Shown: piece by piece, positions 1 through 62,460 of the stretch
How positions within the stretch are numbered: position 1 is the first letter of the stretch
How the letters are laid out: each line of letters starts with the position of its first letter
Source of the DNA: Rhodospirillaceae bacterium
GTDB taxonomy: Bacteria > Pseudomonadota > Alphaproteobacteria > SHVP01
NCBI GenBank assembly: GCA_002722055.1
Contig: PBKD01000008.1
Location: 1 to 62,460 of the forward strand
DNA length: 62,460 nt
Direction: 5' to 3'
Translations under genes and position numbers: made by a program
The notes under the pieces: model-generated
Databases searched by the model: none
Told to the model about the DNA's origin: nothing
What the model saw: the letters and a program-made list of their open reading frames with translations, nothing else

Positions 1-148
1 TGTTTGCATAATCAGTAAATTCTGCTCCTCCAGCCTCTGCCAATACTTTAGTAATTGCAGCGGTTAATGTAGTTTTACCATGATCGACATGTCCAACGGT
101 ACCGATATTACAATGCGGTTTGTTTCTTTCAAATTTTGCTTTAGCCAT
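1..148 (-). CDS. tuf: Elongation factor Tu, N-terminal 49 residues (cut by window edge)
   Basis: This is the start of translation elongation factor EF-Tu, the GTPase that delivers aminoacyl-tRNA to the ribosome. The reading frame opens with an ATG at 148-146 and runs off the left edge. The P-loop GHVDHGKT is visible at about residues 19-26, preceded by the HCNIGT segment typical of alphaproteobacterial EF-Tu. It lies 25 bases downstream of tRNA-Gly on the same strand, the classical tRNA-tuf arrangement, so it is probably co-transcribed with the tRNA. Identity is certain; the remaining ~350 residues are outside the window. Confidence 0.97.
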
Positions 149-173
149 TTTTTTACCCCAATAATATTTGTTA

Positions 174-247
174 TGGAGCGGGTGAAGGGAATCGAACCCT
201 CGTAGCCAGCTTGGAAGGCTGGAGCTTTACCACTAAGCTACACCCGC
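174..247 (-). tRNA. tRNA-Gly (anticodon TCC)
   Basis: The reverse complement folds as a standard 74-base tRNA with an encoded CCA end. The acceptor stem starts GCGGGTG, the anticodon loop is CTTCCAA giving TCC, and the T-arm has the GGTTCGATTCC core. The 3' end faces tuf and the 5' end faces the first carbohydrate block. In many proteobacteria this tRNA sits between tRNA-Tyr and tuf; here 11.3 kb separates it from tRNA-Tyr. Confidence 0.97.
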
Positions 248-701
248 TTTATACTAGAAAACTTAATTATTGGTTTTAGTATCTTCTTTTCTAGCACCGC
301 TTTTATTTTAGTCATGCCCTAATATAACTTTTATATTACAAACAAATAAAACAAAAAAGTAATGCAAATTATAACTTGAAATGCATTTAAAACAAGCAAA
401 TATAATGTTTTCTAATCAAAGTATTATTACTTAGAAAGTTTAATTTTAAAGTTTAACAGATTTGACAAGTAATTATTTTCTAAACATATTCTTTTTCTAG
501 AACATTTAGTTAACCTAAAAGTTACACTTCTAATCTTATTAAAAATAAAAAACTTGAGCCTGTTAATATAATTCTGAGTTTTTTTAATAATAAAATAACT
601 TTATAAGTAATTTTTTAATCACGTACCATTTTATTTTGTAATTGAAGTATTTACTAATAATTACTGAAGATGTTGAAATATAAATATAATGGGCCTCATT
701 A
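248..701. other. Non-coding stretch upstream of tRNA-Gly
   Basis: These 454 bases are extremely AT-rich with frequent stops on both strands. Short open frames here run into the 3' end of the neighbouring gene and look like chance. The part next to 248 should carry the promoter for tRNA-Gly and tuf, but I cannot assign boxes with confidence. I see no repeat, RNA gene or gene remnant. Confidence 0.5.
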
Positions 702-1922
702 CTAATTAGATACAAATTGCCAAACTTGTCCACTATTAGGACTTGCACCAAAACCAGTAATAATTGTATTATCATGTATACAAAAATTATATATGTATTC
801 TGTAGTTGCCTTTTTAGTCATAGGATAATTAACTGTTTTAAAAATATTTTTTGACCACGAATTGTTTATTCCATCACCACCAATTTGATACCATTCGTCA
901 TAATTCAATGCATAAACTCTCGCGTTGCCTGCTGGTCTACCACCACAACCTATTATTAAAGTATTTTCAAAAAATGTTAAAGCATTAAAACTGTAAGTAC
1001 TCGAGGCTGCTTTCATGTTTTTTATTTTTTTTGACCTAAACCATTTTTTTCCATTATAAGCCCATACATTAGGATACGAATTAGAGTTTTCTGGTGCTGG
1101 TAAATTTCCTACAACAAAAAGCTTATTCTCAAATAATGCAAACCTCAACATATCGGATATTTTTGTCCAACTATTATTTTTTCCATTCCCACCCACAACT
1201 TTCCATGAATTATTCTTAGTATTAATTTCAACTACATGTCCACCCCAAAAAGAAGACATGGTACAACCAAAAAGTTTTCCTTCATATATTTGAAATTCAT
1301 AAAAATTTTGATAAGGATGGTCTTTGATTATAGTTTTCCAATTTTTGCCATCAAAACTTAATACTGGCGAACCGTTGTCATTTTTATCATACGGCACTAA
1401 AGAAGTGTAAAGCTTGTTCTCAAAAGAAATAATTGGTAACGCTCCTTCGAAATTTTTCCAATTTTTTACCAAAATAGGTTTATTATTTTTTATACACCAA
1501 ATAGAGGCACCGTTTAGTATACTAAAACTGCTAAACCATATCATTTTTTGATGGACAATAATGTGAGGAATTTCATCAGTTTTTATTGGTAATTGTATAT
1601 CTGTCCATTTATTATCCTTAAATTTTTTAATAGCACCATTATTTGAGTTTTTACCTCCACTAAAACCTACAAACAAATAGCCCTTATAGCTTAAAAAACC
1701 TCTAGAACGCTTATAACCAGAAAAATTCTCTATTCTTTTCCAGCTTCCCTTTAATTTTTTTTTATTCCCTTCATGTAAGATAAATTTTTTTAATTTAATG
1801 TCTTTCTCATCTATTTTGATAAAACTTTCTAATTCTGACAATCTATGCTCTAGTAAATTTATTCTATAAAAAAATAATAAGATTCTATTTATCAGGTTTA
1901 ACTTTTTAAGCTTATTAAACAT
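702..1922 (-). CDS. Beta-propeller-like protein with GGxGxNNSW repeats, function unknown
   Basis: I do not recognise a named family for this 406-residue protein. It begins with a hydrophobic, leucine-rich segment with zipper-like spacing (about residues 5-40). After it come beta-rich repeats of about 45-65 residues containing Trp and Gly turns. Two near-identical motifs, GGNGKNNSW (about 244-252) and GGDGINNSW (about 348-356), each follow a W-x-x-(I/V) pair. The repeat pattern resembles kelch- or tectonin-like propellers that bind carbohydrate or protein. No classical cleavable signal peptide is evident, although the N-terminus could be a membrane anchor. It stands alone, with about 450 and 300 bases of non-coding DNA on either side, at the outer edge of the first cargo block. 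A role in glycan binding is inference only. Confidence 0.6.
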   Translation of the reverse strand: MFNKLKKLNLINRILLFFYRINLLEHRLSELESFIKIDEKDIKLKKFILHEGNKKKLKGSWKRIENFSGYKRSRGFLSYKGYLFVGFSGGKNSNNGAIKKFKDNKWTDIQLPIKTDEIPHIIVHQKMIWFSSFSILNGASIWCIKNNKPILVKNWKNFEGALPIISFENKLYTSLVPYDKNDNGSPVLSFDGKNWKTIIKDHPYQNFYEFQIYEGKLFGCTMSSFWGGHVVEINTKNNSWKVVGGNGKNNSWTKISDMLRFALFENKLFVVGNLPAPENSNSYPNVWAYNGKKWFRSKKIKNMKAASSTYSFNALTFFENTLIIGCGGRPAGNARVYALNYDEWYQIGGDGINNSWSKNIFKTVNYPMTKKATTEYIYNFCIHDNTIITGFGASPNSGQVWQFVSN

Positions 1923-2220
1923 GAGTGCCTTTAAAATTTTGAAACTGACCGCATATAGCCTTAATGATATTGTATTTAACTTGTTGCTGTCAATGAGTTA
2001 AAAAGATATTAAAGCGAGTTAAATTATTAAATGTTTTTTTTAAAGATAGTTTACTTTTTTGTAGGTCTAATGCTATTAGGTAGTATTTTTGAAAATTATT
2101 TTTAGAAAAAATAGATAATAACTATTAATTTAATTTAATAACTAATCAAATTTTTAAATTATAATTTAGTATTAGTTAATTAATCACTATTAACTTTTAG
2201 ATAAGGTTTTAGTACAACAC

Positions 2221-3126
2221 TTAAGTAGTTGCAATCGCTACCAATGTATCATTAGCATCAATTCTAGATAAAGCATTTGAATAAGCTTGCTCTATATCTT
2301 TATCTTTTAAAATACTTAATAATTCTTTATGCCCAGCTGGCTTATTATTGATCATCCAATTTAAGTGGTTATCTATACTGTACCTCTGTACACCTTCAAT
2401 TATGATATTTTTAAACCCGGCTTCTTTAAGAAAAATTTTTAAAGAACTCCTGGTGTGAAGAATTAAATGTTGCGACCACAAAGTAAAGTTTTTAAAAGAC
2501 TCGATCGCCATATAATCAAGCAGAAAGTCTCTTGAATGAGGAACCTCTATAATAATCTTTCCTTTTTTATTCTTTTTAAGTTTTTTATAAATATTTTTTA
2601 AAATATCCAAAGGGTTAGGTAAATGCTCAAAACTATGAAACAAAAAAAAAGTATCTAAATTCTCTTTTATTTGATTTATATCATTATAACATTCTATTCC
2701 ACTTTTATTAAGTGCTACATTTAGCTCTTCTTCAATTTCTATACCTTGAACATGTTCTGCATATTTAAGGGATTGTTTTAAAAATCCTCCAGCACCGCAC
2801 CCAAAATCACATATTTTTTTATTTGCAATAAATGGTATGTATCTTTCAAACCTTCTTTTTTCATCAAAGTATTGTTCTAATGTTCTTTTTGTAGTATCAA
2901 GCAAAGGTACTTTTTTTTTTTTATATAATGCTTTTTTGTACTCTTGCTCTCCTACATAAAATTTATCAATAAATATCACATTAGATTTAACATCCTTATA
3001 TACTCTTAAATTTTTATTATCTCTGGTTTGATAAGAAAAGATTTCTAAATTTTTTTCTCTTATTATGTCTAAACTTACCAACAGGCTTTTTAAAGAATTT
3101 TTATTACTTTTTTTCACACATTTCAC
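2221..3126 (-). CDS. Class I SAM-dependent methyltransferase
   Basis: A 301-residue protein with the SAM-binding motif CDFGCGAGGF (about residues 105-114), an acidic residue ending the second strand (GIEIEEE), and a post-motif region HSFEHLPNP typical of Methyltransf_11/23 enzymes. It probably methylates a sugar or a glycan precursor. The first usable codon is a GTG at 3126, since the frame has no upstream ATG; it sits 11 bases after the stop of the carbamoyltransferase, so the two form an operon. The N-terminal ~100 residues carry no motif I recognise and may set substrate specificity. The substrate cannot be read from the sequence. Confidence 0.8.
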   Translation of the reverse strand: MKCVKKSNKNSLKSLLVSLDIIREKNLEIFSYQTRDNKNLRVYKDVKSNVIFIDKFYVGEQEYKKALYKKKKVPLLDTTKRTLEQYFDEKRRFERYIPFIANKKICDFGCGAGGFLKQSLKYAEHVQGIEIEEELNVALNKSGIECYNDINQIKENLDTFFLFHSFEHLPNPLDILKNIYKKLKKNKKGKIIIEVPHSRDFLLDYMAIESFKNFTLWSQHLILHTRSSLKIFLKEAGFKNIIIEGVQRYSIDNHLNWMINNKPAGHKELLSILKDKDIEQAYSNALSRIDANDTLVAIATT

Positions 3127-3137
3127 TCATAGTTTAT

Positions 3138-4865
3138 TTAAGTTTTTTTTGAAATCAAATAATTTTCTAATACTAAGTGTTTTAAACCTGATCTTTGAAG
3201 AGTAGATAGTGCGTCACCTGCACTGTTTACTATAGGTTCACCATGAATATTAAAGGACGTTTGAAGCACTCCATATTCTTTATACTTATTACAATAATTT
3301 TTTAACATATTATAAATTTTTTTATTGGTGGACTTTTTTAAGACTTGTGGCCTACAAGTTTTATCTACAGGGTGCATAGCTCCAGCTAATTTATTTTGTG
3401 CTTTTTTTTGGGCTGGTAGTGCAAAAGTCATAAACATTGGCTTTATATTTTTCTTATCTTCAATACAACTTTTATACTTAGTATCTAAAATAGTTGGAGC
3501 AAAAGGCATCCAAAAATCTCTCATTTTAATTTGACTATTAATTCTTTCCACAATATCTTTTGAACCTGCTCTTGCAATAATTGATCTATTACATAAAGCT
3601 CGAGCTCCCCATTCTGTTCTTCCATTGCAAATAGAAATAGGCTCTCCCTTATGTAATATATTACTTATGGTATTATCAAAATCATAATTTTCTTTAATTA
3701 TATAGTTAGTATTTTTTTTAATTTTATTTAAAGTTGCTTTAAGATCTTTATGATAGATAGGTTCACCAAGATATAGATCTGTCATACTACCGTTATTTTT
3801 AAGAAAATCTTTGTTAAAATTATTATTATAGTAATGAAGAGCTGCTCCAATAGACAAAGATTCATCAGAGGCACTCGGCATTACATACATTGAATTTACT
3901 TCTGGTAAATTTTGTATAAGCATATTTGCCTTCACATTCATAAATACGCCTCCACCACAAACTATATCTGAAATCTTTGTTTTCTTTATCGCTGCCTTGA
4001 CCCATTTGACTAACATATCTTCTGTAAACAGCTGCACTGCTCCAGCAATATTGTCAAACCTTATTCTTTCAAACTGCTCTTTAAAATAAAAATAGGAATA
4101 AGCAGTTGATAGATTATTATTAAGTTCAAACTTTAATTTTTTTTTATTTAACTTTAATAAATAATGAAATTTTCTTGCTTCATTATATGCAATTTTTTGA
4201 TCAGCATATGGCGCCAACCCCATAATTTTATATTCATGTTCCCACGGCTTCATCCCTAATAACATAGTTATCCTTGAATATATTTTACCTAAAGATGCAT
4301 GTCTATCTGTTGAGCTTATTCTATTAAAGTTGTTATTATCGCAAATAGACACTGTTGCTGACAGTCCATCGCCTGCTCCATCACATGTTATACCTAAAAA
4401 CTTTTTATCCTTTTTTAATTTTGGAGAGGTATAGTAGGCGGCAGCTAAATGAGCCAAATGATGTTCTATAAATGAAATATTAGCTGGATTGATTTCTAAA
4501 TGTTTTACAACATTTTTTATTCTCGCATCTCTCCTTTGAACAAAAACACTTTTCAAATAATCTTTACTGATTTTTTTATCTAATTTTTGTTCATTTTTTC
4601 CCACAAGATACCATGATGATACATCTGTTAAATAAGAAGGATGATGCATAAAATTTGATGCTATTACTACTTTAGCTATACTAGTAGCATCAATATTAGC
4701 AATTCTTAAACATGCTTCAATTGAGTTTTTTGGATAACCAACTTCATTTTTTTTTCTAGTTATTCTTTCCTCTAAGACGGAAGAAATAATTTTGCCATCA
4801 ATACAGAGAGAAGCTCCACAATTGTGTCCGTCATGTATTCCTAAAATATAGTTATTGTTTTTCAT
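3138..4865 (-). CDS. Carbamoyltransferase, NodU/CmcH family
   Basis: A full-length (575 residues) O-carbamoyltransferase of the NodU/CmcH/TobZ family, which moves a carbamoyl group from carbamoyl phosphate via carbamoyl-AMP onto a hydroxyl. The family landmarks appear in order: GIHDGHNCGASL at the N-terminus; HHLAHLAAAY at about 131-140 with metal-binding histidines; CDGAGDG (about 160); HEYKIMGLAPYA; GGGVFMNVKAN (about 304); GRTEWGARALCNRS (about 415); and the C-terminal TSFNIHGEP. In this setting it probably carbamoylates a surface-polysaccharide sugar. It leads a minus-strand pair with the methyltransferase and is divergent from the GT4 gene, with a 159-base intergenic region likely holding both promoters. 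Confidence 0.93.
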   Translation of the reverse strand: MKNNNYILGIHDGHNCGASLCIDGKIISSVLEERITRKKNEVGYPKNSIEACLRIANIDATSIAKVVIASNFMHHPSYLTDVSSWYLVGKNEQKLDKKISKDYLKSVFVQRRDARIKNVVKHLEINPANISFIEHHLAHLAAAYYTSPKLKKDKKFLGITCDGAGDGLSATVSICDNNNFNRISSTDRHASLGKIYSRITMLLGMKPWEHEYKIMGLAPYADQKIAYNEARKFHYLLKLNKKKLKFELNNNLSTAYSYFYFKEQFERIRFDNIAGAVQLFTEDMLVKWVKAAIKKTKISDIVCGGGVFMNVKANMLIQNLPEVNSMYVMPSASDESLSIGAALHYYNNNFNKDFLKNNGSMTDLYLGEPIYHKDLKATLNKIKKNTNYIIKENYDFDNTISNILHKGEPISICNGRTEWGARALCNRSIIARAGSKDIVERINSQIKMRDFWMPFAPTILDTKYKSCIEDKKNIKPMFMTFALPAQKKAQNKLAGAMHPVDKTCRPQVLKKSTNKKIYNMLKNYCNKYKEYGVLQTSFNIHGEPIVNSAGDALSTLQRSGLKHLVLENYLISKKT

Positions 4866-5024
4866 GAAATTTTATTTTTATAAAGTCCAAAAAATAGTTT
4901 AATTACTAATGTAATGAATTGTAATAATGTAATCAATAGTTATAATTTATAAATTATTTTTAATAATTTTTGACAGAATAATTATTTGAAATTTTTATGC
5001 TTAATATAAAGCAAGCAAATTAAT

Positions 5025-6278
5025 ATGACGAAAAAGAAAATTTTTATGGTATTTAGGTTGTTTACGGGATTTGAAACAAGCCTAAAGAAAAAAAAATGGA
5101 TGCCAGAGGGTGTGCCAACTGTATATAGACTTTTAGAAGGCATACAGAGTCAATCTTATCTCAATATTTATTTTCTTACTAAAGACTCTGGATCAACTTA
5201 TTTTTCTAATTGGAAAGAAAAAAAAGATATTAAAATAAACATCAAAGATTTCAATGCAAATATTTATGTTTTAGCAGGAATTAATTACTTTAAAAAATTT
5301 CTTCCCAAAAAATTACTAATGATTTTAAGAGATTTTAGACATCTAATAAAGATTATAAAATATATTAATTTAGAAAAGCCTGATATAATTTACTTTGATT
5401 CTTCCAATGTAGTTATAGCAGCATTTATAAGGATACTTTTTCCTAAAACTCCAATTGTTTTGAGAATATTAGGTGTTTGCTCTTTTTTAAGAACTATAGT
5501 AAATAGCAAAAAATTAATACACAATATATATAGGTTATCCTTTAAGTCAAAATTTTCTACTGTAATTGCTACTCAAGATGGAAGTGGTATCGAATATTGG
5601 CTAGATAAAGTATTAAGAAATGACGTTAAAAGACATGTTTTATTAAATGGAGTTAACATAGCAACTAAGAAGAAATTTGTAGATAAAAGTTTAATTAATT
5701 TAAAAAATAGAAATAAGAATAAAATTATAATTTTATTTTTAGGTAGACTGGAAGAATATAAAGGAATTAACAATTTTATTGATGCGGCAATTTTATTATT
5801 AAAAAAATTTAACAAAAAACTACATTTTGTAATCGTTGGAAATGGATCTTTATATAATAATTCAGTAAATAGAATAAAGAAAAATAATTACACCAATTCT
5901 TTTACCTTCTTACGAAATATTCCACATAAAAAAGTTATGCAACTTCACCATATCTCTGATATTTATGTGTCAGTCAATAATGACGGCAACCTAAGTAATG
6001 CTAATCTTGAAGCTATTAGTTCTAATGACTGCATGGTAATACCTAAACCCCGTAAATTAGAAAAAATAGACATAAAAACATTTTTTTATTTGCAAAACTC
6101 TGTTATTTATTATGATATAACAAGCACTGAAGATCTGATAAAAAATTTGAAGTTTCTTATAATTAACCCAAGTGAAATAAATAAAATGAAAATAAAAATT
6201 TCTGAAACTAAGAATAATTTTTTGAAAAGCTGGGAACAAAGGGTAAAAGAAGAAAAAAATATTTTATTTGATTTATAA
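5025..6278 (+). CDS. Glycosyltransferase family 4 (GT-B fold)
   Basis: A 417-residue GT4-type glycosyltransferase. The N-terminal donor/acceptor half ends near residue 220, and the C-terminal half opens with the typical strand-turn FLGRLEEYKGI (about residues 238-248). It continues with VIVGNG (about 273-278) and a late acidic region LSNANLEAISS, matching the E-x7-E area where GT4 enzymes bind the nucleotide sugar. It should add one sugar to a lipid-linked glycan at the inner membrane face. It starts the plus-strand operon with the amidotransferase fusion, whose ribosome-binding site overlaps this stop codon. Donor and acceptor are unknown. Confidence 0.85.
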   Translation: MTKKKIFMVFRLFTGFETSLKKKKWMPEGVPTVYRLLEGIQSQSYLNIYFLTKDSGSTYFSNWKEKKDIKINIKDFNANIYVLAGINYFKKFLPKKLLMILRDFRHLIKIIKYINLEKPDIIYFDSSNVVIAAFIRILFPKTPIVLRILGVCSFLRTIVNSKKLIHNIYRLSFKSKFSTVIATQDGSGIEYWLDKVLRNDVKRHVLLNGVNIATKKKFVDKSLINLKNRNKNKIIILFLGRLEEYKGINNFIDAAILLLKKFNKKLHFVIVGNGSLYNNSVNRIKKNNYTNSFTFLRNIPHKKVMQLHHISDIYVSVNNDGNLSNANLEAISSNDCMVIPKPRKLEKIDIKTFFYLQNSVIYYDITSTEDLIKNLKFLIINPSEINKMKIKISETKNNFLKSWEQRVKEEKNILFDL

Positions 6279-6292
6279 GGAGATACTAGTTT

Positions 6293-8122
6293 ATGTGTGG
6301 TATTTTTGGAATAATAGGAAATCACAGTAACTTTAAAAAAGATATAACTTCCTTAGCCAAATCTGCATCTAGAAGAGGAAAGGACTCAAGTGGTATTTTA
6401 ATAAATAATAATGCTTATGCTATTTTGACTGCTGATTACGATATAAGAAAACTAATAAAGAAGATTCATTTTAAAAACATAAATATGATTTTAGGAATTG
6501 GCAGACTTATTACAAATGGTAATAATGATAATCAGCCTTATAAAAAAAATAAAATAATTGTTTTTCATAATGGAATAGTACTAAATGATAAAGAATTATT
6601 TTTAAAAGAAAAATTACTTAGAAATAATAATATTGATACAGAAATAATAGCAGCACTAGCTGAAAAGTATTTGGATAAAAATAATATTGAAAATACAATA
6701 AAAACAATTCTTTCAAAATGTGAAGGTATGATCTCATCTGCAATCTGTTTTACTGAATTAGGTAAATTGGTTCTATTTACTAATAATGGAAGTCTTTATT
6801 ATGCTGAAAAAAAAGGATTGAAATACTTTTCATCTGAAGCTTATCATTTAAAAAAAATAGGATGTATTAACATTGAAAAAGTAATTAAAAATTTTAAAAT
6901 AATTGATATTCCAAAGTGTAAAAGAGAGAAAATAGAAGAAAATAACTTCTCTATTAAAAGAAGACACCTTTTACCAGAAAAAAAATACTCAAAATTTGAA
7001 AAAAACCTGTTAAATTACACAAAGCCAATACTAGTAAGATGCACAAAATGCCTATTACCCCACACTATGCCATTTATAAAATTTGATAGCAATGGTGTTT
7101 GTAATTATTGTTTAAATTATGATAAGAAAAATAAACCTAGAAATATTTTAGAATTAAAAAAAATAGTAAAAAAATTTAAAAATGGTAATAATAATGATTG
7201 CATTGTTCCATTTTCTGGAGGGAGAGATAGTTCTTTTGGGCTACATTTAATTGTAAAAGAGTTAGAACTGAACCCAATAACATATACTTATGATTGGGGC
7301 ATGACTTCAGATATAGGAAGAAAAAATATCAGTCTTATGTGTTCTAAGTTAGGTATAGAAAATATTATAGTTGCAGCAGATATAAAAAAAAAAAGGGAAA
7401 ATATTAAAAAGAATGTAGAAGCTTGGTTAAAAAATCCTCACTTGGGTATGATAAGTTTATTTACAGCTGGAGATAAACATTTTTATCAGTTTGTGGAAGA
7501 TATAAAAAAAGAAACAGGCATTAATTTAAATATATGGGGCAGTAGTCCTTATGAAATTACTCATTTCAAATCAGGCTATTTAGGTATCAAACCAGACTTT
7601 TTTTCTAAAGGTGTATATAGTAGAGGCGTTTTAAAGCAATTGAATTATCAATATTTACGGTTTAAGCAAATGTTTAAAAACCCTTATTACTTAAATAGTT
7701 CTTTATGGGATACTATCTTGGGTGAGTATTATAGAAGCATTAAAAGTAAAAGTTTTTATCATTATATTTTTGACTATTGGAAATGGGATGAAGAAGAAAT
7801 AGAGAAAGTACTGGTAGAAAAGTATGACTGGATTTTAGCTGAGGACACTAAAACTAGTTGGAGAATAGGTGATGGAACAGCATCATTTTACAACTATATA
7901 TATTATACTGTAGCAGGATTTACTGAACATGATACCTTTAGAAGTAATCAAATAAGAGAAGGTGTCATTTCAAGAGATCAAGGTTTGAAATTGATAGAAA
8001 AAGATAATATACCCAGATATGAAAGTATAAATGAATATTTTGATTTGATAGGAGTTGATTTTGAATACGCAATAAAAACAATTAATAAAATTCCTAAACT
8101 CTGGTATCAGAACCCTAGGTAG
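6293..8122 (+). CDS. Fusion of class II glutamine amidotransferase and WbpG-type N-acetyl-sugar amidotransferase
   Basis: A 609-residue two-domain protein. Residues 1 to ~230 form a class II (Ntn) glutaminase: the catalytic Cys follows the initiator Met (MCGIFGIIG), with later GIGRLITNG and FHNGIV segments equivalent to the substrate-binding parts of GlmS/PurF/AsnB. Residues from ~245 match the WbpG/PseA/LegA N-acetyl-sugar amidotransferase family: paired CxxC motifs (CTKC ... CNYC, about 249-274) and a PP-loop VPFSGGRDSS (about 303-312) for ATP adenylation. That family normally receives ammonia from separate HisH and HisF homologues, as two other copies in this window do. Here the glutaminase is built in and no HisH/HisF lies nearby. 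The likely job is conversion of an N-acetyl group to acetamidino on a sugar. The start has a good AAGGAG site. It converges with the next gene, overlapping by 8 bases. Confidence 0.85.
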   Translation: MCGIFGIIGNHSNFKKDITSLAKSASRRGKDSSGILINNNAYAILTADYDIRKLIKKIHFKNINMILGIGRLITNGNNDNQPYKKNKIIVFHNGIVLNDKELFLKEKLLRNNNIDTEIIAALAEKYLDKNNIENTIKTILSKCEGMISSAICFTELGKLVLFTNNGSLYYAEKKGLKYFSSEAYHLKKIGCINIEKVIKNFKIIDIPKCKREKIEENNFSIKRRHLLPEKKYSKFEKNLLNYTKPILVRCTKCLLPHTMPFIKFDSNGVCNYCLNYDKKNKPRNILELKKIVKKFKNGNNNDCIVPFSGGRDSSFGLHLIVKELELNPITYTYDWGMTSDIGRKNISLMCSKLGIENIIVAADIKKKRENIKKNVEAWLKNPHLGMISLFTAGDKHFYQFVEDIKKETGINLNIWGSSPYEITHFKSGYLGIKPDFFSKGVYSRGVLKQLNYQYLRFKQMFKNPYYLNSSLWDTILGEYYRSIKSKSFYHYIFDYWKWDEEEIEKVLVEKYDWILAEDTKTSWRIGDGTASFYNYIYYTVAGFTEHDTFRSNQIREGVISRDQGLKLIEKDNIPRYESINEYFDLIGVDFEYAIKTINKIPKLWYQNPR

Positions 8123-9755
8123 TTTTTTTATTGACTTTCCCATCCCATCTTATTTTTTTCCTTATTAAATAATCTTCAATATACCAACTTATAGGACTGT
8201 AATGCCCTCTATTATCAATATATATTTTTTTCAAAGGCCAAGGCTTATAAGCGAGCAAATCTTCAGTAAAATACTCAATATACTTTCTTTCAAATTTATG
8301 CCACTTAGCTTTACCTAAAAAAATAAAAATGGCTTTGAAAAAAAATCTAATTACATTCAATAAAGGATTAATATTTTTTTTTGGGTTTAGTGCTATATTC
8401 TTCCATACATCACCCCAATTACTTTCATAAATAATATCTCTATATAATTTTTGACTAAATTTATTTTCAATAGAAATTTTTTCCCAATATTTTAAATATT
8501 CAAAATCCCACAGTGGCATTCGCCATTCATATCCAAAGAATTCATAATTTCTTGAGCCATTAATTACGTATTTAACTTGTCTATTATAAAACTCTATAGT
8601 TTCATATAAACCATAATAATTAATTTTTTTAAATCTCCTTTTTCCCAATATAGAATTTATCTGTTTTTTTAATAATTTTTTTACTATATCTTTATATTTT
8701 TTATTAAGTAGTGTGCTCCAATATTTATTGTGCTTTTCTATGTATTCATTAATTACAGTTTTTTTACTACTAATTTCATGGGTAAGGGATTTGGGGATAT
8801 GGTTACCTGAAATAAAGTCACCACTTTGCCCATTAACAAATATTGCATCCTTATGAATAAGGTTTCTTTTTTTTAATTCATATATCATAAAATATTCACT
8901 TATAAAATGAATGGAGTTTAGATTATCGCAATAATCTTCGTATTGTTTATAGTTATTTGAATAATAAAGCTTTCTTATAGAATCTGTTTTGTATGGTATT
9001 TTTATCCATTTATATCCTAATTTTCTTGCTACTTTTTTAGCTATTAGCATATCAGTATTATCTCTTTTTCCATAAGAGACACAAATTACGTTCTTATACC
9101 CAAAATGTTTAAGTCCAGATACAATAAACCTTGAGTCCCAGCCCCCCGAAAGTGGAACAACTATCTGTCTGTTATTAACACTTTTAATTAGCTTCTTAAT
9201 AATTTTCTCATTTAATTTTAATAAATTATTTTTAAAGTTAAATTTGTGATCATATATTTTCCATGGTTTCCATTCATAGTATTTTTTAAAAAAATATTTG
9301 TGGTCTTCAATCCATAAATATTCTCCTGGTAAAAAGGCTGATATTGGTTTATATAAAGTTGATTTATCTATGGTATACCCAGACATAGCAAATGATGTTG
9401 ATATAACAGGATTAACATCACTGCTTTTAATTTTAAGATACTCTGTAATAACCTTTCCATTATCAGCTATATGTATTGTATTATTCCTTAATGAAAAAAG
9501 TAAAGGATAAGAGCTGATCCTGTCAACACAGACAAAACTATAATTTTTAGTTTTTACAAATATTGAAAAGTTACCATCTATTAAACTAATTTTTTTTTTA
9601 ATATTTCTTTTATTTATTGAGCATAATAGTTTTAAAATTTCTAAATCAGAAAAATTATGGAAGTGTCCTATAATCCAAAAACTAGTATTATATTTCTTAT
9701 AATAACGCCAGGTTTTTTTTGAATTTAAAAAAGTAATATTTTTTATATAGACCAT
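8115..9755 (-). CDS. Asparagine-synthetase-like protein lacking the catalytic Cys
   Basis: A 546-residue protein with asparagine synthetase B architecture. The N-terminal half resembles the glutaminase domain (SLIDGNFSIFV, CVDRISSYPL, GEYLWIE) but starts MVYIKN, so the essential N-terminal Cys is missing. The synthetase half has an intact PP-loop PLSGGWDSR (about residues 202-210), and a later segment YEWRMPLWD is family-typical. Without a working glutaminase it may use free ammonia, get ammonia from a partner, or form an amide with another amine, as beta-lactam synthetases do. It converges on the class II glutaminase fusion, overlapping 8 bases. A role in modifying a uronic-acid or amino-acid substituent of a glycan is inference. 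Confidence 0.75.
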   Translation of the reverse strand: MVYIKNITFLNSKKTWRYYKKYNTSFWIIGHFHNFSDLEILKLLCSINKRNIKKKISLIDGNFSIFVKTKNYSFVCVDRISSYPLLFSLRNNTIHIADNGKVITEYLKIKSSDVNPVISTSFAMSGYTIDKSTLYKPISAFLPGEYLWIEDHKYFFKKYYEWKPWKIYDHKFNFKNNLLKLNEKIIKKLIKSVNNRQIVVPLSGGWDSRFIVSGLKHFGYKNVICVSYGKRDNTDMLIAKKVARKLGYKWIKIPYKTDSIRKLYYSNNYKQYEDYCDNLNSIHFISEYFMIYELKKRNLIHKDAIFVNGQSGDFISGNHIPKSLTHEISSKKTVINEYIEKHNKYWSTLLNKKYKDIVKKLLKKQINSILGKRRFKKINYYGLYETIEFYNRQVKYVINGSRNYEFFGYEWRMPLWDFEYLKYWEKISIENKFSQKLYRDIIYESNWGDVWKNIALNPKKNINPLLNVIRFFFKAIFIFLGKAKWHKFERKYIEYFTEDLLAYKPWPLKKIYIDNRGHYSPISWYIEDYLIRKKIRWDGKVNKKTT

Positions 9756-9786
9756 TAATTATTTTCAAAGCATCTTCAGTCAATTA

Positions 9787-10698
9787 CTAAATAGTTTTCT
9801 TTGATAATGTCTGTAACATAAAAAAATTTTTAAGTAATCTAGCTAATAAAAGACCTAAAATTGGAACCTTAAAAATATAATATAAAATTTTTCTTAGTAA
9901 TATAGGATTATCTTTGTCATAGTTATCAAAATTTGTATTTCTTACTAACCTCTCTAAGGTTAGTTCATTAAATGATCCCATATATTTTAAAATTCTTTGA
10001 TAATGAAATTTAGGAGTTCTAAGCATTAAAAATTCTCCATTATATTTTTTAGCAATTTGAGCACCTTCGTGTAATAAGAATTGTTTATTCTGTAAAGATT
10101 TGAATACTCCATATATCATAGGTTGTAAAAATTTTGGAAACCAATGTGCAAACCAAAGTCTAGAATGAGAGTCATAAGGAACTAAGAGATGAGGAACCTC
10201 ATGAAATGCATAACCATTTTTTTTCAAAACTCTAGCTTCTTCTGAATAATATAACTCTATACAGTTATCCTGAACATGTTCTAGGACTTGTAAACTAAAT
10301 ATAAAATCAAATTTATTATCTATGAAAGGTAGTAGCTTCCCCTCAGTGGTGAAAAACCTTTTCTCTGAAATTGAGAATTTTTTTTTAAGTATAAGATTTA
10401 GATGATCAACTTCATCATTTTTATTAACTCCATATATATTTGTATAACCTAGAGCAATGAAATAAAAGGACTTTAATGCGGACCCGCAACCATGATCTAA
10501 GATAAATATTTTATCTTTATTTTTATTTTTGCCAGCTTTTTTTAAACTACTGACTAAATTAACCAAAAAATCTGGACAATTATGATTAACTTTTTTTGCT
10601 AACAATTCAAATTTTTCCCACTCACTTTCTACAAATTTTTTATTTTTTGCAGAATGTGTAATTTTATTAAAAGCTAGTTTTAAATCGTTCCAGGACAT
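9787..10698 (-). CDS. Class I SAM-dependent methyltransferase
   Basis: A 303-residue methyltransferase-like protein with motif I ILDHGCGSALKSF (about residues 66-78) and FSLQVLEHVQD (about 132-142), which matches the motif IV region of Methyltransf_11/23. It starts at an ATG 31 bases upstream of the asparagine-synthetase-like frame on the same strand, with the methyltransferase first, so the two are likely co-transcribed. The C-terminal ~60 residues are hydrophobic and basic (VPILGLLLARLLKNFF) and could associate with the membrane. The substrate is unknown. Confidence 0.75.
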   Translation of the reverse strand: MSWNDLKLAFNKITHSAKNKKFVESEWEKFELLAKKVNHNCPDFLVNLVSSLKKAGKNKNKDKIFILDHGCGSALKSFYFIALGYTNIYGVNKNDEVDHLNLILKKKFSISEKRFFTTEGKLLPFIDNKFDFIFSLQVLEHVQDNCIELYYSEEARVLKKNGYAFHEVPHLLVPYDSHSRLWFAHWFPKFLQPMIYGVFKSLQNKQFLLHEGAQIAKKYNGEFLMLRTPKFHYQRILKYMGSFNELTLERLVRNTNFDNYDKDNPILLRKILYYIFKVPILGLLLARLLKNFFMLQTLSKKTI

Positions 10699-10801
10699 CT
10701 ATTTATTATAACAAACAAAAGAATATTTTAAATAATAAATTTTTGAGACTTATAGGTAGGTTTTTTCTATAACTAACTCTTTTTATATGATTGTAATTTT
10801 T

Positions 10802-11233
10802 TTATAAACTTTTTTTACATTTTTGTGCAGCAAAAAATACTCTTCCTTTGTATTTAATTGCATAAGTACATTCAGCTCCTATCATTTTTTTCCATTTTCC
10901 CTGACCATCTATCATAATCATCTTTCCCACACCTGCATTTATATCTGATTTTCTAATTCCCTTACCTATCATTTTTTCGTTATCCTGGTCTATATATTCA
11001 CAATAAAATTTCATATCGTTCTGATTATCTTCTATAGTAGACATTCCTTGACATTTTCCTTCTCCATAATTACCTAAACTATCTTCCCATGTTCCATAAT
11101 TATTAAAATTAATTGCTTCGTCATTTGAATTAAAATTAAGTTTTTTAATTTCGCTAAAACCAGAGTACTTGAAATTCCAATCTATTGAATAAGAATTAAA
11201 AGAAATAAGAAATATTAAAATATAGAGTCTCAT
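10802..11233 (-). CDS. Small exported protein of unknown function
   Basis: A 143-residue protein I cannot assign. It has a short signal-peptide-like N-terminus (MRLYILIFLISFNSYS, hydrophobic residues 3-14), so it is probably periplasmic or surface-exposed. The mature part is beta-rich and carries four cysteines (GKCQG, FYCEY, AECTY, AQKCKK) that could form two disulfides, plus a Gly-rich stretch around residues 90-105. It is the last gene before tRNA-Tyr, with about 300 bases of degraded-looking DNA between. Nothing in the sequence links it to sugar synthesis. Confidence 0.6.
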   Translation of the reverse strand: MRLYILIFLISFNSYSIDWNFKYSGFSEIKKLNFNSNDEAINFNNYGTWEDSLGNYGEGKCQGMSTIEDNQNDMKFYCEYIDQDNEKMIGKGIRKSDINAGVGKMIMIDGQGKWKKMIGAECTYAIKYKGRVFFAAQKCKKSL

Positions 11234-11268
11234 AAAATAAATATAGCTTAATTAAATCATCCTATCAA

Positions 11269-11520
11269 TTATCTGTTCATAGAAGCTGACCACCATTTTA
11301 AAGTAGCAGATGTAAAGATACCTAAACTAGTCTTAGTACCTAAGTTCTTACTTCTACCTGACAGCACTTTTAAGATATTAGTATCGTAACCAAGTTCTTC
11401 AAATTTTTTAAGTTTAATATTTTTACAAATACCTCCTGTATGTCATCTGTACGTCAAAGTTAAAAAGTACCTTGAGTGTTTGCTGTGTTACTGTTGTTTC
11501 TTGAAGGCTTAATAACCTTA
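11269..11520 (-). pseudogene. Possible relic of a short gene beside the tRNA-Tyr 3' end
   Basis: On the minus strand, about 55 codons read without a stop down to a TAA at 11271-11269, with protein-like composition (segments such as KKFEELGYDTNIL and LKWWSASMNR). A second frame just upstream reads TVTQQTLKVLFNF and stops near 11430. The frame of the longer piece has a TGA upstream and no usable start, so together they look like two frames of one decayed gene. The position beside the 3' end of tRNA-Tyr would suit a lost integrase, but no recombinase motif is visible. Identification is not possible from this much sequence. Confidence 0.25.
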
Positions 11521-11538
11521 TTAAACATTAGGAGTCTA

Positions 11539-11624
11539 TGGTGGAGGGGGTAGGATTCGAACCTACGTACTCAAATGAGGGCAGATTTACAGTCTGCTGC
11601 CTTTAACCACTCGGCCACCCCTCC
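11539..11624 (-). tRNA. tRNA-Tyr (anticodon GTA)
   Basis: The reverse complement gives an 86-base class II tRNA with encoded CCA. The acceptor stem starts GGAGGGG, the anticodon stem-loop contains ACTGTAAAT with anticodon GTA, and there is a long variable arm before GGTTCGAATCC. Its 3' end faces the first cargo block. In many proteobacteria it lies directly upstream of tRNA-Gly(TCC) and tuf. Confidence 0.97.
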
Positions 11625-11795
11625 TATCATTTAATATAAAATTGTATAATATCAATCAATTTTATATATGCAAGTAATGTATAATATAATTTACGAAAGA
11701 ATTTATCTACGTATTATTATATTTGTATTAGTTCAAAATTAATATTAAATTATATTATTAAATAATATTTTAACGTTATCCATTGGAGTTTTTTT

Positions 11796-12398
11796 TTGAA
11801 TAATAATTTATATTTAGTAGGGCACAGTGAAGAGTTAATATTATTATCAAGAAAAGCTAATATTAATTTTTCTGGAATAATTGATATTAAGAAAAATATA
11901 AAATCAAGTAAATATAAAGTTTTTGAAGAAAATGATGAAAACATTTCTAACCTCCCAATAAAAAATGTAGTAATAGGAGTTGATAGCCCAATAAAGAGAC
12001 AAAAACTTTTCAATTATTATGAAAAAGCAAATGTCAAAATTATATCGCTGTATGAAAAAAAACCCAACGATAGTTGTTCTTTTAAAGAAGGTCTGATAAT
12101 TCAGGAAAACTGTTTTATATCAACAAATTGTATATTTGGTAAAAACGTTAGAATTAATGTTGGCTCAACTATTATGCATGATGTTCAAATAGGAGATTTT
12201 GTTACGATTGCGCCAAGAGCAGTAGTACTTGGTAGAGTAAAGGTTTCAAACAACGTATACATAGGGGCTAATAGTACTATATTACAAGATATTAAAATAG
12301 GAGAAAACTCTGTAATTGGAGCTGGTGCTGTTGTTACAAAAAACGTACCAAGAAATTGTATTGCTAGAGGAGTACCTGCTAAATTTTATTCAAATTGA
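11796..12398 (+). CDS. NeuD/PglD-type sugar O- or N-acetyltransferase
   Basis: A 200-residue acetyltransferase of the NeuD/PglD family. The N-terminal ~75 residues form the small Rossmann-like nucleotide-sugar-binding domain (LYLVGHSEE). From about residue 100 come left-handed beta-helix hexapeptide repeats (IGDFVTIAPRAVVLGRV, IGANSTILQDIKIG) ending in VIGAGAVVTKNVP and the C-terminal GVPAKF typical of the fold. It uses acetyl-CoA to acetylate a sugar or sialic-acid-like precursor in the cytoplasm. The frame starts with TTG at 11796, supported by GGAG eight bases upstream; no ATG lies near. It stands just downstream of the tRNA-Tyr 5' end. The exact substrate is unknown. Confidence 0.85.
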   Translation: MNNNLYLVGHSEELILLSRKANINFSGIIDIKKNIKSSKYKVFEENDENISNLPIKNVVIGVDSPIKRQKLFNYYEKANVKIISLYEKKPNDSCSFKEGLIIQENCFISTNCIFGKNVRINVGSTIMHDVQIGDFVTIAPRAVVLGRVKVSNNVYIGANSTILQDIKIGENSVIGAGAVVTKNVPRNCIARGVPAKFYSN

Positions 12399-12494
12399 AA
12401 TTGTTCTATATCTTTTTTTCATCATCTAATAGTTTACTAAATACACTTCAATTTAATTATTGATTTTTCTTTTAAATTTTGTTGTATTACTTTG

Positions 12495-13436
12495 ATGGTA
12501 TCTAAAAATCAAGATATACTATGTGCTTGCTTTGACATTAAAAAGAGCTATGTAACTAATTACCTCAAAAGAGATGATGCCAATATAGAATATCTGTATT
12601 CTTCAACTAAAATAGGAAGTAAATGTACTGCATGTTTAGCAGATATAGACTTATTATTAAGCAATACTCATGATATTGACAGTGTATTAGATAAGAGAAT
12701 TAAAGATAGCAATGAAAAATTTGAAATTGCTTATCAAGGAAGACATCCTGATGAAAGGCTGGATTCAGGCATATTTTTTAATGATAACGGAATGACAACT
12801 AGTATAGTTCTTGCTAATCATAATCCGTTATTTAGAGATACTGATGAATCTGTAGATCACAAATATCATATAAGGCTTTTTTCAGAAAATGGACAAGTTA
12901 CTACCAACATAAAAGGCCTATCTAAAGTTGGGCAAACTCTTACTATTAATTTAATTGAATATGAAAAATGTCCTAAAAGAGGATGGTATTTAATTTCTTT
13001 ACTTCCATTAAAACCAGGATTTTATGGTACATTAAGACCACAAATTTTAGTAAAAGGTAATAATTGGGCATTGACTACCCATGTTCAACCTCACATACAT
13101 GCTAGTTATGGTCCAGGGAAGCTACCCAGAAGATCACATATGTACATAAAATCTGTCGAAGGTAAGACCAATACTTCATTATCTATAATAAATGCCTCAA
13201 ATAAACAAGGAGACTTTACTGTAGAATTGAGTGAGGACGATTATCTAGAGACCTATACAAATAAAATTTCACCTAATGGTTCGGTGATAGTTGATCTAGA
13301 TAAAAAAATAGCTTGTTTTCCAGAAGATGGAGTGCTATTAATTGCAGTTAGAAGCAGTGTACCTACTAGAAAACACATAATTATGGAGAGTGAAAATGGA
13401 ACAATTAGTATGGACCATTTTCCCAATACAGTATGA
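12495..13436 (+). CDS. BFD-type [2Fe-2S] motif fused to a domain of unknown function
   Basis: This 313-residue protein begins with a segment matching the bacterioferritin-associated ferredoxin (BFD-like) [2Fe-2S] motif. Cys10-x-Cys12, a 31-residue spacer, then Cys44-x-x-Cys47 in the context TKIGSKCTAC is the family's CxC-x31-CxxC pattern. The remaining ~250 residues look like all-beta structure (LFSENGQVTT, KTNTSLSIINASN, ISPNGSVIVDL) and belong to no family I recognise. I chose the ATG at 12495 over an adjoining TTG at 12492; no clear ribosome-binding site separates them. It overlaps the next gene by four bases (ATGA), so the pair is translationally coupled. The C-terminal part resembles the end of that neighbour. 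A redox or iron-sulfur role in a carbohydrate locus is inference. Confidence 0.65.
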   Translation: MVSKNQDILCACFDIKKSYVTNYLKRDDANIEYLYSSTKIGSKCTACLADIDLLLSNTHDIDSVLDKRIKDSNEKFEIAYQGRHPDERLDSGIFFNDNGMTTSIVLANHNPLFRDTDESVDHKYHIRLFSENGQVTTNIKGLSKVGQTLTINLIEYEKCPKRGWYLISLLPLKPGFYGTLRPQILVKGNNWALTTHVQPHIHASYGPGKLPRRSHMYIKSVEGKTNTSLSIINASNKQGDFTVELSEDDYLETYTNKISPNGSVIVDLDKKIACFPEDGVLLIAVRSSVPTRKHIIMESENGTISMDHFPNTV

Positions 13437-14257
13437 ATAAGTTTTTCCACTATTGTTCACCACTAATTTATCCTGTAATGCCTGAAAAAGCAGGAAGGAC
13501 TATAATAAAGTTAGATTTTGCAGCAATAATCATGAATCATGTTCCTGTAAACATCGAGCTTGAAGATGCTATTATTGATGTTGAAGTTGATGTTTTTTAT
13601 AATGGCGAACTGCAGAATACAAAAAAATTCGAGGTTGAAGTTAAAGATAAAAAAATGAGTCCCAGATACTTCCAAGAAAGCTATCAGTTGCCAGGGTTTG
13701 GTTATGCTCAAATATCTTTATTTACTAAAAAGCCTTATTTTAGCAAAATTGAAACTGAGAAAGGTTATGCATTATTAGTTGGTAAAAAAGCTGTAATATC
13801 AACTGTTCTACCTCAGTCAAAATATTCAGAACCTCTAATTATTGCTAATATGAAAACTACGGGCACTTTTAATTTAGTAAATCCAGCTCATTATTTAGAC
13901 AAAGGTGCTGGTATATCTAATTCCGCACTTTTGATTAATCCATATGATGGACCAATCGTTGCATTAATAATTAGCGATGAAAATAAAAAAATAAGAAAAA
14001 AAATGCCCGGGAAAAGTGCCATAATAGTAAATCTTGCCGAACTTATTTCGGAAAAAAGACCTACTTGTGTGCTTTACTCTGGAAGTAATAGATATACAGG
14101 ATGGGACATTAGGCACAAATATGGGGAAGTAAATTCTATTACAAATATTGACCATCTAGAATATTATAGAGCGCTTCCGACATATAAAGATAAGACAATA
14201 TATCAAAATATTAAACATCAAGTTAAAAAAGTAGCTAGAAATTTTAATAGATATTAA
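13433..14257 (+). CDS. Unknown beta-rich partner of the BFD-domain protein
   Basis: A 274-residue protein with no recognised family and no signal peptide or membrane span. It is predicted mostly beta. The segment from about residue 165 (ALLINPYDGP ... KMPGKSAIIVNLAEL ... NIDHLEYYRA) follows the same order of hydrophobic strands as the C-terminal part of the preceding protein (SLSIINASNK ... KISPNGSVIVDLDK ... SMDHF). That suggests the two share a domain that arose by duplication. The start codon lies inside the preceding stop (ATGA), implying coupled translation and probably a complex. The basic tail (HQVKKVARNF) resembles tails of some glycan-locus proteins. It converges closely with the CysQ-like gene. 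Confidence 0.6.
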   Translation: MNKFFHYCSPLIYPVMPEKAGRTIIKLDFAAIIMNHVPVNIELEDAIIDVEVDVFYNGELQNTKKFEVEVKDKKMSPRYFQESYQLPGFGYAQISLFTKKPYFSKIETEKGYALLVGKKAVISTVLPQSKYSEPLIIANMKTTGTFNLVNPAHYLDKGAGISNSALLINPYDGPIVALIISDENKKIRKKMPGKSAIIVNLAELISEKRPTCVLYSGSNRYTGWDIRHKYGEVNSITNIDHLEYYRALPTYKDKTIYQNIKHQVKKVARNFNRY

Positions 14258-14260
14258 AAT

Positions 14261-15061
14261 TTAAACATTTTGTAGATTGAGCTTATCTATATTTGATTTT
14301 TTGTTATAACCAGCAGAAAAAACTATAAACTTACCTGTCTTAGAACTTGGGGTTTTATAGTTAATTGGTTTACCATTGATACCAAGTGTGATGCCCCCCG
14401 TATTTCTTACGATAGCATCACCTGCTGCTATGTCCCATTTGCTTATAGGGTCTAATCTCGGATATATATCTGCTTTACCCTCTGCAACACTGCAAAACTT
14501 TAGAGAAGAGGATAGTTTTTTAATATTAGATAGTTTATTCTTTTCTAAAAATATTTTAGTTGTTGGGTCTAATCCTTGAGAGCAAAGTATTATAGGACTT
14601 CTAATATTCTTTTTAATACTTACAAGCTTTATTATTTTATTATTTGCAAATAAATAAGAATTTTTTTTAAATGAATACCATATTTTTTTAGATGGCGGAT
14701 GTCCTATTACACCAAACTCTGGAAAACCATTTTTTATTAAGGCTATATTTACAGTAAACTCGTTTCCTTGTTTTGCAAAATTACTTGTGCCATCTATAGG
14801 GTCAATTAACCAATACGTGTCATTTAAAAAAAAATTTTTTTCAAGTTTTTTTTCTTCACTTATAACTAAGGTGTCTTTGTCAAAATCTCTTAATTTGCTA
14901 CAAATATAATTGTCAACATCAATATCTGCTTGTGTAATGATTGACCCATCATTTTTGAAGAATTTAATATTTTTTTTAGAAGTTTTAATGATTTCAAAAG
15001 ATTTTTGTATTATTGCAATTATTTCCTGCAACTTTACATTTGCATTTATATAGTTATTCAT
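14261..15061 (-). CDS. cysQ: CysQ-like 3'(2'),5'-bisphosphate nucleotidase / inositol-phosphatase superfamily
   Basis: A 266-residue Mg2+-dependent phosphatase of the inositol monophosphatase superfamily. Motifs visible in order are EEKK (metal ligand region, about residues 70-73), WLIDPIDGTSNF (about 84-95) and KWDIAAGDAIVRNTGG (about 211-226), which hold the catalytic acidic residues. Length and motifs fit CysQ, which removes the 3' phosphate from PAP produced by sulfotransferases. CysQ-like genes often sit beside polysaccharide loci where sulfation occurs. No sulfotransferase is visible here, so an inositol- or sugar-phosphate phosphatase remains possible. It is transcribed toward the BFD cassette. 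Confidence 0.78.
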   Translation of the reverse strand: MNNYINANVKLQEIIAIIQKSFEIIKTSKKNIKFFKNDGSIITQADIDVDNYICSKLRDFDKDTLVISEEKKLEKNFFLNDTYWLIDPIDGTSNFAKQGNEFTVNIALIKNGFPEFGVIGHPPSKKIWYSFKKNSYLFANNKIIKLVSIKKNIRSPIILCSQGLDPTTKIFLEKNKLSNIKKLSSSLKFCSVAEGKADIYPRLDPISKWDIAAGDAIVRNTGGITLGINGKPINYKTPSSKTGKFIVFSAGYNKKSNIDKLNLQNV

Positions 15062-15202
15062 ATTAAGTAATTTAATTTTTTTGATATTAATATATCATTA
15101 TATTATTACTATTGTATCGATATATAGAAATAAAAAAATCCTTAAAATTTTTCTTTTGCGAGTTATGATTAAAGTTAAAATATTTAAATTATACTTTTGA
15201 TT

Positions 15203-16009
15203 ATGAATATTAGAAAAAATAAAAAAAGCTATTGGATTTTTGGCAAGCATCCTGTCATATCAGCGATATTAAATCCTCATAGAAAAGTTTTAAGAATAAT
15301 TATTAGTAAAAATAAAGAAAAAATTTATGCAAAAACTTTAAAAGATAAACTCTTTATTAGCAAAAAGAATATTAATGTAGAAATACTTCCTACAAATCAC
15401 TTTAATAAAATAATTAATCATGGTGTCAATCAAGGCATAGGAATATTAGTTGAACCTTTAGAACTTATTAATATAAATAGCTTCTATAACCAAGTAAGTA
15501 ATAAGAAAACTAATATTTCAGTATTATTATCTGATATAAACGATCCTCATAATGTAGGTGCAATAATTAGATCAGCAGTAGCATTTGATATTAAGAATAT
15601 TTTTTTAAAAAAAAATAGATCTCCTCAAGATACTCAGACCATAGCTAAAGTTGCTTCTGGTGGCCTTGATAAAGTCAATATATATAATTTTGGTAATGCA
15701 GGAATAACATTTAAAATGTTGAAAAAAAAAGGATGGTACATAATGGGTTTAGAACTTAATACTAAATATACATTAAATACTATTAAAAAAGATAAGTTTA
15801 ATTTTGATAAAATTTTAATTATTATGGGGTCTGAGAGTTCTGGAATTAGTCCTTTTATTAAAAAAAATTGTGATATTTTAATCAAAATACCTATAAATTC
15901 TAATAATATAAATAGTTTAAATGTTTCGTGTGCCGCTGCAATAACTTTTTATCAAATAAATAGTCTTATAAATGATGATTCAAGCAATACTATTTCTCGT
16001 TCAAGGTAA
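15203..16009 (+). CDS. rlmB: 23S rRNA (guanosine-2'-O-)-methyltransferase RlmB (TrmH/SpoU family)
   Basis: A SPOUT-class rRNA methyltransferase of about 268 residues that 2'-O-methylates G2251 (E. coli numbering) in 23S rRNA. The N-terminal substrate-binding domain begins IFGKHPV. The knotted SAM domain carries SDINDPHNVGAIIRSA (about residues 112-127), IMGSESSGI (about 208-216) and IPINSNNINSLNVSCAAAI near the C-terminus, the three TrmH motifs. I place the start at ATG 15203 rather than the TTG two codons upstream. It diverges from cysQ and in alphaproteobacteria typically neighbours tRNA-Tyr/tRNA-Gly/tuf, so it is a core landmark embedded in the variable region. Confidence 0.93.
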   Translation: MNIRKNKKSYWIFGKHPVISAILNPHRKVLRIIISKNKEKIYAKTLKDKLFISKKNINVEILPTNHFNKIINHGVNQGIGILVEPLELININSFYNQVSNKKTNISVLLSDINDPHNVGAIIRSAVAFDIKNIFLKKNRSPQDTQTIAKVASGGLDKVNIYNFGNAGITFKMLKKKGWYIMGLELNTKYTLNTIKKDKFNFDKILIIMGSESSGISPFIKKNCDILIKIPINSNNINSLNVSCAAAITFYQINSLINDDSSNTISRSR

Positions 16010-16281
16010 TATTTTTAATTTAATAAATTTTTAATAATATTGTTTTAATATCTAATTTTAAAAAATAATTTACAACAGTTTAAACAAATATTAAAGCTTT
16101 GTATTTGTTAAAGCATCCACTCTAGTAACAAGTTCTAATTTTCTAATAACTTTCCTTCACCTATATTTACTTTCTATATAAAATTTTATTATAGCTTCTA
16201 AAAACTTTATTAATAATCAATTTAATATAGAAAATTTTTATGAAAATTGATTAGAAGACTTTTAAATGTTTCTCTTCATTA

Positions 16282-17475
16282 TTACATTTTATCTTCTAGT
16301 GATTTTGATTTATTTTTATGATTAAAATTTCCAACATAGCTTTTTATTAGTTTTTTTATTTTTTTCTCATTCCATGTTTTATTTTTTAACTCAAAAAGTT
16401 CTTTTAAAAATTTTTTAATTATACTTTTTTTTATGATATTTTTTGCATTAATTATTTCTATCTCTGAATACTGGCTGCGTTTTAATAAATCTATTTTTCC
16501 TAAAAAGAATTCTTCTTCTTTTTCTCCTGATGTGTCAGTAGAAAATAAGAAACAAGGCCATTTTTTTTTATTTTTCTTTCTTGCTAACATTCTTGCTTCA
16601 TTTTCAGTTCCGCTCACAAACATATCATAGCCTTTAAAGTTTAATAAGTTTTTTAAAATTGATGGAAAGTCTTTCTGTGCTATAGATTTTTTTATTTTAG
16701 GTATAAATATTTCACCTGTTTTACTACAAAAAGCAGATAACAAACTTAACTTAGATGCTTCCTCATGAGTTAAAAAGTATCTTTTTATATCTACTGGAGC
16801 AACTAAAGGTTGATCATGATTTAATCTTTCTATTGCACCATGTAATAATGAGCCATCTGAAAATGCAATGTTTCCAAATCTAGCTGAACTAGTTATCATA
16901 TCTTTTGAATATGCGCTCAATGCTAATTCCATAAGTCTTTTAGTAGCACCTAAAAAATTTATAGGATCACATGCTTTATCCGTTGAAACAGAAAAAAACC
17001 TTTTTGCTTTTGTTCTCTTTGCCAACTCTAGCATTTTGCATGTGTTTTCAAAGTTTACTTCTATCATTCTCATTAAAATCAAAGGATCTCTTTCACTTCT
17101 TACATGCTTCAAAGCCGAAAAGTTAAGCCACACATCATATCCTTTATTTTTTTTTACTAATATCTCAAAGTTTTTACTTCCTACATCCAAAGGAAAAGTT
17201 TCAATTTTAACATTAGTATAGCCAATACTACTTCTTACATATCTGATTACTTCAACCAGTTTGTTTTCATTAATATCAACTATATGTATTAACTTAGGGC
17301 TATAATCTATTAATAGTCTTATAACACTGAATCCTATGCTTCCTGCACCACCAATTACAATTATTTTACTATTTTTTATGTTTTTTTTAATACTGGATTG
17401 GTTCTTACTAAAATCAAAAGAAAAAAACTTCTTACTTCTATTTAATAATTTTAAAACTATTTTTTCTTGCATCAT
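16282..17475 (-). CDS. CapD/WbpM-like nucleotide-sugar dehydratase (soluble form)
   Basis: A 397-residue extended SDR enzyme. Motifs are the NAD(P)-binding VIGGAGSIGFS (about residues 36-46), NFSALKHVRSERDP (about 122-135) and VSTDKACDPINFLGATKR (about 157-174). These place it with the UDP-GlcNAc 4,6-dehydratase branch (CapD/WbpM/PglF) but without their membrane domain. In PseB the position before GATK is Tyr, in WbpM/PglF Met; here it is Leu. The C-terminal ~60 residues are lysine-rich. It follows the DegT aminotransferase with a 4-base overlap, suggesting a two-step route to a 4-keto and then 4-amino sugar. The active-site change leaves stereochemistry, and possibly activity, uncertain. Confidence 0.82.
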   Translation of the reverse strand: MMQEKIVLKLLNRSKKFFSFDFSKNQSSIKKNIKNSKIIVIGGAGSIGFSVIRLLIDYSPKLIHIVDINENKLVEVIRYVRSSIGYTNVKIETFPLDVGSKNFEILVKKNKGYDVWLNFSALKHVRSERDPLILMRMIEVNFENTCKMLELAKRTKAKRFFSVSTDKACDPINFLGATKRLMELALSAYSKDMITSSARFGNIAFSDGSLLHGAIERLNHDQPLVAPVDIKRYFLTHEEASKLSLLSAFCSKTGEIFIPKIKKSIAQKDFPSILKNLLNFKGYDMFVSGTENEARMLARKKNKKKWPCFLFSTDTSGEKEEEFFLGKIDLLKRSQYSEIEIINAKNIIKKSIIKKFLKELFELKNKTWNEKKIKKLIKSYVGNFNHKNKSKSLEDKM

Positions 17476-18605
17476 AAAAGTTTTTTTAATTTATTAAAGA
17501 CATACCTTACATCTTCTTCTTTCATAGTAGGAAATAATGGAAGCGTCAATTGTCTATCACATATTTCTTTGCAGAAAGGGTATTTAGTTTTACTAAATAT
17601 TTTTTTATAAATAGAAAAAGACCAAAAAGCAGGATAATGAACACTTGTTTGAATTCCTTCTTGTTTTAATTTATCTATCAGTAATTGCCTATTTATACTT
17701 TTTGGTATTAAAATAGGAAAGATATGATAGGCCGCTTCATAGTTATAACCTATATTTTGGAAAGGAAATAATATTGGTAATTTATTCAACAGATTTTGAT
17801 ATAGTTTGAATATTTTTTTTCTTTTTAAATTAGCTTTTTTAAGTTTACTAATTTGAACATTAGCTAAAGATGCCCTTAATTCATCTATCCTGTAATTTAA
17901 CCCAGAAACCACTACATCATATTTTGAGGTTCTTCCTAATGTTCTATCTAAAGAAAGTTGTGTCATTCCATGAGATCTAAAAAATCTTAATTTATTAGCT
18001 AATTTTTTATTTTTGGTGGTTATAATTCCACCTTCACCAGCCGAAATATTTTTATTACTAAAAAAAGAAAAACACCCCACATCTCCCATTGCACCACAGA
18101 ATATATTATTTATTTTTGCTCCTGGAGCATGTGCTACATCTTCTACTATTAAAATTTTTTTTTTCTTACATATCTCTTTAAGTTCATTATCTATTAAGCA
18201 TGGAAAACCTGCATAATGTAAAATTATAATAGCCTTAGTATTTTTGGTAATACTACTTTTTACTTTTTCTATATCTATATTCCAATTGTCCAAAGAAGTA
18301 CAATCTATAAGAATAGGTTTAGCTCCTAGATTTTTTATAACATTTATTTGGGAAATAAAAGATAAAGAAGGTACTATAATCTCATCATTTTTTTTTAAGT
18401 CTAAAGATAGTAGACTTAAATGAATAGCTGCTGTACAGCTAGAGACTGCTACAGTAGATACATTTCCTTTAATTAAATTAGAAAATTTTTTTTCTAGAGT
18501 TGCGGTTTGTTGCCCCATAGTAAGCCATTTAGAATTAATAACTTTTTGTAAAGCTTTTTTTTCTTTATCATCATAATTTAATTTAAAAAGAGGAACCTTA
18601 TACAT
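17472..18605 (-). CDS. DegT/DnrJ/EryC1/StrS-family sugar aminotransferase
   Basis: A 377-residue PLP-dependent sugar aminotransferase. It has the fold-type I features of the family: SSCTAAIHLSLL (cofactor phosphate-binding, about residues 55-66), VEDVAHAPGA with the ring-stacking region (about 153-162), and the Schiff-base Lys at about residue 185 in FSNKNISAGEGG. It should transfer an amino group from glutamate to a 4-keto nucleotide sugar. It is the first gene of a two-gene operon with the CapD-like dehydratase, which it would logically follow in the pathway. The exact sugar is unknown. Confidence 0.88.
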   Translation of the reverse strand: MYKVPLFKLNYDDKEKKALQKVINSKWLTMGQQTATLEKKFSNLIKGNVSTVAVSSCTAAIHLSLLSLDLKKNDEIIVPSLSFISQINVIKNLGAKPILIDCTSLDNWNIDIEKVKSSITKNTKAIIILHYAGFPCLIDNELKEICKKKKILIVEDVAHAPGAKINNIFCGAMGDVGCFSFFSNKNISAGEGGIITTKNKKLANKLRFFRSHGMTQLSLDRTLGRTSKYDVVVSGLNYRIDELRASLANVQISKLKKANLKRKKIFKLYQNLLNKLPILFPFQNIGYNYEAAYHIFPILIPKSINRQLLIDKLKQEGIQTSVHYPAFWSFSIYKKIFSKTKYPFCKEICDRQLTLPLFPTMKEEDVRYVFNKLKKLL

Positions 18606-19059
18606 TGTAATATCAAAGTAGTAGTGTTAAAAAAATAATAGTAAATTAACTTTAAAAAAAATGATATCATTTTCTAATTATAATATTATTTTATTTTACA
18701 TTTGACTACTTGATCATTGCTCATTTTTTTTAAATTTAAAAGCCTTAAAAAAGATGTCTAAACTTTAATTTTTTTAAACTTAATATATATCTTTATCAAA
18801 ATAGATTTATAAAACCATAAGCTTAGTTAATAATAGGAAATTTTGATTATTATGAGAATATTGGGAAAAAAACTAGTAGCCTTGTAAAAAAAGACAGTGC
18901 CATTTCAATTAGTATATCTATAAATTAATTTAAAAAATATTCTAAATATCTCAGTTATAATGGCAATTTTTTTAATCAAAACAAAATATAAAAAAAAATT
19001 ACTATTGTAAGAACCTAATTTACATAGTATTTATTAGTAAATAATTTTTTTTTTAAAAA
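18606..19059. other. Non-coding stretch upstream of tRNA-Thr
   Basis: These 454 bases hold no convincing open frame on either strand. They are dominated by A- and T-runs and lie between the start of the DegT gene (minus) and tRNA-Thr (plus), so both promoters should be here. I see no direct copy of a tRNA end, no recombinase remnant and no repeat. Confidence 0.5.
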
Positions 19060-19135
19060 GCCGGATTAGCTCAGTCGGTAGAGCAACTGATTTGTAATCA
19101 GTGGGTCGGGAGTTCAAATCTCTCATCCGGCACCA
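19060..19135 (+). tRNA. tRNA-Thr (anticodon TGT)
   Basis: A 76-base tRNA with encoded CCA. The acceptor stem is GCCGGAT/ATCCGGC, the D-arm is GCTCAGTCGGTAGAGC, the anticodon loop TTTGTAA gives TGT, and the T-arm is standard. Its 3' end points into the 35-kb carbohydrate array and converges with its last gene, leaving only 25 bases between them. Confidence 0.97.
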
Positions 19136-19160
19136 CACTAAGTAATTCAGATAAAAAAGT

Positions 19161-20180
19161 CTATACCTTAATAATTTGTCCTCGATTAAATGTTTTATTT
19201 GATTTTTTATTTATGATTTTTTTATAATCAAAGGCTCTAATCGCATCCTTATTATTTATTATTCTTTTAAAAGCAATATTATTAAGATCAAATTTAGTAC
19301 CTTTTTTTATTTTTTCTGAAGCTACACAAAACCTCTGCAAACTTAGCTTTTTATTTAATTCTTTTTTAGTAGGTTCCTTATTGTTCTTCCCTAAAATTTT
19401 TTCTATTTTTCTAATTTCAGTTACCATATTCTTAAATTCTTTAGGGTCTAAAGAAATTTTATGATCAAATCCTCTAGCTTTATTATCTAAAGTAAAGTGT
19501 TTTTCTATAATTTTAGCTCCTGCCGCTACTGCTAATAGTGAGGCTTTATAATTTAAAACATGATCAGAATATCCAGTAATTACATTAAACTTTCTATTTA
19601 AATATCTAATTGAATTTAGATTAGTTTCTCCTATTGCTGCAGGGTATACAGATACACAATGTAAAATTGCTAAATTGTTTTTTCTCTTGTTTTGAATATT
19701 TTTAACAACAGTTTTTATTTCTTCAATGCTTGCCATACCAGTTGATAGAATTATTGATTTTCCAGTTTTCTTTATTTCTTTTATCAAAGGCAGATTAGTT
19801 AATAAGCCCGAGGAAATTTTATAAAAATTTATATTTAATTTCTCACATAAATCTAAACTTTTAAGGTCTCCTGGAGTAGCAAATATATCTCCTTTATGTA
19901 TAAATTTCTTTAATAAATTTTCATACTCATTAGCTTTTAATAAAGATTTTTTAAAAAGTTTATATGAAATTGATTTTTCTTCGTATGATAAATCTGGGTC
20001 TACAATTTGAAATTTAACTGCATCGGCTCCTGCTTTAAAAGCTTCCTTTGTAAGAACAATTGCTTTATTTACATCTCCCTCATGATTAATTCCAATTTCT
20101 GCTATAATATAACATGGTGAGAATACTGAAATAGTTTTTTTTCTATTTAAATAAAATTTGCATTTATTATTTTCTAACAT
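19161..20180 (-). CDS. Sialic-acid-synthase family protein (NeuB type), copy 1
   Basis: A 339-residue NeuB/PseI/LegI homologue, the TIM-barrel enzyme that condenses phosphoenolpyruvate with a 6-carbon sugar to make a 9-carbon nonulosonic acid. Visible motifs are IIAEIGINHEGD (about residues 25-36), AVKFQ, STGMAS (about 143-148), GYSDH and IIEKHFTLD (about 220), followed by a C-terminal SAF antifreeze-like domain (about 280-339). I use the ATG at 20180, preceded by AAAAGG eight bases upstream, rather than a GTG at 20189. The start overlaps the class III aminotransferase gene, so the two are coupled. It is the last gene of the array. Its partners (aminotransferase and isopropylmalate-synthase-like) suggest a non-standard substrate. 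Confidence 0.9.
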   Translation of the reverse strand: MLENNKCKFYLNRKKTISVFSPCYIIAEIGINHEGDVNKAIVLTKEAFKAGADAVKFQIVDPDLSYEEKSISYKLFKKSLLKANEYENLLKKFIHKGDIFATPGDLKSLDLCEKLNINFYKISSGLLTNLPLIKEIKKTGKSIILSTGMASIEEIKTVVKNIQNKRKNNLAILHCVSVYPAAIGETNLNSIRYLNRKFNVITGYSDHVLNYKASLLAVAAGAKIIEKHFTLDNKARGFDHKISLDPKEFKNMVTEIRKIEKILGKNNKEPTKKELNKKLSLQRFCVASEKIKKGTKFDLNNIAFKRIINNKDAIRAFDYKKIINKKSNKTFNRGQIIKV

Positions 20181-21450
20181 TGAAAACACCTTTTAGTTTT
20201 TTTCCTTCTAAAAATTTTTCTGGTTCTTTAGTTTCTAAAAAATATTTTACTTTTTCCAAACTCTTTTTCATTCTGCTTATAGTTGAATTGAATATTTGCT
20301 TGTTGTTATGCTTTAGACATAAGTTATAGCTTGACCCTATGAACAAACCACTTTTTATAAGTTCTTGCCTAAATAAATGCAATGTAATATTAGATTGATT
20401 TTTAAATGTAAATCTTGGCCACCAATTGTTCCCTTCCATCTCAATATATTTTTGCAAATTCAATCTTAATATTATATCATTTGTCTGTTTTATTAATTTG
20501 CTACCAAGCTCTTCTAATTTTTGAGGAACATTTAAAATTTCTAGCTTTTTTATAGTAGCCAAAGCAGCAGCCATTGAAAGTGTTTCTCCTGCGAATGTTC
20601 CTGAAACAAATATTTCTTCTATATTTCTCATTATTTTTTTTCTACCTACTATTGCCGAAATAGGATACCCGTTAGCCATAGACTTACCAAAACAACCTAA
20701 ATCAGGCATTATTCCAAATTTTTTAGATGCTCCTCCTATATGTGTTCTAAAACCACAAACTATCTCATCAAATATAAGAAGAATACCAGACTTTTGGCAT
20801 AAACTTTTTAATTCTTTTAGATAATGTTTTTCAGGAATTATAATACCATCTGGTTCAACTATAATTGCGCATATTTTATTTTTAAATTTCTTAATTTTTT
20901 TAACTAAATCGTTAATATCATTGTACTTAAACGTTTTTGTGAGTCTACTTACTTCTTTAGGAACACCCATATTTCTTGAAGTAGAACCTATATACCAATC
21001 ATGCCAGCCATGATATCCAGACACTAATACAATGTCTTTTTTTGTATAAGCCCTTGCTAACCTTACAGCAGCAGACAATACATCTGATCCATTTTTTCCA
21101 AATCTTACCATTTCAGCATAAGGTATTATTGACTTGATTTTTTCAGCTAGTTCTATTTCTATAGGATGCGACATAGAAAATACAACTCCTTTTTTCATTT
21201 GTTCTTTGACAGCAATATCTACATCCTTATCTTGATATCCTAAAATGATAGGTAACAATGATAATAAATAATCTATATATGTATTTCCATCTACGTCTAC
21301 TATTTTACATCCTTTGGCTTTTTCAAAAAACATAGGTGAAGCTCCAAGAGGCCACTGTAATGATGATTTAGAAAATGTCTGAGTAGCTAAAGGTATTGTA
21401 TTTAAGGCTTTATTATATAAATTATTAGATTTACGAAATGAAATAGTCAT
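20167..21450 (-). CDS. Class III aminotransferase / glutamate-1-semialdehyde aminomutase-like
   Basis: A 427-residue PLP enzyme of the HemL-like class III group. Motifs include GNTYIDYLLSLLPIILGY (about residues 54-71), RFGKNGSDVLSAAVR (about 116-130), SGYHGWHDW, IFDEIVCGFR (about 231-240) and the PLP Lys at about residue 256 in FGKSMANGYP. Sequence style is close to glutamate-1-semialdehyde aminomutase, but the setting between NeuB and an isopropylmalate-synthase homologue argues against heme synthesis. More likely it transaminates, or moves an amino group within, a sugar- or keto-acid-derived intermediate. Its start codon overlaps the upstream stop (TAATG). No such gene is known in the classical Neu/Pse/Leg routes. 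Confidence 0.85.
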   Translation of the reverse strand: MTISFRKSNNLYNKALNTIPLATQTFSKSSLQWPLGASPMFFEKAKGCKIVDVDGNTYIDYLLSLLPIILGYQDKDVDIAVKEQMKKGVVFSMSHPIEIELAEKIKSIIPYAEMVRFGKNGSDVLSAAVRLARAYTKKDIVLVSGYHGWHDWYIGSTSRNMGVPKEVSRLTKTFKYNDINDLVKKIKKFKNKICAIIVEPDGIIIPEKHYLKELKSLCQKSGILLIFDEIVCGFRTHIGGASKKFGIMPDLGCFGKSMANGYPISAIVGRKKIMRNIEEIFVSGTFAGETLSMAAALATIKKLEILNVPQKLEELGSKLIKQTNDIILRLNLQKYIEMEGNNWWPRFTFKNQSNITLHLFRQELIKSGLFIGSSYNLCLKHNNKQIFNSTISRMKKSLEKVKYFLETKEPEKFLEGKKLKGVFNVRK

Positions 21451-22601
21451 TATTTTATTTTTTTAATAATTTGTTTCAACTTTGAATTACTTAATTCTTT
21501 CTCCCGCAAAGAATACTTTTTTACTTCTTTTGTAAGGCTCTCAATTTGTTTACCACTCAAAGAAACTTTTAAATCATTTAATATTTTTTTAATTCCTGCC
21601 TTACCTGAAAGCTTTCCTATAGATATTTTACCTCCTGATAGACCAAATTTTTCTGCTTTCAATATTTCAAAGCTATTTTTATTTTCAATAACAGCTTTTT
21701 GATGCATTCCAGAAGCATGAGTAAAAACATTTTTCCCAAAAACTGGCTTATTATTATGTATTTTTATTCCTGTTATTTTTTCCAATAATACATTCGCTTC
21801 AGCTAGTTTTTTAAGTCTAATATTTTTTTTTAAAAGATTTTTGTATTTTAAATCTAAAATTGCTAATACCTCTTCAAGAGGAGCATTACCTGCTCTTTCT
21901 CCTAAGCCATTTATAGTACACTCCACTTGCCTTGCTCCTGAATTAATTGCTGCTATCGTATTTGCAGTAGCAAGGCCTAAATCGTTATGACAATGTGCTG
22001 ATATAAAAACTTTTTTAAACTTTTTTATATAGTCTTTAATTTCTGAAATTAACATAGAATATTCTTCAAAAGAACAAAACCCAGTGGTATCAGGCAAAGA
22101 TATAGTAGTAGCTCCACTATCTATAGCAACATCAATTAACTCCTTGAGAAATTTCTTTTCTGCTCTGGGAGCATCTTGAGCAGTAAACTGTATATCTTCG
22201 AAAAAGCCTCTTGCTTTACAAATACTTTGTCTTAAATTTTTTATTAACTGTTTTTTAGTAGTGTTAATTGAATATTTTAAATGTATATTAGATGAAGGAG
22301 CAACTACTTGAATACGACTTTTCTTTGCCTCTTTTAAACTTTCATATGCAATCTCAATATCACTTTCTTTTGCTCTTGAAAATGCACATAAAATAGTATT
22401 TTTTTTCTTAAATAGTTTACTAATTTTTTTAATATTATTTTTTTCATTTTCAGAAGCTGCAGGAAATCCAACTTCTATAATATCTAATCCTATTTGATAC
22501 AATATATTTGTAATTTTTATTTTATCACTTAAACTAAAAGCTATACCAGGGGTTTGTTCACCATCTCTTAGTGTTGTGTCATGAAAAAGAATTTTATTCA
22601 A
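21450..22601 (-). CDS. Isopropylmalate/homocitrate-synthase-like DRE-TIM metallolyase
   Basis: A 383-residue member of the DRE-TIM family that joins acetyl-CoA (or another acyl-CoA) to a 2-keto acid. Motifs are FHDTTLRDGEQTPG (residues 5-18), SAHCHNDLGLATANT with metal-binding HxH (about 196-210), NGLGERAGNAPLEE (about 230-243) and HASGMHQ (about 290). It stops where isopropylmalate synthases would begin the leucine-sensing domain, so size matches homocitrate synthase/NifV or LeuA2 types. The start is TTG at 22601 with AAAGGA six bases upstream. No other leucine or lysine pathway gene is nearby, and it is embedded between the nucleotidyltransferase and the class III aminotransferase, hence probably a dedicated acyl or sugar-acid chain-extension enzyme. 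Confidence 0.85.
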   Translation of the reverse strand: MNKILFHDTTLRDGEQTPGIAFSLSDKIKITNILYQIGLDIIEVGFPAASENEKNNIKKISKLFKKKNTILCAFSRAKESDIEIAYESLKEAKKSRIQVVAPSSNIHLKYSINTTKKQLIKNLRQSICKARGFFEDIQFTAQDAPRAEKKFLKELIDVAIDSGATTISLPDTTGFCSFEEYSMLISEIKDYIKKFKKVFISAHCHNDLGLATANTIAAINSGARQVECTINGLGERAGNAPLEEVLAILDLKYKNLLKKNIRLKKLAEANVLLEKITGIKIHNNKPVFGKNVFTHASGMHQKAVIENKNSFEILKAEKFGLSGGKISIGKLSGKAGIKKILNDLKVSLSGKQIESLTKEVKKYSLREKELSNSKLKQIIKKIK

Positions 22602-22657
22602 AATTATTCCTTTAAGTAGTAAAAAAATATATATAAATTATCTTAACTAATATTAAC

Positions 22658-23722
22658 TTATTTAGAATTTATAGGATATTTATTTTTTCTTGCTTCAATT
22701 AAATCTTTAGGCCTTCCTATATCAGTCCAATTCTCATGTATTGGAAATATCATAATATTCATTCCTTTTTTTTTACCTCTATTTAATAACTCTGGCATAT
22801 CTATATATTCTCTTACATCAAGAAGCTTCAAAATTTTATTTGATAAACAGTATATACCAGCAGATACGTAATTATTTATATTAGGCTTTTCTTCCAAATT
22901 CAGAAAATTACCTTTGATATCATGTCTTATGACCCCATAAGGTATTTCAACTAAATGGTTTGCTACTGCAATGGTGGCATCAGAATTATTTTTAGAATGA
23001 AAATTAATTAAAGCTTCAAAGTCTAATGTTGTTAGTATATCGCCGTTTACAACTAGTATATTAGATTTTTTTATATTAGGAAGTAATTTTAATGAACCTG
23101 CTGTGCCAAGAGGTCTTCTTTCTGTAAGAACTTTTACTTTATTTTTTCTTTTTGTTTTTGTCAAAAAATCGTGAATTTGCTCTTTTAAATGATGTACAGA
23201 TATAAAAATGTTTTGCACTTTAATTTTTTCAATATTTTTAAAAATATGCTCTAAAAGTGGTTTGCCTCTTACATTCACTAGTGGTTTAGGTTTATTTTTA
23301 GTTTTATCACCTAACCTTTTACCATAACCTCCAGCCATAATAAGAACATTTAGTGGGATTTTTTCATCTACATCATTTATTACAATCTTAACCAAATTAT
23401 CATTTTTATTTAAAACTGGTAAAAATGGAAAGTAAGTGTCTATTCTAGACAGTAATGTTTCAAAATTATCAGAATTATTATCATATGCTTTTATAGGGGT
23501 TTTTTGCATAAAATCGTCCACTTTGCCTTTTAAACTTTTCCCAGCAATTAAAGATCTCCTAATATCTCCATCCGTAATAGTACCAAGTAGCTTCTTTTTT
23601 TTATTAACAACTATCAAAAAAGGATATTCTCTAGCTTTTTCCGTAAGCTTTTTTAAGACATTGAGAATTAAAGTGCCCTCTAAAACAATGTAGTTGTTAA
23701 TACCTAAAATCTTTAATTTCAT
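22658..23722 (-). CDS. CBS-domain sugar-1-phosphate nucleotidyltransferase (PtmE-like)
   Basis: A 354-residue protein with two CBS motifs at residues ~10-115 (including GTITDGDIRRSLIAGKS) followed by a nucleotidyltransferase domain from about 125. That domain shows LIMAGGYGKRLGDKTKNKPK (NTP-binding signature), VVNGDILT (metal-binding Asp) and NLEEKPNI. This layout is that of Campylobacter PtmE, which makes GDP-glucosamine for legionaminic acid. The CBS pair could sense nucleotides. It sits 6 bases downstream of the zinc-ribbon methyltransferase and 56 bases upstream of the isopropylmalate-synthase-like gene in the same run. GDP versus UDP or CDP specificity cannot be read. Confidence 0.85.
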   Translation of the reverse strand: MKLKILGINNYIVLEGTLILNVLKKLTEKAREYPFLIVVNKKKKLLGTITDGDIRRSLIAGKSLKGKVDDFMQKTPIKAYDNNSDNFETLLSRIDTYFPFLPVLNKNDNLVKIVINDVDEKIPLNVLIMAGGYGKRLGDKTKNKPKPLVNVRGKPLLEHIFKNIEKIKVQNIFISVHHLKEQIHDFLTKTKRKNKVKVLTERRPLGTAGSLKLLPNIKKSNILVVNGDILTTLDFEALINFHSKNNSDATIAVANHLVEIPYGVIRHDIKGNFLNLEEKPNINNYVSAGIYCLSNKILKLLDVREYIDMPELLNRGKKKGMNIMIFPIHENWTDIGRPKDLIEARKNKYPINSK

Positions 23723-23728
23723 TTTAAA

Positions 23729-24715
23729 TTATTTTTTATATGCCAATATCATCATGTGACTAGACTCACCAGAACTTGAAAGAAAATTTTGAAATTGTTT
23801 AAGTTTTTTAGTGTTATTTTCTTTATATAGTTGCTGAAGAAAACCTCCCAAAGCGTTTGATTTAATGTTTTTTTTATCTAAAGCGCTTCTTACCAAATCT
23901 ACATCAAGTTTTCCAGGAGTAGTTACTTCAATAAATTTAAATCCTACATTTTTTAATAGCAAACTGATAGAGTTAGGGTTAAACATATTTAAGTGTTCAT
24001 GATCTACACTAGTAGAAAACTTTCCAAGTACAGTCGTTTCAAAACCACTTATATTAGGACATGTTAGAAATATACAGCCGTTTGGTTTAGTGATATCGTA
24101 ACACCATTTTAAAAACTTTTTAGGGTTATATAGGTGCTCAATTACCTCAAAATTTGCTACTACGTCGACTTTTTCCTTCATGACTATATTCTCATATGCC
24201 TTTTCAATAACAACTAAATTATTTTTTTTTCTAAGCTTCGCAGCTAAATCTGGGGTTGGTTCGACAGCAATTATTTTTTTAAAAAGTTTCAATTTTTTTA
24301 CAGCCTCTACAAAAAAACCGTAAGCAGCTCCAATTTCTAAAAGTGTTTTACCTTTAGTGTCAATTTTTTTTGATAAATATTTAGCCCTTGGCATAAAGAT
24401 TTTTTTTAATCTTACTTCTTCTGTTCTAGAAAAAATATTTTTTGCAAAAAATTCGTAATTTACTGACCTAGAATAAAACTCTTTTAATATTTTTTCAGTT
24501 GGTCTTGGGTTAACAAACTGAGTATTACAATCTTTACATAAAACTTGAGTTAAAAAATATTTTTTATATAAATACTTATAATTGTTGCTCCCACATGAAG
24601 GACAGCATACTAAAGAAAAATTTTTTTGTTTTTCTTTTAACCACATTACGTCATTTTTAATTACCTTTTTGTGTTCTATTTCCAAAAATTTTGGTCTAAT
24701 ATCATTTTCATCCAT
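23729..24715 (-). CDS. Zinc-ribbon SAM-dependent methyltransferase
   Basis: A 328-residue protein. It has an N-terminal zinc ribbon, CPSCGS ... CKDCNTQF (about residues 35-65 from the chosen start), followed by VNPRPTEKIL and then a class I methyltransferase domain with LLEIGAAYGFF (about 121-131) and FEVIEHLYNPKKF. This zinc-ribbon/Methyltransf_23 architecture is common in sugar loci (C-methyl- and aminosugar-modifying enzymes). A longer frame reaches 24781 but would overlap the upstream coding sequence by 62 bases. The ATG at 24715, four bases after that gene's stop, is the better start. It probably methylates or otherwise modifies a nucleotide-linked sugar. Confidence 0.82.
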   Translation of the reverse strand: MDENDIRPKFLEIEHKKVIKNDVMWLKEKQKNFSLVCCPSCGSNNYKYLYKKYFLTQVLCKDCNTQFVNPRPTEKILKEFYSRSVNYEFFAKNIFSRTEEVRLKKIFMPRAKYLSKKIDTKGKTLLEIGAAYGFFVEAVKKLKLFKKIIAVEPTPDLAAKLRKKNNLVVIEKAYENIVMKEKVDVVANFEVIEHLYNPKKFLKWCYDITKPNGCIFLTCPNISGFETTVLGKFSTSVDHEHLNMFNPNSISLLLKNVGFKFIEVTTPGKLDVDLVRSALDKKNIKSNALGGFLQQLYKENNTKKLKQFQNFLSSSGESSHMMILAYKK

Positions 24716-24719
24716 TACC

Positions 24720-25865
24720 TTAATCCCATATATTTCTTTTTTCCCATTTACCCTTGGAGTTTGTCTTCCATACTTTTTCACTTCTAAATGTGTTAGCTAC
24801 TCTATCGAACTCTTCTTCAGTCATATTCACGTAATCTAACCAATCATAGGTATCTGAAGATTTAACATGATCATACTTTTTTACCAAAGAAATACCCTCT
24901 GCCCTTGTCATATGCCCATTACGTATATCCTTACACACATGATCTGTAGCCCTACCATAACCAAATTTAATATATTTTAAATAATCATGAACTCCGTTTT
25001 CATATTTATCATCAAGATTTGAAAAATTTCTATATGTTCTCTCAAATGGATATGGAGATGGCTTCCATCCATATTTATTCATCACTAATTGCACATGTTT
25101 ATTAGCGTCCCATGGATCATAATTACCAATAAATATACCTCTTAACCCCACCTTTTTAATTTCTTCATCATTGGGATATTTACACCATTCCATTTCTTTT
25201 TCTTCTATTTTTTCCCTATCTGAATTAAGCATATCTACCCAATCAAAACCTCTTAGAAGCTGATCTTTCCTATAACGAGAGGTATATTCAACTAGGTCAT
25301 TCATAGAGTGCATACCTCCAAGATCAGTCCAGCCATGTTCACCCCAGAAAACTAAAGGTATATTCATTTTAATACCCATTTTCATTGGCAAAGTAGCAAT
25401 TCCTGCATGATTATGCCAGTTCATATCTCCCATTAAGTAAAAACATAATCTATTTAACTTAATGATGGTATCAGTTCCAGGAGAAAAAATGAAATGATCA
25501 ACATTAAATACATCTTTCATTCTAGTGAGATTCTCCCAACCTGTTTTGAGATAATTATTGCCATTATATGTTACTAATAATGGATTTAAACCTAAAATAT
25601 TTTTTACATAGTGAACTTGATAATAACTATCTTTTCCTCCTGAGACCCCAATAATACATTCATACCCAGAAGGCTTTCTATATTGTTCTATATCATTCAA
25701 TAACCATTTTAATCTCTCATCCCAGTCAATATTTTTTTTTTCTTCATGTGTTCTGCAACCACTACATATACCTTCTTCATCAAACACTAAACTGACAGCA
25801 GATGAGGTAGGGTAAACACATTTATTGCACCAAGATATTTCAGGCAAATTTTTGTTTATAGTCAT
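24720..25865 (-). CDS. N-acetyl-sugar amidotransferase, WbpG/PseA/LegA family (triad 1)
   Basis: A 381-residue PP-loop enzyme of the WbpG type, which activates an N-acetyl group with ATP and replaces its oxygen with nitrogen to give an acetamidino sugar. Motifs are the paired zinc-type cysteines CNKC (about residues 14-17) and CSGC (about 34-37), and the PP-loop IIGVSGGKDSYYQV (about 66-79). Ammonia should come from the two genes upstream in the transcript, a HisH-type glutaminase and a HisF-type cyclase homologue, spaced by 2-11 bases. The C-terminal helix-rich region (DHVCKDIRNGHMTRAEG) is family-typical. The sugar substrate is probably the product of a neighbouring nonulosonate or diaminosugar route. 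Confidence 0.92.
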   Translation of the reverse strand: MTINKNLPEISWCNKCVYPTSSAVSLVFDEEGICSGCRTHEEKKNIDWDERLKWLLNDIEQYRKPSGYECIIGVSGGKDSYYQVHYVKNILGLNPLLVTYNGNNYLKTGWENLTRMKDVFNVDHFIFSPGTDTIIKLNRLCFYLMGDMNWHNHAGIATLPMKMGIKMNIPLVFWGEHGWTDLGGMHSMNDLVEYTSRYRKDQLLRGFDWVDMLNSDREKIEEKEMEWCKYPNDEEIKKVGLRGIFIGNYDPWDANKHVQLVMNKYGWKPSPYPFERTYRNFSNLDDKYENGVHDYLKYIKFGYGRATDHVCKDIRNGHMTRAEGISLVKKYDHVKSSDTYDWLDYVNMTEEEFDRVANTFRSEKVWKTNSKGKWEKRNIWD

Positions 25866-25867
25866 TT

Positions 25868-26653
25868 TTATCTTATATCACTTCTATTTATTTTTAAAAA
25901 GGCCTTAAATATTGGATATGCATTTTCAGTAAAATGAAAAATATTACCTGCTGCTATAGCCTCTGCCCTTGTTTTATTAAAGCAATCTAAAATATGAAAT
26001 TTATTTCCTGCACCACTGCAAGCTATTACTGGAATACTTACAGAATCAACCAAATTATTAATTATTTCATAATTATAACCTCGTGCTTCTCCATCATTAT
26101 CTATAGATTGCAAAAGAATTTCTCCAGCACCTAATCCCTCTAATCTTTTTCCAAGTTCAATTGGGTCTTCTTCAAGCATAATTCTTCCTTTATCAGAAAA
26201 AGCTATAGCCTTCCCTTCCACTATTTTATAATCAATGCTTGAGACTATGGCCTGTCTGCCAAAAATTTTTGCAGACTCAGTAATTATGTTCGGATTTGTA
26301 TTAGTAATAGTATTTATGGCTACTTTATCTGCTCCATTACAGATTATAGTCTCTATATCATTAATATTTTTAATATTACCTCCGAATGTTAATGGCATAT
26401 GACTTTCTATAGATAGCTTTCTAATTAACTCTAAAATATTTTCTACTGGTTTTATTTTATAATCTTTTCTATTGTGAGTAATGTTTTGATCAGTACTTAT
26501 ATCTAAGATAACTAATTCATCCACATCCCATTCTTTCATTCTTTCAACATGAGAATAAGGGTCACCAATAATCTGATGTATTTTAAACTGTTGACTTCTT
26601 ACCATCCAGCCATTTCTAAAAAATAAAATAGGGATTAATCTTCTTTTATACAT
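25868..26653 (-). CDS. HisF-like ammonia-channel partner of the sugar amidotransferase (triad 1)
   Basis: A 261-residue (beta/alpha)8-barrel homologous to imidazole-glycerol-phosphate synthase HisF. HisF-type segments are RRLIPILFFRNGWMV at the start, ELVILDIS (about residues 46-53), PLTFGGNI (about 80-87), ADKVAINT (about 103-110) and GAGEILLQSIDNDGEARGY (about 156-174). In WbpG systems this protein docks the glutaminase and channels ammonia rather than making histidine. It starts 11 bases after HisH and ends 2 bases before the amidotransferase. No other his gene is nearby. The name hisF would be misleading here. Confidence 0.9.
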   Translation of the reverse strand: MYKRRLIPILFFRNGWMVRSQQFKIHQIIGDPYSHVERMKEWDVDELVILDISTDQNITHNRKDYKIKPVENILELIRKLSIESHMPLTFGGNIKNINDIETIICNGADKVAINTITNTNPNIITESAKIFGRQAIVSSIDYKIVEGKAIAFSDKGRIMLEEDPIELGKRLEGLGAGEILLQSIDNDGEARGYNYEIINNLVDSVSIPVIACSGAGNKFHILDCFNKTRAEAIAAGNIFHFTENAYPIFKAFLKINRSDIR

Positions 26654-26664
26654 TACGATCTTTC

Positions 26665-27282
26665 TTAATTTTGATCATAGAAATTTTGCAAAAATAATTC
26701 ACCTATTCTTCCACTTTTTTCAGGGTGAGACTGAATGCCAAGTATATTTTTTTTCTTTACTATTGAAGTAAAATTTGTCCCATAATATGTTTTTCCTATT
26801 TCTACACTTTTCTCACAATACATTACATTAGTGTGAGCGAAATACATATCTTCATTATTTATATTTTTGAGAAAGCTATTACCACTACTTATTTTTATAG
26901 TATTCCAACCCATATGAGGAAGGCTTAAGTTATTATTCAATAACCTTTTTACATTTCCTTCTATCCACCCTAAAGCATTATAAACTTTAAATTCCTCGCA
27001 GGTTTTAGCTAGAATTTGCATGCCTAAGCAAATTCCTAGAAAAAAAACACTTTTTTTAATAACTAAGTCATTTAAAGCCATTATAAATTGTTTTTTTTCT
27101 AAACTATTCAGAGCTTCTCCTACAGCACCTACTCCCGGCAGAATAATATGAGTTGGACTATATTTTAATAAAGATTTACCGTCTTCTACAATATATGGCT
27201 TATAATTGAGTCTAACTAAGGCATTAAATACTGAATTTATATTTCCTATGCCCATATTTATTAATGCCAATTTTTTTTTCAT
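26665..27282 (-). CDS. HisH-like glutaminase for the sugar amidotransferase (triad 1)
   Basis: A 205-residue class I (triad) glutamine amidotransferase that hydrolyses glutamine and passes ammonia to the HisF-like barrel. The oxyanion and P-loop-like segments are ILPGVGAVGEALN (about residues 47-59), the nucleophile Cys is in FLGICLGMQIL (about 80-90), and His-x-Glu lies in GIQSHPEKSG (about 182-191). It is the first gene of the triad after NeuB copy 2. Glutaminase length and residues look intact, so the triad should be functional. Confidence 0.92.
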   Translation of the reverse strand: MKKKLALINMGIGNINSVFNALVRLNYKPYIVEDGKSLLKYSPTHIILPGVGAVGEALNSLEKKQFIMALNDLVIKKSVFFLGICLGMQILAKTCEEFKVYNALGWIEGNVKRLLNNNLSLPHMGWNTIKISSGNSFLKNINNEDMYFAHTNVMYCEKSVEIGKTYYGTNFTSIVKKKNILGIQSHPEKSGRIGELFLQNFYDQN

Positions 27283-27360
27283 AACATTTTATACCTATGC
27301 TTTTTTTTATTAATAGATTTTGAATTTAATTAAATTAAATTTTTTTGTATCTTAAACAAA

Positions 27361-28356
27361 TTACAAATCATCTAAACTAATACCTTCTTCAAATTTAATT
27401 TTATTTTTAACCTTTTTTCCTATTATGTTAGCAATGTCCTTCGGCTTTAACTCACTTTCTGGTCTACAAATTTTTAGCATATTATGAGTAATAGTTTCAC
27501 CAACCTCTATATCTCTTGCAGCATACACTCCTCTTCTAATTTGCTTGATTGTTTCTTCCCCTTCTACCAGTGGCTTTTTTAGAGAACCTCTGGCTTTAAA
27601 TATATTTAAAATACTGTCAGTTAAATTCTTAAAGTCTGTTGGGTTACATGAATGTTTATGATCTGGCCCTTCTAAAGAATTATCTATAGTAAAATGTTTT
27701 TCTATCAAATTAGCTCCATTTGCAACAGCTGCCATTGCAATATCATTACCTACAGTATGATCAGAAAAACCTATTGGAACATCAAAAGATCGCCTTAATT
27801 CCTGAAGGTATCTTAAATGAACATCTTTAAAATCTGTAGGATAATTAGAAATACAATGTAATATAGCAACTTTTATTTTTTTATTTATACAATATATTAC
27901 ATCAATAGCATCACTAACTTCTTCTATATTACTAGCTCCTGTAGATATAATTATGGGAAGAGATTTTTTAGCTACCGCACTTAAAAGTGGAAAATTATTT
28001 ATATCACCAGATGCAATTTTATAACATTGAGTATTTAACTTATGATTGATATTAACTGACCATTCATCAAAAACAGATGAAAAAAAAATAATACCAATTT
28101 TATTAGAGTAGTCATAGAGCTCAGCTAATTCAAACTCATCAAGCTGACAACTTTGAAATAACGGATAGTACTTACTTTTTTTTAAGCAAAAACTTTCAAC
28201 TTTAAAGCTTTGTATTTTAACTGCATCTGCTCCACTCTCTTTAGCAGATAAAATCATTCTTTTCGCTAGATTTTTATCTCCGTTATGATTTATGCCTACC
28301 TCTGCAATAACAAAGGGTTTACTATTATCTCCTATTAAATGATTTCCTATCTTCAA
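27361..28356 (-). CDS. Sialic-acid-synthase family protein (NeuB/PseI type), copy 2
   Basis: A 331-residue NeuB-family PEP-condensing synthase with AEVGINHNGD (about residues 18-27), AVKIQSFK, ISTGASN (about 137-143), GFSDHTVG (about 195-202), LIEKHFTID and a C-terminal SAF domain (about 270-331, with RPESELKP). Judging by its neighbours, an SpsF-type cytidylyltransferase and an SpsG/PseG-type hydrolase, it belongs to the pseudaminic-acid-like or spore-coat Sps-type subset. The first codon is a TTG at 28356; no ATG lies close. Assignment to PseI versus a LegI-type enzyme is not possible from motifs alone. Confidence 0.9.
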   Translation of the reverse strand: MKIGNHLIGDNSKPFVIAEVGINHNGDKNLAKRMILSAKESGADAVKIQSFKVESFCLKKSKYYPLFQSCQLDEFELAELYDYSNKIGIIFFSSVFDEWSVNINHKLNTQCYKIASGDINNFPLLSAVAKKSLPIIISTGASNIEEVSDAIDVIYCINKKIKVAILHCISNYPTDFKDVHLRYLQELRRSFDVPIGFSDHTVGNDIAMAAVANGANLIEKHFTIDNSLEGPDHKHSCNPTDFKNLTDSILNIFKARGSLKKPLVEGEETIKQIRRGVYAARDIEVGETITHNMLKICRPESELKPKDIANIIGKKVKNKIKFEEGISLDDL

Positions 28357-28376
28357 AATAACCTACGAATGTTAAT

Positions 28377-29057
28377 TTATATTATTAAACTTTTAAAATT
28401 ATAGATAGTATTTTTTCTTTTTAAAGTTAATAAAATCTTTTCTGCCTTTTTAAATTCTTCAAGAGTGTCTACTGTTAAATTATCATATTTAAACCTATGA
28501 TTAGTTTTAATATTAACTATCTTAAATAAACTTTTATTGTTTCTGAATGATGTGGTCACATGTTCTAAGTCTTCTTTGATTTTTAAGGGCCTTATCTCTT
28601 TAAGTTTTTTTCCCTTAAATATCTCAACATATAAACCAATTGGAAAACCAGAGTTTTCTATATTATTGATATAATCGTAGTGATTATATTTAGCAAGTGT
28701 TTCTTCTACCAAAAAATCAATTAAGTTAAAATCTACAAAAGGATTGTCAGCAGTTAATCTTATTATAAATTTAGGCTTATACTTTTCATTAATTTCTTCA
28801 AACCTTGATAAAACATCTTGTTCACTTCCTCGAAAACATGAAATTTGTAACTTCCTACATAATTCTTCAATTATATTATTTTCTTCACAATCAGAAGTTG
28901 CTATTATTAATTTTTGAATATATTTAGATTTAATTACATTATTAACTAAATTTTCCAACATAGGTTTTCCAAGCATAAGTTTCATAACTTTACCTGGTAG
29001 TCTTTTTGACCCTATTCTTGCTTGAATAATACAAATAATATTATTATTTCTTACCAT
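28377..29057 (-). CDS. SpsF/NeuA-like CMP-sugar cytidylyltransferase, copy 1
   Basis: A 226-residue cytidylyltransferase of the SpsF/KdsB group. The CTP-binding signature IIQARIGSKRLPGKVMK lies at about residues 9-25, followed by ATSD (about 54), the metal-binding region RLTADNPFVD (about 98-107), and PIGLYVEIF. It should activate a nonulosonic acid to its CMP form. The start codon overlaps the stop of the SpsG-like gene (TAATG), and it lies 20 bases upstream of NeuB copy 2, so the three act together. A second SpsF-like copy lies 2 kb upstream, which suggests a different sugar for each. Confidence 0.85.
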   Translation of the reverse strand: MVRNNNIICIIQARIGSKRLPGKVMKLMLGKPMLENLVNNVIKSKYIQKLIIATSDCEENNIIEELCRKLQISCFRGSEQDVLSRFEEINEKYKPKFIIRLTADNPFVDFNLIDFLVEETLAKYNHYDYINNIENSGFPIGLYVEIFKGKKLKEIRPLKIKEDLEHVTTSFRNNKSLFKIVNIKTNHRFKYDNLTVDTLEEFKKAEKILLTLKRKNTIYNFKSLII

Positions 29058-30022
29058 TATGTTAATTGTTTCATGATTATTTTTGCAATTCTTATCAGAC
29101 CTTTACCATCTATTTTATTTTTGATACTAGCTTTAATTATATTGGTTTGGCTTATAGTTTTCTTTAGAGAAAATACTATCTGCTGAATACTCAATTTTTT
29201 AATTAAGCCAGCATTCACACATAGTTTTTCTTTGCTAAGGTCATTAGCATAAATATTTTGGAAAACTTTTTGATTAAGCAAACATGTAGGTTTACCACAC
29301 GCAATAGACTCATAAGCTAGATGTCCATAACTAGTTACAATAATACCAGCATTACTTATTAAACGGTCAATATTCTTAACATTTTTATGAATTCTTAGAT
29401 TCTGTTTATCTAACAGTGTATCCTTTTTTAGATCAATTATATTTACAGGAGATTGCAGAAAGTCTATAGTTTTTACAGAATTTAAAAAAGAGATAGCTTT
29501 CAATATTTTTCTGATATTTGCACTTCCCTTATTTCCTCCTAAAGCAATTAAAATATTATTTTTAAGACTATTTTTTGATTTCTTTATATTAACAGGTGCA
29601 TATTGCAAGCCCCACATAAAATTATTCGATAACTTTATATTATTAGTAATTTTATAACCTATAACTAAAGTACTATCTAAGAATTTTACATCAGGAATTT
29701 TTTTTCCATTTGCAAATAATATTACCTTTTTTGACCTTTCTTTAATTTCATTAAAAAAGTGCTTATTAATTTTTTCTGGATCTCTGATATCGTCCATCCT
29801 ATCGTATATAGCTAGATCAGGTTTTGAAATGTTATTAAAACTTATTTTATGATTTTTTTTTATCCAGCTTTTAATAGAGCTATTAATTTCTCCATTTAAA
29901 TACATTTTAAATGTTTGATTTTGCTTTTGAGAGCTTAAAATTTTAATAATTTTTAAACATCTGGACAGATGTCCAAAACCAACTCTTTCGTTTGCATGAG
30001 TAAAAAATACCAACTTTTTCAT
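29057..30022 (-). CDS. PseG/SpsG-like UDP-sugar hydrolase or GT28-type protein, copy 1
   Basis: A 321-residue GT-B-fold protein of the PseG/SpsG family. Features are the N-terminal glycine/histidine loop ERVGFGHLSRCLKI (about residues 12-25; the conserved His is catalytic in PseG), the second-domain strand LIALGGNKGSANIRKIL (about 151-167), and the nucleotide-binding segment GIIVTSYGHLAYESIACGKP (about 231-250). In pseudaminic-acid synthesis PseG removes UDP from the diacetamido sugar before PEP condensation. It is coupled to SpsF copy 1 and NeuB copy 2. It is intact, unlike the second copy at 34.2-35.2 kb. Confidence 0.85.
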   Translation of the reverse strand: MKKLVFFTHANERVGFGHLSRCLKIIKILSSQKQNQTFKMYLNGEINSSIKSWIKKNHKISFNNISKPDLAIYDRMDDIRDPEKINKHFFNEIKERSKKVILFANGKKIPDVKFLDSTLVIGYKITNNIKLSNNFMWGLQYAPVNIKKSKNSLKNNILIALGGNKGSANIRKILKAISFLNSVKTIDFLQSPVNIIDLKKDTLLDKQNLRIHKNVKNIDRLISNAGIIVTSYGHLAYESIACGKPTCLLNQKVFQNIYANDLSKEKLCVNAGLIKKLSIQQIVFSLKKTISQTNIIKASIKNKIDGKGLIRIAKIIMKQLT

Positions 30023-30076
30023 ATATTTTGGTGGCTAAAATTAAGTTAAATATATTATTTTTGATTTAAGAATAAA

Positions 30077-31240
30077 CTATAAACTTAATTTGTCTATTAA
30101 CAAATTAGTGCTTTTATTATTTTTCAATATTAAATTTCTATTTATATTTTCTTTTTTTCTTTTTAATACTCTACTCAACTCTTTAGGATTTTTATTTATG
30201 AATTTATCTACATATTTATTTACCACTGATTTATTTTTACTCAATTTTAAAACTTCATCACTATAATGAGAGTATTCAATTACATAAACATCATTTACCC
30301 ATGCATCAGGCATAGCATAACTAAAATAATTCCCTATACAAAAATCAGAGAACTTTGCTAATACAGATACATGATTGTATACTATAAAAATTCTTCTTTT
30401 ATTTTTGAAAGTTAAAATTTTTTTTAGTTTCTTCATATCTGTTATTGCATGTGGTTTAAGAAGAATATTTAATTCCGTTTTATTTATTATCAAATCTATT
30501 GTTTCATTTAACAAAGATGCTCCTGTGCTTTTGGCATGTAGTGTGGGTAAATTGTCTAGGCTACCAATGATAAAAATTATATTTTTCTTTTTATTTTTTA
30601 ACCATTTTGGTTGAAGGTTTTTTTCAGTATTTGCAAGATCTTCTATTTTTTTTTTCCATGCACTCAATATTCTAGAAGGATTAATTATAAAAAAACTTTT
30701 ATTAAGTTTTTTTGCATATTTTAATTGATGCCAATGGTCATTAAAAGCAACTAAACTTGCGTAGTTTTTTACATAATTACTATCTTCAGTTCTATTTTTA
30801 TAAAAAATAGAATCTGTCTTTAAAGTAAGTTTCTCTGTTCCCCAACTATTGCTATCAAAATAGTATGTATTTTTCTTATTTATATAGTAAATTAAATTTA
30901 ATGGAAATTTTTCAAGAGCATTGAAATGTATACATATGGATTTAGAAAAGATCGTATTTATTGATATAGCCAATAAATTAATAACTTTAAATAAAATATT
31001 TAGTATTTTATGATTATTTAGAACTTTCCATCCGAATAAATGTAATGAACCAGTTAAAGATAAAATTGAGTACAAGTTTTTATTTTTTTTAATAATGTTA
31101 TAAGTTTTTTTATTAAAAACATAAAAAATAATTTCAATGTTATTATTTTTATTTTTAACTTCTTGTGCTATTGGCACTATCGTATCACAAGATATAATTT
31201 TGTTATTAAGAAAAATATATATTTTTTTTTTAAATATCAT
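30077..31240 (-). CDS. Putative GT-B-like surface-carbohydrate protein
   Basis: A 387-residue protein I can place only loosely. The C-terminal half looks like a GT-B nucleotide-sugar-binding domain of the CDP-glycerol-transferase/capsule-synthesis type: IIFIIGSLDNLPTL (about residues 222-235), NILLKPHA (about 257-264), and a late segment FSDFCIGNYFSYAMPDAW where the donor would bind. The N-terminal half is lysine/asparagine-rich with weak motifs. It overlaps SpsF copy 2 by four bases (ATGA). A transferase adding the neighbouring CMP-sugar to a lipid-linked or protein acceptor is a reasonable guess, not shown. Confidence 0.55.
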   Translation of the reverse strand: MIFKKKIYIFLNNKIISCDTIVPIAQEVKNKNNNIEIIFYVFNKKTYNIIKKNKNLYSILSLTGSLHLFGWKVLNNHKILNILFKVINLLAISINTIFSKSICIHFNALEKFPLNLIYYINKKNTYYFDSNSWGTEKLTLKTDSIFYKNRTEDSNYVKNYASLVAFNDHWHQLKYAKKLNKSFFIINPSRILSAWKKKIEDLANTEKNLQPKWLKNKKKNIIFIIGSLDNLPTLHAKSTGASLLNETIDLIINKTELNILLKPHAITDMKKLKKILTFKNKRRIFIVYNHVSVLAKFSDFCIGNYFSYAMPDAWVNDVYVIEYSHYSDEVLKLSKNKSVVNKYVDKFINKNPKELSRVLKRKKENINRNLILKNNKSTNLLIDKLSL

Positions 31241-32019
31241 TTTGTATCTATTTTATATTTTTGAATAGATATTTTGGTACCTTCATTATGTTTTATATGT
31301 TTATTAATATCTCTCAATTGAGGGTTTTTTTTAAATAAATTAATTACCTGTTGCCAACTACAATAATCATTTAATTCTTGAAAGATAATGTTCATAAGCT
31401 TTAAATCTTCAGGTACATCTAAAGTCCACCTATAGTGACTATAATTTTTATTATTTTTTACCTGTTCTCTGATAAAGTTTCCACATTCATAAATTGTTGA
31501 AAGGTTTCCTGATAAGTAGGGAGTAACATGCTCTCTCATCACTGGATTATTTGAAAAAGCTTCAGCTTTAAAAAGACATTCTGTTTTAAAAAATTCAACA
31601 TCTAATCCATCAGGATATGTTCTAATTATAGTATTAGAAACGTAGTCAGCATTAGTCTCTAAACCTTTTTTAATAACATCATCTATTATAGAAGAATCTA
31701 TAAGTGGACAGTCTCCTGTAATCCTAACAATGTATTTTGGCATTATTTTTTTTGCTATTTCAGTATATCTAGACAGTACATCGTCTAAGGCACCTCTATA
31801 AACGTTAAACCTTCTATCTTTTAAAAATTTGGACAATTCATCATCAGTCTTGTCTATACTGGTAGCCACCCAGGTTTGATCAATTTTTTTACTTTTACCT
31901 ATTCTCTCTAAAACTCTTTCAATACATGTTTTGCCTTGAATTTCTATTAATGTTTTACCTGGCAAGCGTTTTGAGCTCATCCTAGCTTGAACAATACATA
32001 TAATTTTTTTTTCTTTCAT
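31237..32019 (-). CDS. SpsF-like CMP-sugar cytidylyltransferase, copy 2
   Basis: A 260-residue cytidylyltransferase with the CTP-binding signature IVQARMSSKRLPGKTLIE (about residues 9-26), TSIDKTDDEL, the metal site RITGDCPLID (about 99-108), and a family-typical PDGLDVEFF (about 131-139). It resembles copy 1 (28377-29057) but is about 35 residues longer at the C-terminus. It lies between an ATP-grasp ligase and a GT-like gene, suggesting that it activates the acid made by the PseB-PseC-PseG set upstream. Confidence 0.86.
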   Translation of the reverse strand: MKEKKIICIVQARMSSKRLPGKTLIEIQGKTCIERVLERIGKSKKIDQTWVATSIDKTDDELSKFLKDRRFNVYRGALDDVLSRYTEIAKKIMPKYIVRITGDCPLIDSSIIDDVIKKGLETNADYVSNTIIRTYPDGLDVEFFKTECLFKAEAFSNNPVMREHVTPYLSGNLSTIYECGNFIREQVKNNKNYSHYRWTLDVPEDLKLMNIIFQELNDYCSWQQVINLFKKNPQLRDINKHIKHNEGTKISIQKYKIDTK

Positions 32020-32022
32020 AAT

Positions 32023-33069
32023 TTATTCATTAATCACATTACAGCTGACAGCAGGCACAACTCTTAAAGGTTTTTTCAAAACTTTAAATTTAGGCAATTT
32101 TTTTTTATTTCTAAGTTTCAATAGACCTTCATAAAGTTGGATGCCACTTATTATCGAGGCTATACTACTTCCACTCGGTCTTGGATTTACTTCTAATACT
32201 ACTAAAGAGCCATCTTTTTTTGACATAATATCAATATCTACTAACCATGAAATATTAAATATTCTGATAACTTTTCTTGCAATGCTCTCTAATTTTTTAT
32301 TACTGTAAACTATATTTCCTTTATAAGGTACACCTGCAGGATTAATTCTTTTTCTAGCAGAAAAGGCTAACAACTCTCCATCTATTGATAATGTGTCAAG
32401 ATCATAGCATGGAGTGTAAAGTCTTTCAGATATTAACTTAGGATAACCATCTTTAAAGTACTTATTAAAATATTTAATAAAATAAGAAAAGCTCATATGA
32501 GTTTCTCTAGATTCCATATAATTAGTTTTTCCTCTAACTTCTTTAGAAATAACAAAAACTCCTCTATTACCTCTAGAAGAGGGATTTTTAATAACAAATG
32601 AAAAATTCTTTTTAAAAAGATTTTTTGATAGTATTAATAATTCTTTTTTATCATTTGCTATTTTATAAAGGGGCACTTCAATATTATTCTTTTTTAATAC
32701 CTGATAAGTTTTAATTTTATTTGAAATTATTTTAGTAGTAATAAAATTTTGACAAAAGACTGTAACCCCCAGATTCTCAAAAATCAATTTATTTTTTGAT
32801 AAATTAAATGCTTCTTCATCAGAACATGGCAAGATACAATTAATATTATATTGTTTTGAGAGTTTAATTAAAATTTTAATATATTCTTTGCTATTACCTT
32901 TAGGAACCTTGCAGAATTTATCCGAGTAAAATTTTGCATTTTCATTTTCATAAATATCTACTGCAAGAACCCATACTTTATCTTTAATTGACTTTTTTAG
33001 ATATTTTACATTTTGAGGCCCTAAATAGCCACCCGCAGATGTTATAATTACTCTATATTCAAACTGCAT
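32023..33069 (-). CDS. ATP-grasp ligase (CarB-like)
   Basis: A 348-residue ATP-grasp enzyme. The N-terminal Rossmann-like pre-grasp domain starts RVIITSAGGYLGPQNV, the central ATP-binding region includes FVIKNPSSRGNRGVF (about residues 177-191), and the metal-binding end is WLVDIDIM ... LVVLEVNPRPSGSS (about 289-302). Such enzymes join a carboxylate to an amine or thiol through an acyl-phosphate. In this array it could add an amino-acid or acyl group to a nonulosonic acid or an amino sugar, since no PseH acetyltransferase sits in this sub-cluster. It ends 3 bases before SpsF copy 2 on the same transcript. Confidence 0.82.
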   Translation of the reverse strand: MQFEYRVIITSAGGYLGPQNVKYLKKSIKDKVWVLAVDIYENENAKFYSDKFCKVPKGNSKEYIKILIKLSKQYNINCILPCSDEEAFNLSKNKLIFENLGVTVFCQNFITTKIISNKIKTYQVLKKNNIEVPLYKIANDKKELLILSKNLFKKNFSFVIKNPSSRGNRGVFVISKEVRGKTNYMESRETHMSFSYFIKYFNKYFKDGYPKLISERLYTPCYDLDTLSIDGELLAFSARKRINPAGVPYKGNIVYSNKKLESIARKVIRIFNISWLVDIDIMSKKDGSLVVLEVNPRPSGSSIASIISGIQLYEGLLKLRNKKKLPKFKVLKKPLRVVPAVSCNVINE

Positions 33070-33087
33070 AATAATAATTCACCTCAA

Positions 33088-34257
33088 TTAAGATAATACT
33101 TTATTTAAAGCATTTATAATATAATCTAAATCTAACTTTTTTAATTGAACATAAATTGGAATACTTAAAGTTTTGTTATAATAGGTTAAGGCATTCTTCA
33201 GTTTTCCTTTAAAGGTTTTTTTATAGTATGGCTGCATAAATAGAGGAATGTAATGCACCTGTGTACCAATGCCAAATTTTTTAAGTTCTTTAATAACAGC
33301 TTCCCTACTCTTTCCAAGTTTAACAAAATCTATTGATAAAGGAAATAGATGCCAAGCATTAGATAATTGATTTTCAGTTTTATTAGGAAGTTTAACATAA
33401 TTATTTATATATATATTATTAAAGTAGTATTTAGCTATAAGCCTTCTTTTTTTTAAATTACTATTTAATCTTTTCAATTGGCTTAAACCTAAAGCACAAC
33501 TAATTTCATCAGCTCTATAATTCCAACCTATTTTTTCTATTTCGTAGTACCAAGGTAATGCTAGTTTTTTATTACTTTTCTTTTCTTTAATCATGAAATG
33601 ATTTCTCATATCCTTAGCATAATTAAATATTTTTTCATTATTAGTAGTAATACATCCACCCTCTCCCATAGTTATATGTTTAATAGCATGAAAACTAAAA
33701 CTAGAGGCCTCACTATATCTGCAACTTCCTGTTGTAAAAAATTTTTTATTTTTTGAAATATACTGAGCTCCAGGTGCATGACAAGCGTCTTCAATTAAAA
33801 TACATTTATACTTTTTACACACTGCACTTATAGCCTCTAATTCACAAAGCCTACCACCTAAATGAACTATGCTAACAGCTTTAATCTTGTATTTACTACT
33901 TTTTAGAGCAACTTCTAATAATTCAGCAGTTATTAAACCTGTTTCAGGGTCAACATCACAGAATTCGACGGGAGCATTGCACATTCTAGCAGCATTAGCC
34001 GTTGCCAAAAAAGTTATCGGAGTAGTCATTAATCCATTTTTTTCATTCAGCCCAATAGCCTTATATATCATATGTAAAGCTGCTGTTCCTGAGTTGCATA
34101 CTATTGTATATCTAGAATTAAATAACTTGGAAATTTCTTTTTCAAACTCCTTTATCTTTCTACCCTGAGTAAGATAACCTTGTCTTAATACTTTTGTTAC
34201 TTCCTCTATATCTTTATTTAATATCTCAGGTTTAGAGTATGGATATTTTATCTTCAT
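33088..34257 (-). CDS. pseC: PseC-like UDP-4-keto-sugar aminotransferase (DegT family)
   Basis: A 389-residue DegT-type PLP aminotransferase. The motifs are CNSGTAALHMIY (about residues 54-65), IEDACHAPGA (about 155-164) and the Schiff-base Lys at about residue 193 in HAIKHITMGEGG, the exact style of PseC, which aminates UDP-2-acetamido-2,6-dideoxy-4-keto-altrose. The start is ATG 34257 next to an alternative TTG; it overlaps the end of the pseG frame by 26 bases. With PseB and PseG immediately upstream, it belongs to a pseudaminic-acid pathway (PseB-PseC-PseG order in transcription is B, G, C). Confidence 0.88.
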   Translation of the reverse strand: MKIKYPYSKPEILNKDIEEVTKVLRQGYLTQGRKIKEFEKEISKLFNSRYTIVCNSGTAALHMIYKAIGLNEKNGLMTTPITFLATANAARMCNAPVEFCDVDPETGLITAELLEVALKSSKYKIKAVSIVHLGGRLCELEAISAVCKKYKCILIEDACHAPGAQYISKNKKFFTTGSCRYSEASSFSFHAIKHITMGEGGCITTNNEKIFNYAKDMRNHFMIKEKKSNKKLALPWYYEIEKIGWNYRADEISCALGLSQLKRLNSNLKKRRLIAKYYFNNIYINNYVKLPNKTENQLSNAWHLFPLSIDFVKLGKSREAVIKELKKFGIGTQVHYIPLFMQPYYKKTFKGKLKNALTYYNKTLSIPIYVQLKKLDLDYIINALNKVLS

Positions 34258-34548
34258 CAAAATCTTTAATTATTTTTGCTATACGTTTAGAACCATTTCC
34301 ATCCAACAATGCTTTACCATTTTCTACTTTTGTAACCCTAATGCTATCACATAAAATTAAATTTACCATGCTATTTAATATAGAGCGTATATTATTTTCA
34401 CTCACAAAGGCTACATTTTGTCTCTGCCAATATCTAATTAATTTTTTTTGTATTTTATTTTGAGGTATTACTATAGATGGAACACCAATCTGAATTCTTT
34501 CTAAAAAGCTCATTCCTAGTGCCCCTAAAGCTAAATCAAATTTTATGT

Positions 34549-34596
34549 ATAAATCTTTTAGATTATTCTTATTTAAAAATAATCTAAAAGATTTAT
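34549..34596. repeat. Perfect 19-bp inverted repeat inside pseG
   Basis: Bases 34549-34567 and 34578-34596 are exact reverse complements around a 10-base loop (CTTATTTAAA). The arm core reads AAATCTTTTAGATTATT. It lies within the coding region of the C-terminal PseG half, about 170 bases downstream (in transcription) of the A11 tract. An uninterrupted 19-bp stem is long for coding DNA even at this base composition. Confidence 0.8.
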
Positions 34597-34765
34597 TTCC
34601 TTTAATAGTTTCTTTTATATCGTTTAAATGCGGACAAGTACTACCTATAAAAATATCACAATTTATTTTTATATTTATTATCTTCATCAGATAAATTACT
34701 GACTTGATAGCTAATACTGAGTAACCTTTTGAATCATAAAAGCCCATATTTATTAAAATATTTAA

Positions 34766-34776
34766 TTTTTTTTTTT
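34766..34776 (-). repeat. A11 homopolymer (coding strand) at the pseG frameshift
   Basis: Eleven consecutive A on the minus strand, at the only place where a one-base deletion (or two-base insertion) joins the two pseG frames without meeting a stop. A longer run of 17 A lies at 34812-34796. Runs of this length are prone to polymerase slippage in vivo and to length errors in sequencing. Confidence 0.85.
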
Positions 34777-35229
34777 ATATAAAAATACTTTTCTATTTTT
34801 TTTTTTTTTTTTGTGTCTACAGCAGCATATTTAATACCTGTATGAATATTATTATTTTTATGTACAGTAATAGGGTGTGGAAAAATAACTTTACAGCCAC
34901 CGATTTGAGTTAACGTATCTTCTATAGCTATTACTTTTACTTTTTTTGATATTTTTGTTTTAATCTTATTGCTGATATCATAAGAATCAATCACTACTAA
35001 GCTAATATAATAACTGGATAAAAAGTCTAATATTTTTTTTAATGATATTTTTTTAATTTTTACTACAATATCATTTTTTGGTATAAGGTTGTTATCATCG
35101 CTGTCAATAAACCATACTACATTTTTATTAAGTTTTTTTCTAATGTTTAAGCATCTCGCTAGGTGTCCTTGTCCTCTTCTATTATTAGAAGAGACTATTA
35201 ATGCAACTTTAGCCATCTATCCTCAATAC

Positions 35230-36234
35230 CTAAATACTTTTTAATAATTTAATAATTTCTTTTTCCTTGAACCATTTTTTATTAGTATTACTTGCATATT
35301 CAAAAGACTCAGTTATTCTTTTTCCTTTATTTTTAAGGTTCTTTTTTAACTGCTTTGTATTCCACCATGAAAACATAGGTTGAATTATATAATGATCTTT
35401 CATGTCTATACAGTTCAAAGACTCCTCTCTAGGTATCATAACTTCATGAATTTTTTCACCTGGTCTAATTCCTACTATATCAAAATTTCCTTTGCCAGCC
35501 ATTACTTCGATTAAATCTAGGATTCTAATACTATAAAGCTTGGGTACAAATATTTCTCCTCCAGACATATTTTTAACAGAATTAAGTACAAATTTTACAC
35601 CTTGTTCTAAAGTTATAAAAAATCTGGTCATTTCTTTATTCGTCAATGGTAATTTTTTTTTACCATCTAAAAGTAGTTGTTTGAAGTATGGAATTACACT
35701 TCCTCGTGAAGCGACTACGTTGCCGTACCTTACTACAGAAAATTTAGTTTTAACTTTGCCAGAAAGATTATTTGCAGCAACAAATAGTTTATCAGAACAT
35801 AATTTAGTAGCTCCGTATAAGTTGATAGGATTAGCAGCTTTATCCGTGGACAATGCTATAACTTTTTTCACATTATTTTTTATACTTGCCTGAATAATAT
35901 TTTGAGCACCTATAATATTAGTTAATATACATTCTGTGGGATTATATTCTGCTGAAGATACAATCTTTATAGCTGCTGCATGTATAATAATATCAATACC
36001 TGAACAAGCTAATTCTAATCTTGTATAGTCTCTAATGTCTCCTAAAAAATATCTAATTTTAGGATATTTAGTTTCAGGAAATTGCTTTGACATCTCATAT
36101 TGTTTTTGTTCATCTCTGCTAAAAACTACTACTCTATTAGCCTTATTCTGTTTAAGAATATTTCTTACACATTCTTTCCCAAAAGATCCTGTTCCTCCTG
36201 TAACTAAAATACTTTTATTTTTAAATTCTTGCAT
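35230..36234 (-). CDS. pseB: UDP-N-acetylglucosamine 4,6-dehydratase (inverting), PseB
   Basis: A 334-residue short-form FlaA1/PseB enzyme, the first step of pseudaminic-acid synthesis. It carries VTGGTGSFGKECV (about residues 11-23, NAD(P) site), HAAAIKIVSSAEYNPTE (about 86-102), and the active-site string STDKAANPINLYGATK (about 126-141) with the Tyr that distinguishes PseB from WbpM/PglF. The C-terminal IRPGEKIHEVMIPREES is also characteristic. It lies 13 bases upstream of pseG and 100 bases downstream of a methyltransferase-like gene. Identity is well supported by the full motif set and length. Confidence 0.93.
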   Translation of the reverse strand: MQEFKNKSILVTGGTGSFGKECVRNILKQNKANRVVVFSRDEQKQYEMSKQFPETKYPKIRYFLGDIRDYTRLELACSGIDIIIHAAAIKIVSSAEYNPTECILTNIIGAQNIIQASIKNNVKKVIALSTDKAANPINLYGATKLCSDKLFVAANNLSGKVKTKFSVVRYGNVVASRGSVIPYFKQLLLDGKKKLPLTNKEMTRFFITLEQGVKFVLNSVKNMSGGEIFVPKLYSIRILDLIEVMAGKGNFDIVGIRPGEKIHEVMIPREESLNCIDMKDHYIIQPMFSWWNTKQLKKNLKNKGKRITESFEYASNTNKKWFKEKEIIKLLKSI

Positions 36235-36335
36235 ATAAATACCTCTAAAATTCTATTTGATTTTGATATATATAAAATGTAACCAGACTTATTGTAGCCA
36301 TTCTAATTAAAAAACTTTTTATAAACATATTTTGT

Positions 36336-37262
36336 TTAGTTTGTAATATATTCATTTTTGACAGCTAATAAAAATAAATCATGATAGTTTTTTTCTTCAG
36401 GGTAATTAGATATTTTCGCTTGTATAACAGAAAAACCATTTTTTTCTAATACAGCAAAATAATTATGATGGAAATCTGCAGTCATTCCTCCGATAGGAGA
36501 AAGGTTTTGGTCTATACTCTCTGGTCTTTTGATCATAATGCTACTAAATGAAAATGGAAGTGCCCACCAAGGTTCAAAAAACAACAAACACTTAACGCCC
36601 GTCTTTTGAAAGGTTTCTATATATTGGTGAAACTCTTTGTTATTAAATTTAGGTGAAGTACTGAGCATCATTACAAAATCTGCTTTTACTTTTTTTTGTT
36701 TAAATAATTTTAATGCATACCCATTATGAACTTTCCAATTTTTTCTCTTTCCCAATTTGCTGTTCAATACTTTAAGGTTTTCTTGAAGATCTATTGAATG
36801 AAAGTTGATCTTTGAAAATTTTTTTGAAAAAAAATTACTTATTGTATCTACCCTTGCCCCTATGTGACAAACTGTTTTAATCTTAAGTTTTTTATTTTTA
36901 ATTATTTCATTTACTATTCCCGCAACTCTTTGTTGTTTAGAATATTTAGTTGTAAGACTATCATATTCATTTATCATTTTATTAGTAATCTCTGTTTTCT
37001 CAATTGTTCTTTGGAGAACAGGAGTTAATAATGATTTGTTATAAGATTTCCATTCATTTAATATACTATCTGTTAAAGCGCCCATATGCATAATTTTTCT
37101 TTTCGACTCATAAAAATCATATAAATATTTTGAAGATCTTCTTAAATTAAGTTTTCCCAGAATTAAATGAAGTCTAATCCTCATGCCAACATATAAAGAT
37201 ACATAAAGAGTTTTAATAATTCCTACTTGTAATTGAGTATTATATACCTTTTCAAATTTCAT
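36336..37262 (-). CDS. Methyltransferase-like protein
   Basis: A 308-residue protein with a degenerate class I methyltransferase core. Segments are VCHIGARVDTISNFF (about residues 130-144, equivalent to the SAM-binding glycine loop but with few glycines), NFHSIDLQENL (second-strand acidic residue), and DFVMMLSTSPKF at the position of motif IV. The N-terminal ~110 residues are helical and basic. A late WWALPFSFS segment may approach the membrane. It could be a methyltransferase for a glycan residue or a fold-related protein without activity. It precedes pseB by about 100 bases, possibly in the same transcript. Confidence 0.55.
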   Translation of the reverse strand: MKFEKVYNTQLQVGIIKTLYVSLYVGMRIRLHLILGKLNLRRSSKYLYDFYESKRKIMHMGALTDSILNEWKSYNKSLLTPVLQRTIEKTEITNKMINEYDSLTTKYSKQQRVAGIVNEIIKNKKLKIKTVCHIGARVDTISNFFSKKFSKINFHSIDLQENLKVLNSKLGKRKNWKVHNGYALKLFKQKKVKADFVMMLSTSPKFNNKEFHQYIETFQKTGVKCLLFFEPWWALPFSFSSIMIKRPESIDQNLSPIGGMTADFHHNYFAVLEKNGFSVIQAKISNYPEEKNYHDLFLLAVKNEYITN

Positions 37263-37419
37263 AATATTTTATATTTATATCTTAGTATAACATAATCAAA
37301 TTAAATTAAATTAATAGTAATTTTTGATTGTTTAAATGCATCTATAGTTGATATAGATTTTTTTTAAGACATAAATAAATAATACAATTTTTTTAATATA
37401 AAAAAATTATTATACAGTA

Positions 37420-38190
37420 TTAGGCATGTTCAACCATAACCATTTTTTTATAATGATTTGAAGCAATACTATCTTTAAAACTTCTAAATTCATCTATATA
37501 AGTAGATTTTAAATCCAGTTCTTTTAATATATAATTCAGTTCATCAGTTTTTAGACTAAAGTCTTTTACTGATCTCTCTATGGTGAAACCCAAAAAAGTT
37601 GTAAAGTAATTATTAGGATTATTTTTATTATATTCTTGATAATCAAAAAATATCTTTCCTGATGGCTTAAGGTGTTTTTTTAACTCCTTTAAAATTTTGT
37701 ACACCTCTGATTTTGGATTATGGTTTATGACTGAATATAATAATATGAAGTCAAAGCTTTTTTCTTTAACTAAACTATACATTGTTTGATTTAAGGAAAG
37801 TAATATCTTATAGCTTTTTTTTTTTGTAGAAGAAGCAATATATTCTTTTGCTAGTTTGACTCTTACTTTAGATAAATCTACCCCTATATACTTATTATCA
37901 TTTAAATAATCTATAAAAGGTAATGCCATCCTGCCATATCCACAACCATAATCTAAAAAATCATGATTTTTTTTTAAACCTTTATTTACTAATAGTTTTT
38001 TTACTTGCTTACCCGTATCTAAAGCCCAAAAGTTAGTATCGTGTTTAACTCTCTTTATACTGCTTATGTCAAGCTTTCTGTCTTGTCTATTTAAAATAAT
38101 AGCGTAGAAAGTTCTCCAGTCTTTTCCAAATAATAGAAAAATATATCTCAATGGAAAAAGTAATAGCCACTTAATTTTGGTTAAATTCAT
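37420..38190 (-). CDS. Class I SAM-dependent methyltransferase
   Basis: A 256-residue methyltransferase with motif I DFLDYGCGYGRMALPF (about residues 77-92), GVDLSKVRVKLAKEYI (about 101-116) and LLYSVINHNPKS at the motif IV position (about 149-160). The C-terminal sheet (KPSGKIFFDYQ) is canonical. It starts 10 bases after the flippase-type ABC transporter, so it is co-transcribed with it. N-terminal hydrophobic and basic residues (LLLFPLRYIFLLFGKDWR) suggest membrane association. It likely methylates a lipid-linked glycan or a sugar precursor. Confidence 0.82.
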   Translation of the reverse strand: MNLTKIKWLLLFPLRYIFLLFGKDWRTFYAIILNRQDRKLDISSIKRVKHDTNFWALDTGKQVKKLLVNKGLKKNHDFLDYGCGYGRMALPFIDYLNDNKYIGVDLSKVRVKLAKEYIASSTKKKSYKILLSLNQTMYSLVKEKSFDFILLYSVINHNPKSEVYKILKELKKHLKPSGKIFFDYQEYNKNNPNNYFTTFLGFTIERSVKDFSLKTDELNYILKELDLKSTYIDEFRSFKDSIASNHYKKMVMVEHA

Positions 38191-38200
38191 ATTTTTTTAA

Positions 38201-39973
38201 TTACTTATATGTTATTTTTTCTATCTTACCTTTGTTAATTTTTATGATTGTATCAATATTTTCATATGAGGTAATCTTGTGAGATATTAATATTATTGTA
38301 GTATTCATATTTTTTTTTATGTTTGCAATAGAATTATTAATATATTGATCAGAATTTTTATCTAGTGCGCTAGTAGGCTCTTCTAAAATTAATAATGATG
38401 GTTTTTTAAGAAAAATTCTAGCTAGAATTATTCTTTGCCTTTGTCCTCCAGATAATTTAGAACCCATATTTCCTAGATTAGTCTCTAACTTATCAGGTAA
38501 ATTATTTACAAATTCATATGCATTTGCTAATTCTAATGCCTTCCAAAGCTCCTCTTCTGTTGCATTTAATTTTGCGTATCTAAGGTTTTCTCCAATTGTC
38601 ATTCTAAATAATACCGGCTCTTGCGGTATATAAGCAATATTGTTTCTTATAGAGTTTAGGGAAAACTTGTTAATATCATGACCATCAAAATAAATTTTAC
38701 CCTTAGACGGTACAATAAGTCTAGTTAACATATCAACCAATGTCGACTTTCCTGCTCCAGAATCTCCAACTATTGCAATAAAATTACCTGCTCTTAATTG
38801 AAAATTAATATTATCAAGCACAGTTATATTTCTACTTGGGTATTTGAAATAAACTTGATTGAATGTAATATCTTTTTTTAAAGACTTCATTTCATGTCCC
38901 GTATTTAAACTTTCATAATTTTTTTTAGCTTCTATAAAAACTTTTTCTAAATATACACATGATGGAAAGTATCTAATTAGATTATTGATATAAGCTTGAA
39001 AATTATTCATTAAAGGCATTAGCCTTGAAAAAGCTATACCAAATGTTAATATTATAGTTAATTTTAAATTTAACTCCGAGAATATATTTACGGCTACTAA
39101 AAGTAAAAATGTAGTAGATAGAACAAAAAATAGTGAAATAATTGCTGATATCTTGTTTAGCCTGATTTCATTCTTGAATATATTATTTTGTATACTACTT
39201 ACATTGTCCTCTTCGTATTTTTGATTATTAAATAACCTTATAAGTTTCCATGAAAAAAATCTTTCGTTTATAAAATCTCTATATTTATTTCTATGTTCTA
39301 AGTTAAACTCACTAATTTTTTTAGTTTTCCTAATAAAGCCACTTGATAAAATTAGTAGCAGAGATAGAAAGATGCCTATAAACATTGTAATATAGGGCGA
39401 AGTAATAAATAGTAACGTAGCATAAGCTAAGCCAGTTAATACTACTACAGTCAACCCATTGTATATTCTTAAAATAGCAGCTACTTGAGGAATTTCATAA
39501 GCTGTAATATTACTCAAATGCCCAGCCCTAAAATCTTGGATATAATGTGTTGATGAATTTATAATTAAATTAAAAGTTTTAACCTGTAACCTTCGATCTA
39601 CTCTCCATTTAAGTTTCTCATTTTCTACTCTATTTACATAATTACTTAATTGTCTCAGTGTAGCCATAACAAAGGCGATTAAAGATAAATTAAAAAGATT
39701 GAAATTAATCCCTAAACTTCTAAAAACCTCATATATATACCGCGAAAGAAATGAGTCTTTCTTAAAAACTTCTAGGTCGCCTCCACTCTCTAAATAGCTA
39801 AAAATAGGTATAATTAAAGATAAACCAAGCGCTTCAAAAATAACAGTAATCACTCCCAAAGAAATAATTATTAATATTTCCTTTGTATACATTACATTTT
39901 GAACTTTAAGGAATTGCCAATGACGTAGTATAAACCTAAATAGGTTAGGAATCTTAGTTAAATTATTCAACAT
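38201..39973 (-). CDS. ABC transporter, fused permease and ATPase (MsbA/PglK-like flippase)
   Basis: A 590-residue half-transporter with an N-terminal membrane domain (about residues 30-330, five or six hydrophobic spans) and a C-terminal ATPase. ATPase motifs are Walker A GDSGAGKST (about 400-408), Q-loop YIPQEPVLF, signature LSGGQRQRI (about 500-508), and Walker B LLILEEPTSALD, where the usual Asp before the catalytic Glu is Glu. Architecture matches PglK/WlaB, which flips lipid-linked oligosaccharides, and MsbA. As the only exporter in the array and without a Wzx or Wzy, it is the probable route for the finished glycan across the inner membrane. Confidence 0.88.
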   Translation of the reverse strand: MLNNLTKIPNLFRFILRHWQFLKVQNVMYTKEILIIISLGVITVIFEALGLSLIIPIFSYLESGGDLEVFKKDSFLSRYIYEVFRSLGINFNLFNLSLIAFVMATLRQLSNYVNRVENEKLKWRVDRRLQVKTFNLIINSSTHYIQDFRAGHLSNITAYEIPQVAAILRIYNGLTVVVLTGLAYATLLFITSPYITMFIGIFLSLLLILSSGFIRKTKKISEFNLEHRNKYRDFINERFFSWKLIRLFNNQKYEEDNVSSIQNNIFKNEIRLNKISAIISLFFVLSTTFLLLVAVNIFSELNLKLTIILTFGIAFSRLMPLMNNFQAYINNLIRYFPSCVYLEKVFIEAKKNYESLNTGHEMKSLKKDITFNQVYFKYPSRNITVLDNINFQLRAGNFIAIVGDSGAGKSTLVDMLTRLIVPSKGKIYFDGHDINKFSLNSIRNNIAYIPQEPVLFRMTIGENLRYAKLNATEEELWKALELANAYEFVNNLPDKLETNLGNMGSKLSGGQRQRIILARIFLKKPSLLILEEPTSALDKNSDQYINNSIANIKKNMNTTIILISHKITSYENIDTIIKINKGKIEKITYK

Positions 39974-40071
39974 AAACTATATTATTTACAAAAAATAATA
40001 TATATCAAATTTGAAATTTTTATGATAGCAAAAATATAATTTTTTAATTTTTAAAGTTTATATTTATCTCA

Positions 40072-40917
40072 TTAATAAATTATAAAAGCTTTTTTAATTA
40101 TAATTATTCCGTCTTTACAAAAACAAAAAGGCCTATTATTTGTATGTATTTTTTCAAAGGCTTTCTTTATTTTAATTTTTTTAAAAATAGCTTCTTTAAT
40201 ATAAAGTTTTTTGTCTCCTATTTCTCCAATAGCTCCAGTATCATCTTTATTACTAAGTGCTCTAATAAAATTAATGATATATTTACCATCCCAGCTCCAG
40301 TTGATGACACCGTCATTAGGTATGGTGTTGTAATAATTAGATAATCTTTCATCATTTAATAAAAATTCTTTATTTTTAGAAAAGATTTTTTTTAAACTAT
40401 TATTCATTATTGCAGGTATTTTATTTACCATATCCTGATACAGAGACCATCCTGTATGGTTTTTTTTAATAATTATTCTATACTTAATTAATATTGGTCC
40501 ACTATCTATACCTTCATCCATTTTGTGTACAGTTATGTAAGCATATCTTTCTAAATTAATGATTGGTCTAATTGTAGGATATAAGCCTCTATAAGAAGGA
40601 AGGTCAGCATAATGAACATTAAAGACACCATTTTTAAATAAATTTAAAAATTTTAATGGTAATATCAGAGGAAATGATACTGAAATAGCAGTAAAAATAT
40701 TTAATTTTCTTATTAAATTATATATTTTTAAATTCTTAATATTATGAACTTTTAATATTTTTAAATTATTTTTTTTTGCAAGACTAATTAATTTGATAGA
40801 TTCATTATTATCTTTAACCATAACTAATCCTACTTTTATTTTTCTTTTAATTATTTCTTTAAGAGCAAGAAAACCACTTTGTTTTGCTCCCAAAAATATA
40901 ATTTCTTTTTCGTACAT
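40072..40917 (-). CDS. Formyltransferase-family protein (sugar N-formyltransferase candidate)
   Basis: A 281-residue member of the formyl_transferase fold. Segments are FLGAKQSGFLALKEI (about residues 8-22), VFNVHYADLPSYRGLYP (about 98-114, with the catalytic-type N/H pair and the P-x-YRG-x-x-P motif), and VHKMDEGIDSGPIL (about 131-144, Asp of the catalytic triad). Length is shorter than Met-tRNA formyltransferase and fits sugar N-formyltransferases that use 10-formyl-THF to formylate 4-amino sugars. It lies between a capsule-type transferase and the flippase in the array. The substrate is probably an aminodideoxy sugar from the locus. Confidence 0.82.
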   Translation of the reverse strand: MYEKEIIFLGAKQSGFLALKEIIKRKIKVGLVMVKDNNESIKLISLAKKNNLKILKVHNIKNLKIYNLIRKLNIFTAISVSFPLILPLKFLNLFKNGVFNVHYADLPSYRGLYPTIRPIINLERYAYITVHKMDEGIDSGPILIKYRIIIKKNHTGWSLYQDMVNKIPAIMNNSLKKIFSKNKEFLLNDERLSNYYNTIPNDGVINWSWDGKYIINFIRALSNKDDTGAIGEIGDKKLYIKEAIFKKIKIKKAFEKIHTNNRPFCFCKDGIIIIKKAFIIY

Positions 40918-40939
40918 TTGATGAATACCAAATTTTTAA

Positions 40940-42454
40940 TTATTTTTTTAGATAATCATGATAATTATTTATAAATAATTCAATAGCACGGTCTAAACTT
41001 TTTTTTGATATCACAGTTTTATCATTGTAAAATAATGGTGTTGACCTAGCCTCAAATGAAATATTTTTTATAGCTTGTATTAATTTTGAACCATCTTTTC
41101 TAATTCCTATTTTAGTTTTAGTATCTAAATTCTGCATAACTTTACCAATAATACTTTTTATATTACTTATGTCTTTAATAGTATATACATTATTTAAAAA
41201 CGAAAAAGACGAATGTAAAGAAAACTCTACAACCCTTTTACCCATAATTGACGCTTCTAAACTGACAGTTCCAGCCATTGAAGCCACTGCTCTGGCTTGT
41301 TTAACCAAGTCTATACCTCTAATAGAAGGGTGGGCCATTCTTATATTAGGGAACTTTAACAGTTCTAAGTAAAAATTCTTACTTCTTCTTCCTACATCAG
41401 AATGTTCTTTAATAATTACTTCATATCCAGCTGGCATATTTAGGGCAAGTAATTTAATAATAGCCTTTTGATCATTAAATTCCTTACATCTCGCTTGCAC
41501 TGAAAACTCTGGCTCAAGTGGTATTGCATAAAATAAAAAGGGTTTTTGAAACTTATTAATATTTCTTTCAGAATTTTTACTTATGAACCTATATATACTC
41601 CATTTGTTCAGTTGAAACTTTAAACTAGAAAAAAAACTTACTCTTTTTTTTTTTTTAAAATCTAATTTTATTAAATCTAATACTAAAAATTCAACTCTAA
41701 ATAATATAATTTTAAAAAGATTTTTTGAAAGTGACATTATTGAATAGGTTTTATCCATTACCCTAGTATCAGGCCAACCTGTTTCTGGAGGTTGAATGCT
41801 TTTTAAATTAATTAAATTTTTAAATTTAGTTTTTTTAAAACTTTTTTCTAACTGCTTTGAATCTTGAAAAGCGTTATCAGCCCAAAAACCATAACTCTTA
41901 AATTTAGAGTTATAAGGATAAGTTATAAAAATACCCTTATTTTCTAAAACATTAGATAGAGTAGCAGAAAGCAGATCTACTGGCCATACAAAGGCTGTCT
42001 CTATATTATATTTAAGTAGTTTCTCTGCAAACCTCACATAACCGTTTACATTTCTGATCATCTCCTCACTTTTTTTTACTTCATTATTAGACCAAATAAA
42101 ATTTGGGGAGTGTTGTAAAAAGCTAGATGATAGTGCTCTATCTTGTTGTAAAATATCACACATATAATTAATCGAATAAGTCTTTTCTATCTCTCTTGCT
42201 TTTTGTTCTTCTTCAATATCTGTTAGACCAAACCCTTTAGAAATAAAATTTTCAAATTCATCATCAACCAATATAAATTGGTCTTTTTGATCCAACAGTT
42301 TTGAGTAATTATTTTTTGACTTTTCACTACCTATAATAATAAAACTAGTTTTATACCTTTTTTTCAACTCTGGTATGATTAAAAAGTATAGCCAATCAAG
42401 AATTCTATAACTCACAATTAGAATAGTTTTAGGAGATTTTTTTGATTGAGACAT
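40940..42454 (-). CDS. Capsule-polysaccharide-synthesis-like (KpsC/LpsZ region) protein
   Basis: A 504-residue protein whose C-terminal half resembles the Capsule_synth (KpsC/KpsS-type) domain. Features are LFYAIPLEPEFSVQ (about residues 308-321), YEVIIKEHSDVGRR (about 350-363, comparable to the KPHP/KEH nucleotide-binding position) and SMAGTVSLEASIMGKRVVEF (about 394-413). These enzymes are GT-B transferases acting on lipid acceptors. The N-terminal half shows no familiar motif. It is 22 bases upstream of the formyltransferase gene in the same array. One of very few candidate glycosyltransferases in this run of sugar-precursor genes. Confidence 0.65.
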   Translation of the reverse strand: MSQSKKSPKTILIVSYRILDWLYFLIIPELKKRYKTSFIIIGSEKSKNNYSKLLDQKDQFILVDDEFENFISKGFGLTDIEEEQKAREIEKTYSINYMCDILQQDRALSSSFLQHSPNFIWSNNEVKKSEEMIRNVNGYVRFAEKLLKYNIETAFVWPVDLLSATLSNVLENKGIFITYPYNSKFKSYGFWADNAFQDSKQLEKSFKKTKFKNLINLKSIQPPETGWPDTRVMDKTYSIMSLSKNLFKIILFRVEFLVLDLIKLDFKKKKRVSFFSSLKFQLNKWSIYRFISKNSERNINKFQKPFLFYAIPLEPEFSVQARCKEFNDQKAIIKLLALNMPAGYEVIIKEHSDVGRRSKNFYLELLKFPNIRMAHPSIRGIDLVKQARAVASMAGTVSLEASIMGKRVVEFSLHSSFSFLNNVYTIKDISNIKSIIGKVMQNLDTKTKIGIRKDGSKLIQAIKNISFEARSTPLFYNDKTVISKKSLDRAIELFINNYHDYLKK

Positions 42455-42490
42455 ATACTACAGTAAATAATAAATTATATCAGAAGCCAT

Positions 42491-43723
42491 TTACTTCTTC
42501 AGCTCCTCTATTTCTTGATGTAAAACCCATTCTCCATTTTGCAAAGTCCACAAGTGTGGAGATCTAAATTGATCTATTTTATTCCAAAAATATTTTTCTG
42601 TTATATTTAGATAACTTAAATACTCTTTAAAATATCTTTTTGGAAACTCTCCTTCAAATTTTTTAGCTAATAAAATTGCTTCTTCTCTGTCAATATGTCC
42701 ATTTCTTATTTCTTGACTAGCATCAAATCTTGTTCTACCAATTCCAAATTTTATATAATGGCAAAAATAATGTAATGCATCAAATTTATCATCTATACCT
42801 GAATACTTACCATAGGTTCCTTCAGTTCTTCGAGTATCTGCTTCAAAACCGCAATTTTCTACTGCATAGTAGTATGCTGACTGTGGGTCCCACTTTATAT
42901 ACCACCCTAAATTATCAACAACTATTTTCTTATCCTTTATCATTTCATGATTTACTGCAGTATAAGGCTCTAGGTCATTTTTTGAAAGTTTATACTTTGA
43001 TTGAAGTTTGTTAACAGGAATGCCTGCTATATAGGTTTCACCTATATCTTTTTTTATGCTATAAAATTCTTCTCCAAACCCAGGTTTTTCAACTTTTTTT
43101 GCATCTTCACTTCCGTACTCTGATCTAGGTTCCCCATAAAAAACTAAATCTATATTAAACTTTATTGCAATCTTAATTGGAAAAACCTTCAAGCCAAACT
43201 TAAAGGGTTGCAAGGGATGTAAAATATTATCAAATGCTTCTTTTGCTAATATTTTCGCAACCTTTCCATTAGCTTTAAATAAAATATTATCAAAACCACC
43301 AATATCTATCCAATTATTCATATTTTTTAAACCTTCTTCGGTATAGAGAAGTGGCGAGAATGTAACAGTTAAAGGATTCATCCCATACCTATATTTTAGA
43401 ATATGCGACGCCATAGCACTATCCTTTCCACCCGAACCTGGAACAACACAATCATAACTGCCATCATTTTTTCTATATTTATCTAAAAGTTTTACTAATT
43501 TATTTTCTCTATCTTTCCAATCAATTTCTTTATCTTTCTTTTGAGCATAGTGACAAGCAGCACATACCCCATCATTATGCATGAAAAGACCTAGTTTTTT
43601 GCCCTGAGCGCCATGCTCCATTTCATTAACTGAGAATGGTTTTTGATTTGTCATTAAACATTTTTTACAATGTTCTACTTTTTCGGGTAGCCCATACAGA
43701 GAAAATTTGTTATCTTTTTTCAC
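42491..43723 (-). CDS. N-acetyl-sugar amidotransferase, WbpG/PseA/LegA family (triad 2)
   Basis: A 410-residue PP-loop amidotransferase. It has paired cysteines CKKC (about residues 19-22) and CAAC (about 55-58), and the PP-loop VVPGSGGKDSAMA (about 96-108). The sequence NPLTVTF and the later GEPRSEYGSED distinguish it from triad 1, with which it is clearly paralogous but not near-identical. The first codon is GTG at 43723, with TAGG six bases upstream. HisF- and HisH-type genes lie directly upstream, in HisF-HisH order, opposite to triad 1. It probably makes an acetamidino group on a nonulosonic or diamino-uronic sugar. Confidence 0.93.
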   Translation of the reverse strand: MKKDNKFSLYGLPEKVEHCKKCLMTNQKPFSVNEMEHGAQGKKLGLFMHNDGVCAACHYAQKKDKEIDWKDRENKLVKLLDKYRKNDGSYDCVVPGSGGKDSAMASHILKYRYGMNPLTVTFSPLLYTEEGLKNMNNWIDIGGFDNILFKANGKVAKILAKEAFDNILHPLQPFKFGLKVFPIKIAIKFNIDLVFYGEPRSEYGSEDAKKVEKPGFGEEFYSIKKDIGETYIAGIPVNKLQSKYKLSKNDLEPYTAVNHEMIKDKKIVVDNLGWYIKWDPQSAYYYAVENCGFEADTRRTEGTYGKYSGIDDKFDALHYFCHYIKFGIGRTRFDASQEIRNGHIDREEAILLAKKFEGEFPKRYFKEYLSYLNITEKYFWNKIDQFRSPHLWTLQNGEWVLHQEIEELKK

Positions 43724-43735
43724 TTTTTACCTAAT

Positions 43736-44359
43736 CTAATTTCTTATTAATTTAACAAAGTTATTTAAAATTTGAAAACCTGAGTTGTCACTTAATTCAG
43801 GATGAAATTGACATCCCATAATATTTTCATTTTGTATTATAGCCGGTATTTGAAAATTACCATAATCTATTATACCTATAATATCATTTTCTTCATCTAC
43901 ATCGCAATAATAAGAATGAATAAAATAAAAACTATTGTCATCACTTATATTGTTAAATGGCTGCTCTACATTATTTCTTATCTTTACATTACACCATCCA
44001 ATATTTGGTATGGGCCATCCAGTTTGCTCTTTAATTGGTCTAACTGTTCCTGATATTAAATTTAGCCCTTCATGAACTCCAAATTCATAGCTTTTGCCTA
44101 AAAGTAATTGCATACCTAAACAAATACCTAAAATTGGTTTTTTTTGAAAAGCAAAATTTTTTAACCCTTCAACAATATTAGATTTTTGTAGAGTTTCTAT
44201 GCCTGATTTATAAGCACCCACTCCTGGTATTATAAGTGCATCTGATTGCTTTAATTCACTCAAATCATTAACTAAACTTAAATTTACTTCTAACTCCTTA
44301 ATACATTTGATAAGATTATATAAATTCCCGCTGCCAATATCTACTACACCTATTTTCAT
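43736..44359 (-). CDS. HisH-like glutaminase for the sugar amidotransferase (triad 2)
   Basis: A 207-residue class I glutamine amidotransferase. The oxyanion strand is ALIIPGVGAYKSGIE (about residues 41-55), the nucleophile Cys sits in ILGICLGMQLL (about 76-86), and the catalytic His-x-Glu in GCQFHPELSD (about 181-190). It feeds ammonia through the HisF-like partner to the amidotransferase that begins 12 bases downstream. The start codon directly abuts the HisF-like stop, so the two are translationally coupled. Confidence 0.92.
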   Translation of the reverse strand: MKIGVVDIGSGNLYNLIKCIKELEVNLSLVNDLSELKQSDALIIPGVGAYKSGIETLQKSNIVEGLKNFAFQKKPILGICLGMQLLLGKSYEFGVHEGLNLISGTVRPIKEQTGWPIPNIGWCNVKIRNNVEQPFNNISDDNSFYFIHSYYCDVDEENDIIGIIDYGNFQIPAIIQNENIMGCQFHPELSDNSGFQILNNFVKLIRN

Positions 44360-45130
44360 TTATTTTATTACCAGCCTTGTAGGAATATCATGTTTCAGTA
44401 ATTCCTTTTTAATTAAAACTATTCTATCCAAGTTAAAATGCAATATATGTCCAATGGCCACTGCTCTTACTCCTAGGTCAACTAGTTTTATAATATCTTT
44501 ATAATTTCTTATACCTCCAGAAACAATAACTGGAACTTTAGCAATCTCCAATACTTTTTTAATTAATTCAAAGTCTGGTCCAAGCTTAGTTCCATCTTGA
44601 TCTATAGAAGTAAGTAAAATTTCTCCTGCTCCTAAATCAACTGCCTCTTGTAACCAATCAATAACATCTTTATTACTTTTCTCTCTACCATTATTATAAT
44701 AAGCTTCCCAAAATCCATTTTGCTTTTTTTTTGCTTGAATAGATATAACAATAGATTGTGTGCCAAATACAGTTGCTAACTCGTTAATAATTGATGGCGT
44801 TGTAATAGCCTGAGTATTTAAAGATATTTTATCTGCTCCACTTCTAAATAGCTTTTTTGCTTCTTCCTTACTTTTAACACCACCACCAACACAGAGAGGT
44901 AATTTAATCTTTTCAGAAACTTTAGTTACTAAATCATGTAAATTATTTCTTCCATATAGAGAAGCCACAGAGTCTATAAATAATATTTCATCAGCTGAGT
45001 CTAAATAATATTTTTCACTTAACTCCTCTGGTAAGCCAACTTTTCTTAGGCCTTCCATTCGAATTCCTTTAATTACATTTAAACCTTTAACTTCTAACTT
45101 AGGAATAATTCTTATATTGGGTGTTTTCAT
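44360..45130 (-). CDS. HisF-like ammonia-channel partner (triad 2)
   Basis: A 256-residue HisF-type barrel. Segments match the family: RIIPKLEVKGLNVIKG near the start, EILFIDSVASLYGRNN (about residues 47-62), LCVGGGVKS (about 78-86), ADKISLNT, and GAGEILLTSIDQDGTKLG (about 158-175). It lacks any histidine-operon context and acts with the HisH-like glutaminase beside it. It follows the cytidylyltransferase by 28 bases in the array. Confidence 0.9.
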   Translation of the reverse strand: MKTPNIRIIPKLEVKGLNVIKGIRMEGLRKVGLPEELSEKYYLDSADEILFIDSVASLYGRNNLHDLVTKVSEKIKLPLCVGGGVKSKEEAKKLFRSGADKISLNTQAITTPSIINELATVFGTQSIVISIQAKKKQNGFWEAYYNNGREKSNKDVIDWLQEAVDLGAGEILLTSIDQDGTKLGPDFELIKKVLEIAKVPVIVSGGIRNYKDIIKLVDLGVRAVAIGHILHFNLDRIVLIKKELLKHDIPTRLVIK

Positions 45131-45158
45131 TACTATTTATAATAAATTATCTATAATA

Positions 45159-45869
45159 CTACTTTTTACTTTTTTGATTTAAATATTTTTCTGCTATATC
45201 AAAATCCTCAATAGTATCTATGTTTATGACTTTTTCTTTAATCAAAAAGGGAGCGGTTCTTTTTCCCATCCTTGACTTTTGCTTAATTATACAATCTCTA
45301 GAGAAAGCATATGCAAGACCATTGACATGATATGTATCATATAACGACTGTCTAATTGGAAAAGTTTCTCCTTCTTTCATTATATATTTTAACAATCCTT
45401 TTTCTAATTTGAGTTGTTTCATTGCATGAAACTTTAAATCATTTAATGATACAGTCCAAACACTGTCATATTTTTTAGATATTATTAAGTTTAATATATC
45501 TAATATTTGTTTCTTATTTCGTAATGGAGAAGTAGGTTGCAACATTAAAATTATATCATACTTTTTATTATCTATTTTTTCCATCTCTATTAAAGCATGT
45601 TCAATTACTTCGAAATCTTTCACCTTATCTCCTGCTAAAACTTTTGGTCTTTTAATGTGTGGTTCAAAACCTTTTTTTTTTACTAACTTTATTATTTTTT
45701 CATTATCTGTAGATACAAACGTTCTTATTTTTTCTGATAACTCTTCAAGAATTTCAAGTGTCCAATATATAAGTGGTTTTCCTGCTAATTTATGAATATT
45801 TTTTAGCTTTACACCTTTACTGCCTCCTCTAGCTGGAACCACAGCTAATATATTTTTTTTTTTATACAT
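45159..45869 (-). CDS. CMP-nonulosonate cytidylyltransferase (NeuA/LegF type)
   Basis: A 236-residue acylneuraminate cytidylyltransferase. Motifs are the CTP-binding AVVPARGGSKGVKLKN (about residues 9-24), VSTDNEKI (about 52-59), MLQPTSPLRNKKQI (about 106-119) and a C-terminal NIDTIEDFDIAE. This signature is closer to NeuA/LegF than to the two SpsF-like copies in the array. With NeuB copy 3 some 6 kb upstream and amidotransferase triad 2 just downstream, it could make CMP-legionaminic acid or a related sugar carrying an acetamidino group. Confidence 0.9.
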   Translation of the reverse strand: MYKKKNILAVVPARGGSKGVKLKNIHKLAGKPLIYWTLEILEELSEKIRTFVSTDNEKIIKLVKKKGFEPHIKRPKVLAGDKVKDFEVIEHALIEMEKIDNKKYDIILMLQPTSPLRNKKQILDILNLIISKKYDSVWTVSLNDLKFHAMKQLKLEKGLLKYIMKEGETFPIRQSLYDTYHVNGLAYAFSRDCIIKQKSRMGKRTAPFLIKEKVINIDTIEDFDIAEKYLNQKSKK

Positions 45870-45881
45870 ATAAATCTTAAT

Positions 45882-46847
45882 TTATTTTAAATTTTCAATA
45901 TACCAATTTATAGTTTTTTCTAAACCTACATGATAATTATTAATTTCTTTATAACCTAATGATTTTATTTTTGAAGTATTTGGACATCTTCTGGAGGTAC
46001 TTCCCATTAAAACTTCAGAAGGCTTAATTACAGTTTTAACTTTTAATATACTTGATATGTCAGCAACTAATTGCTTAATATCTATTTCTTTTTGCATCCC
46101 TATATTATATAGTTCACCTTTCTTCCCATGATTCATCATACAAATTAATTGATCTACTGCATCATCAATATAACAAAATGCTCTAGTTTCTTTTCCCGAG
46201 CCCTGTATATCAATTGTACATTCTATTTTCCTTAAATTATTACTAGCTATGAAAATTTTTTTAACAAGATCAGGAATAACATGCTCATTTCCCATATCTG
46301 GTCCAAAAATGTTGTGAGGTCTAAATATCATATCTCTTATAGTAGTTTTTCTAAAATAATTTACTGTTAATAATTCACTAATTAGTTTTCCTCCTGCATA
46401 TGAAAATCTGGGGTTTTTTATATCCGTAACTATTGCTCTTTCATTTTCTAGCGTAGGTATAGTGGTAGGAGTATTATAAACTTCAGATGAAGAGGCCATT
46501 ATAAAGGTATTGGCTTTGCTCTGCCCTGCAAAGTCTAATATATTTAGAGCACCTTTAACTCCTACGTCTAAGACTAACTCCGGTTTTTCATAAAAATATT
46601 TAGTGCCGTTTATAAAGGCCAAATGAAATATTGTGTCAATATTACTAGATACTTTTTTTACATCATCTATATTTCTAATATCGCCATCTACAAAAGTTAC
46701 TTTATCATAAATATTTTTAATTTTGTCTAATGACCCTCTTACATTATTATCAAACAGTATTACATCAAAATTTAACTCAACTAATTTTTTTGCTAAAGCA
46801 CTACCTAAAAATCCAGTACCTCCAGTTATTAGTACTCTATCATTCAT
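45882..46847 (-). CDS. NAD-dependent nucleotide-sugar epimerase/dehydratase (extended SDR)
   Basis: A 321-residue extended SDR. Features are ITGGTGFLGSALAKK (about residues 6-20), the catalytic Ser region MASSSEVYNTP (about 116-126), YxxxK as YAGGK (about 149-153), and RPHNIFGPDMG (about 176-186), the substrate-loop signature of UDP-/GDP-hexose epimerases and dehydratases. It probably interconverts nucleotide sugars for the glycan. It lies 13 bases downstream of the CBS-dehydrogenase fusion and 12 bases upstream of the cytidylyltransferase. Whether it is a 4-epimerase or a 4,6-dehydratase cannot be decided here. Confidence 0.85.
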   Translation of the reverse strand: MNDRVLITGGTGFLGSALAKKLVELNFDVILFDNNVRGSLDKIKNIYDKVTFVDGDIRNIDDVKKVSSNIDTIFHLAFINGTKYFYEKPELVLDVGVKGALNILDFAGQSKANTFIMASSSEVYNTPTTIPTLENERAIVTDIKNPRFSYAGGKLISELLTVNYFRKTTIRDMIFRPHNIFGPDMGNEHVIPDLVKKIFIASNNLRKIECTIDIQGSGKETRAFCYIDDAVDQLICMMNHGKKGELYNIGMQKEIDIKQLVADISSILKVKTVIKPSEVLMGSTSRRCPNTSKIKSLGYKEINNYHVGLEKTINWYIENLK

Positions 46848-46860
46848 TAAAACATTCTCT

Positions 46861-48549
46861 TTATTTAAGACCTATACCTGAATAAGTAATTCCAGGGAAA
46901 GAAACAAAATCATTAGCATCGAAAATATTCCAACCATCAAAAAAATAACTAGATTTATTCATCTTCTCTAAAAGTAAAGACAAATTTATAGATAGATATG
47001 ATTTATGATTGTTCATAATAAAAACAGCATCGGCACCATTAAAACCTTCTTCTAAAGTGCAAGGTATAATATTTAGCTTTTCAATATCACCCTCTTCTAC
47101 AATGGGGTCAAATCCCCATAAATTAAATACACCATTCTCCTTAAGTTTATTGATAAACCAGACGGTGGTAGAGTCTCTTAAATCAGAAGTTTCCGGCTCT
47201 CCTTTAAAAGCAAGACCAATTATAAAGATTTTTGCTTTAGTTATTTCTTTTCCAACTGAATCCATAAACTTCTTAGTTTTATTAAATATATTTATTGGTG
47301 CTTCTTCATTTATTTTTCTAGAAGCTCTAGTTAAAGAGCAATCCAAATTATTTTCTTCAAAGTTATTTATTAATATGTATGGATCCTTGCTAAGACAAGC
47401 TCCGCCAACACCTGGAGAAGGAAATGGTATAGTATTTCTTTCATACGATAGATTTACTTTATTTATTAAATGATTAATATTCAAACCATATTTTTCACTT
47501 AATTCAGCCATTTGATTAGCAAATGCAAAGCGTGTGTCTCTATAAGTATTATCCATTAATTTACACATTTCAGCTGCTTCCAAAGAACCAATATCGATTA
47601 CTGTATGAGTATTTTCACTAAAAAGTCTCATGCCTAGTTCTCTACTTTTTTTATCAAAACCTCCAACTATTTGAGGCAGGTTTTTTAATTCCTCTAAAGC
47701 TCTTCCTTCGGCTGTTCTTTCTGGACAAAAAGCTACACTAAAATCTTTACCAGTAGATAGTTTTGAAACCTCTTCTAACTTAGGAATAACAATTTTTCTT
47801 GTACACCCAATAGGTACCGTTGATCTTAGAACTACTAAATCATTTTTTTTTAGCTTTTTTCCAATTATACTTGCCGCTTCAAGTATATTTTTAACTTCTG
47901 GTTTTTTTGAAATATTATTAATTGGTGTTCCAACTGTGATTATGTAAATATCCGAATTTATAATTTCTTCGTCACTTCCAATTTTAAGACTTTTATTGAC
48001 ATGTTTATTTATATAATGTTCTATACCTTTCTCGTGAAAAGGAGCTTCTTTGTTTTTTAATTGTGCTATTAATTTTTTGTCCTTATCTAATCCATAAATT
48101 GAGAAACCTTGGTCGGCCATAACTAAACCTAAAGTTAGACCTACGTAACCCAAACCAATTATTGTTACTTTATAAGACCTTATATCTATTTGAGGTATTA
48201 CATCCTTATAACGTAATACCCCTACAATTTTTCCTTGTTTATTAACAACTGGTGCAATCAAATTGTTTTTATTTAAAACTTTTTCAACTTGCTCATATAT
48301 TTGTTCTTCATGAATGACTTTTGGGTCATTGTTATGGATTTCTATCACTTTTTTTTTTAAATCCAAATTTTGAAGTAATGATCTTCTTATATCACCATCT
48401 GAAATTACTTTTATTAACTTCTCATGCTCATCTATTATAAAACAAACTCTTTCTTCTCCTTGCTCGATAACTTTCATAGCTTCTAATATGGTAGCTTTTT
48501 CATTAACTAAGTAACGGTGAGGTTTAATATATGAAAAATTCTTATTCAT
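46861..48549 (-). CDS. CBS-domain pair fused to a nucleotide-sugar 6-dehydrogenase
   Basis: A 562-residue fusion. Residues ~5-125 are two CBS motifs, with VISDGDIRRSLLQNLDL closely matching the CBS region of the PtmE-like protein in the same array. From about residue 127 follows a complete UDP-glucose/UDP-GlcNAc/GDP-mannose dehydrogenase: TIIGLGYVGLTLG (about 130-142), CPERTAEG (about 275), LMDNTYRDTRFAFANQMAE (about 331-349) and the catalytic Cys in GVGGACLSKDP (about residue 384). It should oxidise the 6-hydroxymethyl of a UDP-HexNAc to a uronic acid using NAD. Overlap with the upstream aminotransferase is 4 bases. CBS pairs usually bind adenine nucleotides, so energy- or nucleotide-dependent control is possible. 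Confidence 0.9.
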   Translation of the reverse strand: MNKNFSYIKPHRYLVNEKATILEAMKVIEQGEERVCFIIDEHEKLIKVISDGDIRRSLLQNLDLKKKVIEIHNNDPKVIHEEQIYEQVEKVLNKNNLIAPVVNKQGKIVGVLRYKDVIPQIDIRSYKVTIIGLGYVGLTLGLVMADQGFSIYGLDKDKKLIAQLKNKEAPFHEKGIEHYINKHVNKSLKIGSDEEIINSDIYIITVGTPINNISKKPEVKNILEAASIIGKKLKKNDLVVLRSTVPIGCTRKIVIPKLEEVSKLSTGKDFSVAFCPERTAEGRALEELKNLPQIVGGFDKKSRELGMRLFSENTHTVIDIGSLEAAEMCKLMDNTYRDTRFAFANQMAELSEKYGLNINHLINKVNLSYERNTIPFPSPGVGGACLSKDPYILINNFEENNLDCSLTRASRKINEEAPINIFNKTKKFMDSVGKEITKAKIFIIGLAFKGEPETSDLRDSTTVWFINKLKENGVFNLWGFDPIVEEGDIEKLNIIPCTLEEGFNGADAVFIMNNHKSYLSINLSLLLEKMNKSSYFFDGWNIFDANDFVSFPGITYSGIGLK

Positions 48550-49661
48550 TGAGAACGCTTTAAACTAGAAAAGAAGTCATCAATTTTTTTTACTATATAC
48601 TTTTGTTTTTCATCACCCATGCCTGCCCATATAGGAATATCTATAAACTCTTTATAGGATTTGTAAGCTTTAGGAAAGTCATCATTTATATATTTATATT
48701 TATTTTTGTAATAAGGCTGAATATGCACTGGTGGAAATGAAAGCCTACACTCTATACTATTATTTTCCAAAAAATTTAATAGTTTATCTCTACAACTCTC
48801 ATCTACTTTTATTCCATACATATACCAGCTAGGCCTATCAACGTATTTGGGAACAAAAGGAGGTTTTACAGATTGATTTTCTGTAAATTTTGTACTGTAG
48901 AAATTAGCTAATCTTACTTTTTCATCTAATATGCTATCAATTTTTTTTAATTGCTCAATTCCTATAGCGGCCAAAATATCAGTCATTCGAAAGTTATTTC
49001 CCAAATGAGTATGGTTGTACCTTCCTTCTTGTCCCTGATTTCTGATTATCCTAAGTTTTTTTGCTAACTCATCATTATTTGTAACACAAGCTCCTCCTTC
49101 TCCTGTAGTCATATTTTTATTTGCAAAAAAACTAAATGAATGAATTAGTGCCTGACTACCAACTTTATTTCCCTTATAAGTTGAACCGAAAGACTCTGCA
49201 CTGTCAGCAATAAATGGTATTCCAGTAGATTTACTCAACTCTACAAAATCATCATAATTTATAGGCAGTCCTTTTAGGTCTACTGTCATAAATGCTTTTG
49301 TTTTTTTTGTAATCTTCGACTTTATATCTTCTATTCTAACATTAAAAGTATCTAAGTCATTATCACATAAAACTAGTTTAGCGCCCAAGTACTGAACTAC
49401 ATTTGCTGAAGAAATATAAGTTAAGCTTGGAACTATAATTTCATCTCCTGGTCTAATATCCATTGCTAACAGCGCTGCATTAAGTGTAGAGGTACCATTA
49501 TTCATTACAATTACATGTTTTGCATTAAGATAATCAGCAATATTATTTTCAAATTCTTCCACTTTACTTCCCATACTAATCCAGCCTGATTTTATAACGT
49601 CATATGCTGCCTTAGCTTCATCTTCAGTCATTCTTGGATTAGCTATAGGTATAAATTCCAT
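48546..49661 (-). CDS. DegT/DnrJ/EryC1/StrS-family sugar aminotransferase
   Basis: A 371-residue PLP aminotransferase with MNNGTSTLNAALLAM (about residues 53-67), IADSAESFGS (about 150-159) and the PLP Lys at about residue 182 in FANKNMTTGEGGA. Positioned between a UDP-sugar dehydrogenase and, upstream, a Gfo/Idh oxidoreductase, it resembles WbpE of the UDP-2,3-diacetamido-uronic-acid route (WbpA-WbpB-WbpE). It could also be a LegC-type enzyme for legionaminic acid. The four-base overlap with the next gene implies coupled translation. Confidence 0.88.
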   Translation of the reverse strand: MEFIPIANPRMTEDEAKAAYDVIKSGWISMGSKVEEFENNIADYLNAKHVIVMNNGTSTLNAALLAMDIRPGDEIIVPSLTYISSANVVQYLGAKLVLCDNDLDTFNVRIEDIKSKITKKTKAFMTVDLKGLPINYDDFVELSKSTGIPFIADSAESFGSTYKGNKVGSQALIHSFSFFANKNMTTGEGGACVTNNDELAKKLRIIRNQGQEGRYNHTHLGNNFRMTDILAAIGIEQLKKIDSILDEKVRLANFYSTKFTENQSVKPPFVPKYVDRPSWYMYGIKVDESCRDKLLNFLENNSIECRLSFPPVHIQPYYKNKYKYINDDFPKAYKSYKEFIDIPIWAGMGDEKQKYIVKKIDDFFSSLKRSQ

Positions 49662-49662
49662 A

Positions 49663-50535
49663 TTAATTTAATATTGAGTTAACTAAATTTACACTATTTA
49701 AGATTTCTTTTTCAGTGGCTTTTCTTGCTTCAATACAATAAATAATATTTTTGTTGATATCTTGACTTGAAATGTCTTTTATTATTTCTAACTGCCAGCT
49801 GTTTTCTTTAACAGCTAGATGTTCGTCCTTAAATCCATTATTTTCTGAAATGTGTATTTCTTTTATTCTACCGAAAAAATTATTCACAAGCTTATCAAGT
49901 GCTTTATGTCTATTAAAACCCAAAATATTACTTGAAATATTAAAATGGCCTAAATCCAGTAATATTCCTACTTCATTTGGCAAAGAATTCATTAACTCTT
50001 TTATTTCTTCATAGGAACAGTTAAGTGAGTGTCTTTTTTTGGGTGAAGGAAACAAGTTTTCAATTATAAAAGTCAAGTTTTTTGGTTTATATTTTAAAAT
50101 ATTATTTACAAACTTAATAGTATTTTCTAGAGCAGTTTTATAGCTTTCTTCTTCGTCTGAAAAGATAAAATATCCATCTTCTCCTGCTTTTGCCTTCGCT
50201 AAATAGCCTGCGTGAATTCCGTAAATGGGGGACTCTGCATAATCTGCCAGACAAAATGCATTTTTTATTAATTCCTCTGTTTTATTGTAAGTAATTGAAT
50301 CTGAGGCAGCCATATTTAGTACAAAAGGACTTTTGGGAGCAGGAAAATAATTATGTAGGGCAAAATTTACTCCTTTGTCTCTAAACCCTTTTAAAACCTC
50401 TTTTAAATCATCCATACTTTGATAATCATGAGGAGCTGATATCTCAACAAAATTTCCAGCAATTTTTTGACATTGCTTAATAGCATTAGATACGCTTATC
50501 CTACCATAACAACTTGTAGATAAATAAACTGTCAT
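49663..50535 (-). CDS. Sugar-phosphate isomerase/epimerase family TIM barrel
   Basis: A 290-residue AP_endonuc_2/xylose-isomerase-like protein. Visible strands and metal-binding positions include FVEISAPHDY (about residues 29-38), ALHNYFP (about 59-65), GIHAGYL (about 105-111), FIIENLFP (about 155-162), ILLDLGHFNIS (about 190-200), EIHISENNG (about 227-235) and YCIEAR near the end. The Glu/Asp/His pattern fits a divalent-metal isomerase or epimerase. It probably reshapes a sugar in the pathway between the Gfo/Idh oxidoreductase and aminotransferase genes. The substrate is unknown. Confidence 0.8.
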   Translation of the reverse strand: MTVYLSTSCYGRISVSNAIKQCQKIAGNFVEISAPHDYQSMDDLKEVLKGFRDKGVNFALHNYFPAPKSPFVLNMAASDSITYNKTEELIKNAFCLADYAESPIYGIHAGYLAKAKAGEDGYFIFSDEEESYKTALENTIKFVNNILKYKPKNLTFIIENLFPSPKKRHSLNCSYEEIKELMNSLPNEVGILLDLGHFNISSNILGFNRHKALDKLVNNFFGRIKEIHISENNGFKDEHLAVKENSWQLEIIKDISSQDINKNIIYCIEARKATEKEILNSVNLVNSILN

Positions 50536-50540
50536 CTAGA

Positions 50541-51542
50541 TTATAATACCTCTCTTTGTCCTGAATTATGAGACTTTTTTGCAGCAAAAATTAACTTCAT
50601 AATGTTAATAGAATCTTCTAATGAAGTTCTTATCTCTTCTTTTCCTTGACAATACATTATAAAGTTTTTTAATTCAAGAATATAGTTAACATTAAAATCT
50701 TTCTCAAATTTATTATAACTAGTTAAAGATTTATCAGAAGCACTATATACACTTACCGTATTTTGATAAAAATTTACAAAAATGTTGCCAAGTTCTCCTT
50801 TAATTTCTAATTCTTTTTTATGACTTCTGCCAATAATATCAGTATGAACTGTTCCATGTAAACCATTCTTGGTCTCCAATATCATCTCTGACATATCGTC
50901 TACATTAATCTCTAAGTTAGATACCTTTGAGTTAAATGCAAATACTGACTTGAACTCTCCAAAAAGATAATAAGCTAAATCCATTATATGACTTTGATCT
51001 AGTATTGATCCACCTCCAAGTTCTTTTTTTGCCATATAAAATGTTCTATAGTCCTCATAAGGATGAAAGTCAGGTAAATATTCTGAAAATTCTCCTCTAA
51101 AATAAAGCAGTTTTCCTATATGATTTTTATCAATTAGTTCTTTTACCTTATCAATTAAAGGAGAAAACCTAAAAACATATGCAATTCCCACTTTAACATT
51201 ATTTTCTTTAATAATTGATAATAAGTCATCAATTTTATTTAAATCTGCAGACAAAGGCTTTTCTATAAATATATTTATACCTTTTTTTGCTAAATCTATT
51301 GCCTGTTCTATATGGAAAATAGTAGGTGAGCATAAAATACTAAAGTCATAATCATTATGTTTTAATGCATTTCTAACATCTTCATATGTACTCTCAATTC
51401 CCAATTGATTTAATTCTTCTACTCTATCTTTTCTAGGCTCCACGCAATGTATATTTTTACTATCAAATTTTATAGATTTTAGGTTTCTAATATGTCTCTT
51501 TCCTATTGACCCTCCACCTACAACAAGTACTTTATAATTCAT
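50541..51542 (-). CDS. Gfo/Idh/MocA-family NAD(P)-dependent oxidoreductase
   Basis: A 333-residue oxidoreductase. Its N-terminal Rossmann fold begins KVLVVGGGSIGKRHIRNL (about residues 4-21), followed by SILCSPTIFHIEQA and the substrate-binding GINIFIEKPLS (about 88-98). The C-terminal domain has GGGSILDQSHIMDLAYYLFG (about 176-195), with the catalytic His region. I use the ATG at 51542, preceded by AAGGAG, rather than a start seven codons upstream inside NeuB copy 3. Beside the dehydrogenase-CBS fusion and DegT enzyme, a WbpB-type 3-oxidation of a UDP-HexNAc-uronate is the natural reading; PtmA-like roles are alternatives. Confidence 0.87.
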   Translation of the reverse strand: MNYKVLVVGGGSIGKRHIRNLKSIKFDSKNIHCVEPRKDRVEELNQLGIESTYEDVRNALKHNDYDFSILCSPTIFHIEQAIDLAKKGINIFIEKPLSADLNKIDDLLSIIKENNVKVGIAYVFRFSPLIDKVKELIDKNHIGKLLYFRGEFSEYLPDFHPYEDYRTFYMAKKELGGGSILDQSHIMDLAYYLFGEFKSVFAFNSKVSNLEINVDDMSEMILETKNGLHGTVHTDIIGRSHKKELEIKGELGNIFVNFYQNTVSVYSASDKSLTSYNKFEKDFNVNYILELKNFIMYCQGKEEIRTSLEDSINIMKLIFAAKKSHNSGQREVL

Positions 51543-51552
51543 CTTTTTCTCC

Positions 51553-52590
51553 TTAATTTTCAATATCTGATAACTTTATTAAATGATGCCTAGAAATATC
51601 TGAAATACTTTTTTTCCCTAAAATTTGACTTAAATATTCAGTTGATAAACCATTCCCCGGCCTCATAATAGAAATCATATCAATACTTATTATTTCATTT
51701 TTTTTAATATCTCGTGAAGCTACAAGACTTCTTCTTAAAGCTTTAAAAGTATTATTTTCTTCTTCACTTCTTTTTTTCTCATAACTACCAAGAGCTAATT
51801 TACACCCTCTGATGTCTTCTACTAATTTTTTTAATTCATTAGGGGTAATAGAGGCACTTTGATCAATACCAGACAATTCTCTTGATGTAGTGAAATGCTT
51901 TTCTATTATAATAGCACCAAGAGCAACTGCACCGATAGCTGACAAATTATTTTGTGTATGATCAGATAGCCCTAAAGGCACATCAAATTTTTTTTTAAAA
52001 CTTTTCAATACATTTAAGTTAGCATTTTCAGTTTTAGAAGGATAGTTAGATGTACATTGAAATAATAATAAAGGACAGTTATGAGATTTGAAAATGTTAA
52101 CTGCTTTTTCTACTTCCTGCATTGTACTCATTCCAGTAGACAGTAGTACAGGAATATTAGATAAAGCCGCTTCATTTAAAAAAGGATAGTTAGTTAAATT
52201 ACATGAGCTAATTTTCAAGGCATTTAAATTTAATTTAGTTAAACTCTTTAAACTAGTTATATCAAAAGGAGTACACAAAAAATCAATATTTATATTTTCG
52301 CTATACTCTTTAAGCTCTTGAATGTCGTCAATATTAAGCTGAGTTTCTTTTATAATTTGCTTTTGAGTTTGACTTTTAAATTGCTCATGGTTTTGATAAT
52401 CTGCTTTATCAGCAAAATCTGAGATATATTCGTCTGCAATAAATAATTGAAATTTCACGCAGTCTGCTAAATTTTCTTTAGCTGCATCTATCATTTTTTT
52501 TGCTAAGCTTATAGAACCATTATGATTAATACCTATCTCAGCTATAACGTAAGGTAGGGATTTGTTAACTATTTTGTCAATAAAGTTCAT
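51553..52590 (-). CDS. Sialic-acid-synthase family protein (NeuB/LegI type), copy 3
   Basis: A 345-residue PEP-dependent nonulosonate synthase. Motifs are VIAEIGINHNGSI (about residues 15-27), CVKFQLF, DFLCTPFD (about 99-106), STGMSTM (about 144-150), GLSDHTQN (about 202-209), IIEKHFTTS (about 224-232), and a C-terminal SAF domain beginning about 290 (ASRDIKKNEI, MRPGNGLS). The DFLCTPFD and GLSDHT strings are typical of NeuB/LegI. With the NeuA/LegF-type cytidylyltransferase downstream it is the best legionaminic- or neuraminic-type candidate in the window. A Gfo/Idh gene follows 10 bases later. Confidence 0.92.
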   Translation of the reverse strand: MNFIDKIVNKSLPYVIAEIGINHNGSISLAKKMIDAAKENLADCVKFQLFIADEYISDFADKADYQNHEQFKSQTQKQIIKETQLNIDDIQELKEYSENINIDFLCTPFDITSLKSLTKLNLNALKISSCNLTNYPFLNEAALSNIPVLLSTGMSTMQEVEKAVNIFKSHNCPLLLFQCTSNYPSKTENANLNVLKSFKKKFDVPLGLSDHTQNNLSAIGAVALGAIIIEKHFTTSRELSGIDQSASITPNELKKLVEDIRGCKLALGSYEKKRSEEENNTFKALRRSLVASRDIKKNEIISIDMISIMRPGNGLSTEYLSQILGKKSISDISRHHLIKLSDIEN

Positions 52591-52666
52591 TTAATTAAAG
52601 AAATCAAATTATATTAATAAATGTTTTGCCTTATTATTTCAAGCAAAAGTTTTTGATATTAAAAAG

Positions 52667-53347
52667 TTATTTTTCTATTTTTCTAATTACAATAAAAGCT
52701 TCAGCTAAATCTTGCATGCATTCAGAACCTCTTTTCAAAGCAAGTGCTTTTATTGATTTTAAGGATCTTGGATGTGGAAATTTTTTCATTTCTTTAGAGT
52801 AAGCTTTTAAAAAAGAAGCTTTTTTTTTCCATTGGTTTGTTACATTAATGTATAAATTTGGAGCAAAGCTATAATCTTTTATTTTCGGATTCTGATCAGT
52901 AGTAGATGGTGTTTCAAATGCTCTAATCTCAGAAACTAATCCAAATTTGCTAATAGGTCTTAAGGCTACCATAACTGCCTCCGCAGTTACTTGATGATCT
53001 TTGTTAATATCATATAAGAAGTGAGTGTAAACAATATCTGGCTTCACAACCTTAACTTCCTTTTCTATTGCAGATACTATTTCTATTTGTGGAATACTAT
53101 CGAATTTTTGATCAGGAAAGTCAAAAACCTTTAATAATTTTGTTCCTGCTAGTTTACTCCATTTATAGGCATTTGATAATCTGTTAATGTTTCTTTCTTT
53201 TTTTAGTAGCTTAGCTCCTTCTCCCTCTGACAATATAATAATATTTACTTTATCTCCTCTTTCTACATGTTTTATAAGAGTACCTCCTACTCCTAATGCT
53301 TCGTCATCAGGATGAGCAACTACACATAATATACATTTTTTTTTCAT
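52667..53347 (-). CDS. PIG-L family (LmbE-like) N-deacetylase
   Basis: A 226-residue zinc-dependent deacetylase. It has CVVAHPDDEALGVGGT at residues ~7-22 (His/Asp/Asp metal and catalytic residues) and YTHFLYDINKDHQVTAEAV (about 108-126) with the further metal His. PIG-L enzymes remove acetyl groups from N-acetylglucosaminyl substrates; here it would expose an amine for amidination, formylation or another acylation. It is followed by NeuB copy 3 after 76 bases and preceded by a GNAT acetyltransferase, making a deacetylate-reacylate pair. Confidence 0.9.
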   Translation of the reverse strand: MKKKCILCVVAHPDDEALGVGGTLIKHVERGDKVNIIILSEGEGAKLLKKERNINRLSNAYKWSKLAGTKLLKVFDFPDQKFDSIPQIEIVSAIEKEVKVVKPDIVYTHFLYDINKDHQVTAEAVMVALRPISKFGLVSEIRAFETPSTTDQNPKIKDYSFAPNLYINVTNQWKKKASFLKAYSKEMKKFPHPRSLKSIKALALKRGSECMQDLAEAFIVIRKIEK

Positions 53348-53388
53348 GATTTAATTATTTACATAATTTTACTAAAATTAAAATTGTT

Positions 53389-53808
53389 TTATATTATTTT
53401 CTGCATGCAAATACCGTTAATTTGATACCCACATTTTTCATAAAATTTTTTATTTTCTTTTTTACATTGTAAAACTAATTTATAACATCCTTTCTTTTTA
53501 GCATAATCATAGAGTTCTTTCATTATTGCCTTTCCTATTCCTTTTCGCTTAAAACTCTGAGCACAAACTATATCTTCTATATAAGCAATTTTACCTCCTC
53601 TTAAGTTCATGCTATATGATAAGCATCCATATCCAACTATAGAAATATTAGTTTCTACAACTACGGCGTAGTAATTTTTTTGTGCTTTAAAATTTTTCCA
53701 GATACTGTCATAAAACTCAATCTTAGGATCAAAGTTTGAAACCTGTTGTAGAAGACTAACTACTATGTTCATATCGGACTTTTTTATTTTCCTAATTATA
53801 TATTTCAT
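53389..53808 (-). CDS. GNAT-family N-acetyltransferase
   Basis: A 139-residue acetyltransferase of the GNAT fold. The acetyl-CoA-binding signature appears as FKRKGIGKAIMKEL (about residues 82-95), preceded by the strand IAYIEDIVCA and followed by the end motif NKKFYEKCGY. I chose ATG 53808 over a GTG three codons upstream. Gene order suggests it acylates the amino sugar opened by the neighbouring PIG-L enzyme, as PseH or LegH would, but PseH-like identity cannot be confirmed from motifs. Confidence 0.82.
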   Translation of the reverse strand: MKYIIRKIKKSDMNIVVSLLQQVSNFDPKIEFYDSIWKNFKAQKNYYAVVVETNISIVGYGCLSYSMNLRGGKIAYIEDIVCAQSFKRKGIGKAIMKELYDYAKKKGCYKLVLQCKKENKKFYEKCGYQINGICMQKII

Positions 53809-53848
53809 TTTTATCACAATTCTATATATCGACTAATAATAAAGTAAA

Positions 53849-54727
53849 TTATACCAAACTCCACAACTTAGGATTAATAAGTTTTTCTTCATTTTTTAAA
53901 AACCATTTAGGAGTTGTAAAATTTTTGATATTAGTTTTCACTATTTCATCTAAATGGGCTTTATTATTTATTCCAATAACTATATTAGAAACCCTTTCAT
54001 CTAAAAATACTTTACTTAAACAAGCCTCTAGATTAGAAATTTTATTTTGTTTAAACCATTTTTCTAATTTTAAAAAAAAAGATTTATATTTTTGAAAATA
54101 TAAAGGCAAGTTCTGAGGATCTTCTAACAATAATCCTTGCAAAAAAATAGACCTTGCATGAATTTCGACTTTATCTTTTTTTAAAATATCTAACCAACCG
54201 GACCTTTCAAATCTATTATCTATTATATTAATCGGGATCTGAACTATATCTGGTTTGAAAATTTTATATATTTTTTTTAATTCATCAGGAGAATATAAAG
54301 AAAAACCTATTTTAGAATAAAAACCTTTTTCTTTAAGTTTTAATAAGGTTTTCAAGATACCTTTATTGTTAATTAATAAACAGGGCCTTCTCAGTAAAAA
54401 AGCATAAAGACTTTTTACTTGTAAATTCTTTAAGGTTCTATTAATGGTTTTTTCTAAATCATTTTTTTTAATAATAATTTTGTTTTTTACTATAGAAGCC
54501 TTAGAAATAATCTTCATATTTTTAATTTGTAAATTACCTAAACTTTCTTCTACTTTATCATAATCTGCTGCTGTATCTAACATCTCTATTTTACGTGAAA
54601 AAGAAGATCTTAAAATTTTTTTCATTTCTCCAGAGGATAACTTACTTTTACTAGTAATTCCGTAATTACTTTCAAATTGAGCTGTTCCCAAGACCAGTTT
54701 ACTATTTTTATAATCTAAAATTTTCAT
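53849..54727 (-). CDS. Aldo/keto reductase family oxidoreductase
   Basis: A 292-residue AKR-type TIM barrel. It begins KLVLGTAQFESNYGI (about residues 7-21), then shows LDTAADYDKVEESLG (about 50-64; the Asp and Tyr of the AKR catalytic tetrad), a Lys at KIISKAS, and SKIGFSLYSP (about 149-158). A frame open to 54781 would enter tRNA-Leu, so the start must be the ATG at 54727, 10 bases after the tRNA 3' end. Because the tRNA and this gene share strand and order, a joint transcript is likely. It may reduce a keto or aldehyde sugar intermediate; it is the first gene of the 35-gene array. Confidence 0.85.
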   Translation of the reverse strand: MKILDYKNSKLVLGTAQFESNYGITSKSKLSSGEMKKILRSSFSRKIEMLDTAADYDKVEESLGNLQIKNMKIISKASIVKNKIIIKKNDLEKTINRTLKNLQVKSLYAFLLRRPCLLINNKGILKTLLKLKEKGFYSKIGFSLYSPDELKKIYKIFKPDIVQIPINIIDNRFERSGWLDILKKDKVEIHARSIFLQGLLLEDPQNLPLYFQKYKSFFLKLEKWFKQNKISNLEACLSKVFLDERVSNIVIGINNKAHLDEIVKTNIKNFTTPKWFLKNEEKLINPKLWSLV

Positions 54728-54737
54728 AGGTTTTTCT

Positions 54738-54824
54738 TGGTGCCCACTCCCGGACTCGAACCGGGACGTCCTTTCGGACAAGGGATTTTAAGTCCCTTGC
54801 GTCTACCTATTCCGCCAAGTGGGC
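54738..54824 (-). tRNA. tRNA-Leu (anticodon TAA)
   Basis: The reverse complement is an 87-base class II tRNA with encoded CCA. The acceptor stem is GCCCACT, the anticodon loop CTTAAAA gives TAA, there is a long variable arm (TGTCCGAAAGGACG), and the T-arm is GGTTCGAGTCC. It marks the right end of the carbohydrate array; its 3' end points into the array. Confidence 0.97.
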
Positions 54825-54895
54825 TATAGATCTATTAAATTTTTATTTAACTTACAATTTTTTTAAATATATCTTAAATTAAATTAAAACTCTAT

Positions 54896-56740
54896 ATGAA
54901 ATTATATAATACTATTAAATATAAATACTTAATATGTGATTCTATAAAAGCTTATAATTATTATAGAAATAAAATTAATTATTCTAAGTTTTTATCATCA
55001 TCTCCTGCCATAATTTTTAATAAGCATATTAGATCAGATAGTGTGTATAAATTTTGGAAAAGACAATCATTTAAAAAGTTTCAAAAATCAATTAACGAGC
55101 ATAATAAAGAAATTTATTATAAATTAAGACTTAATAAAAATATTAGCGAAGAGGAAAGGATTGTTGCAAATATTGCGATTCATGAATTTCAAAAAATCAT
55201 TTTTAAAATGGCCTGTATTTCTAATATTAAAGAGAAAGATACTTGTTTATTTATTAGTCATAATAGCAGTAATCCCTCATTTAAATTTACTCAGACACCC
55301 TGGGATAAAATATTTGGTAATAGGAAGAACTTTAATATTTTAGAGTATAAAGACAATTTAGATAAACCGTCAAGAACATGTAATAAGTTTTCTGATAAAA
55401 TTAATATTATTCAAAGAATTTTATTTGCTGGTATAGAAACTATTATATTTAGATTTCTTAGTAAAATAATATATGCATGTTTATTTTTTAAAAAAAAAAA
55501 ATACCTCATCTGTATTAATGAAAATGAATTATTATTAGAAATAGCTAGTAAGTTCATAAAAAAAAGATATAAAATCTTAGATACTTCCGATATAAGAAAG
55601 ATAAAATTAGATACTGATCATAAAAATATAAATATTATATATAGTTTATGTGAACCATTTGTAAAGAAAAGGCTTAAAGCATGGACAAATAAATATCATC
55701 ATAAAGAAGCTTTAAGAATTTTTAAAAATACTTTAACAGAACATCTTAATAGTTTTTGGGAATGGGAGTTTACTTTTAAAAATTTCTTAAATAAAAATAA
55801 ATACTTGAATTTTAGTAATACTGTCTTGTTTTGCAATGCTCCTTCTAACCCTAAATGTCTAGCTATTAAAAATGTAATAAATAAAATAAATATTCCTTTG
55901 ATAGCATTTCAACACGGCGTATCAGCAGAAATAAGCAACTCTCATGATTATAATAGAATCTTTCATGACACCACATCATCAGATATTTTTATTTCTTTTA
56001 ATAAACACTCGTCACAAATAGCAAATAAAAATCCATTTTCTAAAGCGTTCACTATAAATTATAGAGGGTCTAAGAGATTTAATAGAGTCAAAAAATTTAT
56101 TTTTAATAAAACAGAAAAAAACTCAGTATTATATTTATCTAATAATCTATATAAAGGATACTTCGGAAGCTTGGGAACTTGGACAACAGATGAGGGTATG
56201 GCAAATAATGAAATGCGGATTATAAATGCTGTATTTAAAAAATTAGATAAAAATATTTTTTATAAACCTTATCCAGAAATAAATCATAGATACTTTGACA
56301 TGGATCCTGTTTTAGCATTGCTAAAAAAGCAAAATAAAATAAAACTAATAAATAATAATATTGATGCCCGCTACCTACTTGGTAACTTTGATATTATTAT
56401 GTGTGGATCAGCAACAAGCACTTTATCATGGGCATTAATGAGTGAAAAACCATTAGTATTTATAAATTATACAAACCATGCCTCTTTAAAAAAAGAAGCC
56501 TATAGTTGTCTTAAAGATGGAATATTTTTATTTGATTTTGACTCAGCAGACTTCAATAAAAAAATAATTAATTTTTTAAACTCTAATATAAATGATATAA
56601 AGCATGAGTGGCAATTAAGAAAAAAGAAAAGAGATTCTTTTATTAATAATTTTATTTCTGAAATTAATAATAAAACAAACATTTATGAAGAAATAAATAA
56701 AAAAATATCAATTTTTCAAAACTTGAATGCGTACAATTAA
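54896..56740 (+). CDS. Putative surface-carbohydrate transferase, GT-B-like
   Basis: A 614-residue protein. The second half resembles transferases acting on surface glycans: IPLIAFQHGVSAE (about residues 335-347, the QHG loop seen in several GT-B families), SVLYLSNNLYKG (about 415), NIFYKPYPEINHRY (about 457-470) and a donor-site-like GSATSTLSWALMSEKPLVF (about 504-522). The first 300 residues carry no motif I know. It lies beyond tRNA-Leu on the plus strand, divergent from the tRNA, and converges on cinA. It may be an isolated member of the same glycan system. Function is not established. Confidence 0.6.
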   Translation: MKLYNTIKYKYLICDSIKAYNYYRNKINYSKFLSSSPAIIFNKHIRSDSVYKFWKRQSFKKFQKSINEHNKEIYYKLRLNKNISEEERIVANIAIHEFQKIIFKMACISNIKEKDTCLFISHNSSNPSFKFTQTPWDKIFGNRKNFNILEYKDNLDKPSRTCNKFSDKINIIQRILFAGIETIIFRFLSKIIYACLFFKKKKYLICINENELLLEIASKFIKKRYKILDTSDIRKIKLDTDHKNINIIYSLCEPFVKKRLKAWTNKYHHKEALRIFKNTLTEHLNSFWEWEFTFKNFLNKNKYLNFSNTVLFCNAPSNPKCLAIKNVINKINIPLIAFQHGVSAEISNSHDYNRIFHDTTSSDIFISFNKHSSQIANKNPFSKAFTINYRGSKRFNRVKKFIFNKTEKNSVLYLSNNLYKGYFGSLGTWTTDEGMANNEMRIINAVFKKLDKNIFYKPYPEINHRYFDMDPVLALLKKQNKIKLINNNIDARYLLGNFDIIMCGSATSTLSWALMSEKPLVFINYTNHASLKKEAYSCLKDGIFLFDFDSADFNKKIINFLNSNINDIKHEWQLRKKKRDSFINNFISEINNKTNIYEEINKKISIFQNLNAYN

Positions 56741-56744
56741 AATT

Positions 56745-57461
56745 TCATTGAAACATTAATTTTATTTTAAAATAAATTTTATTGACTAGAACCTTTTGTC
56801 TGGACTTTATTACTATATTAGTTCCTACAGTTTCTCCTCTAATAAAAGGATAACTGCCTAACTCTGCTTTTGAAAATTTTTTTTGTAATAACTCTAATTT
56901 TTTTGCTATATCACCTTCCGGTTCAAAAATATCTATATTTCTTGTATATATTTTTTTTCCTTTTTTTATTTGAGGCTCTATAAAACTAGTAAACATTTCT
57001 TGCATAATACTTGGAACTCCTGCCATAACCCATACATTTTTAATTTTGAATCCAGGTGCTGCACTAATTGGATTATAAATTAACTTTGAATTTGATGGCA
57101 GGTAGGCCATTTTCATTCTGCTTTCATTTAGTTCAATATTTCTTTTATCATAATATTTTTCTAAAAGTTCTTTTGCTTTCTTATTGAGTATTAGTTTTCG
57201 TTTGAATGCACTTGCAATTGCTTCCGTTGTAACATCATCATGAGTAGGACCTATACCACCTGTTATAAAAACATGATCATATAGTTTAGCTAACTTAATT
57301 ACAGCTTTCTGGATTTCTTTTTTAATGTCTGCTATGACTATTATTGTAGATACTTTGATTCCAATTTCAAAACAGCGTTTAGCAATAAAATTTGAGTTTC
57401 GATCTAATGTCCGTCCTGATAAAATTTCATTACCTATTACAATTATAGCAGCTTCACTCAT
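56745..57461 (-). CDS. cinA: CinA-type molybdopterin-binding domain protein
   Basis: A 238-residue protein that is only the N-terminal MoCF-like domain of CinA. Visible are AAIIVIGNEILSGRTLDRNS (residues 4-23), FITGGIGPTHDDVTTEAIA (about 65-83) and a proline/alanine turn SAAPGFKIKNVWVMAGVP (about 130-147). CinA family members include ADP-ribose pyrophosphatases; the C-terminal PncC deamidase half is absent, as in the separate-gene form common in alphaproteobacteria. It diverges from map by about 120 bases. The exact substrate of this short form is uncertain. Confidence 0.85.
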   Translation of the reverse strand: MSEAAIIVIGNEILSGRTLDRNSNFIAKRCFEIGIKVSTIIVIADIKKEIQKAVIKLAKLYDHVFITGGIGPTHDDVTTEAIASAFKRKLILNKKAKELLEKYYDKRNIELNESRMKMAYLPSNSKLIYNPISAAPGFKIKNVWVMAGVPSIMQEMFTSFIEPQIKKGKKIYTRNIDIFEPEGDIAKKLELLQKKFSKAELGSYPFIRGETVGTNIVIKSRQKVLVNKIYFKIKLMFQ

Positions 57462-57584
57462 AATTAAGATGATATAGAAGAAAAAAAATTAATCAAAAAA
57501 ATGTTTTTGTAATTTTAATGGTTTTAATCTCTAAAAAAAACAGAAATATTGAGATTTTAAATTAATTATAATATATTTAAACGG

Positions 57585-58403
57585 ATGAGTAATGATAATG
57601 TAATTATAGATGAGTATAATAATAAAGTTACTATACATAATCATCAAGATTTCGAAAAAATGCGAGACGCTGGCAATCTAGCCTCACAAGTTTTAGATTA
57701 TGTTACACCATTTGTGAAAGAAGAAGCTAGCACACTAGAATTAGATAATTTATGTCATGATTTTATAATATCCCGAGGTGCAATACCTGCACCATTGAAT
57801 TATAAAGGCTTTCCAAAATCAATTTGCACATCTGTAAATCATGTAGTATGTCATGGTATTCCTGGCCCCAAAATACTTAAAAGTGGGGATATAATAAATA
57901 TTGATGTGACTGTTATTTTAGATGAATGGCACGGAGATACCAGTAGAATGTTTTTTATTGGAAAGAAAAGCGTAAAAGCACAAAAGTTAGTAGAAGTTAC
58001 TTATAAATCTATGTGGGAAGGCATAAAAAAAGTAAAGCCAGGAAATACATTAGGAGATATAGGTAATGCTATTCAAAAATATGCAGAAAAATATGGATAC
58101 TCTGTAGTTAGAGACTTCTGTGGGCATGGAATAGGAAAGGTATTTCATACTGCTCCTAATATTCTACATTATGGAGATGCTGGTAAAGGAATGAAATTAG
58201 AAAAAGGTATGATATTCACAATTGAACCTATGATTAATTTGGGCAAAAAGGATATTAAAATACTGGATGATGGCTGGACGGCTGTAACTAGAGATAAAAA
58301 ATTATCGGCACAATTTGAACATACCTTAGGCGTAACAAGTGATGGATACGAAGTTTTTACTTTATCTGAAAAAGAAAAAAATGATATAAATCAGTTGTCT
58401 TAA
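57585..58403 (+). CDS. map: Methionine aminopeptidase, type I
   Basis: A 272-residue MAP-1. It has FPKSICTSVNHVVCHGIPG (about residues 86-104; substrate His), NIDVTVILDEWHGDTSRMF (about 108-126) with the two metal-binding Asp, FCGHGIGKVFH (about 183-193), FTIEPMIN (about 217-224, Glu) and SAQFEHTLGV (about 245-254, final Glu). All five metal ligands of the pita-bread fold are visible. It removes the initiator Met in the cytosol. ATG 57585 follows a short AT-rich leader. A small membrane-protein gene follows in the same direction. Confidence 0.96.
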   Translation: MSNDNVIIDEYNNKVTIHNHQDFEKMRDAGNLASQVLDYVTPFVKEEASTLELDNLCHDFIISRGAIPAPLNYKGFPKSICTSVNHVVCHGIPGPKILKSGDIINIDVTVILDEWHGDTSRMFFIGKKSVKAQKLVEVTYKSMWEGIKKVKPGNTLGDIGNAIQKYAEKYGYSVVRDFCGHGIGKVFHTAPNILHYGDAGKGMKLEKGMIFTIEPMINLGKKDIKILDDGWTAVTRDKKLSAQFEHTLGVTSDGYEVFTLSEKEKNDINQLS

Positions 58404-58429
58404 TTTATTATTTTTTGTATTATTAAAAT

Positions 58430-58615
58430 ATGCAATATCATCCTTTTATAGGTGTGACTATATTTTTAATAGCGATGATAATTTCTTTTGTCCTAGGGAA
58501 ATTTTATATAAAGAAAAAACAAGAAAAAATTTCAAAGTTTAATAACCAAATAAAAGTTAATCTTCCTAAAGGTGAAATTACTTCTCCAGATGCTCCTTGG
58601 TTAGATAATAAATAG
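58430..58615 (+). CDS. Small single-span membrane protein
   Basis: A 61-residue protein with one N-terminal membrane span (about residues 7-26, IGVTIFLIAMIISFVLGKFY), then a lysine-rich cytoplasmic stretch and a conserved-looking tail, PKGEITSPDAPWLDNK. It sits 26 bases after map on the same strand. Composition and clear hydrophobic pattern argue for a real gene rather than chance. The function is unknown. Confidence 0.6.
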   Translation: MQYHPFIGVTIFLIAMIISFVLGKFYIKKKQEKISKFNNQIKVNLPKGEITSPDAPWLDNK

Positions 58616-58691
58616 TAATTGTAAATATCAATTTAAATTTCTGAAATATTAAAACATTGATTTTACTATAAAAAAAACTAATATAATTAAG

Positions 58692-59225
58692 ATGAAATTA
58701 GTAATTAAATATATTCTGATTGTTTCAGTGCTAGTACCATTATTTAGTTTAAAAGCTGATGAATTTAGTGACACAATAGAAACTATAGATATTAGAAAAT
58801 CTGCTATGCAAGGTTTATGGATTAGGGTAAAAAGACTTTCACCCTACGTTGAACTAAAAGAGAATGTAGAATACAATAAGGACTTAGCATCTAATGATGC
58901 TTCTGAAATACTAAAATTGTTGGATAAAACAAGAAATTTATGGCCTGTTAATAGCAACCTATCTGGTAAAGGGTTCACTAACGCAACGCCTGCTGTGTGG
59001 GCTTTACCCGAATATTTCAATAAATTGTACTCTGATGCAGAGCTTTCCGCTACAGATCTGAAACAGTCTATAAAAAATGATGATATTGATAAAACAGCAC
59101 TTGCCATGTGTAACTTAGGAAAGGCTTGTGGTACCTGTCATGCAAGTTTTAGAAGATTATTGACAAGTCAATTGGCTAATGAAGTAAATGGCTGGTCTGG
59201 AAAGTATATACAAAATTGTAATTAA
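58692..59225 (+). CDS. Periplasmic cytochrome c' type protein
   Basis: A 177-residue protein with a signal peptide (residues 1-22, hydrophobic VIKYILIVSVLVPLFSL, cleavage after KA) and a C-terminal heme c site ACGTCHASFRR (about residues 152-162; CxxCH). The all-helical body with the single heme near the C-terminus is the cytochrome c' layout. These bind heme without a sixth ligand and often handle nitric oxide or act as small-gas sensors. The gene converges exactly on hspQ with no gap. Confidence 0.85.
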   Translation: MKLVIKYILIVSVLVPLFSLKADEFSDTIETIDIRKSAMQGLWIRVKRLSPYVELKENVEYNKDLASNDASEILKLLDKTRNLWPVNSNLSGKGFTNATPAVWALPEYFNKLYSDAELSATDLKQSIKNDDIDKTALAMCNLGKACGTCHASFRRLLTSQLANEVNGWSGKYIQNCN

Positions 59226-59570
59226 TTATTGTAAGTTTGAGTCTTTTAAAACATATTTCCCATCTTTTAATCCTTCAAAAACTGAACTAATTTGTGGATG
59301 GGAACATGGATCAAGGTTTTCATCATGTAATAAATTCTGTTGCGAAACATAGGCAATATAGGGACCATCATCGTTTTCAGCAAATAAGTGATAAAAAGGC
59401 TGATTCCTCTTAGGCCTTATATCTTTTGGAATTGAGTCATACCATTCTTCACTATTCATAAACTCTGGATCAACATCAAATATTACACCTCTAAAAGGGT
59501 AGTATCTGTGCTTAACTAATTCGCCAATAGTGAACTTAGGGCTATCTAATTTTTTTTCTTCAATGATCAT
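59226..59570 (-). CDS. hspQ: HspQ / hemimethylated-DNA-binding family protein
   Basis: A 114-residue HspQ (YccV) protein. The core KFTIGELVKHRYYPFRGVI lies at about residues 12-30, then DVDPEF, QPFYHLFAE (about 57-65), and YIAYVSQQNLL (about 71-81), the family's complete motif set. HspQ stimulates Lon-type proteolysis in enterobacteria; the alphaproteobacterial form is taken to be equivalent. Its start is divergent from the CoxL-like gene. Length is normal. Confidence 0.93.
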   Translation of the reverse strand: MIIEEKKLDSPKFTIGELVKHRYYPFRGVIFDVDPEFMNSEEWYDSIPKDIRPKRNQPFYHLFAENDDGPYIAYVSQQNLLHDENLDPCSHPQISSVFEGLKDGKYVLKDSNLQ

Positions 59571-59653
59571 TATAAGATTATAATTATAAATTTATAATTT
59601 TCAATATTCTAATTATGTTTTATATTAAATATTTAATTTAATTGGAGAAATTA

Positions 59654-61969
59654 TTGAAATTTGGAATAGGACAACCTTTAAAAAGATTAGAGGATAACAA
59701 GTTTCTTATAGGAAACGGTTTATATAATGATGATATAAGTTTTAAAGATCAAGTTTATATGCATATACTTAGATCACCTTTCTCCTTTGCAGCAATCACC
59801 AATATAAATTTTAAAAAAGCCAAAGAACTTGACGGGATCTTAGAAATTCTTACTAACGAAAGTATAAAAGAGTTGAAAATCAATCCTATGTATCCTGGGT
59901 TCAAAGTTAAAAATAAAGATGGTTCTGAAATGATAGAAACCTACAGACCTATTCTTGCTGAAAAAAAAGTTAGATATGTTGGTGAGCCTATTCTTGCTAT
60001 TATTGCTGAAACTATCGAAATTGCTGAAGAAGCAGTAGATCTTATTGATATAGAATTTGAAGAATTTAAAAGTACTACAAATATAAAAGATGCTATTAAA
60101 GATCATGCACCTATAGTTAGAGAAGAATTATCGACAAATATATGTTTTGACTGGGAATTAGGTGACTTAGAAGAAACAAAGTCCGCCCTAAAAAAATCAA
60201 ATCATATTACTCAAATTGAATTAACAAACAATAGGTTAATACCAAATCCTATGGAATGCAGAAGTACTATAGGTCAATATGATGCAAAATATGACTCTTT
60301 TAATCTCTTTTGCTCCAGTCAAGGAGTACACAGTCTTAAAAAAAAATTATCAAGTATATTAAAAGTAGAAGAAAAAAAAGTTAATGTTTTTACTCCAGAT
60401 GTTGGTGGTGGTTTTGGCATGAAAATTTTTAATTACCCTGAATATGTTCTTACACTTGCTGCTTCGAAGTTAACTAATAGAACTATTAAATGGAGTGCTA
60501 AAAGATCAGAAAGTTTTTTATCTGATATTCATGGAAGAGACCATGTAAGTAGGGCTAAATTAGGATTTGATAAAAACTATAATATTACCGCTTTAGAAGT
60601 TGAAACTTTTGCAAATATGGGTGCATATATTTCAGACTTCGGAGTTTTTATTCCTACTTATGCTGGCACAGCTATGTTAACAGGATGTTATAAAATTGCT
60701 AAGGCTTATGCTAATGTTAAAGGTGTTTTTACTAATACAAACCCTGTTGATGCGTATAGAGGCGCAGGCAGGCCCGAGGCAGCGTACTTAATAGAAAGAT
60801 TAATTGACAAGTCAGCTATGGAACTTAACATTAGTCCTTTAAAACTAAGAGAAATTAATCTAATTGACAAAGAAGACATGCCATATAAAACAGCTTTAGG
60901 TCATACCTATGATAGTGGGGATTTTAAAAAAAACCTAAATGATTGTATAGATATTTCTAACTATAAATCTTTTCATAAAAGGAAAAATGTATCATTAAAA
61001 AAAAATATGTATAGAGGTATTGGTATTTCTACTTACATAGAAGCTTGTGGAGGTGGTGGTCCAGAGTATTGTTCTTTAAAAATTGGAGGCAACGGCCAAA
61101 TAGAAGTAAAAATAGGTACTCAATCTAATGGACAAGGTCATGCAACATCTTATGCTCAAATAGTCTCGCAGGTCTTAGATATTAGTATAGAACAAATCAA
61201 TGTTATGCAGGGAAATAGTATTGAAATCCCAAAAGGTTCCGGAACAGGAGGTTCTAGATCAATGCCTGTTGGCGGAAATGCTTTATATATAGCCTCAAAA
61301 AAATTTTTAGAAAACTCTAAAAAGGCTTTAGAAAAACACTTTGACACAGAATCAAATTTGATTGATTACAGCAAAGGCTTTTTTGAATTTAATAACAAAA
61401 AAATATCATTTTCTGATCTCACACAACTATTTGATGCAAACAAAATTTTAAATGTTAACGCAGACTGGTCTCCTAGCGCAGGAACTTTTACCTATCCTAA
61501 TGGCACTCATATTTGTGAATTAGAGATAGATAAATATTCAGGCATAGTTAAAATCTTAGATTATACAGTTGTAGATGACTTTGGCAAAGTAATTAATCCA
61601 TTATTATTAGAAGGCCAGGTACATGGAGGAATAGCTCAAGGAATAGGACAAGCCTTACTTGAGGAAACTATTTATGATCATAATACTGGACAGCTTTTAA
61701 CAGGTTCTTTTATGGACTATGCCATTCCTAGAGCAAGTGATATGCCTTTAATAAAATTTTGTTACAATGAAATTCTTTGTAATACAAATCCTTTAGGAAT
61801 TAAAGGAGCAGGAGAAGCTGGAGCAATTGGTGCTCCTCCTGCTGTCATAAATGCGATTTGTAATGCCTTAGATATAGATCATATAGATATGCCGGCAAAG
61901 CCCCAAAAAATATGGAATATTTTATTTAAAAAGGGTTTATCTATAAATCAGAAAACCAAAACTAATTAA
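59654..61969 (+). CDS. CoxL-like xanthine dehydrogenase-family molybdopterin-binding subunit (form II type)
   Basis: A 771-residue molybdenum hydroxylase large subunit. It begins KFGIGQPLKRLEDNKFL, typical of CoxL-like proteins, and carries TPDVGGGFGMK (about residues 252-262), the active-site loop AYRGAGR (about 367-373), SNGQGHATSYAQI (about 491-503) and a C-terminal IKGAGEAGAIGAPPAV (about 720-735). AYRGAGR is the form II signature rather than the AYRCSFR of true CO dehydrogenase, so CO is not necessarily the substrate. I use TTG 59654, with GGAG six bases upstream, over an earlier TTG at 59642. No small or medium subunit gene is present in the window, which is unusual for the family. Confidence 0.87.
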   Translation: MKFGIGQPLKRLEDNKFLIGNGLYNDDISFKDQVYMHILRSPFSFAAITNINFKKAKELDGILEILTNESIKELKINPMYPGFKVKNKDGSEMIETYRPILAEKKVRYVGEPILAIIAETIEIAEEAVDLIDIEFEEFKSTTNIKDAIKDHAPIVREELSTNICFDWELGDLEETKSALKKSNHITQIELTNNRLIPNPMECRSTIGQYDAKYDSFNLFCSSQGVHSLKKKLSSILKVEEKKVNVFTPDVGGGFGMKIFNYPEYVLTLAASKLTNRTIKWSAKRSESFLSDIHGRDHVSRAKLGFDKNYNITALEVETFANMGAYISDFGVFIPTYAGTAMLTGCYKIAKAYANVKGVFTNTNPVDAYRGAGRPEAAYLIERLIDKSAMELNISPLKLREINLIDKEDMPYKTALGHTYDSGDFKKNLNDCIDISNYKSFHKRKNVSLKKNMYRGIGISTYIEACGGGGPEYCSLKIGGNGQIEVKIGTQSNGQGHATSYAQIVSQVLDISIEQINVMQGNSIEIPKGSGTGGSRSMPVGGNALYIASKKFLENSKKALEKHFDTESNLIDYSKGFFEFNNKKISFSDLTQLFDANKILNVNADWSPSAGTFTYPNGTHICELEIDKYSGIVKILDYTVVDDFGKVINPLLLEGQVHGGIAQGIGQALLEETIYDHNTGQLLTGSFMDYAIPRASDMPLIKFCYNEILCNTNPLGIKGAGEAGAIGAPPAVINAICNALDIDHIDMPAKPQKIWNILFKKGLSINQKTKTN

Positions 61970-62460
61970 GCAAACGCTTCTTCCCATGTACCCGTAGTAG
62001 CCGCTTTTGAGTATTCTGTTGCTCTATTTTCAAAAAAGTTTGTGTGTTCTACTGCATTTAACATTTCATCCATCCATGGCAGTGGATTTGTATTTATTTT
62101 ATATATAGGCTGTAATTTGAGTTGGTTTAAACGAATATCTGCCATATATCTCATGTATCGTTTTACTTCTTCAGGTCTGAGCCCTTCTACTTTTCCTAAT
62201 TCAAATGCTCTATCTATAAAAGCATCTTCATGTTCTATCATAGTGTTACAAGCTATATAAAGATCTCTTTCTAATTCTTCTTTGTTTATTTCAGGGTTTT
62301 CATTAACGAAAGTGTTATAAAGTTTAATAATTGATTCTGTATGCAGACTTTCGTCTCTTGCTGACCATGTCACTATTTGTCCCATTCCCTTCATTTTATT
62401 AAATCTTGGGAAATTTAATAGAATTGCAAAAGTAGCAAATAACTGTAAGCCTTCTGTAAA
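61966..62460 (-). CDS. nrdB: Ribonucleotide reductase class I, beta subunit (C-terminal 164 residues)
   Basis: The end of NrdB, the diiron/tyrosyl-radical subunit that supplies the radical for deoxyribonucleotide synthesis. The frame is open to the right edge, so the start is outside the window. Visible are WSARDESLH (second diiron ligand helix region, Glu and His), HEDAFIDRAFE, and the alphaproteobacterial C-terminus with FFENRATEYSKAA, which is the part that docks NrdA. The stop overlaps the CoxL-like stop by four bases. Confidence 0.95.
   Translation of the reverse strand, partial: FTEGLQLFATFAILLNFPRFNKMKGMGQIVTWSARDESLHTESIIKLYNTFVNENPEINKEELERDLYIACNTMIEHEDAFIDRAFELGKVEGLRPEEVKRYMRYMADIRLNQLKLQPIYKINTNPLPWMDEMLNAVEHTNFFENRATEYSKAATTGTWEEAFA

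Follow-up and report, generated by a model that had tools for sequence, protein, structure and literature searches.

A class II glutaminase fused to a NASAT-type synthetase: a probable self-contained sugar amidotransferase of surface polysaccharide assembly

Enzymes of the NASAT (N-acetyl sugar amidotransferase) family ligate ammonia to the N-acetyl group of a sugar, with loss of water and probably with conversion of ATP into AMP and pyrophosphate, and, according to the structural work that describes this chemistry, little is known of their structure and function (PMC10607449). A cluster associating wbuX, hisF and hisH has been described (PMC11340318), and a Tannerella forsythia protein of 605 residues, Tanf_01265, has been proposed for formation of the acetamidino group of a glycan that also needs a uronamide enzyme (PMC6120980). 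The known NASAT systems comprise three proteins; with a single chain that carries its own glutaminase, it would be much easier to prove the chemistry, glutamine going in and AMP, pyrophosphate and an amidine coming out. We consider here a gene that codes for one fusion protein which probably does the work of these three.

The window, that is, the whole stretch of DNA that was analysed (62,460 nucleotides of contig PBKD01000008.1, assembly GCA_002722055.1, from a Rhodospirillaceae bacterium), carries this gene together with the other features collected in Table 1. Its translation gives 609 residues and a single terminal stop, with no internal stop, and a GGAG stretch resembling a ribosome-binding site lies shortly 5' of the start. 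The protein begins with MCGIFGIIG and displays the pattern CTKC...CNYC across residues 250-273; the single reading frame, the MCGIFG start, the paired CxxC motifs and the SGGRDSS PP-loop that an earlier note, made from the letters of the window alone, had pointed out are all there.

Table 1. Features of the window discussed in the text, with positions counted from its first letter.
Feature	Positions	Strand	Evidence or remark
GT4 glycosyltransferase directly upstream of the fusion	5025-6278	+	Gene pair also present in L039, L112 and L119, the three nearest relatives
Fusion gene, class II glutaminase and NASAT (WbpG/WbuX-like) synthetase, 609 aa	6293-8122	+	
Class II (Ntn) glutaminase domain, about residues 1-205; Cys2 at 6296-6298	6293-6907	+	Pfam GATase_6/7; GlmS/AsnB models; Foldseek 1xff; conservation
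NASAT-type synthetase domain, residues 244-600	7022-8092	+	hhalign to stand-alone NASATs; TIGR03573; 8wex
Tetracysteine C250, C253, C270, C273 (NASAT zinc motif)	7040-7111	+	Invariant in 81/81; LpNASAT motif (PMC10607449)
PP-loop SGGRDSS, residues 308-314	7214-7234	+	S308-S313 invariant in 81/81 fusions
NeuB-type synthases	19161-20189, 27361-28356, 51553-52590		
Stand-alone NASAT, canonical set 1	24720-25865	-	WbuX, 335.9 bits
HisF/WbuZ-type partner, set 1	25868-26653	-	
HisH-type glutaminase, set 1	26665-27282	-	
Stand-alone NASAT, canonical set 2	42491-43723	-	WbuX, 318.8 bits
HisH-type glutaminase, set 2	43736-44359	-	Homology to HisH of set 1
HisF/WbuZ-type partner, set 2	44360-45130	-	

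Relatives of the fusion were found at 80 loci, on named contigs, in nearly all cases along the entire length and with 43-65% identity, in Pseudomonadota, Bacteroidota, Actinomycetota, Bacillota, Planctomycetota, Verrucomicrobiota, Campylobacterota, Cyanobacteriota and others, full-length fusions spanning about ten phyla. Chryseobacterium, Pseudomonas, Devosia, Nocardioides, Malaciobacter and Homoserinibacter are among the isolates that have it. It should be kept in mind that MCGIFG was one of the two search seeds for this set, so that conservation of the N-terminus within it is partly selected, while the profile searches of Pseudomonadota and Bacteroidia were run without such a seed. Among the sampled genomes, 3 of 385 Alphaproteobacteria and 24 of 295 Bacteroidia have the fusion, found at full length in 3 of 398 Pseudomonadota, each of these counts taking in the centre genome; full-length homologues are also borne by plasmids of Agrobacterium (53%) and Solidesulfovibrio (38%), and the phage collection gave no match. 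This patchy spread is as for a gene travelling with polysaccharide clusters.

That two neighbouring genes were merged by an error of sequencing or assembly, a danger against which the earlier note had warned, has next to no chance of being true, and we reject it: nothing was found in its favour, full-length fusions are present in isolates and in metagenome-assembled genomes (MAGs) of many phyla, and no strong match of the fusion branch, where fully readable, lacks the N-terminal domain. The fusion is a real protein, not an accident of assembly. Some candidate variants did not survive scrutiny. L010, L014 and L131, WbpG-type frames of seemingly great length, are no second fusion type and owe their extra length to an out-of-gene frame or to read-through into a HisF gene; among the Bacteroidia matches that seemed to hold the C-domain alone, L175 and L176 proved to be complete fusions, and L177 is truncated by the start of its contig.

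The catalytic cysteine stands directly after the initiator methionine, as class II (Ntn) amidotransferases require. The domain search that the earlier note had suggested recognizes the N-terminal half as GATase_7 (1.1e-9) and as GATase_6 (1.4e-8), both above the Pfam gathering score, GlmS being its closest relative by profile scores. Cys2 is present in 78 of the 81 clean fusion sequences, the other three having a serine, a proline and a partial sequence. The residues of GlmS that bind glutamine or form the oxyanion hole, which we take to be Arg73, Asn98-Gly99 and Asp123, have their counterparts kept in the fusion as R71 (79 of 81), N93-G94 (79 and 81) and D115 (80). The AlphaFold2 model of the protein, built from an input alignment of 63 homologues, has a pLDDT of 90.7 and a pTM of 0.90, and Foldseek matches its N-terminal half with the glutaminase of GlmS (1xff, TM 0.66-0.67) and with EgtC (TM 0.63-0.64), and its C-terminal half with the NASAT 8wex (TM 0.55-0.56), all values normalised by target. 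In this model each half has the expected fold, including the glutaminase fold on which the earlier note had staked its reading of the first domain. The top match spanning both halves is asparagine synthetase, with an rmsd of about 22 Å over the two domains, so that the order of the domains is common to both proteins while their arrangement in space is different. We infer glutaminase activity for the N-terminal domain.

Does the fusion still call on separate partners for its ammonia? In 13 of 16 named genomes it is the only WbuX-type match and there is a single strong HisF, weak second HisF matches adjoining the strong one being taken as HisA; in each of the remaining three, another WbuX-type protein scores above the cut-off, and a second HisF lies at a distance of 2-4 kb from that protein's gene. 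As these 13 genomes have neither another NASAT nor a second HisF, the fusion does not need dedicated HisH and HisF, it being understood that one of the 13 has a decayed glutaminase (L117, see below), which leaves 12 clean cases, and that some of the 16 are drafts, which makes the absence of partners strong, not absolute. Around the fusion itself, neither NASAT nor HisH nor HisF was found at 34 of the 52 loci whose flanks reach 8 kb or more on each side, while 12 of the 52, this window included, have a complete separate set. HisH and HisF without NASAT were seen at two loci, one of which (L036) is cut there, the other (L047:8457-11827, from a Flavobacteriales MAG) being a real exception where both genes lie directly upstream of the fusion with no stand-alone NASAT in the 21.8 kb of this locus.

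One could take this exception to mean that the glutaminase domain persists as a remnant, structural or regulatory, the synthetase using free ammonia or still docking HisH and HisF. The same could be said of two members, L113:187-1968 (MSGIFG) and L117:10001-11803 (MPGIFG), where Cys2, Arg71 and Asn93 are all lost while the synthetase motifs are kept. This pattern looks like a loss of glutaminase function alone, joint decay being expected if these residues serve one function, and L117, its glutaminase dead and its partners absent, implies that some members either work without a glutaminase or have lost their function. As a general explanation, however, a leftover domain is quite improbable: the catalytic cysteine and its partner residues are intact in about 78 of the 81 members, the MCG start is intact in every member fully readable from the profile searches, Bacteroidia included, and dedicated HisH and HisF are absent from most carriers. 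We retain a working glutaminase as the preferred reading. The proposal of the earlier note that an Ntn glutaminase was swapped in for both HisH and HisF agrees with the 13 genomes, and it does not extend to the organism from which it was drawn, where the three-protein system has not been replaced: two complete canonical sets are present in the window beside the fusion, so that this organism carries both solutions. These two sets are mutually divergent and belong to one cluster with the NeuB-type synthases, which makes it possible that several amidinated nonulosonic or related sugars are made there.

The nearest relatives of the C-terminal half are, by far, the NASATs. The NCBIfam model TIGR03573 (WbuX) aligns with residues 250-587 at 8.7e-41, against 3.5e-5 for the next-best match of this domain, with a score of 140.5 bits that stays below the curated cut-off of 203.2; it is matched by all 63 fusion members, and the fusions of the 16-genome search, at 126-148 bits for a cut-off of 203, are all sub-threshold. 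Among PDB sequences the closest is 8WEX, a Legionella NASAT, and residues 244-600 can be aligned with a profile of eight stand-alone NASATs (hhalign, 99.9%, E 5.5e-36). Besides the cysteines and the PP-loop, both groups share Asn345 and a C-terminal G..R motif. About 38 residues that never vary among the fusions are seldom or never found in the stand-alone NASATs, and the fusions have an insertion, W378-L384, which none of the 32 stand-alone proteins has. When 42 C-domains of fusions and 32 stand-alone NASATs are placed in one tree, a single branch (support 100, stem of 3.42 changes per column) separates the fusions from the others; long-branch warnings concern some stand-alone rows, not this split as such. 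As all fusion C-domains are on one branch, the glutaminase and the NASAT domain were probably joined once; and the motifs held in common, taken together with the residues and the insertion proper to fusions, suggest that the chemistry was probably kept while the substrate site probably changed. The description of this half as a WbpG-type amidotransferase, put forward in the earlier note, is right as to whole-domain homology and motifs, and has to be tempered by the deep separate branch, the sub-cut-off score and the residues of its own; we know of no standard NASAT enzyme named LegA, a name that the note had added to the family.

An acetamidino (N-acetimidoyl) group seems to us a fairly likely product. 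The depth of the branch, the sub-cut-off score and the many residues of its own nevertheless leave room for a different amidated product, the same architecture yielding a uronamide, or an amide or amidine of another acyl group, after divergence of the synthetase towards a new substrate. This would agree with the sub-threshold WbuX scores in all genomes tested, with the invariant residues found only in fusions, and with the coexistence of fusion and canonical sets at the 12 loci mentioned above. We consider it unlikely, though deserving attention, as the NASATs are so much nearer than any other family, their tetracysteine and C-terminal motif are retained, and several clusters hold a separate AsnB-type protein, the type usually proposed for uronamides.

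The fusions sit in polysaccharide clusters, and a same-strand glycosyltransferase is found within 300 nt of the fusion at 62 of 76 loci. In the main branch a WcaI/WbuB-like GT4 lies downstream, often with a second GT4 upstream, and next come an initiating sugar transferase, a NeuD/PglD-like acetyltransferase, an aminotransferase and a 4,6-dehydratase. Fusions of a long Bacteroidia branch (about 680 aa) are usually preceded by a GT2 of the polyprenyl-phosphate type, a family read from sequence. In this branch a GT2 gene of that type, 2-69 nt from the fusion, takes the place of the GT4 at L169, L172, L174, L175, L178 and L179. It is conceivable, and to our mind rather doubtful, that the fusions form a separate class of sugar amidotransferases, with a substrate chemistry of their own, coupled to the adjacent glycosyltransferase, GT4 in one branch and GT2-like in the long Bacteroidia branch, and possibly modifying a lipid-carried sugar instead of a nucleotide sugar.

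Other genes of the window deserve mention in their own right. Tail to tail with the fusion lies an AsnB-like gene (8115-9755) with a weak Asn_synthase match, neither a glutaminase-domain match nor an N-terminal Cys being found in it; a 38% homologue is located near the L112 fusion. A gene of the NodU/carbamoyltransferase family (3138-4865), also near the fusion, suggests O-carbamoylated sugars, and none was found near the fusions of other loci. Finally, an unannotated pair (12492-14257) comprises a first gene with a weak BFD-like [2Fe-2S] match and a second without a match.

We may now propose, with reasonable confidence, that the fusion works by itself as a sugar amidotransferase of surface polysaccharide assembly, dependent on glutamine and ATP. 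Glutamine would be hydrolysed by the N-terminal domain, with Cys2 as nucleophile once the methionine has been removed, and ammonia would move within the protein to the C-terminal domain. There the PP-loop domain would use ATP to adenylate and so activate the amide of an N-acetylated sugar, releasing AMP and pyrophosphate, and ammonia would displace the activated oxygen, most likely creating an acetamidino group. The sugar, either a nucleotide sugar or lipid-linked, would be handed to, or received from, the glycosyltransferase of the adjacent gene.

The earlier note knew of no characterised example of such a protein, and in the open literature, subscription journals being mostly outside our search, we likewise found no description of the fused architecture. 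Members of the family are currently annotated as hypothetical protein, glucosamine 6-phosphate synthetase or 7-cyano-7-deazaguanine synthase, the second label probably because the glutaminase half is nearest to GlmS. Recognition of the family would let these annotations be corrected, make amidinated glycans predictable in Bacteroidia and other bacteria without HisH2/HisF2, and help in studying how ammonia is channelled from an Ntn glutaminase to a NASAT domain.

How does the fusion stand among known systems? With the NASAT family (WbpG, WbuX, PseA; TIGR03573; LpNASAT 8WEX), homologous to its synthetase domain, it has in common the zinc tetracysteine, the PP-loop, the C-terminal motif and a setting in O-antigen or other polysaccharide clusters, and it differs by a class II glutaminase of its own, by the dispensability of HisH and HisF, by its own invariant residues and by a deep branch below the cut-off. 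Its N-terminal domain presumably has the role of HisH2/HisF2 (WbuY/WbuZ, AglZ), bringing glutamine-derived ammonia to the NASAT domain, yet HisH is a separate class I (triad) glutaminase and HisF a separate barrel used as a conduit, where the fusion has one fused Ntn domain. It is not a GlmS, as it lacks a match to SIS in Pfam and its similarity to the NCBIfam GlmS model is confined to residues 1-190; unlike GlmS and PurF it has neither a sugar isomerase (SIS) nor a phosphoribosyltransferase domain. AsnB and its relatives (beta-lactam synthetase, WbpS-type proteins) present the same order, an N-terminal class II glutaminase followed by a PP-loop synthetase, but the synthetase of the fusion is a NASAT, not Asn_synthase (no PF00733 match in Pfam; 50.8 bits with TIGR01536 for a cut-off of 267.1), its domains are arranged differently, and to our knowledge the zinc tetracysteine does not occur in AsnB. 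The fusion joins two known domains in a new arrangement, and, both being known, it is not categorically new.
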